Source of the DNA: Oscillospiraceae bacterium | GTDB lineage: Bacteria > Bacillota > Clostridia > Oscillospirales > SIG530 | Length of the DNA: 37,264 nt | Assembly: GCA_015067075.1 (NCBI GenBank) | Contig: SVND01000024.1 | Location: 1 to 37,264, forward strand | Direction: 5' to 3' | Shown: positions 1 through 37,264 of the stretch, one piece after another | How the letters are laid out: every line of letters begins with the position of its first letter | Numbering within the stretch: position 1 is the stretch's first letter | Translations under genes and position numbers: made by a program | The notes under the pieces: generated by a model | What the model was told of the DNA's origin: nothing | What the model saw: only the letters and a program-made list of their open reading frames with translations | The model's database searches: none

Positions 1-769
1 AAGGATCACGCTCTTCGGTTTTGGTATCGAGCACACGGAAAAGGTCAATGAGTGCACGGCGCACATCCTTGACATTAAAGCTCTTTATGTAATTATGGAA
101 TTTCAGGTGTTCACCGAAAATGCCAGAATCCTCGGCGTAAAGGCAGAAAACAAGGCGCACGCAAAGGATATTGAGACTGTGAAGCGAAGCCTTATCATCT
201 GGGTGTATGTATTGCTTGAGAATTGCATCATAAAGTCTTCCAACAAGTTCACCCGCTTGAATGGATATTTGCTCTTCACGGTGCAAAAGCTCGTTTTTTT
301 CTTCAACGAGAAATTGCAAACGGTAGTATTCCTTCGCAAAATCCTTTAGCAAAATGCTTTCGGGCTCGCCTGTAGGCTTTTCCATATCATAAATTAAAAA
401 CTCTTCAAAGTTACAGGTGATTATCCAGCGTGGGCGCTGGGAGTAGGGTAACTCCGCAGAGTAGCGCTTTGCTTGCTGAAAGGGTGTTAAAAATGTACCA
501 TCAGATTGTTTTATGGGCTTTCGAAGATCCTTGCCCAAGCCTTTTTGCTCTATAAGCACGTGAGTCGATTCAATAAATCCGTCGATAAAGCTTGTGTGGT
601 CGAGCTTAACCTGATCTTCAAATTTTATATATTGCTCGGGGTGCTCGATAAAAAAAACATTGCGAAGAAGCGAGAGCCAAAACGATTGGCTTTCGCCTTT
701 TTCATAGCCTTTGTCTTTCCAAAATTCCGCAAAAGCTTTTGCGGCGTTCTTCTTTTCGGACTCAGTCAT
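1..769 (-). CDS. MmeI-like type IIG restriction-modification / DNA methyltransferase, N-terminal part (cut by window edge)
   Basis: The open frame begins at an ATG at 769 and stays open for 256 codons to the left edge, so the gene continues outside the window. An AGAGGGG ribosome site lies about 8 nt upstream. The protein starts MTESEKKNAAKAFAEFWKDK and contains FIESTHVLIEQKG, LTPFQQAKRYSAELPY and RWIITCNFEEFLIYDM. These match the N-terminal domain of MmeI/YeeA-type class I DNA methyltransferases, and the helical spacer region follows (LYAEDSGIF, residues about 215-225). In that family this region is the nuclease-like and spacer part, and the SAM-binding methylase and target-recognition domains come later, so they are not visible here. 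Family members modify, and often cut, specific DNA sites. It is a single-gene transcript with its own promoter at 801-829. Whether the nuclease is active cannot be judged from this fragment. Confidence 0.85.
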   Translation of the reverse strand, partial: MTESEKKNAAKAFAEFWKDKGYEKGESQSFWLSLLRNVFFIEHPEQYIKFEDQVKLDHTSFIDGFIESTHVLIEQKGLGKDLRKPIKQSDGTFLTPFQQAKRYSAELPYSQRPRWIITCNFEEFLIYDMEKPTGEPESILLKDFAKEYYRLQFLVEEKNELLHREEQISIQAGELVGRLYDAILKQYIHPDDKASLHSLNILCVRLVFCLYAEDSGIFGEHLKFHNYIKSFNVKDVRRALIDLFRVLDTKTEERDP

Positions 770-800
770 GATTTTTACCCCTCTATTTTTTGTTAATCAT

Positions 801-829
801 ATTATAGCAGAAAAATATACATATTACAA
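801..829 (-). promoter_or_regulatory. Sigma-A promoter of the MmeI-like gene
   Basis: Read on the minus strand, TTGTAA (824-829) and TATAAT (801-806) are separated by 17 nt, about 30 nt upstream of the ATG at 769. The -10 is perfect and the -35 matches four of six bases. Confidence 0.65.
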
Positions 830-850
830 GAGAAAGTTATTACATAGCAA

Positions 851-878
851 AAAGCCCTGCGGGTTAGCGCAGGGCTTT
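851..878 (-). terminator. Rho-independent terminator of the dockerin glycosidase gene
   Basis: An 11-bp perfect stem (AAAGCCCTGCG with CGCAGGGCTTT, 6-nt loop) lies just downstream of the stop at 884 and is followed on the minus strand by a short T run. Confidence 0.85.
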
Positions 879-883
879 CGGGA

Positions 884-3800
884 TTATTCAAATATGGGTT
901 CGAGCTCGAAGAATACTACGGCGTTGGGGTCTGCCTCAACGTAAAGGGAGATGTTGCCGCTTTCGGGTGTTACATAGCCGTAATACGTTTTCTGCTCGGC
1001 GCACTTGGCGTATTTATCGTAATTATCGGTGAAAAGCTGACGGGGTGCAGTAGTTGCCATATTGCCCTCGACGTTTGCACTGTCGGGAGATACGGAGAAA
1101 TCGTTTGCCGTAATACCGTTTGCATCGCAATCGGCACTCCATTCGTCAAAGAAGTTGCTGTCGTCGTCAACTATCTTGAAGGTGACCTTATACTTAACAG
1201 GTGTCTGCCCCTTTACATCTACAACGGGCATTGTGAAATGCATAGCTGAGCGTGTGTTATAGCTAAGGCTAAAGCCGAAGTTATATGCCATGACGACGGC
1301 TTTGCCTGTTTCGCTGTCGTAAGCGGCGACTGTTTCAACCTCGTTGCCCTCGCCAAAAGCTGTCTTTGAAACGAGTGCTTGCTGCATACCGACCATTTCA
1401 TAGAAGTTGCGAGCAACGTGCAAGCTGACTGTGGGAAGTCCGCTCCAGATACCTGTGGAAGTATAGGACCACGTTGCGAAATAGTCGATATCGTTATCGA
1501 TCATCTGCTTGAGGATCCTTGCGTCGTAAGCCGCTTGGAAAGTCTGACCTGCGACACGGCTGCTAAGATCCCAACCGTTAACGCCCTTGATAGTACCTGA
1601 AAGGATACGTCCCTCATCAATGCCGTACTTAAGGTCGGTAAGTCCAACGGATTCAGCCTTGTTGCGGAGGATATCTATGGTCTGAACCATGTTTCTGTAT
1701 GCGGCACTGTTGGGTGTGGAGTCGTAGAATGAAGCGGCAAGGTAAGAAAGTTTCGTACCCTTTGCACCTGTTGCGTAGTTTGTGCCGTTTGCGCAATGCT
1801 CGATGAAATCAAGCTCGTCCCAAAGGCCTTCGGAGCAGGTCATACTGTGCGCACCGATGAAGATGTCCTCGCCTAAAACGGACTGCAATGCGGCTACGGT
1901 ATAGTCGTATATTTTACAGAAGGCGACAAAAGTTTCGTTTTTCTTGTCGTTGATGGTAAACCAATCGCGGTTTTCATACTCGGTGTAGCAGCCCCAGCGC
2001 CACGTTTTGACCTCGGCAAGACCGAATTCATCTACCAGCGCCTGGGTTACAGCCTTGATGTAGGTGTAATATTCATCGTAATCGTCGGGTGGGAAAAGGT
2101 TTACGCCGAATGTACCCGTTGTATCAACGGTTGAATACTTCTGCGGCACGTTACCGGTTTTGATAAAGGGAGTGAGCCCCTTATCAAGTACGTTTTGGCA
2201 AGCACGGATAATACCGTCGAAGTAATAGTCGTCGCGGACGGTTTTGTCTGCGGGGTTAAGGAACAAGTCACGGGAGCTGTTGCCGCCAGTTGCCTGCATG
2301 AACTGAATATATTCAACGAAGGGCATACTGTTTTTGAGGTGGTCATCAGCATAAGCTTCGGCTCGGAAAAGCCAATCAATATTGAAGTCCCACATATTGA
2401 GGGTGCTTACCTTGTTGTTGATAGTCTTGCCGAGAGTTGAAAAATCAATGGTGTACTTCGTGACATCGCCGACAGGTGCGCCGATGTTGTTGAAATCGTC
2501 AACGGGTGTGCTTCCTTCAACGAGGGCGATTCCGTCATACCATGCGGTACCGTTTGTAACGTCCCAAAGTGCCATGATCAAGGATACTACGACGTCGTTG
2601 CCTTGCGGCACGGTGAAGGTAACACTTTGAAGCGTCCAATCGCGTGTACCTGATGAAGCCGAGCTTGCTACGGGATCGGCGGCGGTTGTAAAATAGTCTG
2701 TCTTTCTGAATTCAACGGAAAGATATGCGCCTGAGCTGTTGCTTACAACCTTATCTGTTTTCACCCAAGCTTGGAATGTGTATGTTTTTCCGGGAGTGAG
2801 TGTGCCCGGCTTTATGGGTATAATTACGGAATGGTGCTGTGACGAAATGCGTTCAATTTTGATGGACTTTGTTTCGTATTTCTTTACGGAGCTGTCAAAG
2901 CCGATTGCAGAAGATGTCACGGGATCGCTCATCCATGACCCCATGGTGGTGTAGTTGTTAGCTACAAAGTCAGGCGTATATGCGCTGCCAATAATCGTTG
3001 CGTTTTCATCCGTAAGAGTGAGGAGAGAAGGAACCTTGTTGTCTGTACCGGGAACTTTTGTTTCAATGTCTACGGGAAGCGGTGTGGGAGTTGCTGTGGG
3101 CTGAGGAATGGGTGAAGGCGTTGCCGTGGGAATAGCAGAGGTGTTGTCGGCTACCCAAAGCTGAAGCTTTGTCTTTTCAAGCAATGAGCCTGTCATATTG
3201 CCCGAGGGTAGAAGGGAAGAAAGGCTGTTTATTGTAGCTGTATGCGCGTTAAAATCAAAGGTAAACTTTGACGTAACGTCCGTGCCGTTATAGAAAATTG
3301 CCGCCTGAGATGCGCTTGTTACGTGGAAGGGAAGCGCAAAGGTAAGGGAAGTGTTGAATTTTGTAAGCCGTGTGGCAGAGCCTGCGGAGTATGCTTGCAT
3401 GCTGTCAAAGCCGTTTACGATGCTGCCTGCAATGCCGTTATGTGTGTATTTTACGCTATCTGTGGGTTCGATGAACAGCTGTATGGTGTTGAGCGTTTCG
3501 TAAGTGTTTGCCGTTATATCGGAAGAGTCGGCAGTGATAGTAATATCTCCGCCGAGAAGTGATGCTGAAAAGCCTGTTGTCTTTTCTTCTGCTGTGATAT
3601 ATGCACAAAGATTAGGGTCTGTTTCTGTGATGGAAAGGGAGTCGATGTATATCTTGTTTGCGCCTGCGGGATAGATGTTTACTGTCATGTGAGAGGGCTC
3701 AAAACGATAGGAATCGACCTTGACGATCTCAGGAATGTAAACGATCGTTTTTGCGTTGTACCAGCCGTTTGCATCGACGGTGTTTAAGGGAGAGTTGGAC

Positions 3801-4516
3801 ATGAGACTATTGGAAATGCCGTCGAGAAGCATATATCTTGCCCAACCGTTATGTGCATAGGGCATGGGATTTTGCAAAATTACAGTTATTTTGGCGGCAT
3901 CGACGGGAGAGCCGTTCCCTGCATTTTTTGTTCTGTAGGAAATGGTGTAATACTTACCGCCCGTAACTTCGCTTGTAAAGTGGGATTGACGGGACTTTCC
4001 GTCGGTGGAGTCGATGTAATAGACGTTGCCTTTTGCACCTGCAACGCCTGAAACGGAATCAACTGTGCCGTTTGCTATTATAGCGGGAGCTCCACCGTCA
4101 AAGTTTGTCCAATATCCCACGTGCTTGCCATATGCTCCGATAGTGGCTGAAAAGGGATTTACGCCGTCCATATAGCTTGCGCCGTCCCAAGTATCATCGG
4201 AGGAGATGAGAAGGTTTTTGCCGCCAAGCTGTGAGCTTGAAGCTGTAACGTTTTTCAAAAGCGTCAAAACGTCTGTTATATTGACGGCGGCATCGCTGTT
4301 GATATCGTTGTCATGAGAAAAATCGGTTGATGCAGTTATTCTTTTCAGGATGTCAAGAACGTCAACGATGTTTATGGAGCCGTCGCCGTTTGTATCACCG
4401 AGATAATTTGAAATATTGTCGGAGGGAATTTCGGCGGCGTAAGCTGTAAAGCTGAAAGAAATAAACAGTATAGCTAAAATAGAAACGAGTATTGTGCGAA
4501 TGATGTTAGTTTTCAT
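884..4516 (-). CDS. Secreted dockerin-containing glycoside hydrolase (GH39-like, clan A) with CBM4/9-like module
   Basis: A 1210-residue exported protein. Residues 1-28 are a signal peptide ending AYAA. Residues about 38-92 are a type I dockerin with two Ca-binding repeats, GDTNGDGSINIVDVL and DINSDAAVNITDVL; the second loop is degenerate. Residues 95-455 are a beta-rich region I cannot assign. A Pro/Thr linker (TPSPIPQPTATPTPLP) spans about 457-484. Residues 490-680 resemble a CBM4/9-type sugar-binding module. Residues 690-1200 form a TIM barrel resembling GH39 and related clan-A enzymes: the likely acid/base Glu is in CYTEYEN (about 845) and the likely nucleophile is in GIDEGRIL (about 967), with spacing normal for the clan. 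It probably hydrolyses a plant or host polysaccharide outside the cell. The substrate is unknown. An AGGGGA ribosome site fits the ATG at 4516. A terminator hairpin sits between it and the EF-G gene upstream. Confidence 0.85.
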   Translation of the reverse strand: MKTNIIRTILVSILAILFISFSFTAYAAEIPSDNISNYLGDTNGDGSINIVDVLDILKRITASTDFSHDNDINSDAAVNITDVLTLLKNVTASSSQLGGKNLLISSDDTWDGASYMDGVNPFSATIGAYGKHVGYWTNFDGGAPAIIANGTVDSVSGVAGAKGNVYYIDSTDGKSRQSHFTSEVTGGKYYTISYRTKNAGNGSPVDAAKITVILQNPMPYAHNGWARYMLLDGISNSLMSNSPLNTVDANGWYNAKTIVYIPEIVKVDSYRFEPSHMTVNIYPAGANKIYIDSLSITETDPNLCAYITAEEKTTGFSASLLGGDITITADSSDITANTYETLNTIQLFIEPTDSVKYTHNGIAGSIVNGFDSMQAYSAGSATRLTKFNTSLTFALPFHVTSASQAAIFYNGTDVTSKFTFDFNAHTATINSLSSLLPSGNMTGSLLEKTKLQLWVADNTSAIPTATPSPIPQPTATPTPLPVDIETKVPGTDNKVPSLLTLTDENATIIGSAYTPDFVANNYTTMGSWMSDPVTSSAIGFDSSVKKYETKSIKIERISSQHHSVIIPIKPGTLTPGKTYTFQAWVKTDKVVSNSSGAYLSVEFRKTDYFTTAADPVASSASSGTRDWTLQSVTFTVPQGNDVVVSLIMALWDVTNGTAWYDGIALVEGSTPVDDFNNIGAPVGDVTKYTIDFSTLGKTINNKVSTLNMWDFNIDWLFRAEAYADDHLKNSMPFVEYIQFMQATGGNSSRDLFLNPADKTVRDDYYFDGIIRACQNVLDKGLTPFIKTGNVPQKYSTVDTTGTFGVNLFPPDDYDEYYTYIKAVTQALVDEFGLAEVKTWRWGCYTEYENRDWFTINDKKNETFVAFCKIYDYTVAALQSVLGEDIFIGAHSMTCSEGLWDELDFIEHCANGTNYATGAKGTKLSYLAASFYDSTPNSAAYRNMVQTIDILRNKAESVGLTDLKYGIDEGRILSGTIKGVNGWDLSSRVAGQTFQAAYDARILKQMIDNDIDYFATWSYTSTGIWSGLPTVSLHVARNFYEMVGMQQALVSKTAFGEGNEVETVAAYDSETGKAVVMAYNFGFSLSYNTRSAMHFTMPVVDVKGQTPVKYKVTFKIVDDDSNFFDEWSADCDANGITANDFSVSPDSANVEGNMATTAPRQLFTDNYDKYAKCAEQKTYYGYVTPESGNISLYVEADPNAVVFFELEPIFE

Positions 4517-4538
4517 AGCTTTCCCCTTTATAAAAAAC

Positions 4539-4566
4539 AGGAGCGGTATCTTAAGATGCCGCTCCT
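4539..4566 (-). terminator. Terminator after the EF-G paralogue
   Basis: A 12-bp stem (AGGAGCGGCATC with GATACCGCTCCT, one C-A mismatch) with a UUAA loop is followed on the minus strand by GTTTTTT. It ends only 22 nt before the start codon of the dockerin gene, so that gene has no room for a promoter between the hairpin and its ribosome site. Confidence 0.85.
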
Positions 4567-4576
4567 TAAAATTTGA

Positions 4577-6655
4577 TTATTCGCTGTCCTGCATATCTTT
4601 CTTATGCTCTTCGATAATCTTCTGAGCAACCGGTGGCGGAGCATCCTCGTATCTGTCGAATACGAATGAGAAACTGCCTCTGCCCTTTGTCATGGAGCGA
4701 AGATCAAGAGAATATTTGTGCATTTCTGCCATGGGAACATATGCGCTTACAACTGTGTTGCCGTCGCTGTCGGTATCCATACCGAGAACGGAGCCGCGGC
4801 GCTTGTTGATGTCGCCGATGATATCACCCATGCTTGCGCTGGGGATAGTTACTGTAAGCATACCGATGGGCTCAAGGAGAGTGGGGTTAGCCTGAACAAG
4901 ACCTGCTTTGTAAGCAAGAGATGCGGCAAGCTTGAACGCCATTTCGGAAGAGTCAACGGGATGGTAAGAACCGTCGGTAAGAGTTGCTTTAAGGTTAACA
5001 ACGGGATAGCCTGCAAGAACACCGTGTGCAACAGCATCCTGAAGTCCTTTTTCAACTGCGGGGAAGAAGTTCTTCGGAACGGAGCCGCCGAATACGCGCT
5101 CTGCAAATTCAAGCTCCTGCTTTTCGCCGGGCTCAAACTCGATCTTAACGTGACCGTACTGACCGTGACCGCCGGACTGCTTCTTATGCTTTCCTTCAAC
5201 CTCGACCTTCTTGCGGATGGTCTCTCTGTAAGGAACTTTGGGATCGGTAAGTTCCATGGATGTACCGAACTTTGTCTTAAGCTTGGACATGATAACGTCA
5301 AGGTGCATATCACCGAGACCGGAAATAACGAGCTGCTTTGTTTCAGCGTTGTTTTCAAGCTTGAGTGTCGGATCTTCTTCCATGAGCTTGCGAAGACCGC
5401 TTGTTATCTTTTCTTCATCGCCCTTTGCCTTAGGAACAACTGCAAGAGAAAGGCACGGAGCGGGGAAATCGAAGGGTAAAAATGTTACGGGACGTCCTGC
5501 CGTATAGAGGGAGTCTCCTGTGTTTGTGTTAGAAAGCTTTGTTACAGCACCAAGGTCGCCGCTGAAGATCTCGTTTACTTCAACCTGCTTTTTACCTCTT
5601 ACCATATAGATATGGCTGAACTTTTCAGTCTGACCTGTTGTTGCGTTGGTAAGAACTGTGTCAGAAGTGAGCTTGCCGGAAATGACCTTGAAGTAGGAAA
5701 GCTTACCTACGAACGGGTCGGCAACCGTCTTGAAAACAACGAGAGATATGGGATCTGCGCTGTTGTATTTAACTTTAATTTCTTCGCCGTTTGCATCTGT
5801 TGCGTCAACGCCATCAACAGCAGCGGGAGAGGGAAGAAGAAGTGCAAAATCAAGAACCTTATCAATAGCCTTGAGCATCATGGAAGAGCAACCGAGAACG
5901 GGTGTGATGCTTCTGTCCATAATAGCGGAGCTGAGAGCCTTGTTGATCTCGTCAACTGTGAATTCTTCGCCGCCGAAGAATTTTTCCATGAGTTCTTCAT
6001 CAGTTTCAGCGATAGCTTCGTTAAGCTGATTGCGCATTTCTTCAAGCATATCTACTGCGTATGCGGGAACGGGAATCTCGCTGGGAGTGCCGCTTGCGTC
6101 ATACTTGTATGCTTTTTTATCAATAACGTTTACAAAGCCCTCGAGCTTTCTGTCGTTCTTAAGAGGAACGAAGATGGGGCAAGCTGTTACGTTGAAGGTG
6201 GAGTTGATGCTTGCAAGAACGCCTGCGAAATCAGCATCGTCTTCCTCGACCTTTGTTACGATAACTGCTTTGGGAAGCTTGTTTTTAAGGCAAGCCTTCC
6301 ATGCTTTTTCGGTACCGACGTCAACGCCGTCTTTACCGCCGACCATAATATAGCAACCGTCAGCGGCACGAAGACCCTGAACAGTTTCACCTGCGAAATC
6401 GAAATAACCGGGGATATCTATAAAGTTTATCTTATTTCCCTTCCATTCTACGGGAACAAGAGATGTAGAAACGGAGATCTTTCTCTTGACCTCCTCGGGG
6501 TCAAAATCGCTGACCGTTGTGCCGTCTGCGGCTTTACCCATACGGTCAATTGCTTTAGTCAAAAACAATGCGGCTTCGGTGAAGGTTGTTTTACCGCTTC
6601 CTCCGTGACCCATAAGGCATATGTTTCTGATTTTGTCTGTTGCGTAAGGCTTCAT
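4577..6655 (-). CDS. Elongation factor G paralogue (EF-G2-like translational GTPase)
   Basis: A 692-residue protein with the five-domain EF-G layout. The P-loop is GHGGSGKTT (16-23), G3 is DIPG (80-83), and the domain IV motif HKKQSGGHGQYGHV is well kept. The G2 switch (RGITI in EF-G) is replaced, and the G4 guanine-specificity motif NKxD reads TKVE (134-137). This is the pattern of the EF-G-like paralogue family, not of housekeeping fusA. Such paralogues act on the ribosome, but their exact step is not settled and the altered G4 may change nucleotide preference. An upstream in-frame ATG at 6688 exists, but GGAAGGGAG sits 6-7 nt before the ATG at 6655, which I prefer. It has its own consensus promoter (6759-6788) and a terminator behind it, and is not next to rpsL, rpsG or tuf, which again speaks against canonical fusA. 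Confidence 0.9.
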   Translation of the reverse strand: MKPYATDKIRNICLMGHGGSGKTTFTEAALFLTKAIDRMGKAADGTTVSDFDPEEVKRKISVSTSLVPVEWKGNKINFIDIPGYFDFAGETVQGLRAADGCYIMVGGKDGVDVGTEKAWKACLKNKLPKAVIVTKVEEDDADFAGVLASINSTFNVTACPIFVPLKNDRKLEGFVNVIDKKAYKYDASGTPSEIPVPAYAVDMLEEMRNQLNEAIAETDEELMEKFFGGEEFTVDEINKALSSAIMDRSITPVLGCSSMMLKAIDKVLDFALLLPSPAAVDGVDATDANGEEIKVKYNSADPISLVVFKTVADPFVGKLSYFKVISGKLTSDTVLTNATTGQTEKFSHIYMVRGKKQVEVNEIFSGDLGAVTKLSNTNTGDSLYTAGRPVTFLPFDFPAPCLSLAVVPKAKGDEEKITSGLRKLMEEDPTLKLENNAETKQLVISGLGDMHLDVIMSKLKTKFGTSMELTDPKVPYRETIRKKVEVEGKHKKQSGGHGQYGHVKIEFEPGEKQELEFAERVFGGSVPKNFFPAVEKGLQDAVAHGVLAGYPVVNLKATLTDGSYHPVDSSEMAFKLAASLAYKAGLVQANPTLLEPIGMLTVTIPSASMGDIIGDINKRRGSVLGMDTDSDGNTVVSAYVPMAEMHKYSLDLRSMTKGRGSFSFVFDRYEDAPPPVAQKIIEEHKKDMQDSE

Positions 6656-6758
6656 TAATGTTCTCCCTTCCGGCTTGTGAGCCATCATATATGCAGTCGC
6701 TGAAAAATATTTCTAAACGATTGGTTAGTAAAATAATCATTTCAATGACAACAAGAGT

Positions 6759-6788
6759 ATTATACTATATTCATATTGGTTATGTCAA
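6759..6788 (-). promoter_or_regulatory. Sigma-A promoter of the EF-G paralogue
   Basis: TTGACA (6783-6788) and TATAAT (6759-6764) on the minus strand, 18 nt apart; both hexamers are perfect. The leader to the ATG at 6655 is about 97 nt, long enough for leader regulation, but I see no strong structure in it. Confidence 0.85.
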
Positions 6789-6992
6789 ATGAAATTTATG
6801 AAAAACGCCAAGTTTTTTGCAGGTTTTTATGAAAAAATGATACGATTTGACCTCAAAAAACCAAAGAAAATGCGAATTTATCTTTAAAATCAAGGATGAT
6901 TTTGTTGAATTAACGGCTTTTTATTGTGCAAATTTCACAAAAAAACAAAAAAATCAGAAAAAATTAGTTTTTTAGTCCTGTTTTTTTACCGT
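6789..6992. other. AT-rich intergenic stretch, no gene seen
   Basis: About 200 bases between the EF-G promoter and the stop of the DUF4380-like gene. They are very AT-rich with A and T runs. No GC-rich terminator stem, RNA gene or convincing small reading frame was found. The T runs on the minus strand may help end transcription from the upstream operon. Confidence 0.5.
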
Positions 6993-7919
6993 TTAAATGT
7001 ATTCGCCGATCTTTGCTTCAATATCGGCATCATTTTTGAAATCAATATCGCCTACGTTGCGGACGAGCTCCCATTGCTCCGTGTGAGTTATAACGGTGCC
7101 GGGGGCTGAATTTACAAGAGGAGACAAGCTTTCTATCTCAATAAAGTCGGCGCAGGTATAGCTTTCAAAGTTGACACCGTAATCGGGATATTGTGCGCCG
7201 CTGACATGGGGAATACTTTTTATAAGAGCGTTTCCGCCTTTGACTAGCGCCGCTTTTTTAACGCTGTCAAGAGCAAACTTAAACGGCCCTTTGCAATCTG
7301 TTTTCTGGCAGAGAGTGATGAATTTTTCTCCCCAATATACTCGGTCATCGTTCATTTTGCTGTAGGGCCAGAGTGGTACACATCGGTTGGCGAGAAAGCC
7401 TGTGTCGTGGGTGGGTTGACGTACAACGACCGCACCGCCTGCCGCGCCGACGCTCAGCGCCCAAATGGCATCGCATCTTGTCTTATCGCTTTTGTTTTCG
7501 CTTCTGTGAGTAACAGTTACGCGGTCGGATTTAGGCGACAGCTTTATCTCAACGGAGTTTTGCACTTTGTTGTGCTTTTGTACGGGCGGAGTGAGAATTG
7601 CGCCGTTTGCGATCTCCGTTACCTTGACGGAGTCGTTATCGGGGTAATAAGTTTCGGGCATATATTCAGGTGAGAGCCACATGCGGTGACCGCCGTAGAT
7701 ATACCAGGTCGCATCCTTGCCGTATGCGCGAGCCATGGATGCTGTTTGCTGGAATGTCTTGCGAGCTTCGTCCTCAAACATGAAGTTTTCACCGCCGACA
7801 GCACCGAATCTTATGATACGGGGACCAAAATCAACTGTTACATAAAGCTCAATGCTTCCGTTGGAAAGATAAAGGCACTTTCCGAAGCTTTTATAATCTC
7901 TGTATTCGCGTATAAACAT
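6993..7919 (-). CDS. DUF4380-like galactose-mutarotase-fold protein
   Basis: A 308-residue protein without signal peptide or membrane segment. The early motifs VDFGPRIIRFGAVGGENF and GGHRMWLSPE (near residue 95) match the DUF4380/aldose-1-epimerase-like beta-sandwich group, whose members bind or epimerise sugars. No catalytic assignment can be made with certainty. It follows the large TIM-barrel protein by 14 nt on the same strand, with AAGGAAGG 8 nt before its ATG, so the two are an operon under the promoter at 9948-9976. The pairing suggests intracellular handling of a sugar released by the partner. It could equally be a non-catalytic carbohydrate-binding protein. Confidence 0.75.
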   Translation of the reverse strand: MFIREYRDYKSFGKCLYLSNGSIELYVTVDFGPRIIRFGAVGGENFMFEDEARKTFQQTASMARAYGKDATWYIYGGHRMWLSPEYMPETYYPDNDSVKVTEIANGAILTPPVQKHNKVQNSVEIKLSPKSDRVTVTHRSENKSDKTRCDAIWALSVGAAGGAVVVRQPTHDTGFLANRCVPLWPYSKMNDDRVYWGEKFITLCQKTDCKGPFKFALDSVKKAALVKGGNALIKSIPHVSGAQYPDYGVNFESYTCADFIEIESLSPLVNSAPGTVITHTEQWELVRNVGDIDFKNDADIEAKIGEYI

Positions 7920-7933
7920 AATAATATCCTTCC

Positions 7934-9910
7934 TTATAAAGGCTTTTCCGAAGCCAAAATTATAAATTTATCGTAAGGCGCGATATTGGGAACGCGCACC
8001 TTTACACCATTTTTAGTGTACTGCGCCTGCATTTCAATTGCTTCGCCGTTATCGGCAACACAGTAAATATGGGGGATGCCCTTGACGCGAAGCACAACGT
8101 CAAATTCTTCTGTGCTGTCAAGGGTCGCGCTCATAAGAGTGAGCGCCATGTTGCGCTTGTCGGCAGACATACGGGCAAAGGGTACGACAGCGAGGCAATC
8201 CTCGATATAAACAGGCAGACCTTCAGGTGTCATATGCTCGAAAATGTTGAGAAGCTGTGCACGCTTTTCAATAGACCATGTGTATCTCCACGGATTGTAG
8301 CCGCTGACAACGACAAGACCGCCGAGCTCGTTTCTGTACGCTGTCTGACAAGGTCCGATATAATCGCCGTATATGCTTGTCATATCAGCCAAAACGCGAG
8401 TATCTTTGCTTAAAGGCTCTAAAACGTATCGGGAAGAAAAGCCCATATGATAGCTGTCGCGTATATATCCTGCGTATTCGCCGTTAAGCTCGTCATCTGT
8501 AAAAACTTCGCGTACACGGGTTTCATCTGTCGCAACAGCTTTTGCGCCGCAAAGGTGGCCAAGCCCCATTTTTTCAATGCAGACAAGAGCGTAGCCGTCC
8601 ATATAAGCTCCGCGTGCGAGAATATCGGTAAGCTCCTGCTTTGTGAAGCCTTCAACGAGGTTGCCTGTAAGAAGAGCAGGAGCGTCGCCGTTTGGGTTGG
8701 TGGAGATGGGAATACCCATTTTGGCGAAGGTGTACGTTTCGGAAAGCGGGGACATATTTTCTGTGAACCAATCCGTATCGTCACAGCTTCGGCGCACGCC
8801 GAAAAATCTGTTATAGGCAGGATAAAGTCCGACGTTTTTAAAGCCCTTGGAAAAATCGCATATACGCTTCCATGCGCCGCTTGCACGTTCGATCATTGCG
8901 AGATTTTTTTCATGCTGATGAGGTGCGTTGCTGACGAGATTGTAGGCAATTCCGTTAAGTCCGCAAGCATATGCCGCAAGGGATTCCATCTCAAGGATAT
9001 GGCGAGATTTTGACAAAGTGAAATAGGGGAAATTCTCCATTTCATATTGCCTGTCCGTGACGAAAGAGGGATAATACTCGTTTTGTGTCGCCATGTCGAA
9101 CATTTTGTTGAAAAAGCCCGCAGGCATACTGTCGTCGTAAAAACCGCCGCCGGGACGTGCTTTAGTTGCTCCTAAGGTTTTAAACCAACGGGGAAAATCG
9201 TTAGTGTTATATACGTTGAAATCCATACCCGACGTCATAAAGCCAAGCTTTATGGAAGGGTCTACGGCGTGAACGGTACGCTTTATAAGCGCTAAAACTC
9301 CGTCAATAAGGTCGGAGATATTCTCGGACCAGCGCTGACGCCATATGGGATCGCTTTTGTCGGAAATAGCTTTGCGTAGAGACTCGCGGGTAAAGCTCGT
9401 GCCGTATTTCGCACCGAATTTTGCAACGCAGGTATCGCAGGCACAGCCGTCGGCGCTTGCATTGTGATGATGCATACGCAGATCGTCATCCACCCAAATA
9501 AAATCGGGGTGCGCAGAAGCGTATATCGTATATTTTTCCGCGAGATACTCTGTATAGCCTTCGGCGTTTACGCAGGCTGTGCCGAGATCGATGGAGCCGT
9601 CAAAGCCGGTAAAAGCCGTGAAAGGCATTTGTGCTTGCCACGGTTCAGCTTCGCTTCCGTGCCCGATGGTAGTAAGGATATTGATACCGACGCTTTTTAC
9701 ACCTATCATATGAAGCGTGTCGATACGCTCGGCAAGGATCTGAGCTTCGCTTTTCATTTCGTCGATATCGCGATAAAAATGATGAGTTGGATCGGCGAAA
9801 AAAGCAACCTCGTCCACAACGGTTGGATGCTTTGCAAAAAGGGAGCAGAGCTCGTCGAAGGCATCATCGTAAAGCCAGATGACACAGGGGATTCTATAAG
9901 AAATAGCCAC
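7934..9910 (-). CDS. Large TIM-barrel glycosidase-like protein (GH42-like architecture), function unknown
   Basis: A 658-residue cytoplasmic protein. A frame extends to an ATG at 9943, but GAGGAGG sits 8 nt before the in-frame GTG at 9910, and a protein starting (V)AISYRIPCVIWLYDD makes a better barrel start, so I choose GTG. Residues about 1-420 look like a TIM barrel: IWVDDDLRMHHH near 155-165 holds acidic residues of a glycosidase-like active site. It is followed by GCACDTC, a Cys cluster like the metal sites seen in some beta-galactosidases. The middle (ALLTGNLVEGFTKQELTDIL, GYALVCIE) resembles the glutamine-amidotransferase-like trimerisation domain of GH42 enzymes. A beta-sandwich end follows. 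No known family is certain. It is first gene of the operon with the DUF4380-like protein. Confidence 0.65.
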   Translation of the reverse strand: MAISYRIPCVIWLYDDAFDELCSLFAKHPTVVDEVAFFADPTHHFYRDIDEMKSEAQILAERIDTLHMIGVKSVGINILTTIGHGSEAEPWQAQMPFTAFTGFDGSIDLGTACVNAEGYTEYLAEKYTIYASAHPDFIWVDDDLRMHHHNASADGCACDTCVAKFGAKYGTSFTRESLRKAISDKSDPIWRQRWSENISDLIDGVLALIKRTVHAVDPSIKLGFMTSGMDFNVYNTNDFPRWFKTLGATKARPGGGFYDDSMPAGFFNKMFDMATQNEYYPSFVTDRQYEMENFPYFTLSKSRHILEMESLAAYACGLNGIAYNLVSNAPHQHEKNLAMIERASGAWKRICDFSKGFKNVGLYPAYNRFFGVRRSCDDTDWFTENMSPLSETYTFAKMGIPISTNPNGDAPALLTGNLVEGFTKQELTDILARGAYMDGYALVCIEKMGLGHLCGAKAVATDETRVREVFTDDELNGEYAGYIRDSYHMGFSSRYVLEPLSKDTRVLADMTSIYGDYIGPCQTAYRNELGGLVVVSGYNPWRYTWSIEKRAQLLNIFEHMTPEGLPVYIEDCLAVVPFARMSADKRNMALTLMSATLDSTEEFDVVLRVKGIPHIYCVADNGEAIEMQAQYTKNGVKVRVPNIAPYDKFIILASEKPL

Positions 9911-9947
9911 AGGAAAAACCTCCTCGGTAAATCGATTCCGCAAGGAT

Positions 9948-9976
9948 ATTATACATCAACGTGATTAGATTTGCAA
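9948..9976 (-). promoter_or_regulatory. Promoter of the TIM-barrel/DUF4380 operon
   Basis: TTGCAA (9971-9976) and TATAAT (9948-9953) on the minus strand, 17 nt apart, 38 nt upstream of the GTG at 9910. It is arranged back to back with the dusB promoter. Confidence 0.65.
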
Positions 9977-9993
9977 GACAAATTTTACGGGGA

Positions 9994-10022
9994 TTGACGA
10001 GAAAGATAAAATGATGTATAAT
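9994..10022 (+). promoter_or_regulatory. Promoter of the dusB-sigma factor operon
   Basis: TTGACG (9994-9999) and TATAAT (10017-10022) with a 17-nt spacer, 33 nt before the dusB ATG. Confidence 0.75.
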
Positions 10023-10055
10023 TATATAAATCATCAAAAATAAAGGTAGCATCAA

Positions 10056-11009
10056 ATGTTTATAAAAGGACTTGTTGGGCTTGCGCCGATGGCGGGTGTG
10101 GCTGATCTTGCGTTTCGGCAGATATGCCGAGAATTTGGATGTGAATACGAGGTGTCGGAAATGGTCAGCGCAAAGGCGATGACTTTTCACGATAAAAAAA
10201 CTGACGCCTTGCTTGAAAATGACGGCGCACCGTGGGCGATACAGCTTTTCGGACATGAGCCTGAAATTATGGCGCAGGCGACGTCGATGATATTGGAAAA
10301 AAAGCCGAACGTAATAGATATAAATATGGGTTGCCCTGTACCGAAAATAGTTTCAAGCGGAGACGGCTCGGCGCTGATGAAAGCTCCGAAGCTGTGTGAG
10401 GAGGTTGCAAAGGCTGTAATATCAGAAAGCGCGGGAATACCCGTCTCGGTGAAAATAAGAGCGGGCTGGGATAAAAACAGTATAAACGCCCCTGAAATTG
10501 CCAAAAGGCTTGAGCAATGCGGTGTGGCAATGATATGCGTTCACGGTCGTACTCGTGAGCAGCTTTATGCACCCGGTGTCGATCACAAGGTAATAGCTGA
10601 CGTTAAAAAAGCCGTGAGCATCCCCGTTATCGGTAACGGCGGTATAAAAAACGGCGCAGACGCTGTGAAAATGATAGAGGATACAGGCTGTGACGGCGTT
10701 ATGATAGGTATGGGCGTTTTGGGTGCACCATGGGTCTTTCGCGAAGTTAAGGCGGCGATAAGAGGCGAAAAATGCGAGGAAACGCCGAAAATAGAGCAAA
10801 GACTTGAAATAGCCATGCGCCATGCGGAAAAAACTGTAGCGCTCAAGGGCGAAAAGCTTGGCATGATACAGTTCAGAAAGCATATGGCATGGTATCTTAA
10901 GGGAATACGCAACGCGGCACAGTATAAATGTGAAGGCACAAATATAAGCACGCTTAAGCAAGCTTATGCGCTTTGCGAAAAAATACTCAAGGAACAGGAG
11001 GAAAGCTGA
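10056..11009 (+). CDS. dusB: tRNA-dihydrouridine synthase (DusB family)
   Basis: A 317-residue FMN enzyme that reduces uridine to dihydrouridine in the D-loop of tRNA using NADPH. It shows the N-terminal LAPMAGVADLAFR flavin-site motif and the catalytic Cys93 in NMGCPVPK. It also has the HGRTREQ motif near 165 and the GNGGI/GVMIGMG phosphate-binding strands of the barrel, followed by the helical C-terminal tRNA-binding domain. Length is normal for the family. The stop is 2 nt before the sigma-factor ATG, and the sigma factor's GGAGG site lies inside dusB, so the two genes are likely translationally coupled. Confidence 0.96.
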   Translation: MFIKGLVGLAPMAGVADLAFRQICREFGCEYEVSEMVSAKAMTFHDKKTDALLENDGAPWAIQLFGHEPEIMAQATSMILEKKPNVIDINMGCPVPKIVSSGDGSALMKAPKLCEEVAKAVISESAGIPVSVKIRAGWDKNSINAPEIAKRLEQCGVAMICVHGRTREQLYAPGVDHKVIADVKKAVSIPVIGNGGIKNGADAVKMIEDTGCDGVMIGMGVLGAPWVFREVKAAIRGEKCEETPKIEQRLEIAMRHAEKTVALKGEKLGMIQFRKHMAWYLKGIRNAAQYKCEGTNISTLKQAYALCEKILKEQEES

Positions 11010-11011
11010 AA

Positions 11012-11557
11012 ATGCAAAATGAATATGACAGCATGATAGTCGGTCGCATAAAAGGCGGCGACAGGCAGGCGTTTGATATGCTTTTTGATATTTATCAAAA
11101 GCGTGTTTACAATATTGCCCTCGGTCTTTGTAAAAATGAGCACGATGCAATGGATGTGGCGCAGGAAGCCTTTTTGCGCATATATAAAAGCATTAAAACT
11201 TTCCGTGAGGACTCGTCACTTTCCACATGGATATACAGAATAACGGTAAACGCGGCGTATGACTTTTTACGAGCTCAAAGCAAAAGGTCAGAGGTACCGA
11301 TTGAAATGGCACAGAATGTTAAAGCGGCGACGACGCCTGAAGCTGTTTATGAAAAGATGGAAAAGCGGCAGGTTGTACGCGCAGCGATAGAAAAACTTAA
11401 CGAGGAGCATAAAGCGGTAATAATTTTGCGCGATATAAACGGGCTTTCCTATTCGGAAATAGCTCAAGCGCTGTCCATTGAGGAAGGAACGGTAAAATCA
11501 AGGCTTTTCCGCGCCAGAGCAATGCTTAGGAAAATTTTGGACGGAACTTTAGAGTAA
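11012..11557 (+). CDS. ECF-type RNA polymerase sigma factor (SigW/RpoE-like)
   Basis: A 181-residue sigma-70 family protein of ECF type, with regions 2 and 4 only. Region 2 is FDMLFDIYQKRVYNIAL through DVAQEAFLRIYKSI and the melting motif STWIYRITVNAAYDFLR. Region 4 holds the helix-turn-helix LSYSEIAQALSIEEGTVKSRLFRAR. The ATG at 11012 has GGAGGAAAG about 8 nt upstream; a longer in-frame start at 10973 lies inside dusB and lacks a site. The next gene is a zinc-type anti-sigma factor, so this is probably an envelope-stress regulon controlling itself. I did not find a second promoter of different type ahead of it; it seems to be carried by the dusB promoter. Confidence 0.95.
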   Translation: MQNEYDSMIVGRIKGGDRQAFDMLFDIYQKRVYNIALGLCKNEHDAMDVAQEAFLRIYKSIKTFREDSSLSTWIYRITVNAAYDFLRAQSKRSEVPIEMAQNVKAATTPEAVYEKMEKRQVVRAAIEKLNEEHKAVIILRDINGLSYSEIAQALSIEEGTVKSRLFRARAMLRKILDGTLE

Positions 11558-11589
11558 AAAGTCAGTCTAATGTATATAAAAAGAAAGGA

Positions 11590-11607
11590 GCTTTGCGAAA
11601 GCGAAGC
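11590..11607 (+). promoter_or_regulatory. GAAA-tetraloop hairpin between ribosome site and start of the anti-sigma gene
   Basis: A 7-bp stem GCTTTGC with GCGAAGC (one U-G pair) closed by a GAAA loop lies directly after AAAGGAG, overlapping its last G. Without the hairpin the ribosome site is 29 nt from the ATG at 11620. With it folded, the effective distance is about 12 nt. Confidence 0.45.
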
Positions 11608-11619
11608 GTGGTTATAAAT

Positions 11620-12372
11620 ATGTCATTTTGTGACAATGAAAAATACTTCGAGATGATAAATCTCGATATTGACGGCGAGCTTGGTGAAGTGCAGAAGCAG
11701 GAGCTTCACAGCCACATGGCAGAATGCGAGCAATGTGCCGAGCTTTATAAAATTTTATCCGAAAATAAGCAGGCGTGTGCCGAGCTTTCGCAGGATGTAC
11801 CTGCACAGCTTAAAACAAAGGTCATGGATACCATATATCCGCCGAAAAAAGGCTTTTTGCGCGTTGCCATCACTGTTGCGACGACGGCGGCGGCACTGCT
11901 GTTTTTAGTTTTCGGTACGGCACCATTTTGGCTTGCAATGATGCCTGCGGGAAGTGCCGCACCTGAAAATAACATGAGCGCCGAAGCTGATCGCTGTGAT
12001 GACGTTGGCGCCACGGACGCAGACGACGGACGAGTAGAATTCGTTTTGCATTCAAGCTCGGAGTACAGCGTGAAGGAAGCTGACGGAGGGCTGACTGTAG
12101 GAGGATTTGAGCCTGAAAGCAGTCCTGAGGGCAGTGAAAAGCCGACGGGAACGGCAAAAAACAAAGCAATTTTGTATGTAAAAGCTGTCACCGAGGATGC
12201 AAAGCAATACGTTGCCGAGCTTTTACAGATGCAAAGTGCCGATACGTTTGAGGTAACGCCCGAACAGCTTGAGACGGTTATGAACGACGACGGAATATAT
12301 GAAAAAGCCGAGCTTACGCTGTGCTTTGCGGAAAACGAGCAGGTAAGCTGTGTAATAAAAGTCATTGAGTGA
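11620..12372 (+). CDS. Membrane-anchored zinc-finger anti-sigma factor
   Basis: About 250 residues. The N-terminal zf-HC2 anti-sigma domain carries the zinc motif H32-x3-C36-x2-C39 (SHMAECEQC). One membrane segment follows (about 77-98, VAITVATTAAALLFLVFG), then an acidic extracytoplasmic domain. In this family the cytosolic domain holds the cognate sigma factor until a signal releases it; the sigma gene ends 62 nt upstream. The start is uncertain: TTG at 11593 is only 2 nt from AAAGGAG, GTG at 11608 is 17 nt away, and ATG at 11620 is 29 nt away but gives the usual family N-terminus and may be brought close by a hairpin at 11590-11607. Confidence 0.85.
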   Translation: MSFCDNEKYFEMINLDIDGELGEVQKQELHSHMAECEQCAELYKILSENKQACAELSQDVPAQLKTKVMDTIYPPKKGFLRVAITVATTAAALLFLVFGTAPFWLAMMPAGSAAPENNMSAEADRCDDVGATDADDGRVEFVLHSSSEYSVKEADGGLTVGGFEPESSPEGSEKPTGTAKNKAILYVKAVTEDAKQYVAELLQMQSADTFEVTPEQLETVMNDDGIYEKAELTLCFAENEQVSCVIKVIE

Positions 12373-12382
12373 GGATAAAACG

Positions 12383-12757
12383 ATGAAAAGCGTAAAACCG
12401 GGCAGAGGTCCATCTTTTATGAGCGGAGTTATCGGAATAGTTATGATACTGTTCGGAATTTTCTGGACGGCAATGGCGGCACGGTTCAGCGGTATAATGG
12501 CAGTATTCGGCGTGCTCTGGACGGTGATAGCTGTTATGATAACTATATACAATTTTAAAAATGCAACGGGCAAAAACAGATATTCTCAATTCGATATTAC
12601 GGAGCACGGCGAAGAGCCTGACCCGCTTGAGCAGAGGTTTGGCTCTACGGATGAGAATGAAGTGAAAAACGGTGAAAATAAATTTTGCCCCTATTGCGGA
12701 GCAGAATTGGGCGAGGACTTTGTTTTTTGCAATAATTGCGGGAAAAAACTGCCGTAA
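12383..12757 (+). CDS. Small membrane protein with C-terminal zinc ribbon
   Basis: A 124-residue protein. Two hydrophobic segments lie at about 13-32 and 37-56 (MSGVIGIVMILFGIFWTAMA; IMAVFGVLWTVIAVMITIY). A charged linker follows, and then a C-terminal zinc ribbon CPYCGAELGEDFVFCNNCG that can bind one zinc through four Cys. It is a common design in Firmicutes but without a set function. GTGAGG precedes the ATG at 12383; the gene begins 10 nt after the anti-sigma stop, so it belongs to the sigma operon and could be part of, or a target of, the same membrane response. A TTG start at 12365 overlapping the previous gene is less likely. Confidence 0.85.
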   Translation: MKSVKPGRGPSFMSGVIGIVMILFGIFWTAMAARFSGIMAVFGVLWTVIAVMITIYNFKNATGKNRYSQFDITEHGEEPDPLEQRFGSTDENEVKNGENKFCPYCGAELGEDFVFCNNCGKKLP

Positions 12758-12788
12758 AAAAAGATGACTAAAAGTAAGGAGGAAGAAA

Positions 12789-14183
12789 ATGAAGAAAAGT
12801 TTTTGGATAATATTGCTTGCTGTATTGGTGGCGGTAATGCTTGCCTGCTGCGGCACAAATGAAGCCGCGGAAAGCACGCCTACTCCGCAGGATACGCCGA
12901 CTTCGGCGGTGGAAGCGGCGAATACACCCACTGATGCACCTACACCGACGGATATGCCTACAAATGAGCCGACACCCACAAATACGGCAACGCCTACACA
13001 GACGCCGCTTCCAATAGCGGAAAAAGGAGAAAATATATCTGATCAAATACAGCTGTTCTACGGTAGCACAGCTGTAAATGCCCAACTTCGCCTTATCGGA
13101 CCGCGAGCATACGTACAGATCGACGGCTTTGCGCTGGCTCTTGGAGGAGACGTGGCGCAATACGGAAATGAATATACCATAGAGCTTTTCGGTAAAAGTG
13201 AAAAGCTTGATATAACCAAAGGAGCAACGCACAAGGTATACTCTTTTGACGGTGAAAACTATATGTCCCTTTTTGATGCGGCGCAGATGTTTGACTTGGC
13301 TGTCGTATTCAACGAAAACGAAACGGTTTCTGTTTACAACAAGGAGATACCGAAATGGGAGGCTATGTCTTCTACGGGAAAGAAAAAGAGCTATCTGCGC
13401 CTTGAAGACATAAACGCTGACTACGGCGTTGGCGAAAGATATACTCATTTGGGACTTGAAAAGCTTCGCGTGCTTTGCGACTATCTTGAATGCACCACAG
13501 ATGCGTTCTATATTGCATGGATACCTCTTTATATGAATCCGCCTCTCGGCATTGAAAACGATATAAGCAGAAATTTCAATTTCTACAATGCTGATTTTGT
13601 TTACACACTCGACTACATGGTGAAAAGCGGCGGTCTTATGGGATTGCACGGACTTACCCATCAATGGAAGGATGAGGTCAGCGCTATAGGTGATGAATTT
13701 GGCAAGGATTGCGGACTTACGGATAAGCAGATAGTGGAAAGATTTAATGAGGCAAAGCGAATTTGTACCGATTTGGGATATGAATACACATTCTTTGAAT
13801 TTCCTCATTATACTGCCACAAATGCACAGATGGATCTTGCAGGAGAGCATTTTGATATAATTTATCAGCAGTATTATAAATTTGATAAGCCGGGTCAGAT
13901 AGAAACGAAAAAGATAAACGGCAAAACGGTATACTATGTACCGACACCTGCGGATTACGTTTATTCTGAATACGATCTGCAGGGCGTTTTGGGTCGTCTT
14001 GATGCACTTAAAGATTATCAGGAACGAAGTTTGTTTTTCCACCCGTCCCTTGATTACAGCAAGGTGGGAATAGCGACGGACGGCACGGTCAGAAGATATA
14101 CATATGACCTTACGAGAGGCATACTGTCCAATATTTGCAACAAGCTTTACGGTGATGGATACTGCTTCGGAGCGGTAAAGTAA
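12789..14183 (+). CDS. Lipoprotein with Cu-amine-oxidase-N-like domain and DUF2334 polysaccharide-deacetylase fold
   Basis: A 464-residue lipoprotein. The signal ends in the lipobox MLAC20. A Thr/Pro linker (about 28-72) follows. Residues about 85-190 resemble the copper-amine-oxidase N-terminal-type stalk domain found on Firmicute surface proteins. Residues 200-464 match the DUF2334 branch of the NodB deacetylase fold: YLRLEDINADYG carries the metal Asp, and GLMGLHGLTHQW gives the H-x3-H-type metal pair. Substrate unknown; a cell-wall or exopolysaccharide N-acetyl group is a fair guess. AAGGAGG 7 nt before the ATG is strong. It is 31 nt behind the zinc-ribbon gene, so it probably belongs to the sigma operon, which would fit an envelope-modification regulon. 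Confidence 0.85.
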   Translation: MKKSFWIILLAVLVAVMLACCGTNEAAESTPTPQDTPTSAVEAANTPTDAPTPTDMPTNEPTPTNTATPTQTPLPIAEKGENISDQIQLFYGSTAVNAQLRLIGPRAYVQIDGFALALGGDVAQYGNEYTIELFGKSEKLDITKGATHKVYSFDGENYMSLFDAAQMFDLAVVFNENETVSVYNKEIPKWEAMSSTGKKKSYLRLEDINADYGVGERYTHLGLEKLRVLCDYLECTTDAFYIAWIPLYMNPPLGIENDISRNFNFYNADFVYTLDYMVKSGGLMGLHGLTHQWKDEVSAIGDEFGKDCGLTDKQIVERFNEAKRICTDLGYEYTFFEFPHYTATNAQMDLAGEHFDIIYQQYYKFDKPGQIETKKINGKTVYYVPTPADYVYSEYDLQGVLGRLDALKDYQERSLFFHPSLDYSKVGIATDGTVRRYTYDLTRGILSNICNKLYGDGYCFGAVK

Positions 14184-14239
14184 CAAAAATCAAGCTGTGA
14201 GCATATATTGTATCATACAACGCTTTCGGAGGAATTTGT

Positions 14240-14398
14240 ATGAACGTATGCAAAAAGCCGAGGGGTAAAAACGGCGTGATGGGATATACGCTTATATGTG
14301 CGTGTATAGCAATGCTGGCGGCATCACTTTTGCCGAATAAGCTGATAATGCTGGTTATATTTATACTGCTTGTTTTGGCATGGCTGTGCCTTTTTTGA
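14240..14398 (+). CDS. 52-residue membrane peptide, unknown
   Basis: Reads MNVCKKPRGKNGVMGYTLIC and then two hydrophobic stretches (about 15-30 and 35-52) separated by the short LPNK turn, ending LVLAWLCLF. A perfect CGGAGGA site lies 6 nt before the ATG. It has a basic N-terminus and two membrane spans, as in many small Firmicute membrane proteins. It lies between the DUF2334 lipoprotein and the SpoVM-like peptide. I do not recognise a family. Confidence 0.65.
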   Translation: MNVCKKPRGKNGVMGYTLICACIAMLAASLLPNKLIMLVIFILLVLAWLCLF

Positions 14399-14443
14399 CG
14401 GCGGGATGTTGAATTGGATTCCCTGTGAAAAGAGGTGATACAT

Positions 14444-14515
14444 ATAAAGATAGTCGTTTTGAAAGCGCCGAAATCGCTTCGCTCGTTACTTAAAAGGATA
14501 TTTAAAGTTAAATAG
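14444..14515 (+). CDS. spoVM: SpoVM-like sporulation peptide with apparent AUA start
   Basis: A 23-codon frame reading (I)KIVVLKAPKSLRSLLKRIF and then KVK. It lines up without gaps with Bacillus subtilis SpoVM (MKFYTIKLPKFLGGIVRAM): K2, a hydrophobic residue at 6, K7, P9, K10, L12, a basic residue at 17. SpoVM is an amphipathic peptide that marks the convex forespore surface and anchors the spore-coat ATPase SpoIVA; P9 is known to matter for this. AGAGGTGA sits 6 nt before the codon that should be ATG but reads ATA (14444-14446). Alternatives are a GTG at 14435, giving 26 codons but inside the ribosome site, or a base error. A strong terminator follows directly. The match is by memory of the family, without a search. 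Confidence 0.72.
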   Translation: MKIVVLKAPKSLRSLLKRIFKVK

Positions 14516-14548
14516 AAAAAGCACATCTGCTTTTGCAGATGTGCTTTT
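14516..14548. terminator. Bidirectional terminator between the SpoVM-like gene and the Gfo operon
   Basis: AAAAAGCACATCTGC, a TTTT loop, GCAGATGTGCTTTT: a 14-bp perfect stem with T runs on both strands. It closes the plus operon after the stop at 14515 and the minus operon after the stop at 14561. Confidence 0.9.
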
Positions 14549-14560
14549 AGTTTTAAAAGA

Positions 14561-15790
14561 TTATTCGATGCCCCAATCCTTTTTAGCTGCGGCAATATCT
14601 GCTTCCGTGGGTGCGAAAGGTTTTGAGCTGCAAGGCAAGGTAACGTTTCCGTTTTCATCGGGGAAGGGAGAGGCGTTGTCATTTTCGTATTTTACGCGGT
14701 CTTCTTCCTTGCTGAAATCGGGAATATCGTAGGGCTTGCCGCCTTCAAGAATACTGCGCCAGCCGAGAATAGCTGCGGAAGCCATAGCCGTTGCACGGTA
14801 TACGTTCCAATAGGGCTGCTGGTTTTTGCGGATAGATTCAAAGAAATTATGGATAACCCAGAAGTCGCCACCGCCGTGACCTGCTTTTTCAGCAAGCTCA
14901 CCAAGGTCTTTCCACTCAGCTTTATATATCTGGCTTGTGGGCGTATCCTCTTCGGGCTTGCTCCAATGATTGTAGCAAAGGCGAACGCTTCCCTCATCAC
15001 CGCGGACGACTTCGGCAGAGCCCTTTACGCAGGAAAGGCGATACCAATTTCCGTGAGGTGCAAAGCCTGCACAGCCTGTAACACGCATTATGGCATCCTT
15101 ATCTGTTTGAAGGAGCATGATAGCTGCGGAGTCGCCTGTGCGGATTGCTGTGCCGGGAAGAAGGTCGGGGTTGAATGCGGCCATAGCCGTAACTCTTGTG
15201 GGCATGGCGTCCGTCATCTGCATCAAGGGTGCAAGAGCGTGGGTGATGTAATAGGAGCGCGGAATCCAATTGCGCCAATGGTAGATGCCGGGGGCGAGGC
15301 CGTTTTTCTCCTTGGGAGAAACGGGATGGACGTATTCACCTTCAGCGTAGCAAAGGTTGCCGAGCGTGCCGCCCTTGTAAAGGCGTTCAAGCTCAAGGTT
15401 TGCGCACATGAAGGGATAGTTTTCAGCCAGCATATAGATAGCATCGGACTTTTCAACGGCTCGGCAAAGAGCAACACCGTCAGCCATCGTTCCGTTAGCC
15501 GTGCATTCGCTTAAAACGTGAATACCTTTTTCAAGGCAACGGATGGCGAAGGGAGCGTGCTCGTAGAAATAGTTGGAGAGCAAAACTGCCTCAAGTCCTT
15601 CGTGCTCAATAAAAGCGTCGAAATTGTCATAGCAGGTGATGTCGGGAATGGATTCCTTCCAGGAGTTGCGAGCACCTTCGTACTTGTCGCACATTGCAAC
15701 AATCTCGCCGCCGCAATTCTGGATGATCTTAATGAAGCTTGCGCCTCTTCCACTTCCACCGAATACACCGAGTTTGATTTTCTTTTCCAT
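14561..15790 (-). CDS. Atypical Gfo/Idh/MocA-family protein, paralogue A (GH109-like features)
   Basis: A 409-residue protein with an N-terminal NAD(P)-binding Rossmann fold (GVFGGSGRGASF, 8-19; acidic residue after strand 2 in MCDKYEGA) and the Gfo C-terminal domain. The family's EKP motif, whose Lys is catalytic in the dehydrogenases, reads SEC here (S94-E95-C96). The region AENYPF, GGTLGNLCYAEGEYVHP, YHWRNWIPRSYYITHALAPL parallels the order ENxxY, GxxGE, EGxYxH, W, THxxxP of GH109 NAD-dependent alpha-N-acetylgalactosaminidases. It may therefore be a hydrolase using a redox cycle instead of a simple dehydrogenase. No signal peptide. GGAGG precedes the ATG. It is last in the six-gene operon and is clearly paralogous to the gene at 16963-18207. 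Confidence 0.85.
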   Translation of the reverse strand: MEKKIKLGVFGGSGRGASFIKIIQNCGGEIVAMCDKYEGARNSWKESIPDITCYDNFDAFIEHEGLEAVLLSNYFYEHAPFAIRCLEKGIHVLSECTANGTMADGVALCRAVEKSDAIYMLAENYPFMCANLELERLYKGGTLGNLCYAEGEYVHPVSPKEKNGLAPGIYHWRNWIPRSYYITHALAPLMQMTDAMPTRVTAMAAFNPDLLPGTAIRTGDSAAIMLLQTDKDAIMRVTGCAGFAPHGNWYRLSCVKGSAEVVRGDEGSVRLCYNHWSKPEEDTPTSQIYKAEWKDLGELAEKAGHGGGDFWVIHNFFESIRKNQQPYWNVYRATAMASAAILGWRSILEGGKPYDIPDFSKEEDRVKYENDNASPFPDENGNVTLPCSSKPFAPTEADIAAAKKDWGIE

Positions 15791-15815
15791 TATACTTTAC
15801 CTCCGTGAGATATAA

Positions 15816-16856
15816 TTACTTCTCTAATCCGAGAAGCTTAGCTGCGTTATTATAAAATACGTCTGCTACTTGTTCTTTTGTAAGATTGCATTGCTGTGCC
15901 GCGCGCTTGAATGCGAGGATCTCTTCGTACATGAAGAATGTAAGATTGTCAGCCTCTTCGCCTTCGATCTCGCGCATATGGGAGTCGCCCGAAACGTCGC
16001 CGTAAGCACCTTTTTTGATAAGGTTGATATACTTGCCGTCTTCACAGATGCGCTTTGTTCTCAAACGCAATATAGGCATATCGCTTCCGAACATGATGCG
16101 GTCTGTTCCTACAGCTTCAATAAGCTTTATCATAGCTGTGTCAAGGCAGTTGGCGGAGAAATCAAACAGAAGGTTTTTGCTCTTTGAAAGAACCTCGAAA
16201 GCATCGCCAAAGTCGGACTCGCAGTAAGCTCTGCCGATGTGGGCAACGATGAGCTTGAGGTTGGGATACTTTTCATCGATCTCCATAAGCTGAGCAAGAT
16301 TTACCTTGTCCTTGAGTCTGCCGCTTCTGGGAATGTGGCACATAACTATCCAGCCGTGCTTATCCATAAGAGCGAGATGTTCGGGGGTGATGTAGTCGTA
16401 AATGCGTATTTCATTTGCGGGAATATATGAGGGAACATGATCGAGATAAGCCTTTATACCGTAAAAACCGCCTTCGATGATCTGCTTTTCAAGATATTCC
16501 GCTGACATTTCCGGATGGCTGTAGTAAAGAGCGGGAAAACCGGACTTTTTTGATGACTCGGAAACGTATGCGTTTTCTTTTTCAAAATTATCCTCAGGTC
16601 TTATGCTTGAAAACATGAGAGCCTTAACGTCCTTGTCGGGGAACATGAGCCTGTATGTTTCCTGAAGGTCCTCAATGGAATTATCCTTTGCAACGACGTT
16701 CGTCCAGCCGACGATACGTTCGTTGGCGATGCGGCTTCCTTCTACTTCGCGCTTATACACATGGCAATGTATATCTATCATTTTTTGGGGCAGAAAGTCA
16801 CGAAGCTCCTGCTCGTACACTATTCTGTCCACATCTCTGATTTCAAATAAACTCAT
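15816..16856 (-). CDS. Amidohydrolase-2 family metal-dependent hydrolase (lactonase/decarboxylase type)
   Basis: A 346-residue TIM-barrel amidohydrolase. Metal and active-site residues visible are H-x-H in MIDIHCHVY (near 30), His in MCHIPRSGR (near 172), His in VAHIGRAY (near 206) and Asp in MFGSDMPIL (near 255). In sugar operons this family often holds sugar-acid lactonases, the natural next step after a Gfo dehydrogenase, but decarboxylases share the fold, so the reaction is open. It lies 25 nt upstream of paralogue A and downstream of a large hairpin (16882-16936). A three-codon frame ATG-AAA-AAA-TGA overlaps its start codon and takes the best-placed AAAGG ribosome site, so translation may be coupled or restarted. 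Confidence 0.88.
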   Translation of the reverse strand: MSLFEIRDVDRIVYEQELRDFLPQKMIDIHCHVYKREVEGSRIANERIVGWTNVVAKDNSIEDLQETYRLMFPDKDVKALMFSSIRPEDNFEKENAYVSESSKKSGFPALYYSHPEMSAEYLEKQIIEGGFYGIKAYLDHVPSYIPANEIRIYDYITPEHLALMDKHGWIVMCHIPRSGRLKDKVNLAQLMEIDEKYPNLKLIVAHIGRAYCESDFGDAFEVLSKSKNLLFDFSANCLDTAMIKLIEAVGTDRIMFGSDMPILRLRTKRICEDGKYINLIKKGAYGDVSGDSHMREIEGEEADNLTFFMYEEILAFKRAAQQCNLTKEQVADVFYNNAAKLLGLEK

Positions 16857-16881
16857 TTTTTCATTATACCTTTCGTAAAAA

Positions 16882-16936
16882 GAGGTAAAGCAAACAAACC
16901 TATATCAAAAACGATATAAATTGAATGCTTTACCTC
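16882..16936 (-). terminator. Long imperfect stem-loop with T run inside the sugar operon (partial terminator or processing site)
   Basis: Outer arms TGCTTTACCTC (16926-16936) and GAGGTAAAGCA (16882-16892) pair over 11 bp. An inner stem TATATC (16901-16906) with GATATA (16913-16918) gives a second helix. On the minus strand five T bases follow. The outer arm contains GGAGGTAAAG, which is also the ribosome site sequence before the paralogue A gene. It probably lowers read-through from the upstream genes into the amidohydrolase, or stabilises the upstream mRNA. Confidence 0.6.
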
Positions 16937-16962
16937 CGTTTCATTTATGTTTTATTGCTTAA

Positions 16963-18207
16963 TTATTGGAGAAGGAATTCCGCGTTTTTCCAAGCTTCGT
17001 CTGCGCTTGCAAGGTCTTCTTCAGTCGGAGCATAGGGATTGGAGCAGCAGGGGATGTTTACATGGTAATTTTCGTCGGGATAGCAAGTGATAAAGTCTTT
17101 TTCATACTTGAGTTTATCCTCTTCCTTGCGGAAGTCGGGAATATCATAAGCCGTATTGCCGTTGAGAACGCTTCTCCAGCCGAGAATGGCAACGGATGCC
17201 ATAGCTGTTGCGCGGTATACGTTGAAGTAAGGTTCGGTCTTGTTTTCAAGGCACTTGATGAAATCGTAAACTACCCAGAAGTCGCCGCCGCCGTGTCCTG
17301 CAGTGTCAGCAATCTTGCCGAGCTCTTCATCGGGCCAGGAAAGGTCGTATTCCGTTACGTTGTTTTCAACGCCTTCGGGACGACACCAATCATTGTAAAT
17401 AAGGCGCATTCTGTTGTTGCTGTGGTTTGTTTCCATGCCGCCCTTTGTGCAGCAAAGCTTGTACCAATTTCCGTGAGGAGCATAGCCTGCCCAGCCGATA
17501 ACGCGCAAAACAGCGTTTGTGTCTGTCTGGCACATGATAACGCAAGCGGCGTCGCCTGTCTGAAGAGCAGTACCCTTAGCGATTTCGGGAGCAAAGGAAG
17601 CCATAGCCGTAACTCTCGTGGGCATAGCATCGGTCATCTTCATAAGAGGAGCGATAGCGTGTGTAAGATAATATGCGCGGGGAGTCCAGTTGCGCCAATG
17701 ACGTCTGCCGGGAGCGAGAGCGTTCTGTTCAGCCATGCTCATGGGGTGAGAATACTCACCTTCGGCGTAAACGAGCTTGCCAAGTGTGCCTTCTCTGAAA
17801 ACGCGTTCCATTTCAAGGTTTTCCTTGAAATACGGATAGTTTTCCAAAAGTGCATATGTCATACCTGTTTTTTCAACAGCGCGGCAAAGTCTGACACCGT
17901 CACCCATAGTTACGTTGGATGTGCATTCACTTAAAACGTGCTTGCCGTTTTCCATAGCCTTGATAGCAAAATCGCAATGCTCGTTGAAATAGTTTGCGAG
18001 CAAAACTGCGTCCATATCGTGCTTGATAAACTCGTCAAAGTTATCGTAAACAGCGGCGTCTGCAATCTCGGGGAACTTGTCCTTTACCCAAACGGGTGCG
18101 CTGGGACGGCGGTCGCAAATAGCGACTACTTCGCCGCCGGAAGCAAGAATGCTTTTAACGAATGTGTGACCTCTGCCGAGACCGAAAATACCGATTTTAA
18201 TTGCCAT
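16963..18207 (-). CDS. Atypical Gfo/Idh/MocA-family protein, paralogue B (GH109-like features)
   Basis: A 414-residue paralogue of the 14561-15790 protein, similar along its full length. The Rossmann glycine motif is GIFGLGRGHTF (6-16). EKP is again replaced by SEC (S93-E94-C95). LLENYPYFKENLEMERVF, GTLGKLVYAEGEYSHP, RHWRNWTPRAYYLTHAIAPL and GHGGGDFWVVYDF are shared with paralogue A. Two copies keeping the same unusual motif point to selection for a non-standard reaction. They may split substrates (for example two anomers or two sugars) or form a heteromer. AAAGGAG lies before the ATG. The gap of 70 nt to the gene upstream holds no clear promoter. Cytoplasmic. Confidence 0.85.
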   Translation of the reverse strand: MAIKIGIFGLGRGHTFVKSILASGGEVVAICDRRPSAPVWVKDKFPEIADAAVYDNFDEFIKHDMDAVLLANYFNEHCDFAIKAMENGKHVLSECTSNVTMGDGVRLCRAVEKTGMTYALLENYPYFKENLEMERVFREGTLGKLVYAEGEYSHPMSMAEQNALAPGRRHWRNWTPRAYYLTHAIAPLMKMTDAMPTRVTAMASFAPEIAKGTALQTGDAACVIMCQTDTNAVLRVIGWAGYAPHGNWYKLCCTKGGMETNHSNNRMRLIYNDWCRPEGVENNVTEYDLSWPDEELGKIADTAGHGGGDFWVVYDFIKCLENKTEPYFNVYRATAMASVAILGWRSVLNGNTAYDIPDFRKEEDKLKYEKDFITCYPDENYHVNIPCCSNPYAPTEEDLASADEAWKNAEFLLQ

Positions 18208-18277
18208 GATAAAAACTCCTTTGAAATGAATTTAAATTTATTTTAATGGTTTACCCAAATTGGATGCTGATTAGTGA

Positions 18278-19420
18278 TCATACCTCGCTGAGAGATACAG
18301 CACGCTTTTCATTGTGAGAAATAAGCGATGCGGTATGAAGGGCATGGGAGAAGCGCGTTTCCTCGGGAGTGAAGCAACCGAAATATACCTGCTTGCCTTC
18401 AAGCTCACACATAAACGATGCCCACATTTGCAAAATAGCGTCGGTGAAGCCGAATTCGAAAATATCGCCCGTAATGGTGGGGATCATGGGCTTTGTGCCA
18501 ATGACAACGCTGGACCAAGCCTGATTTTTACCTTCGGAGAAAAGGTAATGGAAGGTGTTGGGTGTATTTGTGGAGAACTTAACGGAAGCGTTAAGTCCCG
18601 TTACCTCGATGTACCAATCGTTTGTGGCGGAAGGTGCCATACGCTTCGTTTCAAGGTACATAGCAAATTCGTTGCCGTCCTTGTCCTCGCAAGTGCAGAT
18701 CATTGTACCGTTATCGTATGTATCGCAAACAGCCATACCGCCCTTTCCGTCGGGACGCTCCTTAACGATGTCGGATAAAACTGCGTATACACGCTTGGGG
18801 ATCCAGCCCATGCGGAAAGGCACGTGCTGGGTGTGAATGCCAAGGTCGCCAAGGCAACCGTAAACGCCGTTCATTTTTACGGTGCGCTTCCAGTTGATGG
18901 GCTTTGTTATATCAAGGTCGCTGGCGTGATTAAAGCCTGCCTTGACCTCCAAAATTCTGCCGAGCTTGCCTGACTCTATCCAGCGGATAAGCTCCTGACA
19001 AGCGGGAAAATAGGGAAATTCGCTGGCACATCTTACGATAACGTCGGGATTTTCGTCGATGACCTTAAGAATTGCTTCGTTTGCCGCCTTATCAATGCCG
19101 AAGGGCTTTTCACCGAGAAGATGCTTTTTTGCACGAATAATATCGCAATATACCTGCTCGTGCATATTGTGGGGAAGCGCGCAGTAAACGGCTTCAACCT
19201 CGGGCATTGCAAGGATCTCGTGATAATCGCTCGTTTCAAATTTTACCGTCGGGAAATTGTCGACGAACCATTTGCGTGCATCAGCACTGATATCGCATAC
19301 GGCAACTATCTCGGGTCGGGCGATATCCTCTTTAAGATGACACCATCTTGCGGATGCGGAGGCGAATTCTCTGCCCATAAGACCGCAACCGATTATGGCA
19401 AATTTAACTGTTTTCTTCAT
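18278..19420 (-). CDS. Gfo/Idh/MocA-family NAD(P)-dependent sugar dehydrogenase (canonical)
   Basis: A 380-residue protein with GCGLMG (11-16) for NAD(P) binding, the intact EKP motif in GEKPFG (E104-K105-P106), and GCLGDLGIHTQHVP near 195-208 carrying the Asp and His of the active site. These are the marks of a working sugar or cyclitol dehydrogenase, unlike its two operon neighbours. It starts 2 nt after the deacetylase stop and its AAAGGAG ribosome site lies inside the deacetylase gene, so the two are translationally coupled. A product lactone or keto-sugar could feed the amidohydrolase or the aminotransferase of this operon (inference). Confidence 0.92.
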   Translation of the reverse strand: MKKTVKFAIIGCGLMGREFASASARWCHLKEDIARPEIVAVCDISADARKWFVDNFPTVKFETSDYHEILAMPEVEAVYCALPHNMHEQVYCDIIRAKKHLLGEKPFGIDKAANEAILKVIDENPDVIVRCASEFPYFPACQELIRWIESGKLGRILEVKAGFNHASDLDITKPINWKRTVKMNGVYGCLGDLGIHTQHVPFRMGWIPKRVYAVLSDIVKERPDGKGGMAVCDTYDNGTMICTCEDKDGNEFAMYLETKRMAPSATNDWYIEVTGLNASVKFSTNTPNTFHYLFSEGKNQAWSSVVIGTKPMIPTITGDIFEFGFTDAILQMWASFMCELEGKQVYFGCFTPEETRFSHALHTASLISHNEKRAVSLSEV

Positions 19421-19422
19421 AA

Positions 19423-20250
19423 TTATTCTCCTTTAACTACGGCTTTTTCACCGGGCATAAGCTTGATGTTTTCACCGTTTGCGACAAACCAAACGGTTTT
19501 ATCCGTAGGATTAGTGATTTCATTTCTGTTTATTTCAAGAGCTTCAAAGGCCTTTACAGCTTCGTATATTTCCATATTCGTTGCCATCCAGACCTGGTCC
19601 TTGGCATCGGAAATCGCCTTGAAAAGATCTTCGGCAACATACCAATTGTTGTGGTAATCGAACTCGTTGGCGTGGCCCCATACATAGAAATGGAACGGGT
19701 CGCCCACGGGAGTTTCCTTTACAAAACGTTCCGTAAGCGCAGGTAATCCGTCATAATTGTGATGGCAGGTTGAAGGGAGGCGAAGCCAATCCTTCGGTAA
19801 AGAAAAGTCGTGAGTTGCATCACAGGTTCTGGAATAAAGGATGCCGCATTTTTTTGCAATTTCGATGACTTGCTCGCTGTATGTGCCGTAGGGGTATGCC
19901 ATACCTCTTACACGGACACCGAAAACCTCTTCAAGGGCGCGGATATCCTCCGCTATTTCGTATTCAACGTCTGCAGGCTCAAGCTTTTCAAGAAAAGGAT
20001 GAGTTACGCCGTGAACAGCTATCTCAAAGCAACCGCTTTCATCGCAAAGAGCTTGTCTTGCTTGCTCCTTTGTGAAAAACTCGCCCGCATCTCTTCTTGG
20101 CGGAAAGTAGCCTGAATTGAGATTGAATGTGCCGCGGATACCGTATTTTTTCATAAGCTTTGAAAAAGGTATGACGGGATGTCTGTTGTCATCGTAGCTT
20201 ACGGTAAAGGTTTTTGCCTTGAAGTTTTCAAAACGCAAATAAAGCTCCAT
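19423..20250 (-). CDS. NodB-type polysaccharide/carbohydrate deacetylase
   Basis: A 275-residue metal-dependent deacetylase. Motif 1 is SYDDN (D20-D21; family TFDDG), motif 2 is HGVTHP (H-x3-H near 80-84), motif 3 is RGMAYPYGTYS (near 114), and WGHANEFD (near 192) supplies the late His. There is no signal peptide, unusual for cell-wall deacetylases, so a small intracellular N-acetylated sugar or oligosaccharide is a more likely substrate than peptidoglycan. It sits between the aminotransferase and the dehydrogenase; removing an acetyl group before acting on the amine would be a logical order (inference). AAAGGAG lies 8 nt before the ATG. Confidence 0.92.
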   Translation of the reverse strand: MELYLRFENFKAKTFTVSYDDNRHPVIPFSKLMKKYGIRGTFNLNSGYFPPRRDAGEFFTKEQARQALCDESGCFEIAVHGVTHPFLEKLEPADVEYEIAEDIRALEEVFGVRVRGMAYPYGTYSEQVIEIAKKCGILYSRTCDATHDFSLPKDWLRLPSTCHHNYDGLPALTERFVKETPVGDPFHFYVWGHANEFDYHNNWYVAEDLFKAISDAKDQVWMATNMEIYEAVKAFEALEINRNEITNPTDKTVWFVANGENIKLMPGEKAVVKGE

Positions 20251-20278
20251 ATTTATTCTCCTTTGTTACATTAGAGAT

Positions 20279-21838
20279 CTACTTTTTTGCTGCAGTCATT
20301 TCCGTAAAAACAAGCTCCATCTTTCCGACGAGAGAGTCGATGAGCGCTTTGGAAGCGATGAGGGGAAGCTTGAGGAGTGCGGCAGGGGGACAAAAAGCCT
20401 TGTAAAGCTGAGCACTTACGTCAAAGCCGTATGCGGAAAGCTTCTTTACAAAAACGGAGGTCTCGTCGATATCATGGAATACGATGGCGCTGAGAAGTTC
20501 AAGCCCCTCAATGTCGCGGATGATATCGGAATACTTATCCTTGAGTGCTCGCACCTTGCTTTCGTAGTAATTGCCGACAGCAGTTATTTCAGCGCTGTTT
20601 TGCTCTGAAAATTCCATAGTGATAAGGTAAGATAAAGAAGCAAGCTCTTCCTGACCGTTTGTAACGAGAGCGCCAAACTGATTGAGCGTATCCATTTCCG
20701 CTGTAAGAAGGATCTTGGAAGCGGGATACTGACCGCCCGGGAAGCCCTTGCCGACGACAACGAAGTCGGGGTTGAGTCCGTACTTGCGGAAAAGAAACAT
20801 ACCTTCGTACCACATACAGGACTGTATCTCGTCGCACATAACGGGGGTGTCACCTGCATGGCAGATCTCATATGCTTCGTGAAGAAATTCTGGAGTAAGT
20901 CTTATTCCGCCGTAATTCATAAGGATTATTTCGTGAGTAAAGCCTGCTACCTTATATTCGCCCTGATTGTACTTTTCGTATTTGGTGCGGAAGTCGTCAA
21001 TGTCGTTGATTGCAACGGGAACTACCTTGTAAGCACCTGCGCTTTCGTATTTGCCGTAAAGCTCGGGCCACATATCGCGGAGCGTCTGAGCAAAGGTCGT
21101 TGTTCCGTGATAGTTTGCAAGTCTGCCGTTGTCGTAGTCACCCATAATGAAAAATACGGGGATGCGACCGCTGTACTTCGGAGTGGGGAATGTCTTGTCA
21201 AGCTTATAGAACTTGGAAAGCATCATCTTAAAGCCTGCCTCACAAGCCAAAGAGCCTGTTTCAAGGTTGATAACGCGGTTGAGAACGTGCTTTTCCGTGC
21301 TCTTGAGAATAGCGTCGAGCTTTTCTGTTTCATCCTTTTTAAGACCGTTTGCACAGCGGACAAGCTCGCGCTCGCAAAGACGTGTTATGTATCCGCGAGT
21401 ATTATTGTGCGTTGCGTTGGAAATACCGAGCGCGCGGGCATTGTCGATGAGGCGGTAGCCGGGAAAGGCGTGACCCATGGGAACGTGGTAATGCTCGGAT
21501 TTTGTCACGGCGTAAAGACGGCCGTCCTGACCGACACGGTACCAACCGAAGCCGAAAACAGGGCTTGATTCGGGATGGTAAGCGGCGGCAAAGGAATTTG
21601 TGGGCGCGCCGTGGACGTTTGTTTCAAAAGCAGGAGCTATCTGTGTGCCAATTTTATCAACCATTTCGTCGAGTCTTGCGGCGAAGGGGGCAGGGTAAAA
21701 AGCTACCTGCTCGTCAGCCAAAGCGGAAAGGTCTTCTTTGTTGCCGTAACCTACTATAGCCGCGGCGTTTACGGCGGCATCTGTATATTCCTTGCCGAGA
21801 ATGTCTCTTAACGACATGGAAATGTTTGTTTTCATCAT
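20279..21838 (-). CDS. Class III PLP-dependent aminotransferase
   Basis: A 519-residue class III (omega/GSA-type) aminotransferase. The cofactor Asp is in VMCDEIQSCM (about 335) and the Schiff-base Lys in VVVGKGFPGG (about 363), followed by the Thr/Asn-containing FGALVTNGQEE. The protein is 60-100 residues longer than usual because of an N-terminal region and an insertion around residues 200-270. Substrate unknown; in this setting an amino sugar or keto-sugar is possible, but most members act on amino acids, diamines or GSA. It is the first gene of the six-gene minus operon, just behind the sigma-A promoter at 21882-21910. AAAGGGG precedes a double ATG, so the start could be one codon later. 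Confidence 0.9.
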   Translation of the reverse strand: MMKTNISMSLRDILGKEYTDAAVNAAAIVGYGNKEDLSALADEQVAFYPAPFAARLDEMVDKIGTQIAPAFETNVHGAPTNSFAAAYHPESSPVFGFGWYRVGQDGRLYAVTKSEHYHVPMGHAFPGYRLIDNARALGISNATHNNTRGYITRLCERELVRCANGLKKDETEKLDAILKSTEKHVLNRVINLETGSLACEAGFKMMLSKFYKLDKTFPTPKYSGRIPVFFIMGDYDNGRLANYHGTTTFAQTLRDMWPELYGKYESAGAYKVVPVAINDIDDFRTKYEKYNQGEYKVAGFTHEIILMNYGGIRLTPEFLHEAYEICHAGDTPVMCDEIQSCMWYEGMFLFRKYGLNPDFVVVGKGFPGGQYPASKILLTAEMDTLNQFGALVTNGQEELASLSYLITMEFSEQNSAEITAVGNYYESKVRALKDKYSDIIRDIEGLELLSAIVFHDIDETSVFVKKLSAYGFDVSAQLYKAFCPPAALLKLPLIASKALIDSLVGKMELVFTEMTAAKK

Positions 21839-21881
21839 TTAAGTAATACCCCTTTTTTAGTATTGATTTTCTAACAAGAAC

Positions 21882-21910
21882 ATTTTACATCGTTTTATTC
21901 AATTTGTCAA
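21882..21910 (-). promoter_or_regulatory. Sigma-A promoter of the aminotransferase-Gfo operon
   Basis: TTGACA (21905-21910) and TAAAAT (21882-21887) on the minus strand with a 17-nt spacer, 44 nt before the ATG. Confidence 0.8.
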
Positions 21911-21923
21911 TAGGTAATTGAAT
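21897..21923. promoter_or_regulatory. Candidate operator: inverted repeat over the operon's -35 box
   Basis: ATTCAATT (21897-21904) and AATTGAAT (21916-21923) are perfect inverted 8-mers with 11 nt between them; the spacer begins with the -35 hexamer. Position suggests repression of the minus operon, most simply by the adjacent DeoR protein. Confidence 0.55.
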
Positions 21924-21982
21924 GTTTTTTTCAAAAAAATAAAAGAATATGTCATGAAAAAATAAGTTTTTTAGAAAAAAAC

Positions 21983-22011
21983 TTGACAAGCGGCCAAAAA
22001 TAATGTATAGT
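21983..22011 (+). promoter_or_regulatory. Sigma-A promoter of the DeoR-DUF951 genes
   Basis: TTGACA (21983-21988) and TATAGT (22006-22011), spacer 17 nt, 39 nt before the TTG start. It runs away from the operon promoter, about 70 nt apart. Confidence 0.8.
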
Positions 22012-22050
22012 ATTATAAATAGTAAAAATTGACGGAAAGGGGCTACTGAA

Positions 22051-22848
22051 TTGGGTAAGCACGCAGAAAGAGAAGAAGCTATTTTATCTGTATTAAGATG
22101 TAGATCGCAAATAACCACATTCGAGGCGATAGACCTTTTAAATGTTTCGGAGTCTACAGCGAGAAGATTGTTCAATGATCTCGTTGAAAAGGGAAAGGCG
22201 ATACGTCAGTATGGCGGAATTCGTCTTGCACAAAACAGCGCGTATGAATATTCCTTCGAAAGACTCATGGATGAAAATGCTGAAGAAAAACAGGCTATAG
22301 CTAACAAGGCTGTCGAATTTATCAGCGACCATGATATTATTTTCTTTGATTCGGGTACAACTGTATACAGACTTTGCCTTGCTTTGGCTGAAAAGATAAA
22401 AAGCGGCGCGCTGAGCGATATTACCGTGTTCACAAACTCCTCCTCAAATCTTCAGCCCCTGGCTGAAGTGTGCGAGGTCACGCTTGTCGGCGGTAAGTAC
22501 AGACCGAAGAGAATGGACTTTGCAGGATTTTCCGCAAATAAGTTTATCTCCAACTTTAATTTCACAAAAGCGTTTTTAGGTACTGACGCTGTAAACATAG
22601 CAGACGGATTTATGACTACCGATACGGATACGGCTATGACAACGGAGCTTGTAATTGAGCGCTCGGATACGATAATCGTGCTGGCTGATGCAGGAAAGAT
22701 CGGAAGACGTTCCTTTATGAGCTATGCTAAGCCCCAGGATATTGACGTGCTTGTTACGAGCATGGGCGCAGATATGCAGGTAGTGGAAAAGCTTCGTAAA
22801 ACAGGCACGAAGGTATTGACTGTAAATCCGAAAATAACGGAAAGATAA
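22051..22848 (+). CDS. DeoR-family sugar-responsive transcriptional repressor
   Basis: A 265-residue regulator. The N-terminal winged helix-turn-helix spans about 20-58 (FEAIDLLNVSESTARRLFND, then GKAIRQYGG). The DeoRC sugar-phosphate sensor domain follows, with FFDSGTTVYRL (about 99-109), VFTNSSSNL, VTLVGGKYRP, FLGTDAVNIADGFMTTD and VLADAGKIGRRSF. Members usually bind DNA until a phosphorylated sugar of the pathway they control loosens them. It starts with TTG at 22051, 8 nt after AAAGGGG. It is divergent from the aminotransferase-Gfo operon, which makes that operon, and perhaps the isomerase-EamA-GH110 genes behind it, the likely regulon. Confidence 0.95.
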   Translation: MGKHAEREEAILSVLRCRSQITTFEAIDLLNVSESTARRLFNDLVEKGKAIRQYGGIRLAQNSAYEYSFERLMDENAEEKQAIANKAVEFISDHDIIFFDSGTTVYRLCLALAEKIKSGALSDITVFTNSSSNLQPLAEVCEVTLVGGKYRPKRMDFAGFSANKFISNFNFTKAFLGTDAVNIADGFMTTDTDTAMTTELVIERSDTIIVLADAGKIGRRSFMSYAKPQDIDVLVTSMGADMQVVEKLRKTGTKVLTVNPKITER

Positions 22849-22855
22849 GGCTGTT

Positions 22856-23044
22856 ATGGATATAGCCGTCGGAGATATACTGATAATGAAAAAAAAGCAC
22901 CCTTGCGGAAGCGATAAAATGACGGTGTTGCGGATAGGGATGGATTTTCGCCTTAAATGCAACGGTTGCGGTCATGAATTTATGGTCGTCCGCTCAAAGG
23001 CGGAGCATTCCGTAAAGCATGTGCTGAAAAAAGAAGAGATATAA
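22856..23044 (+). CDS. DUF951 family protein
   Basis: A 62-residue protein with the DUF951 pattern: GDILIMKKKHPCGSDKM at the start, then RLKCNGCGHEFMVVRS. Cys17, Cys35 and Cys38 could bind a metal, probably together with a further ligand. Widespread in Firmicutes, function unknown. It begins 8 nt after the DeoR stop and shares its transcript; in other genomes DUF951 genes sit near housekeeping loci, so the link to the sugar genes may be chance. Confidence 0.9.
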   Translation: MDIAVGDILIMKKKHPCGSDKMTVLRIGMDFRLKCNGCGHEFMVVRSKAEHSVKHVLKKEEI

Positions 23045-23047
23045 AGG

Positions 23048-23076
23048 TTCGGCATGATTTCTCATGCCGAATTTTT
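23048..23076 (+). terminator. Terminator of the DeoR-DUF951 transcript
   Basis: A 10-bp perfect stem TTCGGCATGA with TCATGCCGAA, 4-nt loop, followed by TTTTT. Confidence 0.92.
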
Positions 23077-23116
23077 ATGTTTTAATGAAAAAATTTCGAA
23101 AAAAGCAAAAAACTGC

Positions 23117-23145
23117 TTGAAGAAAAAACGAAATTAGTATATAAT
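23117..23145 (+). promoter_or_regulatory. Promoter of the isomerase-EamA-GH110 operon
   Basis: TTGAAG (23117-23122) and TATAAT (23140-23145), spacer 17 nt, 40 nt before the ATG at 23186. Confidence 0.7.
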
Positions 23146-23185
23146 ATGAGAAAAAATATTAAAATGCGGAAAGAGGTATATTATT

Positions 23186-23965
23186 ATGGCACTTCCTGTT
23201 GCATTACAGCTTTTCTCTGTAAGAGATGATATGGCTAAGGATTATAAAGCAACGCTTAAGGCTGTTGCTGAAATGGGTTATCAGGGCGTTGAGCTTGCAG
23301 GTATTTTCGGCAACGCCGAAGAAATGAAGGCTGAACTTGACAAAAACGGTCTTGTAGCAATTTCAGCCCATGTAGGTATTGATGCTATCCTTAACGATAC
23401 GGAAAAAACTCTCGGTGCACACAAAACGATAGGATGCAAATATATCGCCATCCCTTATCTTGCTGACGAGGATCGTCCCGACGCTATTGGCTTTGACGGA
23501 ACGGCGGAGAAGGTATCGAAGGCTTGCAAGCTCATAAATGAGTATGGAATGATAGCTCTTTATCATAATCACGCTTTTGAATTTGACCTTATCGACGGCA
23601 AGCATTGGCTTGATACGATGTATGAATGTATTCCTGCGGACGTACTGCAGACGGAGCTTGACACGTGCTGGGTAAACGTAGGCGGAGAGGACCCTGCCGA
23701 GTACATATATAAGTATGCGGGAAGAGCACCTGTTTTGCATTTGAAGGATTTCGTACAAAAGGGAAGAAAGCTTGAAGATCCTGAGCTTGATTTTGCATTC
23801 CGTCCCTTCGGACACGGTGTTCAGGAGCATGAAAAGATTCTTGAAGCGGCTGAAAAGTGCGGCGTTGAATGGCTCGTTGTTGAACAGGACAGCCCGCAAA
23901 CAGGAAAAACTCCCATGGAATCTGTAAAGCTCAGCAGAGAATTTCTTAAAAAAGCAGGTTTCTAA
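23186..23965 (+). CDS. Sugar phosphate isomerase/epimerase-like TIM barrel protein
   Basis: A 259-residue AP-endonuclease-2-fold protein of the IolE/xylose-isomerase-like group. It starts LPVALQLFSVRDDM and has the barrel strands GYQGVELAG, ISAHVG, CKYIAIPYL. The metal-site residues include YHNHAFEF (near 127), QTELDTCWVN (Asp/Glu near 152), HLKDF (near 178) and a late Glu in LVVEQDS. It may isomerise or epimerise a keto-sugar or inositol-type compound, the product type that a Gfo dehydrogenase would make. AAAGAGG precedes the ATG. The stop abuts the EamA start (TAAATG), so the two are coupled. Confidence 0.9.
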   Translation: MALPVALQLFSVRDDMAKDYKATLKAVAEMGYQGVELAGIFGNAEEMKAELDKNGLVAISAHVGIDAILNDTEKTLGAHKTIGCKYIAIPYLADEDRPDAIGFDGTAEKVSKACKLINEYGMIALYHNHAFEFDLIDGKHWLDTMYECIPADVLQTELDTCWVNVGGEDPAEYIYKYAGRAPVLHLKDFVQKGRKLEDPELDFAFRPFGHGVQEHEKILEAAEKCGVEWLVVEQDSPQTGKTPMESVKLSREFLKKAGF

Positions 23966-24871
23966 ATGAACAAAAAGCAACTTACGGCAAATCTGCTTTT
24001 GCTGATAACCGCTTTTATATGGGGTGTTGCCTTTGTTTCACAGCGTGTTGGATCGGAATATCTCGGAGCGTTTACCTTTAACGGTGTTCGTTTTGCGTTG
24101 GGCTGTGTGGCTCTTTTGCCGCTGTATCTTGCGCTTAACGTGAAAAAAGATGTGAAGTATACGCCGAAGAAGATAAGAAACGATATAAAGGGCGGTATTA
24201 TTTGCGGCACCGTCATGTTTATCGCAAGCTCACTTCAGCAGATCGGCGTTACATACACAACGGCAGGAAAAGCAGGATTTATAACCGGACTTTACGTAGC
24301 ACTCGTACCTGTTTTTGCGCTGATATTTTTGAGAAAAAAATCCCCCGCAACTATTTGGATAGGAATGGTCTTTGCAGCAATAGGCTTATATCTGCTTTGC
24401 GTTGAAGAGGGCTTTTCCATCGCAATGGGCGATATAATCGTGTTCATCGGCTCATTTTTCTGGGCGGGACATATTCTCGTCATAGACAAATTTGCAAACG
24501 AGGTTGACGCCATAGAGCTGAGCATAATCCAGTTTGCCACTTGCGGAATACTCAGCTTGATCGTGGCTTTGATATTTGAGCCTATCACGGCAAAGGGCGT
24601 TACACAGGCGGCTGTTCCCATACTTTACGGCGGCGTTTGCTCCGTTGGTATAGCGTACACCCTTCAGGTTATCGGTCAGAAACACGCAAAACCAGCTCAT
24701 GCGGCAATTATATTGAGCCTTGAATCTGTTTTCAGCGTTCTGGCAGGCGTTGTGATACTCCATGAAAAGCTTGCTCCGAGGGGAATAATCGGATGCGTTT
24801 GCATTTTTGCGGCGCTTATAATATCTCAGACGGATTTCAGCAAAATGTTAAAACGAAAAAAAGCGCAGTAA
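23966..24871 (+). CDS. EamA/DMT-family membrane transporter
   Basis: A 301-residue protein with about ten hydrophobic segments in two EamA repeats. The first repeat starts NLLLLITAFIWGVAFVSQRV and the second near VFIGSFFWAGHILVIDKFA. Drug/metabolite transporters of this type move small metabolites or amino acids, most often outward; nucleotide-sugar and sugar transport also occur in the superfamily. It starts directly at the isomerase stop with no spacing and only a weak GCAGG site, typical of coupled translation, and lies 15 nt before the GH110 gene. Its cargo is unknown; it could import a small glycoside or export an end product of the pathway. Confidence 0.93.
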   Translation: MNKKQLTANLLLLITAFIWGVAFVSQRVGSEYLGAFTFNGVRFALGCVALLPLYLALNVKKDVKYTPKKIRNDIKGGIICGTVMFIASSLQQIGVTYTTAGKAGFITGLYVALVPVFALIFLRKKSPATIWIGMVFAAIGLYLLCVEEGFSIAMGDIIVFIGSFFWAGHILVIDKFANEVDAIELSIIQFATCGILSLIVALIFEPITAKGVTQAAVPILYGGVCSVGIAYTLQVIGQKHAKPAHAAIILSLESVFSVLAGVVILHEKLAPRGIIGCVCIFAALIISQTDFSKMLKRKKAQ

Positions 24872-24886
24872 AGAAAGGTGCTTATT

Positions 24887-26611
24887 ATGAAAATCGTAAA
24901 TATATTGGATTTTGAATCGCATAAGGTTGGAGATGATTGGACTCCTGCCGTGACTGCAGCTCTTGAGAGTATTTCAAAGGATGAAGAGGCTACGCTGTTT
25001 TTCCCGAAAGCCGAATATACTTTTTATCCCGACAAAGCAAAGATATGCGAAGTTCATCCGACACATAACGGTCAAGGTCCCCGAAGCGTTATTTTTGACC
25101 TTGAGCATAGAAAGAATTTCACTCTTGATGCAAACGGAAGTGACTTTCTGTTTGTCGGTCAAGCGTATCCGTTTTGGTGTTATGAGTGCGAAAATCTTAC
25201 GTTAAAAGGGTTTTCCGAAGATTTTGACAGAATGTTTCTTACTCAAGCAACTGTTACAGAGTCAAATCAAGAATACTTTGACGTCGAAATTGACAAAGAA
25301 AAATATCCGTATAAAATAGAGGACAATGCACTTTATTTTTACTCTGATTATTGGTGCGAGGGCGGACCTGACATGGTTCATTTCCTCACGGAATTTGATC
25401 CGAAGACAGGTAGTGTAGCATACGACAGTGCATACTTTTTCCTTTCCGCCAATGCGGATCCGTCACAGATAGACAGACAGCTTCTTTTGAAAAAGCTTGA
25501 GCCGTTAACGGATAATTCCTTCCGCTTATACGTCAATAATCCGAAGCCACCGCGCAAGGGAAATGTGGTTGTCTTTTTGCACGCGCACCGTTCGCCGGTA
25601 GGTGCATATATTGAAAAATGTACGGACGTAACCGTCGAAGATATGTATCTTTACCATTGCGGCGGCATGGGCATTGTATGTGACAATTGCAAAAATATCA
25701 AGCTCAATCGTGTAAACGTAATTCCGAAACCCAACAGCGGTCGTTTGATTTCAATAAATGCCGATGCGACGCATTTTACACATTGTGAAGGCTATATTCG
25801 CATAACTGATTGTGTTTTTGAAGGCATGATTGACGATGCAATTAATATTCACGGATTTTATACCGTTATTGACAGCATTGCCGATGAGCATACTGTGTAT
25901 GCAACGTATTATCCCAGCGCTCATGAATGTATTTGCGACGGGGATAAGCTTGCCGTTATCGACAGAGATACGATGCAAACCGTTGCATATGTTACGGTAA
26001 AACATGTTCACAGTGAAAATACACCTGAATTTTTCATGGGAGTTCAGCCGAAAGCGTCAATTCATAACGGACCTAAGGTCAAGCTTGTTTTTGAAGAGCC
26101 TATTTCCGAAGCTGTTCGAGAAGAAATGGTATTTCAAAATCTGACTAAAGACCCTACCGAAGTGTATGTTGGCAATATCAAAACGGGAAAAAATCGCCCA
26201 CGCGGTATTCTTATTTCCACAGCGGCACACACAGTAATTGAAAATTGCGAATTTTATAATTCGGAAGCGGCAATAGACTTTACCTGCGATGCGAAATATT
26301 GGTTTGAAAGTACTGCTGCGGCAGATGTTACTATTCGAAATAACCGTTTTGTTGACTGTGCCCACGCATCTTTCTGCGGCGTAATTCGTTCGTGCCCTTT
26401 AATTCCGAAGGGAAATACTGTTTTTCATAAGGGTATAAAGATTTACGATAATGTTTTTGAGTCTTTTTCACCCCTTATGCTTGAAATGAATCACGCCGAG
26501 TTTGATTTCCACGACAACACGTATATAAAGAAAACCGATGTGTATAAGGAAATTGAAAGGCCGCACATAATCGCAACGTATTGTGACATGAAATGTAACG
26601 GTGTAAAGTGA
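24887..26611 (+). CDS. GH110-type alpha-galactosidase (right-handed beta-helix), apparently intracellular
   Basis: A 574-residue parallel beta-helix protein. NADATHFTHCEGYI and FEGMIDDAINIHG match the most conserved part of GH110, exo-alpha-1,3-galactosidases that remove the blood-group B galactose. D293, D316 and D317 have the same spacing (23 and 1) as the catalytic Asp trio reported for a Pseudoalteromonas GH110 (321, 344, 345). Repeating coils such as CTDVTVEDMYLYHCGGMGIV and TVIENCEFYNSEAAID follow the beta-helix pattern. There is no signal peptide, while characterised GH110s are usually exported, so this copy should work on imported oligosaccharide. AAAGG lies before the ATG at 24887; a GTG at 24878 is inside the ribosome site. 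It ends the operon begun by the isomerase and EamA genes. Confidence 0.85.
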   Translation: MKIVNILDFESHKVGDDWTPAVTAALESISKDEEATLFFPKAEYTFYPDKAKICEVHPTHNGQGPRSVIFDLEHRKNFTLDANGSDFLFVGQAYPFWCYECENLTLKGFSEDFDRMFLTQATVTESNQEYFDVEIDKEKYPYKIEDNALYFYSDYWCEGGPDMVHFLTEFDPKTGSVAYDSAYFFLSANADPSQIDRQLLLKKLEPLTDNSFRLYVNNPKPPRKGNVVVFLHAHRSPVGAYIEKCTDVTVEDMYLYHCGGMGIVCDNCKNIKLNRVNVIPKPNSGRLISINADATHFTHCEGYIRITDCVFEGMIDDAINIHGFYTVIDSIADEHTVYATYYPSAHECICDGDKLAVIDRDTMQTVAYVTVKHVHSENTPEFFMGVQPKASIHNGPKVKLVFEEPISEAVREEMVFQNLTKDPTEVYVGNIKTGKNRPRGILISTAAHTVIENCEFYNSEAAIDFTCDAKYWFESTAAADVTIRNNRFVDCAHASFCGVIRSCPLIPKGNTVFHKGIKIYDNVFESFSPLMLEMNHAEFDFHDNTYIKKTDVYKEIERPHIIATYCDMKCNGVK

Positions 26612-26650
26612 TTTAAAAGTGATTTTGAAGCAAAATACTAAGTACATGAG

Positions 26651-26679
26651 AAAGAGCTCGGTTTAGCACCGAGCTCTTT
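26651..26679. terminator. Bidirectional terminator between GH110 and the convergent lipoprotein gene
   Basis: A 12-bp perfect stem AAAGAGCTCGGT with ACCGAGCTCTTT, 5-nt loop, T run on the plus strand and A-rich start giving T bases on the minus strand. Confidence 0.92.
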
Positions 26680-26690
26680 TTGCTGTTTTA

Positions 26691-29318
26691 TTATTTTGCG
26701 TTTATGATAGCTGTCATATAAACGTCGATTTCGGGGAACGTGATCTCGATATAAGCGCCGTTTACGGTGAAATCTGTGCCGGCTGTAAGCTCGACAAATT
26801 TGCGTGTAGCGCTGTCCATAAGACGAACGGAAATGTCTTCCTTGCCCCAAAGCGTGTTAGGCATACGAACTGTAGTCTTTACGCCTGCATCTATCTTTGT
26901 AAGCTCGTCGCTTTCAAGGTCAAGCTGCATATTTACGATATCGACGAAGAGTGTCTCGTTGGACGGAGCGTAATTGAGCGTTGTGATAACGCTGTCGGGA
27001 AGATTTTCAACGGAGAGAAGCTTGTTTAACTTGCCCTCGTCGTAAAGTTCGTTTATAAGGCTTGCAATATCGTTGAGGAAAAATTCGTCAAGGGATTCAC
27101 GGTCATACTTTTTGTGATAGATCATGTAATCCATGGTAGGATCGCTTTCGTAATAGATGATCTTACCATTGCCCGAATACGTGTTGGCAAGATCGACAAG
27201 CAAAGCGGAGCCGTTATAGATATATGAGCTGTCAACTGAACCGATAATACCTGCTTCGTCGCCCGTTATGATAAGTACACCGCCTCTGTCGAGGAAGGGC
27301 ATGAGAATTCCGTCGATGACATCCTTATCCATGGAGCGTACGTTGGGAAGGATAAGCACGTTGAGAAGGTCTATGGTCTGCTCAAGGCGAAATTCATGGA
27401 GACTGCGGTAGGGGATGTTGAGCTCGTCAAAGGCGTGGCACCAGCCCATGTAGCTGAGCGTTGTTGCGTTCTTTTCCGATGTGACAAAGCCGCCGGGAGT
27501 GATCTGTGACATTTCACTGTCGGAGGAATACATAACGCCTATTTCAGCGTAAGTACCTCTGTCGGCAAAGTCATTTTTAAGCTTGCCGATAACGTCAAAT
27601 ACCTTTGTCGTTGTGTTGTTTGTTCCTGCTACCGACGTCATACCGTCGCCGAGAGTGATGGTGCAGTTGTAAGCGAGAGCTTCATATGCGAGAACGTAGC
27701 CGAGGTTCTTGTTGCGCTCATAGCCCTCTGTATAATACCAGACGTTGCCGTTTTTACTGCGTGCCGTGTTGGCAAGGAGAGAATATACGTGACCTGAATA
27801 GCCGTTTGGCGGATAGCCGGCTGTTGTAAAGCCCGTAACGGCGGAATAAGTAGCGTTATACTCCGTATGGACCATATCAAGCGTTTCGCCTTCAAACGCA
27901 CCGTAAATGAGGTAGGGAAAGTCGTTTGCGCAAACAGCGATATCGTCGCCGTCCCTGCCGAGCTTTTCGGCAGTTTCTTTTATAATGGTGAAAAGTTCAG
28001 AGCTGTATTTGCAGTTGGACTGTGCTTTAAAAGCTATATAAGCCATCCAAAGGGGATCGGAAAGCCAAGAGGGATCGCGCCACGTCATAGAGTTTGTATT
28101 GTCAAATACAAGGTCAAATTGCGGATCGATCTCCGATGCTTTTTCGCAAAGATATTCACGGATATTGAAGTTCTCGTCGGGGGTAAAGCCTATTTCGGGA
28201 TGTGCAAGCAAGTATTCATTGAACATTGCTTCGCTCCAATCGCCGAAAATGCGGTTGTTGGGTGTGTTACTGAAGTTGTCCCAGCCGTTCCAGTTGTCGA
28301 TCCAGAAATAATCAACACCGAGACCGAGAAGATATTCGACGGCGTTGCGTGCGTATTCGTTCCAGAAGGGAGCGGCGCTGTCCTTGCCGATGCCGAGACT
28401 GAGCGTGTAATATTCAAGTCCGTTTTGTGCAACAATGTGTATCGTTCCCGTCGTGTCGCCGTCGTAGTTGCTGAGCTCTTCAATGCGGAATACGTCACCG
28501 CGGATGCTTTTTGCACCGCAAGCGTCATAAAGCTTTGCAAGCTGAGGTGTGGAATAATCGCCGCCGTCAAGGTATCCGATGGCAGATGCGCCGTCGGGGT
28601 ATGTGGGCAGAGCCATTTCGGGGTAACTGCTTATTACATACTTACCAAGCCAATCTTCGCCGTTTACAAAGGAATGAACACCGCCGAAAACTACCTTATT
28701 TATGACGGGATTTTTCTGGGGACTGCTCATTGCCCAATTCCAGCTGTTGGCGTATATCTTGGGACCTTCCACATACTCACTCTGCTCAAAAGAGCCGTCT
28801 TCGTTTTGATGGATACCGAAAATAAAGTTGTTGGTGTCGCCCTGGCACTCTATCCATGCGCCCGTCTTTATGCCGAGAGTTTTTGCAGCTTCTATCGTAC
28901 CTGCGACGTTTTGCTCGACGGCGCTATATTCACGGAAGAAGGGACCGCGTCCTTCGTCGCAAACGACCGTTCCTGTTGTGTCGGCATTTATATCAAACGC
29001 ACCGATGCCTGAACCGACGGATGAAAAGCGAGCCCAATTGTCCCACCATCCCAGCGTTTCCCGTACGGCGACCTTATCAGCGGGGGAAAGAGCGTTTGCT
29101 ACGGCTATGGCATCATACTGTGCTTTCTCGCGAGCGATCTTCTCGGGATCCTCCGCAGGTGTGGGTGTTTCAGCTGATGTGGGTGCAGGTGTTTGCGATG
29201 TATCCTGCGGAGTGGGTGTTACATCAGGATTATCTTGCTGAGGCTGACAGGCGCATATTGAAAAAACGAGCGCTGTACAGATGCAAAGAAGAAATATGGT
29301 TTTGCCTAAATGCTTCAT
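26691..29318 (-). CDS. Lipoprotein with TIM-barrel glycosidase fold and GATase-like domain, unassigned family
   Basis: An 875-residue lipoprotein. The signal ends ALVFSICAC with the lipid Cys at 22 or 24. A TP-rich linker runs to about 55. The catalytic-looking barrel (about 85-560) holds TLGWWDNWARF, GIKTGAWIECQGD, GVDYFWIDNWNGWDN (near 345; Asp candidate) and FDLVFDNTNS (near 425). Then VLILPNVRSMD and GGVLIITGDEAGI (near 690-730) look like the glutamine-amidotransferase-like domain of GH42-type enzymes, and a beta-sandwich ends the chain. This architecture suits a surface glycosidase that trims glycans before import. I cannot place it in a known GH family. It has a perfect sigma-A promoter (29355-29383). 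It is convergent with the GH110 operon, so they are separate transcripts. Confidence 0.75.
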   Translation of the reverse strand: MKHLGKTIFLLCICTALVFSICACQPQQDNPDVTPTPQDTSQTPAPTSAETPTPAEDPEKIAREKAQYDAIAVANALSPADKVAVRETLGWWDNWARFSSVGSGIGAFDINADTTGTVVCDEGRGPFFREYSAVEQNVAGTIEAAKTLGIKTGAWIECQGDTNNFIFGIHQNEDGSFEQSEYVEGPKIYANSWNWAMSSPQKNPVINKVVFGGVHSFVNGEDWLGKYVISSYPEMALPTYPDGASAIGYLDGGDYSTPQLAKLYDACGAKSIRGDVFRIEELSNYDGDTTGTIHIVAQNGLEYYTLSLGIGKDSAAPFWNEYARNAVEYLLGLGVDYFWIDNWNGWDNFSNTPNNRIFGDWSEAMFNEYLLAHPEIGFTPDENFNIREYLCEKASEIDPQFDLVFDNTNSMTWRDPSWLSDPLWMAYIAFKAQSNCKYSSELFTIIKETAEKLGRDGDDIAVCANDFPYLIYGAFEGETLDMVHTEYNATYSAVTGFTTAGYPPNGYSGHVYSLLANTARSKNGNVWYYTEGYERNKNLGYVLAYEALAYNCTITLGDGMTSVAGTNNTTTKVFDVIGKLKNDFADRGTYAEIGVMYSSDSEMSQITPGGFVTSEKNATTLSYMGWCHAFDELNIPYRSLHEFRLEQTIDLLNVLILPNVRSMDKDVIDGILMPFLDRGGVLIITGDEAGIIGSVDSSYIYNGSALLVDLANTYSGNGKIIYYESDPTMDYMIYHKKYDRESLDEFFLNDIASLINELYDEGKLNKLLSVENLPDSVITTLNYAPSNETLFVDIVNMQLDLESDELTKIDAGVKTTVRMPNTLWGKEDISVRLMDSATRKFVELTAGTDFTVNGAYIEITFPEIDVYMTAIINAK

Positions 29319-29354
29319 TTTTTACCTCCAAGTTAATGCGTAATCGGTAACACA

Positions 29355-29383
29355 ATTATATTTCAAATGTGTACTTTTGTCAA
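29355..29383 (-). promoter_or_regulatory. Consensus promoter of the glycosidase lipoprotein gene
   Basis: TTGACA (29378-29383) and TATAAT (29355-29360) on the minus strand, 17 nt apart: both hexamers and the spacing are ideal. Confidence 0.88.
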
Positions 29384-29443
29384 TAGATATCATAAAAAAA
29401 ACTTATTTTTATGCAAGAAAGCATTACTTTTGTGCTTTTTATT

Positions 29444-29480
29444 ATTTACATTTGTAAATATAACGATACAGTGGTATAAT
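29444..29480 (+). promoter_or_regulatory. Promoter with palindrome ahead of the GT-C membrane protein gene
   Basis: TTGTAA (29452-29457) and TATAAT (29475-29480) are 17 nt apart, 31 nt before the ATG. A 16-bp palindrome ATTTACA-TT-TGTAAAT (29444-29459) covers the -35 box and is a candidate operator. Confidence 0.65.
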
Positions 29481-29511
29481 ATATTAAATACGTTATGATA
29501 GGAGCTAAAAT

Positions 29512-31590
29512 ATGCTTGCCATACTGTTTTTGGTGCTTTCTGCAGGAGTTGGATTTTTTGTTGTAAACTCTGTTTTCCCGCAGCTTTGGAGAAAGGAATA
29601 TAAAACGCTGTCGGGGAAAGACGTGCAAATAGCGCCGCTGATGATAGTTATTCCTGCCGCTGTTTGCGTCGGCGTAGTTATGATGACTTGGCTGTACTAC
29701 TTGATGGGCTATGCTTTTGCGTTTACAGGCAAAGGAATGATGTGGGGCGCGGCGATAACTATTCCCGTTGCCGCTTGTATTTGCGCGCTGTTTTTATGCA
29801 GGATCTTTATAAAAAAACGCAAGAGTCTTGAAATACCGAGAATAAAATTAGGCGAATATATGACGGAAATATGCGTTGTTACCATAACGGCTGTTGTCTC
29901 GTCGCTGATGATGTATCAGACGTTTTGCGTGGAAAACGGTCAAATAGGTGTTTCCGTAAACGTATTTTCTGATTTTTCGCCCCATATTGCGCTTATCCGC
30001 TCGTTTTCCTTCGGAAATAATTTCCCAACGCAGTATCCTCATTTTCCCGATGGCACGATAAGATACCATTTCATGTTCCAATTCCTTGCAGGTGTGCTTG
30101 AATATCTGGGACTTGAGCTGACGACGGCTTTTAATCTGCCGAGTATTTTGACTTTTACGGGGTTTGTTTGTCTGCTTTATTCTCTCGCTGTAATTATCAC
30201 GGGTAAAAAGCTTGGCGGTATATTGACGGTTATATTTTTCTTTTTCAGAAGCTCCTATGCGTTCGTACCGTTTTTGATGAAAAAGGGCGAGAACGTATCG
30301 TGGATACAGTATATTTTCGGAAATTTTGAGTTCATTGGAGAAACGCAAAACGAAGCGTGGGGACTTTGGAATCAAAACGTATATCTCAATCAGCGCCATC
30401 TTGCGCTGGGTATGTCCTTTGTAGTACTGATGATAATTCTGTTTTACCCTCATTTTGTACGGGGATTTGATGCTTTTTCAAGCAGATACGCCGTAAAAGC
30501 GCGTAATATTGAAGCTGAAAACGGTGAAATGGAGCAACGTGTCACGTTTATACAGCGTATTTTCGGCGGATTTGCGCAAATGTTTTTCTGCAAAGAAGCA
30601 TGGCTGTTCAACAAAAGTGAGCTTTTAACGGCTGTATGTGCAGGATTTGCCCTTGGCTTGGCATCGTTTTTCAACGGTGCGATGGTAATAGCGGCGCTGA
30701 TGGTGCTTTTCGGAATGGCCGTTTTCAGCCACAAAAGGCTTGCTTACCTTATTACAGCCGTTATAACCGTAATAATGGCGTCATTACAATCTAAGGTGTT
30801 TATGGATGGCTCTGCGGTTGATATGCAGATAACGGTCGGATTTTTAGCGTATGACAAGAGCCTTATGGGAATACTTTCGTACGTTTTACAGCTTCTCGGA
30901 ATTTTCGCGGTGCTGGCTTTGGTCGTCATATTGGCAGGCAGGGCGAGAATGAAATGCTTTATGCTTTGTGCGCTCATTCCCTTTGCTTCGGCGTTTATTT
31001 TGCAGATGACGCCTGATATCGCCGTTGCACACAAGTATATTATGATAGCTGTTATTTTGATGAACATTGGCGTTGCCGATATGCTCGTAAGCTTTTTTGA
31101 GTCGAAAAATGCGATGCTCAAGGTGATCGCGTTTATGCTGTGCATCGTAATGACTGTTACGGGTGCAATTGACCTTATTACAGTTTACAACAAGGGCAAG
31201 AGTAAGCTTTACATTGACGAGAGAAACGAGCTTTACGTATGGATGATGGAAAATACACAGCCGGGTGATATTTTTATAACGGATATGTGCACCATACACC
31301 CTGTATTTTCAACGGGACGCTTCGCTTATTTCGGCTGGCCGTACTATGCGTGGAGTGCAGGCTACGACACTTACGGCAGACAGGCTACCCTTGAACGCTT
31401 GTTCCATCAAACGGATAGCGAAAAGCTTCGCAAGCTTGCAAAGGATACGGGTGCAAAGTACATTATAATTGACCGTGATATTTTGCAAAGAGATGAATAT
31501 GAGCCTGTAAACAATTTGCTTATTGATGAGACGTTCGAGTGCATTTTTGAAACTGCATGGAACGAAACGAAGGTCTATTTAGTGGAATAA
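29512..31590 (+). CDS. Polytopic membrane protein, GT-C glycosyltransferase-like
   Basis: A 692-residue protein with a dozen or more hydrophobic segments from the N-terminus (LAILFLVLSAGVGFFVV) to about residue 560, then an outside C-terminal domain (ELYVWMMENTQPGDIFITDM to the end). The first large loop reads FSDFSPHIALIRSFSFGNNF and PHFPDGTIRYHFMFQF, the acidic/His loop pattern seen in GT-C enzymes that use lipid-linked sugars. YFGWPYYAWSAGYD near 605 is also typical. Function is inferred: it probably decorates a surface polymer or protein, and the family is not certain. AGGAG 7 nt before the ATG. The MBL lipoprotein follows after 12 nt, one operon. Confidence 0.7.
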   Translation: MLAILFLVLSAGVGFFVVNSVFPQLWRKEYKTLSGKDVQIAPLMIVIPAAVCVGVVMMTWLYYLMGYAFAFTGKGMMWGAAITIPVAACICALFLCRIFIKKRKSLEIPRIKLGEYMTEICVVTITAVVSSLMMYQTFCVENGQIGVSVNVFSDFSPHIALIRSFSFGNNFPTQYPHFPDGTIRYHFMFQFLAGVLEYLGLELTTAFNLPSILTFTGFVCLLYSLAVIITGKKLGGILTVIFFFFRSSYAFVPFLMKKGENVSWIQYIFGNFEFIGETQNEAWGLWNQNVYLNQRHLALGMSFVVLMIILFYPHFVRGFDAFSSRYAVKARNIEAENGEMEQRVTFIQRIFGGFAQMFFCKEAWLFNKSELLTAVCAGFALGLASFFNGAMVIAALMVLFGMAVFSHKRLAYLITAVITVIMASLQSKVFMDGSAVDMQITVGFLAYDKSLMGILSYVLQLLGIFAVLALVVILAGRARMKCFMLCALIPFASAFILQMTPDIAVAHKYIMIAVILMNIGVADMLVSFFESKNAMLKVIAFMLCIVMTVTGAIDLITVYNKGKSKLYIDERNELYVWMMENTQPGDIFITDMCTIHPVFSTGRFAYFGWPYYAWSAGYDTYGRQATLERLFHQTDSEKLRKLAKDTGAKYIIIDRDILQRDEYEPVNNLLIDETFECIFETAWNETKVYLVE

Positions 31591-31602
31591 GGGAGGCATA
31601 AA

Positions 31603-32448
31603 ATGATTAAAAAAACAGTAATATGCTTGATGGCTGTTTTGCTTTTGGTCGGCTGTGCTCAGCAGTTGACGCAGGAAGAAATTACTCCGACACCCATGCT
31701 GACAGAGCCGTTAGCACCACTTGATATGCGTATTTTAGGTATAGGTGATGCCGATGCCATAGTCATAACGACGGGTGGAAAGGCTGTCGTTATTGATGCA
31801 GGTGAAAAAAAAGATGGCAAGCTTGTGGTAGAGTATTTGCAATCACAGGGAATTTCGCAAATAGAATACATGGTTATAACGCATTTTGACAAGGACCATG
31901 TGGGCGGCGCCGATGAAATAGTTGATGCTATGACAGTTAAAACGGCTATTCAGCCCTCCTACGATAAAAATTCGACACAATACAATCAGTATATAAACGC
32001 ACTTGAGGAAAAGGGACAAGCGCCGATTATGCTTACGGAGGATTATGAGTTTTTCGTAAACGATGCACATTTTACCGTTTATGTGCCGCAAAGAAGCGAT
32101 TACGGTCAGGATAACGACAACGATTTTTCTCTTGTAATAAGCATGAGATACGGAAATAAGAGCTTTTTGTTTGCGGCAGATGCTATGGAGATGAGAACGA
32201 GCGAGATACTTGCCATGGAGAATCTGAAGCATGATTTTCTTAAAGTGCCTCATCACGGACGCTATAATGATAAAAGCTATGAGCTTTTTGATGCGGTAGA
32301 TGCAACTTACGCCGTGGTAACGGCTGAAACGTGCGAAGATAAAACGCGAAATGCTCTTGTAATGTGCGGAACGCGCGTTTTTGTAACAGACAACGACGAC
32401 GTAATGGTAAAATGCGACGGTATTGAGCTGACTGTACAGCAGGAATAA
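31603..32448 (+). CDS. ComEC/Rec2-like metallo-beta-lactamase-fold lipoprotein
   Basis: A 281-residue lipoprotein with lipobox LLVGC18 and a short TP linker. The MBL fold starts at MRILGIGDADAIVITTGGK. The metal motif is THFDKDHVGG (H-x-D-x-D-H, near 90). Further metal residues are in FAADAM (near 193) and VPHHGRYND (near 215), like the soluble domain of ComEC-type proteins. Those domains act as nucleases or phosphodiesterases; on the cell surface this one could take part in nucleic acid or phospho-polymer hydrolysis. GGGAGG precedes the ATG. It is cotranscribed with the GT-C protein and ends at a terminator. Confidence 0.88.
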   Translation: MIKKTVICLMAVLLLVGCAQQLTQEEITPTPMLTEPLAPLDMRILGIGDADAIVITTGGKAVVIDAGEKKDGKLVVEYLQSQGISQIEYMVITHFDKDHVGGADEIVDAMTVKTAIQPSYDKNSTQYNQYINALEEKGQAPIMLTEDYEFFVNDAHFTVYVPQRSDYGQDNDNDFSLVISMRYGNKSFLFAADAMEMRTSEILAMENLKHDFLKVPHHGRYNDKSYELFDAVDATYAVVTAETCEDKTRNALVMCGTRVFVTDNDDVMVKCDGIELTVQQE

Positions 32449-32452
32449 AAAA

Positions 32453-32478
32453 ATCGCCCGAAGTTTTCTTCGGGCGAT
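32453..32478. terminator. Bidirectional terminator between the MBL lipoprotein gene and nagA
   Basis: An 11-bp perfect stem ATCGCCCGAAG with CTTCGGGCGAT and a TTTT loop; seven A bases ahead of it give a T run on the minus strand for nagA. Confidence 0.88.
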
Positions 32479-32487
32479 CAATCTTTG

Positions 32488-33621
32488 TTACGGCTTTTTA
32501 TAAATGGTGTTTCCCTTGCTGAACGTTTCACAAATGTTAAATTCTTCATCGGCAATGATAATATCAGCGTCCTTGCCTACCTCAAGAGAGCCGATGCGGT
32601 GCTGTTCGTCTATGGCGCAGGCGGGGTTAAGGCTTGCGGCGTTGACGATCTCCCAAAGGGGAAGATCAGTATGATGCATGACGTTGCGCACGGCGCGGTC
32701 AAGCGTTAAAACGCTTCCGGCGATAGTACCGTTTTCCAAACAGCATTTGATACCCTTGAGGAAAACAGGAAAGCCTCCGCTTTCGTATTCACCGTCGGGC
32801 ATACCTGCGGCACGGATGGAATCGGTTATCAAAACGGTCTTATCTTTTTTTGCGCGGAAAACAGTTTTGAAAAGGGCGGGGTGAACGTGGAACGTATCGG
32901 CAATAAGCTCACAGTATGCGCTGTCGCATTCGAGTGCCGCGCCGACTGCACCGGGATCGCGGTGGGAAAGAGGCGACATGGCGTTGAAAAGGTGGGTAAC
33001 GTGTGTTGCACCTGCATTAAAGCCTTGCATCATAATGTCGTAGTTTGCATCGGTATGGCCTAAAGCGACCCTTATACCGACGGCGGTGACATCGCGTATA
33101 AACTGCTCTGCGCCGTCAAGCTCAGGCGCTAACGTGACTAGCTTGACAATATCTTTGTTGCGAATGATAAAATCGCTATCCGGGGTAATAAGCAGGCTTT
33201 CAACGTGGGCACCGCGCTTTTTTGCGCTCAAAAACGGACCTTCGACGTTTACACCGAGTATATGCGCGCCTTTTCCGCTTACTTGCGCCTTTTTTGCCGC
33301 GTCGAGGGCGTTTTGTACTTTGGGCAAGGGAAACGTTATGGTCGTTGGAAGCCAGCTTGTAACGCCCTTTGAGGCGAGATAAACTGCCATCTGTGTAAGC
33401 TCGTCGGAGTCGCCGTCACAGCAATCTTTGCCAAGACAGCCGTGAAAATGAACGTCGATAAGTCCTGGAGCGACGTATTTACCGCTTGCATCTATAACTT
33501 CGCAGTCGGAGGGAGCGTCTTTGCTGTCGACTATCTGCAGGATCTTTTTGTCGAACAAAAGCGATGCTCCGTCCAGGATTTTATCCTTTAAAATTATTCG
33601 TCCGTTTTTTATGCATTTCAT
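32488..33621 (-). CDS. nagA: N-acetylglucosamine-6-phosphate deacetylase
   Basis: A 377-residue cytosolic amidohydrolase that turns GlcNAc-6-P into GlcN-6-P and acetate. Visible motifs: metal pair H58-x-H60 in DVHFHG, EGPFLS (near 122), GHTDANYD (near 190), THLFNAMSPLSHRDPG (near 210), and the catalytic Asp in LITDSIRAAGMPDG (near 268). The frame is open up to 33771, but those 50 residues are hydrophobic noise from the AT-rich leader. The ATG at 33621 has GGAAG 7 nt upstream and gives the normal family start. The promoter is at 33661-33689. It stands alone; nagB is not in the window. It links the strain to amino-sugar use, as the deacetylase/aminotransferase operon also may. Confidence 0.95.
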   Translation of the reverse strand: MKCIKNGRIILKDKILDGASLLFDKKILQIVDSKDAPSDCEVIDASGKYVAPGLIDVHFHGCLGKDCCDGDSDELTQMAVYLASKGVTSWLPTTITFPLPKVQNALDAAKKAQVSGKGAHILGVNVEGPFLSAKKRGAHVESLLITPDSDFIIRNKDIVKLVTLAPELDGAEQFIRDVTAVGIRVALGHTDANYDIMMQGFNAGATHVTHLFNAMSPLSHRDPGAVGAALECDSAYCELIADTFHVHPALFKTVFRAKKDKTVLITDSIRAAGMPDGEYESGGFPVFLKGIKCCLENGTIAGSVLTLDRAVRNVMHHTDLPLWEIVNAASLNPACAIDEQHRIGSLEVGKDADIIIADEEFNICETFSKGNTIYKKP

Positions 33622-33660
33622 AAAACAACTTCCAATCATTATAATTAATATTACTTTGCT

Positions 33661-33689
33661 ATTATATAACAAGCCGCAAAAATATGCAA
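33661..33689 (-). promoter_or_regulatory. Promoter of nagA
   Basis: TTGCAT (33684-33689) and TATAAT (33661-33666) on the minus strand, 17-nt spacer, 40 nt before the ATG at 33621. Confidence 0.65.
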
Positions 33690-33801
33690 GAGCAATCGTG
33701 CGAAAAACAAAAATTACGACAAAAAAAGATAAATAAACGGCAAGTTTAGAACAATAAAATAAATAAATCATTAAAAATTATAAAAAAATGTCGGTTGATG
33801 C

Positions 33802-33830
33802 TTGACAGTAATCGAGTTGAATGATATAAT
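33802..33830 (+). promoter_or_regulatory. Perfect sigma-A promoter of the PRPP synthetase-like gene
   Basis: TTGACA (33802-33807), 17 nt, TATAAT (33825-33830). Transcription should begin near 33837, which rules out the in-frame ATG at 33839 as a ribosome-bound start. Confidence 0.9.
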
Positions 33831-33859
33831 TTTGTTGAATGTTGAGAAAGGGATGTTTT

Positions 33860-34972
33860 ATGCTAATGGATCGAATTGATAATGAATATTTTGCCGAGCT
33901 TGGAATTATAGGCACAAGCGGATGTGAAGAAATGGTTAAGAGAATTTCCGATTACATCGGCGGTTGGCGCGGTGTGCTTAAACCGGACTATGTTCTCAAT
34001 ACATCTTTCCCGCGTTTCAGCAGCGGTGAAGCAAAGGCTGTTTTAAATAAATCTGCCAGAGGTAAGGACATTTTTATTATAAATGACTGCTTCAACTATG
34101 GCGTTAAGTATAATATGCGCGGATATGAAGTGCCCATGAGCCCTGACGATCATTTTCAGGATCTTAAGCGTACTATCTCCGCTTTGGGTGGTAAGGCTTC
34201 TCGTATAACTGTCGTTCAGCCTATGCTTTACGAAGGAAGACAGCATGGCCGCTCTACACGCGAGTCTCTTGACTGCGCTATTGCTTTGAACGAGCTTGTT
34301 GATCTGGGCGTTAAGAATATCGTTACCTTTGATGCTCATGACGACAGAATGAGAAACGCTGTGCCGTTCCACAACTTTGACAACCTTATGCCTCATTATC
34401 AAATGATCAAGGCTTTCTTCAATACTGTAGATCATGCAAGCTTGCAGAATCTTATGATAATTTCTCCCGACGAGGGAGCTATCAACCGCGGTATGTATTA
34501 TTCGTCCGTTTTGGGTGCAAAGCTCGGTATGTTCTATAAAAAGCGCGATTACTCCGTTGTAAAGCAGGGACGTAATCCAATCATCGCTCATGAATACCTT
34601 GGCGACGATGTTACGGGACGCGACGTTATTATCGTTGACGATATCGTTTCTTCGGGCGACTCCTTCCTGCACATTTCCGAAAAGCTTAAAGAGCGTGGTG
34701 CAGGACGTATCTTCGGATTTACAACGTTTGGTCTTTTCTGCAACGGTCTCGAAATATTCGACAAGTATTACGAGCAGGGTATGTTTGACGCTGTATTTAC
34801 CACAAACTCCATTTACAATGCCCCTGAGCTTCTTGCAAGACCGTGGCACCGTGAAGTTGACGTTACAAAGTATATCGCATATTACATCGAAGCTCTCAAC
34901 AGAAATAAGTCCCTCAATCTTCTTCTTGATCCCACAAAGAAGATCAACGACTTGCTTTCAAAAATTAAATAA
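33860..34972 (+). CDS. Ribose-phosphate pyrophosphokinase-like protein (long anaerobe type)
   Basis: A 370-residue PRPP synthetase family member, longer than the usual ~315. It has the duplicated phosphoribosyltransferase fold: ARGKDIFIINDCFN (family RGxDVYIVQS) and MLYEGRQHGRSTRES (ATP-loop region). VTFDAHDDRMRNAVPF replaces the VDLHAxQxQGFF motif, and the PRPP loop is VIIVDDIVSSGDS near 268-280. It should make PRPP from ribose-5-phosphate and ATP for nucleotide, His and Trp synthesis, or belong to a related branch. The changed motifs leave some doubt about allosteric control. AAAGGG lies 7 nt before the ATG at 33860. Monocistronic, with a perfect promoter, so expected to be well expressed. 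Confidence 0.88.
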   Translation: MLMDRIDNEYFAELGIIGTSGCEEMVKRISDYIGGWRGVLKPDYVLNTSFPRFSSGEAKAVLNKSARGKDIFIINDCFNYGVKYNMRGYEVPMSPDDHFQDLKRTISALGGKASRITVVQPMLYEGRQHGRSTRESLDCAIALNELVDLGVKNIVTFDAHDDRMRNAVPFHNFDNLMPHYQMIKAFFNTVDHASLQNLMIISPDEGAINRGMYYSSVLGAKLGMFYKKRDYSVVKQGRNPIIAHEYLGDDVTGRDVIIVDDIVSSGDSFLHISEKLKERGAGRIFGFTTFGLFCNGLEIFDKYYEQGMFDAVFTTNSIYNAPELLARPWHREVDVTKYIAYYIEALNRNKSLNLLLDPTKKINDLLSKIK

Positions 34973-34984
34973 TGATTTAAAAGT

Positions 34985-35014
34985 AAAGGCATCCGCTGAA
35001 AACGGATGCCTTTT
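34985..35014. terminator. Terminator after the PRPP synthetase-like gene
   Basis: An 11-bp perfect stem AAAGGCATCCG with CGGATGCCTTT, 7-nt loop, followed by T bases on the plus strand. It also lies directly behind the convergent XRE gene. Confidence 0.88.
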
Positions 35015-35017
35015 GGT

Positions 35018-35239
35018 TTATCTTCTTTGTTTTGATGGATATGGATTTGCTTCATCGGTCAGATTTAAAATATAGTCGGTTGATGTGCCAAAATATTTTG
35101 CAAGAAGTATGAGCGTGTCGATAGGCAAGCTTCTTTGACCGTTTTCGTATTGAGAATACGTGTTTTGTTTGATATGCAGAAAGTCGGCAATTTGCCTTTG
35201 TGTAATATCGCGATCTTCGCGGATGTCCTTAAGTCTCAT
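35018..35239 (-). CDS. Small XRE-family transcriptional regulator A
   Basis: A 73-residue single-domain Cro/C1-type helix-turn-helix protein: MRLKDIREDRDITQRQIADF (helix 1-2), KQNTYSQYENGQRSLPIDTL (recognition helix and following turn), then LAKYFGTSTDYILNL. No sensor domain is attached. A perfect CGGAGGA site precedes the ATG. It is divergent from a second XRE gene with a shared 148-nt control region, the layout of a repressor pair or switch. It could be a remnant of a mobile element, but no integrase or phage genes are near. Confidence 0.92.
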   Translation of the reverse strand: MRLKDIREDRDITQRQIADFLHIKQNTYSQYENGQRSLPIDTLILLAKYFGTSTDYILNLTDEANPYPSKQRR

Positions 35240-35300
35240 ATTGTCCTCCGAGATTACATATATAATATATACGATTATAACTATTATATAAAATCTCGAT

Positions 35301-35337
35301 TTGAGATATTGACAAATATCTCAAAATGTGATATTAT
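35301..35337 (+). promoter_or_regulatory. Promoter with perfect palindromic operator between the two XRE genes
   Basis: TTGACA (35309-35314) and TATTAT (35332-35337) are 17 nt apart. The -35 box lies in the centre of TTGAGATATT-GACA-AATATCTCAA (35301-35324), a perfect inverted repeat with 10-bp arms. More GAGATAT-like half-sites lie at 35294-35298 (inverted) and 35351-35357. A repressor bound here would block the rightward XRE gene. Confidence 0.75.
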
Positions 35338-35387
35338 ACTATTATAAACAGAGATATCATATAGCGGTAATAAAGAAGGTGCGTGTG

Positions 35388-35600
35388 GTGAGGACACTGC
35401 TTGGAACGAATATTGCGTATTACAGGAAAAAAGGTGAGATGACACAGCGGGAATTGGCAGAAAAGCTTGGTATATGCACCCAAAGTGTGTCGAAATGGGA
35501 ACAGCACGTAAGCTGTCCTGATATTATGTTACTGCCGAAGCTTGCTGATATCTTTAATATAACCATTGAAGAGCTTTTTAATAAGCATGAAATTAAATAA
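35388..35600 (+). CDS. Small XRE-family transcriptional regulator B
   Basis: A 70-residue Cro/C1-type DNA-binding protein: MTQRELAEKLGICTQSVSKW then EQHVSCPDIMLLPKLADIFN, ending ITIEELFNKHEIK. The frame is open from 35328, but that lies before the expected transcript start (about 35344). The GTG at 35388 has AAGAAGG 8 nt upstream and gives a normal family N-terminus; a GTG at 35385 is a close alternative. Its promoter is overlapped by a palindrome, so it is likely repressed by itself or by the divergent XRE protein. The NITIEELF end is common in Clostridia XRE proteins that carry a C-terminal extension; here none is present. Confidence 0.88.
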   Translation: MRTLLGTNIAYYRKKGEMTQRELAEKLGICTQSVSKWEQHVSCPDIMLLPKLADIFNITIEELFNKHEIK

Positions 35601-35603
35601 AAA

Positions 35604-35631
35604 AATCCCGTCGGAAAAATCCGACGGGATT
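35604..35631. terminator. Terminator of the pgk-tpiA operon, shared with XRE gene B
   Basis: A 12-bp perfect stem AATCCCGTCGGA with TCCGACGGGATT and an AAAA loop; a run of seven T bases follows on the minus strand. Confidence 0.9.
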
Positions 35632-35645
35632 TATCATAGCCTGAT

Positions 35646-36413
35646 TTATTTTGCAGCGTCAACGATTGCTGCGAAATCGGGAGCCTTGAGAGAAGCACCG
35701 CCGATAAGACCGCCGTCAACGTTCTTCTTGGAAAGAAGCTCAGCTGCGTTCTTAGCGTTCATGGAGCCGCCGTACTGGATCGTAACAGCTTCAGCAGTAG
35801 CGCAATCATAAAGACCGCAAAGAGTGTTACGGATAATTCCGCAAACCTCGTCAGCCTGATCAGCGGTAGCAGTTCTGCCTGTGCCGATAGCCCAAACGGG
35901 TTCGTAAGCAATAATGACCTTCTTCATTTCTTCAGCGTCGATACCGATAAGGCCGCACTTTGTCTGCATAGCAATGATCTCGGGCATAATGCCAAGGTCG
36001 CGCTGTTCAAGAGTTTCGCCAACGCACATGATAGGTGTAAGACCTGCTGCAAGAGCTGCCTTGACCTTGAGGTTAACAGTAGCGTCTGTTTCAGCAAAAT
36101 ACTGACGGCGTTCGCTGTGGCCGATAATAACGTACTTTACGCCGACAGCCTTGAGCATATCAGCGGAGATTTCGCCTGTGTATGCGCCGGAAGCTTCCCA
36201 ATGCATATTTTCAGCGCCGATCTCGATGTTGGAGCCCTTTGCGGCTTCAACTGCGGCGGCGATGTCTACATAAGGTACGCAAAGAAGTACCTTGCACCAA
36301 TCGGCTGCGCCTACGAGGGGCTTCATATCGTTAATAAGTGCTGCTGTTTCAGCTGGTGTTTTATTCATTTTCCAGTTACCTGCGATAACTGTTGCTCTTG
36401 TTTCCTTGTTCAT
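35646..36413 (-). CDS. tpiA: Triose-phosphate isomerase
   Basis: A 255-residue TIM barrel enzyme interconverting dihydroxyacetone phosphate and glyceraldehyde-3-phosphate in glycolysis. It has the substrate Lys in GNWKMNK (13-18), the catalytic His in IGHSERRQYF (near 98), the catalytic Glu in AYEPVWAIGTG (near 168), and the phosphate-gripping loop GTGRTA with YGGSMNAKNA and GGLIGGASL. Length is standard. AAAGGA lies 8 nt before the ATG. It is 33 nt behind pgk in one operon. Confidence 0.98.
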   Translation of the reverse strand: MNKETRATVIAGNWKMNKTPAETAALINDMKPLVGAADWCKVLLCVPYVDIAAAVEAAKGSNIEIGAENMHWEASGAYTGEISADMLKAVGVKYVIIGHSERRQYFAETDATVNLKVKAALAAGLTPIMCVGETLEQRDLGIMPEIIAMQTKCGLIGIDAEEMKKVIIAYEPVWAIGTGRTATADQADEVCGIIRNTLCGLYDCATAEAVTIQYGGSMNAKNAAELLSKKNVDGGLIGGASLKAPDFAAIVDAAK

Positions 36414-36446
36414 TATAAAGATCCTTTCTGGTTTGAAATGTGGGAA

Positions 36447-37264
36447 TTATTTGTCGTTAAGGCAAGCGATGCCGGGAAGCTCGAGTCCTTCAAGGAATTC
36501 CAAGGATGCGCCGCCGCCTGTGGAGATGTGAGACATCTTGTCAGCAAAGCCAAGCTGTTCAACAGCTGCTGCGCTGTCGCCGCCGCCGATGATAGTTACA
36601 GCGTCAGTTTCAGCAAGAGCCTTAGCTACAGCTATTGTACCTTTTGCAAGAGTGGGATTTTCAAAAACGCCCATAGGTCCGTTCCATACAACTGTCTTTG
36701 CGCTCTTAACAGCGTCAGCAAACAGCTGGCGAGTCTTTTCGCCGATATCAAGACCCATAACGTCGTCTGTAATGGAATCAGCGGGAACTGTCTTGCAAGC
36801 AATCTCAGCATCGATAGGATCGGGGAAGGATTCAGCAACAACTGTGTCGATGGGGAGGAGGAGCTTTACGCCCTTTGCTTCAGCCTTTGCAAGCATATCC
36901 TTGCAGTAATCAACCTTTTCAGCATCGAAAAGAGACTTACCGATGGAGTAGCCCTTTGCCTTGAGGAAAGTGAAAGCCATACCGCCGCCGATGATAAGTG
37001 TGTCTACCTTTGTAAGAAGGTTGTCGATAACCTTGAGCTTATCAGCTACCTTTGCACCGCCGAGGATAGCAACGAAGGGACGGGCGGGATCGTTGAGAGC
37101 CTTGCCCATAACGTCGATCTCTTTCTGGATAAGGTAACCGCAAACAGCGGGAAGGTAATCTGCAACGCCTGCTGTGGAAGCGTGAGCTCTGTGAGCTGTG
37201 CCGAAAGCATCGTTTACGAAAATTTCAGCAAGAGAAGCAAGTTCTTTTGCAAATTCGGGAACGT
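36447..37264 (-). CDS. pgk: Phosphoglycerate kinase, C-terminal two thirds (cut by window edge)
   Basis: The frame is open to the right edge, so the N-terminus is missing; an internal Met at 37109 is not the start. The visible part begins [20 protein letters not shown] and continues [10 protein letters not shown], the conserved end of the N-terminal 3-phosphoglycerate domain. [18 protein letters not shown] (nucleotide domain), NGPMGVFE and the hinge-end [13 protein letters not shown] follow, then the usual [13 protein letters not shown] end. It transfers phosphate from 1,3-bisphosphoglycerate to ADP. The gene order pgk-tpiA is the common glycolytic arrangement, so gap is probably upstream, outside the window. 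Confidence 0.98.

Follow-up and report, generated by a model that had tools for sequence, protein, structure and literature searches.

The six-gene operon on the minus strand of this region can be read as this genome's form of a widespread module that breaks down an amino-sugar glycoside, next to which the transcription unit carrying a GH110 gene is a separate neighbor; we give this reading a probability of about 0.5. The source genome, that of a gut-type bacterium, carries part of a widespread and so far undescribed gene set, which probably removes the nitrogen of an unusual amino sugar by transamination.

Organization of the locus

The window (the whole stretch of DNA analyzed, 37,264 nucleotides) is the entire contig C42 of a source genome of 2.26 Mb, which is assembled in 85 contigs and is 96% complete. 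Positions 14561 to 26611 of the window hold three transcription units, and the gene list given for this region in a preliminary description was borne out to the base, with exact open reading frame (ORF) limits (Table 1). The minus-strand unit comprises six genes, in transcription order AMT, PDA, GfoC, GfoB, AMH, and GfoA, and the third unit, on the plus strand, comprises the IolE-like, EamA, and GH110 genes. The EamA gene was unnamed in the preliminary description, where the IolE-like gene was labeled an "isomerase." Each of the three units has a promoter-like site and a terminator-like hairpin; promoter and terminator counts for the region as a whole do not exceed those of shuffled sequences, and the sites assigned to the units score among the best. 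No signal peptide is visible in the sequences of the GH110 or Gfo proteins, and the earlier view of an intracellular carbohydrate locus was supported. The family of the source genome consists of this genome alone, and no closer relative was available to show conservation of the whole island.

Table 1. Genes and putative regulatory features of the region, in window coordinates
Feature	Coordinates	Strand	Supporting evidence
AMT, divergent class III PLP enzyme, 519 aa, putative amino-sugar transaminase	20279..21838	-	Aminotran_3 (67 bits)
PDA, NodB-type polysaccharide deacetylase	19423..20250	-	Polysacc_deac_1 (65.5 bits)
GfoC, Gfo/Idh/MocA dehydrogenase	18278..19420	-	catalytic Lys105/Asp192/His196 intact
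GfoB, GH109-like NAD-dependent glycosidase candidate	16963..18207	-	Gfo/Idh/MocA; GH109 best PDB matches
AMH, Amidohydro_2 metal enzyme	15816..16856	-	80 bits; metal ligands complete
GfoA, second GH109-like Gfo/Idh/MocA protein	14561..15790	-	GH109 residues kept
DeoR-family regulator, divergent from AMT operon	22051..22848	+	
Small DUF951 ORF 3' of DeoR	22856..23044	+	88.6 bits
IolE-like (AP_endonuc_2) xylose-isomerase-type TIM barrel	23186..23965	+	
EamA transporter	23966..24871	+	
GH110 alpha-galactosidase-family protein	24878..26611	+	PF23763, 7jw4 homology
Promoter-like TTGACA-17-TAAAAT, AMT operon	21882..21910	-	
Terminator-like hairpin 3' of GfoA	14517..14548	-	14 pairs
Hairpin and T-run between DeoR unit and IolE/GH110 unit	23048..23071	+	
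Promoter-like TTGAAG-17-TATAAT, IolE-EamA-GH110 unit	23117..23145	+	
Terminator-like hairpin 3' of GH110	26649..26681	+	14 pairs

A conserved module around AMT

We profiled six families across 295 genomes of the same order, leaving the source genome out of the pair tests (294 genomes), and clustered gene neighborhoods around relatives of AMT. In the public genome collection these relatives occur on 261 contigs, and we read 80 named loci, which span many phyla, Bacillota, Spirochaetes, Lentisphaerae, and Chloroflexi among them. AMT orthologues, present in 16 of the 295 genomes, shared 12 genomes with GfoC (0.7 expected; p = 6e-17) and 11 with AMH (0.9 expected; p = 1e-12), and AMT also co-occurred with the AraA-like isomerase (p = 3e-9) and GH109-like proteins (p = 3e-4). 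AMH and the AraA-like isomerase were found together in 16 of 17 genomes (1.0 expected; p = 3e-23), and the isomerase was found with GH109-like proteins in 15 (3.2 expected; p = 2e-10). Repeating the test at the level of genera, the furthest to which kinship was handled, gave p values of at most 1e-7 for four pairs.

The neighborhoods tell the same story. Among the 80 loci, the genes next to AMT were mostly codirectional with it and encoded an FGGY kinase (59 loci), the AraA-like isomerase (38), AMH (35), or GfoC (31) and, more rarely, a GH109-like protein (about 20), alanine dehydrogenase (7), class II aldolase (7), or GH4 protein (5). The clustering also produced antisense families (cluster 1 and others), which we set aside as apparent shadow ORFs of AMT and neighboring genes. 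AMT, GfoC, AMH, the AraA-like isomerase, the FGGY kinase, GH109-like proteins, and DeoR form a real conserved module, and the proposal that the aminotransferase, dehydrogenase, and amidohydrolase belong together holds across phyla. Two other genes that had been counted with them, the deacetylase and the IolE-like "isomerase," have no homologue in any of the 80 loci; PDA is a genome-specific addition to the AMT operon. The kinases, together with the aldolases of some loci, contradict the suggestion of a nonphosphorylated route. Our literature searches on the gene set, on these families in the catabolism of kanosamine or inosamine, and on Firmicute loci combining GH110 and GH109 found no description, in agreement with the earlier statement that no pathway with this set had been described.

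The PLP lysine of AMT (Lys364), D336, GS195-196, and YHG243-245 are invariant or nearly so among its relatives, one of which, from Robinsoniella peoriensis, is 66% identical. An AF2 model (pLDDT 89.7) matched class III enzymes in Foldseek with E values of 1e-18, at sequence identities of 16 to 20%. The matches include class III transaminases and also a phospho-lyase and racemases, and this fold is host to transaminase, lyase, racemase, and mutase chemistry. AMT is far from every characterized transaminase and may instead have lyase or mutase chemistry. It might, for instance, be a phospho-lyase or ammonia-lyase whose substrate is an amino polyol bearing a phosphate added by the adjacent FGGY kinase, for which ethanolamine-phosphate phospho-lyase and PbfA would be the models. 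The kinase is indeed the commonest neighbor of AMT, many gut Clostridia carry only AMT and FGGY, beside ruvAB, human phosphoethanolamine phospho-lyase (6tor) is among the structural matches, and PbfA matches at 1.5e-13. However, acetylornithine, putrescine, and omega-amine transaminases score equally or higher, some operons include alanine dehydrogenase, and GfoC lies beside either AMT or an unrelated, ordinary class III aminotransferase, which fits a transaminase/dehydrogenase couple. We consider a lyase unlikely.

The partner enzymes that would act with an AMT transaminase are also well preserved. In GfoC, K105, D192, and H196 (the EKP Lys and Asp-x3-His set) are invariant in 28 of 28 sequences, and the best solved match is scyllo-inositol dehydrogenase (3.5e-17). 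In each of five loci examined where GfoC has no adjacent AMT (G152, G163, G187, G253, and G268), a different class III aminotransferase, of 456 aa and about 23% identity to AMT, adjoins it. This exchange of one aminotransferase for another beside GfoC is the best evidence for a coupled transamination and Gfo redox step. Robinsoniella has AMT and GfoC with no AMH, isomerase, or kinase nearby.

A Gfo dehydrogenase and a transaminase are also a known biosynthetic pair, as NtdC and NtdA are in kanosamine synthesis, so that GfoC might instead oxidize a sugar for amination by AMT, with the amino sugar then exported; the EamA transporter lies close by. The surroundings of AMT in relatives point the other way: glycosidases and ABC importers (a solute-binding protein at L066) indicate uptake and breakdown, and the isomerase, kinase, aldolase, and alanine dehydrogenase likewise indicate breakdown. 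Biosynthesis is, in our judgment, highly improbable.

The metal ligands of AMH are complete and invariant or nearly so. Its Foldseek matches are led by decarboxylases, followed by PDC hydrolase (a pyrone lactonase) and LigJ hydratase (TM about 0.55). Genomes with AMH and no AMT place AMH beside the AraA-like isomerase (G042, G087, G116, G125, G140, and G233); most of these loci also have an FGGY kinase, and a TIM-like protein or GH109-like Gfo protein is frequent. Neither these structures nor this genomic partner, an isomerase, supports the name "lactonase" that AMH had been given. The metal residues of the isomerase and the Asp of the kinase are invariant or nearly so, and the isomerase scores 85 to 96 bits against an AraA cut-off of 622. 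In the source genome, contig C41 carries the AraA-like gene (614 bits), and contig C16 carries the nearest FGGY homologue (527 bits); since neither is linked to the AMT operon in the assembly, we infer their use in its pathway.

GfoA and GfoB are 56% identical, and a GfoA paralogue with 75% identity lies on contig C17. Both lack the dehydrogenase Lys (EC replaces EK), and the best PDB matches of GfoB are GH109 enzymes (6t2b, 1e-15; 2ixa, 4e-15). The catalytic residues of GH109 are a redox-base His, a C2-base Tyr, and an acid/base His (PMC10755693). H305, Y153, and H184 of GfoA occupy these positions and are the same in all 14 family members: H305, in the alignments to 6t2b and 2ixa, is the GHGG-loop His (His404 of AmGH109A), and Y153 and H184 align with the C2-base Tyr179 and acid/base His228 of EmGH109. 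With all three residues kept, the earlier identification of GH109-like Gfo proteins stands. Against the GH109 C-terminal domain (PF21252; cut-off, 27), GfoB scores 19.2 bits and GfoA has no match, and we therefore file both as GH109-like rather than as GH109. Proteins above the curated cut-off (114 and 72 bits versus 27) occur in the Paenibacillus AMT loci L077 and L068, so the link between AMT and GH109 is real.

The GH110 unit and regulation

The GH110 protein aligns over almost its full length (residues 5 to 561) with PdGH110B (7jw4; E = 5e-61) and scores 54.9 bits against the GLAA-B barrel domain PF23763 (cut-off, 28); its Asp297, Asp319, and Asp320 align with the catalytic Asp321, Asp344, and Asp345. 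PdGH110B acts on carrageenan-type links, and membership of GH110 alone thus does not fix the substrate.

The preliminary description had proposed one blood-group A/B or mucin pathway, in which GH110 would act on B-antigen galactose and the Gfo proteins on A-antigen GalNAc; deacetylation and transamination would come next and then hydrolysis of a lactone, with no phosphorylation. All of the families are present, GfoA and GfoB have the three GH109 residues, and GH110 and GH109-like genes co-occur genome-wide (19 genomes versus 5.8 expected; p = 2e-8). Yet the two lie close together in only one other compared genome (G015), so their co-occurrence probably marks glycan-rich genomes. No GH110 homologue is found in the 80 AMT loci, and an EamA homologue is found in one. 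AMT and GH110 coincide in 3 of 15 AMT genomes (1.6 expected; p = 0.20), and the other GH110 pairs in the 294 genomes gave p values of 0.11 (AMH), 0.09 (AraA-like), and 0.8 (GfoC). The GH110 unit has its own promoter and a terminator before it, three other GH110 genes lie elsewhere in the source genome (four in total), and the kinase and aldolase partners of AMT oppose a nonphosphorylated route. We regard the single pathway as improbable; the GH110 unit is most likely a separate neighbor and not part of the conserved AMT module. The proposed single island thus survives as the conserved AMT operon and not in its GH110 part: chance-level co-occurrence and separate units, named in the preliminary description as evidence against it, are what we found for the GH110 unit and the reverse of what we found for the AMT unit.

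DeoR orthologues lie near AMT in about 20 of the 80 loci, and for this reason the AMT operon is most likely under DeoR control. We looked for an operator of DeoR common to the AMT-DeoR and DeoR-IolE gaps, also in comparison with the intergenic regions of relatives, and found only AT-rich 70% repeats. Because the DUF951 ORF, a hairpin with a T-run, and a promoter-like site intervene between DeoR and IolE, the GH110 unit is most simply independent, and it may be coregulated by DeoR in trans.

The IolE-like gene of this unit raises one further alternative, the catabolism of an aminocyclitol or inosamine (rhizopine-like), with deacetylation, transamination to an inosose, and action of GfoC and an IolE-like dehydratase. 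The scyllo-inositol dehydrogenase match of GfoC would suit this scheme, as would the match of the IolE-like protein to the inosose dehydratase model (48 bits; cut-off, 290). The IolE-like gene, however, is on a separate transcript, and an aldose or ketose is what the conserved isomerase (AraA-like) and kinase (FGGY) suggest. Since the IolE-like gene is not conserved, we reject inosamine catabolism as the main explanation and think it very improbable.

A possible amino-sugar route and its relation to known systems

In the catabolic route that we favor, an amino-sugar glycoside would be imported and its sugar then released inside the cell by a GH109-like NAD-dependent glycosidase (GfoA or GfoB). 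PDA, of the NodB type, plausibly takes off the N-acetyl group first, as an optional step. AMT would transaminate the amino group away to leave a keto sugar, and GfoC would convert the keto group to an alcohol, giving an aldose. By way of AMH and then the AraA-like isomerase the aldose would become a ketose, for phosphorylation by the FGGY kinase and cleavage by the class II aldolase. In the source genome, the candidates for isomerase and kinase would act from contigs other than that of the AMT operon, which DeoR would regulate. We infer the order of these steps, the direction of GfoC and AMT, and the substrate, for which the earlier suggestion of an amino sugar as likely was supported. Alanine dehydrogenase, a clue for transamination to pyruvate, is present in only the 7 loci noted above.

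Only tentatively do we propose that this is a new amino-sugar route spread over several phyla in gut, soil, and sediment, combining PLP transamination with a Gfo dehydrogenase, entry through GH109- or GH4-type redox glycosidases, a novel amidohydrolase, an AraA-like isomerase, and, in some hosts, recycling by alanine dehydrogenase. If true, current pathway maps lack a class of amino-sugar substrates used by many bacteria of the gut, rumen, and soil. Several orphan families gain partners: a divergent class III PLP enzyme, an Amidohydro_2 clade, an AraA-like clade, and GH109-like Gfo proteins. Carriers of AMT include Cohnella, many gut Clostridia, Spirochaetes, Lentisphaerae, Chloroflexi, and Verrucomicrobia, and cultured carriers of the module exist in Paenibacillus species and Robinsoniella peoriensis. 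Automatic GH109 and GH110 labels alone are insufficient to call a blood-group locus.

The individual enzymes resemble known ones to differing extents. The GH110 protein is like the alpha-1,3-galactosidases of its family (PdGH110B and the Bacteroides and Akkermansia enzymes) in its near-full-length homology and catalytic Asp residues and is unlike them in its lack of a visible signal peptide, its place in an IolE-EamA unit, and its being one of four genomic copies. GfoA and GfoB share with the GH109 alpha-N-acetylgalactosaminidases EmGH109 (2ixa) and AmGH109A (6t2b) the fold, an NAD domain without the dehydrogenase Lys, the Tyr and His at catalytic positions, and the GHGG loop, but these candidate glycosidases fall below the Pfam C-terminal cut-off and give only short, split alignments. 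Sulfoquinovosidase GH188 loci (PMC10755693) likewise use a Gfo-fold NAD-dependent glycosidase as the entry enzyme of a sugar cluster; GH188, however, has Glu at the GH109 Tyr position, whereas GfoA and GfoB have the Tyr, and no sulfosugar genes were seen. GfoC and GfoB match the NCBIfam models of the Bacteroides glycoside 3-dehydrogenases BT2158/BT2159 weakly (20 to 35 bits; cut-offs, 650 to 750) and are not closely related to them.

The module as a whole resembles the canonical GalNAc pathway (AgaA, AgaS, LacC, and KbaY/GatY; reviewed in PMC12118421) in ending with ketose phosphorylation and a class II aldolase; in that pathway, however, nitrogen is removed by a phosphosugar deaminase/isomerase, whereas the module would use a class III PLP enzyme and a Gfo dehydrogenase, along with an AraA-like isomerase and an XylB-like kinase. 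L-Arabinose- and L-fucose-type routes also cluster AraA-like isomerase, FGGY kinase, and aldolase families, but the isomerase of the module is far below the AraA cut-off and is tied to AMH, GfoC, and AMT.

Aminotransferases and recurrent neighbors

AMT, the divergent class III putative amino-sugar transaminase, has a fixed location in many gut Clostridia, where it lies directly downstream of ruvA-ruvB and is followed by an FGGY kinase gene (loci L075, L078, L086-L089, L091, L092, L094, L096, L099, L103, L106, and L113). Orthologues of its dehydrogenase partner, GfoC, are paired in five loci (L233, L234, L236, L239, and L240) with a 456-aa class III aminotransferase, and these enzymes share 83 to 93% identity with one another; this pair is possibly a second version of the deamination step. 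Where AMT is absent, a TIM-like protein of ~234 aa repeatedly accompanies the Amidohydro_2 enzyme AMH, the AraA-like isomerase, and the FGGY kinase. Close to genes for FGGY or GfoC, proteins of ~500 aa sharing a KIGWSE-type N-terminal stretch recur; a scan of one of them gave no Pfam or NCBIfam match.

Related genes elsewhere in the genome

The genome carries four GH110-family genes in total. The three outside the window, two of them in tandem, are 32 to 36% identical to the window copy. On contig C17, a paralogue of the GH109-like protein GfoA adjoins a sugar ABC binding protein gene and one more GH109-like Gfo gene, and the vicinity also encodes what is likely a glycyl-radical enzyme, together with its activase.

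Features in the window and in compared loci
Feature	Location	Remark
Additional GH110-family genes (three)	C44:29901-33443 and C33:24498-26177	Loci L188, L189
GfoA paralogue locus (L005)	C17:40000-54235	75% identity to GfoA
TIM-like protein	L226:8711-9415, L231:12278-12988	PRK04302 model
KIGWSE-type proteins	L192:17269-18762, L236:1640-3253, L238:1840-3324	
Large exported protein	Window 884-4516	Dockerin-like repeat region near start; carbohydrate-binding-like domain
DUF2334 lipoprotein	Window 12789-14183	112.6 bits; adjoins island
NagA-like amidohydrolase	Window 32488-33771	Amidohydro_1; 6 kb from island

Other genes in the window

The carbohydrate-binding-like domain of the large exported protein is 45% identical to a protein encoded on C17. 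The NagA-like amidohydrolase may belong to the ordinary, phosphorylated route for amino sugars.

Follow-up and report, generated by a model that had tools for sequence, protein, structure and literature searches.

The window, as we call the whole stretch of 37,264 nt that was analysed (Oscillospiraceae bacterium, GCA_015067075.1, contig SVND01000024.1, forward strand), contains a gene for a GH110 alpha-galactosidase homologue, which is the last of a unit of three genes (Table 1). The first gene of this unit encodes a xylose-isomerase-like protein and the second an EamA permease; judged from their arrangement, the three genes probably form one operon. The promoter-like pattern upstream of the unit is of a kind that was barely above chance in the scan (16 sites versus 11.4 expected in shuffles). 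The hairpin that precedes it would separate the unit from the gene for a DeoR/GlpR-type protein, which is a possible regulator. No NCBIfam match was obtained for the small ORF between this gene and the hairpin.

Table 1. Coordinates of the genes and features discussed in the text
Feature	Position	Strand	Size	Basis or remark
Exported protein, GH39-like and CBM4_9 domains	884..4516	-	1210 aa	
ORF without leader-like stretch	7934..9943	-	669 aa	
Gene group beside the DeoR gene	14561..21838	-		
DeoR/GlpR-type repressor	22051..22848	+	265 aa	Pfam/NCBIfam
Small ORF between DeoR gene and hairpin	22856..23044	+	62 aa	
Hairpin followed by TTTTTA, after the small ORF	~23048..23079	+		direct sequence inspection; scan puts stem on other strand
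Promoter-like TTGAAG-17-TATAAT	23117..23145	+		pattern match only
Xylose-isomerase-like TIM barrel	23186..23965	+	259 aa	PDB 8bvk, 1.3e-31
EamA/DMT-family permease	23966..24871	+	301 aa	Pfam EamA 3.5e-39
GH110 alpha-galactosidase homologue	24887..26611	+	574 aa	without export signal
Terminator-like hairpin 3' of GH110	26649..26681	+	14 pairs	hairpin scan
Predicted lipoprotein, convergent with GH110	26691..29318	-	875 aa	
Tandem GH110 paralogues, own genome, contig C44	L027:7899-9605 and 9747-11450			catalytic Asp trio kept

Several other features of the window were recorded. For the predicted lipoprotein neither a Pfam or NCBIfam match at 0.001 nor a PDB sequence match at 0.01 was found. The group beside the DeoR gene consists of three Gfo/Idh/MocA oxidoreductases (14561-19420), an amidohydrolase, a polysaccharide deacetylase and a class III aminotransferase. 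The N-terminus of the exported GH39-like protein (GDTNGDGSINIVDVLDILK) resembles a dockerin repeat, and the 669-aa ORF gave no Pfam or NCBIfam match.

The open reading frame of the GH110 homologue (24878-26611, + strand) has an ATG at 24887, with AGAAAGG about 8 nt in front of it. The EamA and GH110 genes share a reading frame, and the preceding in-frame stop is the TAA of the EamA gene (24869-24871), 15 nt 5' of the ATG, so that a GH110 start with an added leader is impossible. In the N-terminus itself an uncharged hydrophobic stretch was looked for with a simple 11-residue test and was not found. The N-terminal signal peptide that is usual for, but does not define, secreted GH110s is absent from the window protein. 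The sequence-only reading had described a GH110 without export signal at this position, and had named an upstream start that adds a signal peptide, or the lack of a GH110 match, as what would speak against it. The former is excluded by the stop codon.

As to the latter, the best PDB match in a phmmer search was 7jw4 (PdGH110B) with E 6.2e-61 over residues 2-557; all nine PDB matches with E <= 1e-30 were GH110 or alpha-1,3-galactosidase chains, and the sole further one among the matches listed was 4mxn (E 0.61). A profile of the four GH110 paralogues of the window's own genome matched 7jw4 at 1.8e-98. Pfam recognized GLAA-B beta-barrel domain I (1.1e-14) and Beta_helix (2.5e-9). The former, together with an AlphaFold2 model based on a 34-row alignment (mean pLDDT 90.0, pTM 0.91), indicated the GH110 architecture of a parallel beta-helix with small beta-barrel domains; strand or helix begins at residue 2 of the model. 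Foldseek rows 1-15 were all GH110 chains, after which E jumped from 8.9e-32 to 2.1e-7. By VIA-align the GH110 entries (9beh, 7jw4, 9i4f and others) scored Z 46.6-37.5 and the best non-GH110 fold 31.6, the model and 9beh agreeing with Z 46.6 and an rmsd of 1.8 over 531 residues. Other beta-helix proteins, which appeared lower in the Foldseek and VIA-align lists, were attributed to the common fold. The full-length homology, the in-frame stop and the N-terminus without hydrophobic stretch thus bear out that this is a GH110 without export signal.

The roles of the residues were taken from the work on PdGH110B of Pseudoalteromonas distincta (7jw4, 7jwf; excerpts of PMC7939477). In the printed alignment its catalytic D321, D344 and D345 correspond one to one to D293, D316 and D317 of the window protein, the numbers and spacing of which had been read correctly from the sequence, and by homology these three residues are catalytic. 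Also conserved are R235, N320, R437, R439, W472 and E474 (R265, N348, R451, R453, W486 and E488 in PdGH110B), whereas N85, E480, K207 and R208 are replaced by H60, T466, D180 and S181. At the -1 subsite for unmodified galactose R235, N320, R439, W472 and E474 are kept and the positions of N85 and E480 are altered, which implies that the galactose pocket differs from that of PdGH110B. In an alignment of 34 leaderless GH110 homologues (A2), D293, D316, D317, N320, H322 and E474 were invariant in all rows and the W472 position was Trp in 31. PdGH110B thus resembles the window protein in its whole-length fold, Asp trio, Trp platform and most -1 residues; it differs by the four residues lost and by its signal peptide (residues 24-620 were cloned; excerpts of PMC7939477), and acts on lambda-carrageenan oligosaccharides (excerpts of PMC12549532). 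The blood-group-B alpha-1,3-galactosidases PpaGal (9i4f), Akkermansia 8pvs and Bifidobacterium bifidum AgaBb (8yk1) have the same fold (Z 46.0, 43.5 and 37.5, respectively) at 23-27% identity, and 9i4f and 8pvs share the catalytic residues by alignment. The window protein is a genuine and probably active GH110, predicted to work in the cytosol.

The own genome (2.26 Mb, 85 contigs) has four GH110 paralogues of 567-574 aa: the window gene, a tandem pair on C44 and a single gene on C33. None of the four has a leader; identity between the window protein and each of the other three is 30-35%. A scan of genome contigs yielded three distant loci only. The tandem pair has a Cys at the position of the Trp that forms the galactose platform, hinting at an altered substrate for these two. 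Within the order, 47 of 394 genomes gave a GH110 match (E <= 1e-10), and in a class sample 26 of 391 did (profile search, E <= 1e-20). The loci fetched from these searches, being those of the best matches only, yielded 74 distinct GH110-like ORFs. By an 11-residue test of N-terminal hydrophobicity (threshold 1.9; start taken as the first codon after the stop) 62 of these were without a hydrophobic N-terminal stretch and 12, mostly long proteins, had one; L018 counted as signal-bearing at 1.9 and as leaderless at 2.0, and L070, with an open frame of 1744 aa, was scored leaderless, perhaps wrongly. Among the homologues of 520-630 aa from order and class, 53 of 56 were leaderless by this test and 3 had a leader. 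Together with the four own paralogues this indicates that, as far as sequence tells, GH110s without a leader are widespread in the order and class of the window's genome, and that the window GH110 belongs to this broad class. The cytosolic Firmicute version that the sequence-only reading had seen here is therefore supported, but it is not unusual. In the available excerpts of the GH110 literature no earlier report of a leaderless GH110 was found, and the class is apparently undescribed there.

In a tree of four PDB references and 70 of the 74 ORFs (four were dropped for length), the window protein clustered with the other GH110s of its genome (support 90, not starred), nested in a group of 23 that are all leaderless (support 87), and its branch had no strongly supported sister. 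The leader label changed 9 times on the tree versus 13.9 times in shuffles; because the deep branches are weak, it is not established that leaderlessness arose only once. 8pvs and PpaGal formed a starred branch of their own away from the window protein, which, with regard to the earlier proposal to place it among the GH110 subfamilies, thus lies outside these subfamily B references in a tree that held no recognized subfamily A reference.

Exported proteins of Gram-positives tend to avoid cysteine. The window GH110 has 19 Cys in 574 aa (3.3%), and the median Cys content was 2.83% in leaderless homologues versus 1.12% in signal-bearing ones (Mann-Whitney p 6e-7, related sequences not being independent). 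The tree supported four independent pairs for Cys versus leader, two of which agreed and none of which went against the trend (p=0.5). L104 is leaderless and Cys-poor (0.5%). The cytosolic EF-G of the window has 0.85% Cys; since cytosolic proteins can be Cys-poor, the test is informative in one direction only. With so few independent changes, Cys content was discarded as independent proof of location and is only suggestive of a cytosolic one.

The sequence-only reading had paired the GH110 with a transporter and had read substrate uptake from this. The EamA gene is indeed present 15 nt upstream and in the same frame, but it is not a shared partner. Counted over 245 genomes of the order (G000-G244; GH110 status from the order search), EamA homologues were common, occurring in 104 (E <= 1e-40), 85 of them without GH110 match; this amounts to 19/33 GH110 genomes versus 85/212 others (p=0.09). 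At 24 other EamA loci, with flanks of at most ~1.5 kb, neither GH110 nor isomerase was nearby. EamA was rejected as a conserved GH110 partner on these grounds, and the uptake inference drawn from it is not supported; that the protein belongs to GH110 and lacks an export signal is supported. The permease lies between the first gene and GH110 in one apparent unit, which would fit a dedicated importer of the GH110 substrate; against such a role speak its distribution and its NCBIfam matches, all far below cut-off, which include metabolite exporters, and we regard it as quite improbable.

The first gene, an operon partner that had been overlooked, is a better functional clue than EamA. Among PDB chains its product is closest to 8bvk. 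The O-glycoside beta-eliminase AtOGE of Agrobacterium and the roles of its residues are described in excerpts of PMC10628242, which carries the code 8BVK; as H132, H134, D163, H189, E233, E39, H66 and E161 fall on the exact letters of the 8bvk chain, we infer from this numbering that 8BVK is AtOGE. The window protein shares 74 of 232 aligned residues with AtOGE and has E36, H62, H127, H129, E157, D159, H185 and E233 conserved. The eliminase signature, Mn-binding His/Asp/His/Glu (H132, D163, H189 and E233 of AtOGE) plus the catalytic His (H134), is thereby kept, as are E39, H66 and E161; Asn52 of AtOGE, which comes from the partner subunit, is Lys48. The same Agrobacterium locus holds a second putative sugar phosphate isomerase, suggested to be a hydratase (excerpts of PMC10628242). 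Since the latter bears a similar isomerase name, the window protein could be an eliminase or a hydratase. The eliminase-like gene was found in 104 of the 245 genomes (E <= 1e-30), namely in 25/33 GH110 genomes versus 79/212 others (p=4e-5, relatedness not corrected). No second member of the trio was found at 24 other isomerase loci (flanks of at most ~1.5 kb). Given this and the 24 EamA loci, the trio appears local to its own lineage, as sampled; the whole operon as a conserved unit was absent from the GH110, isomerase and EamA loci examined.

The surroundings of GH110 in other genomes were compared at 23 loci (L086-L105 and L005-L007), several of which are near contig ends, and proved variable; neighbours were found by a query set, and Pfam names were obtained for 40 selected proteins, of which 36 came from these loci. 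An SBP was present at three (L086, L090 and L091), with two permeases beside GH110 in L086 and L090; at the other 20, some ending at a contig edge, the query set detected neither an SBP nor a permease homologue. Gfo/Idh/MocA oxidoreductases also occurred at three (L091, L096 and L099), and GH95 (L086), GH2 (L094) and DeoR (L095) once each. Uptake of intact alpha-galactosides, as proposed earlier, remains likely on the ground of the ABC importer genes near 3 of the 23 loci and not on the EamA evidence. In L086 (3774-11513) a leaderless GH110 and a GH95, leaderless as judged by eye, lie in one run with the SBP and two ABC permeases. As GH95 includes alpha-1,2-fucosidases (Roseburia RiFuc95; excerpts of PMC7335108), this pair, found in L086 and not in the window, would suit B-antigen oligosaccharides, and the run may encode a cytosolic pathway for oligosaccharides resembling the B antigen. 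A precedent is Roseburia, where import is followed by cytosolic action of GH95 and GH29: its loci likewise combine an ABC importer with leaderless GHs working intracellularly, but they use GH112, GH136, GH95, GH29 and GH36, GH110 not being among them (excerpts of PMC7335108). The own genome of the window has one galactokinase gene (C11) and 12 hits to the ABC permease domain, some of them adjacent in pairs (C59, C17 and C22); none of these genes was positionally linked to GH110. The genome therefore has the means both for uptake and for the use of galactose.

We consider it likely that the third gene of the probable operon encodes a functional cytosolic GH110 exo-alpha-galactosidase that acts on imported alpha-galactosyl oligosaccharides or glycosides. 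These would enter intact, probably by means of an ABC importer whose genes lie elsewhere; the enzyme would cut off the terminal alpha-galactose with inversion, D316 serving as the acid and D293 and D317 activating the water, and the released galactose would follow a galactokinase-dependent route. By analogy with the family, a preference for alpha-1,3 linkages may be expected. A GH110-fold enzyme of changed specificity, acting on a different alpha-galactoside, on modified galactose or on some other sugar instead of Gal-alpha-1,3-Gal, is a possibility that we rate lower. It would agree with the identity of only ~31% to PdGH110B, with the changes to H60, T466, D180 and S181, with the Trp platform missing in two own paralogues, and with PdGH110A, where a change at the E480 position accompanies room for 6-sulfate (excerpts of PMC12549532). 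However, W472, E474, R235, N320, R437 and R439 are kept, and for two enzymes of the blood-group-B type the printed alignment shows C or A at the E480 position.

It is rather doubtful that GH110 works in a mixed pathway, in which it would uncap an imported glycoside, whereupon the eliminase-like enzyme and a nearby Gfo/Idh/MocA oxidoreductase would together oxidize C3 of the next sugar and cleave it by beta-elimination; if true, GH110 would serve a plant or host glycoside and not blood group B. That the enzyme leaves the cell by non-classical export or lysis and works extracellularly would be in line with the signal peptides predicted for PdGH110A and PdGH110B (excerpts of PMC7939477 and PMC12549532), but the N-terminus, the many Cys and the cytosolic-type, eliminase-like operon partner make this very improbable.

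The GH110s characterized so far are known as exported enzymes and are used for blood group B conversion. A large leaderless class, some members of which lie near ABC importer genes and one near a GH95 gene, suggests that alpha-galactosylated oligosaccharides are taken up whole by these bacteria and digested privately, and it offers a supply of soluble, signal-free GH110 enzymes for screening.
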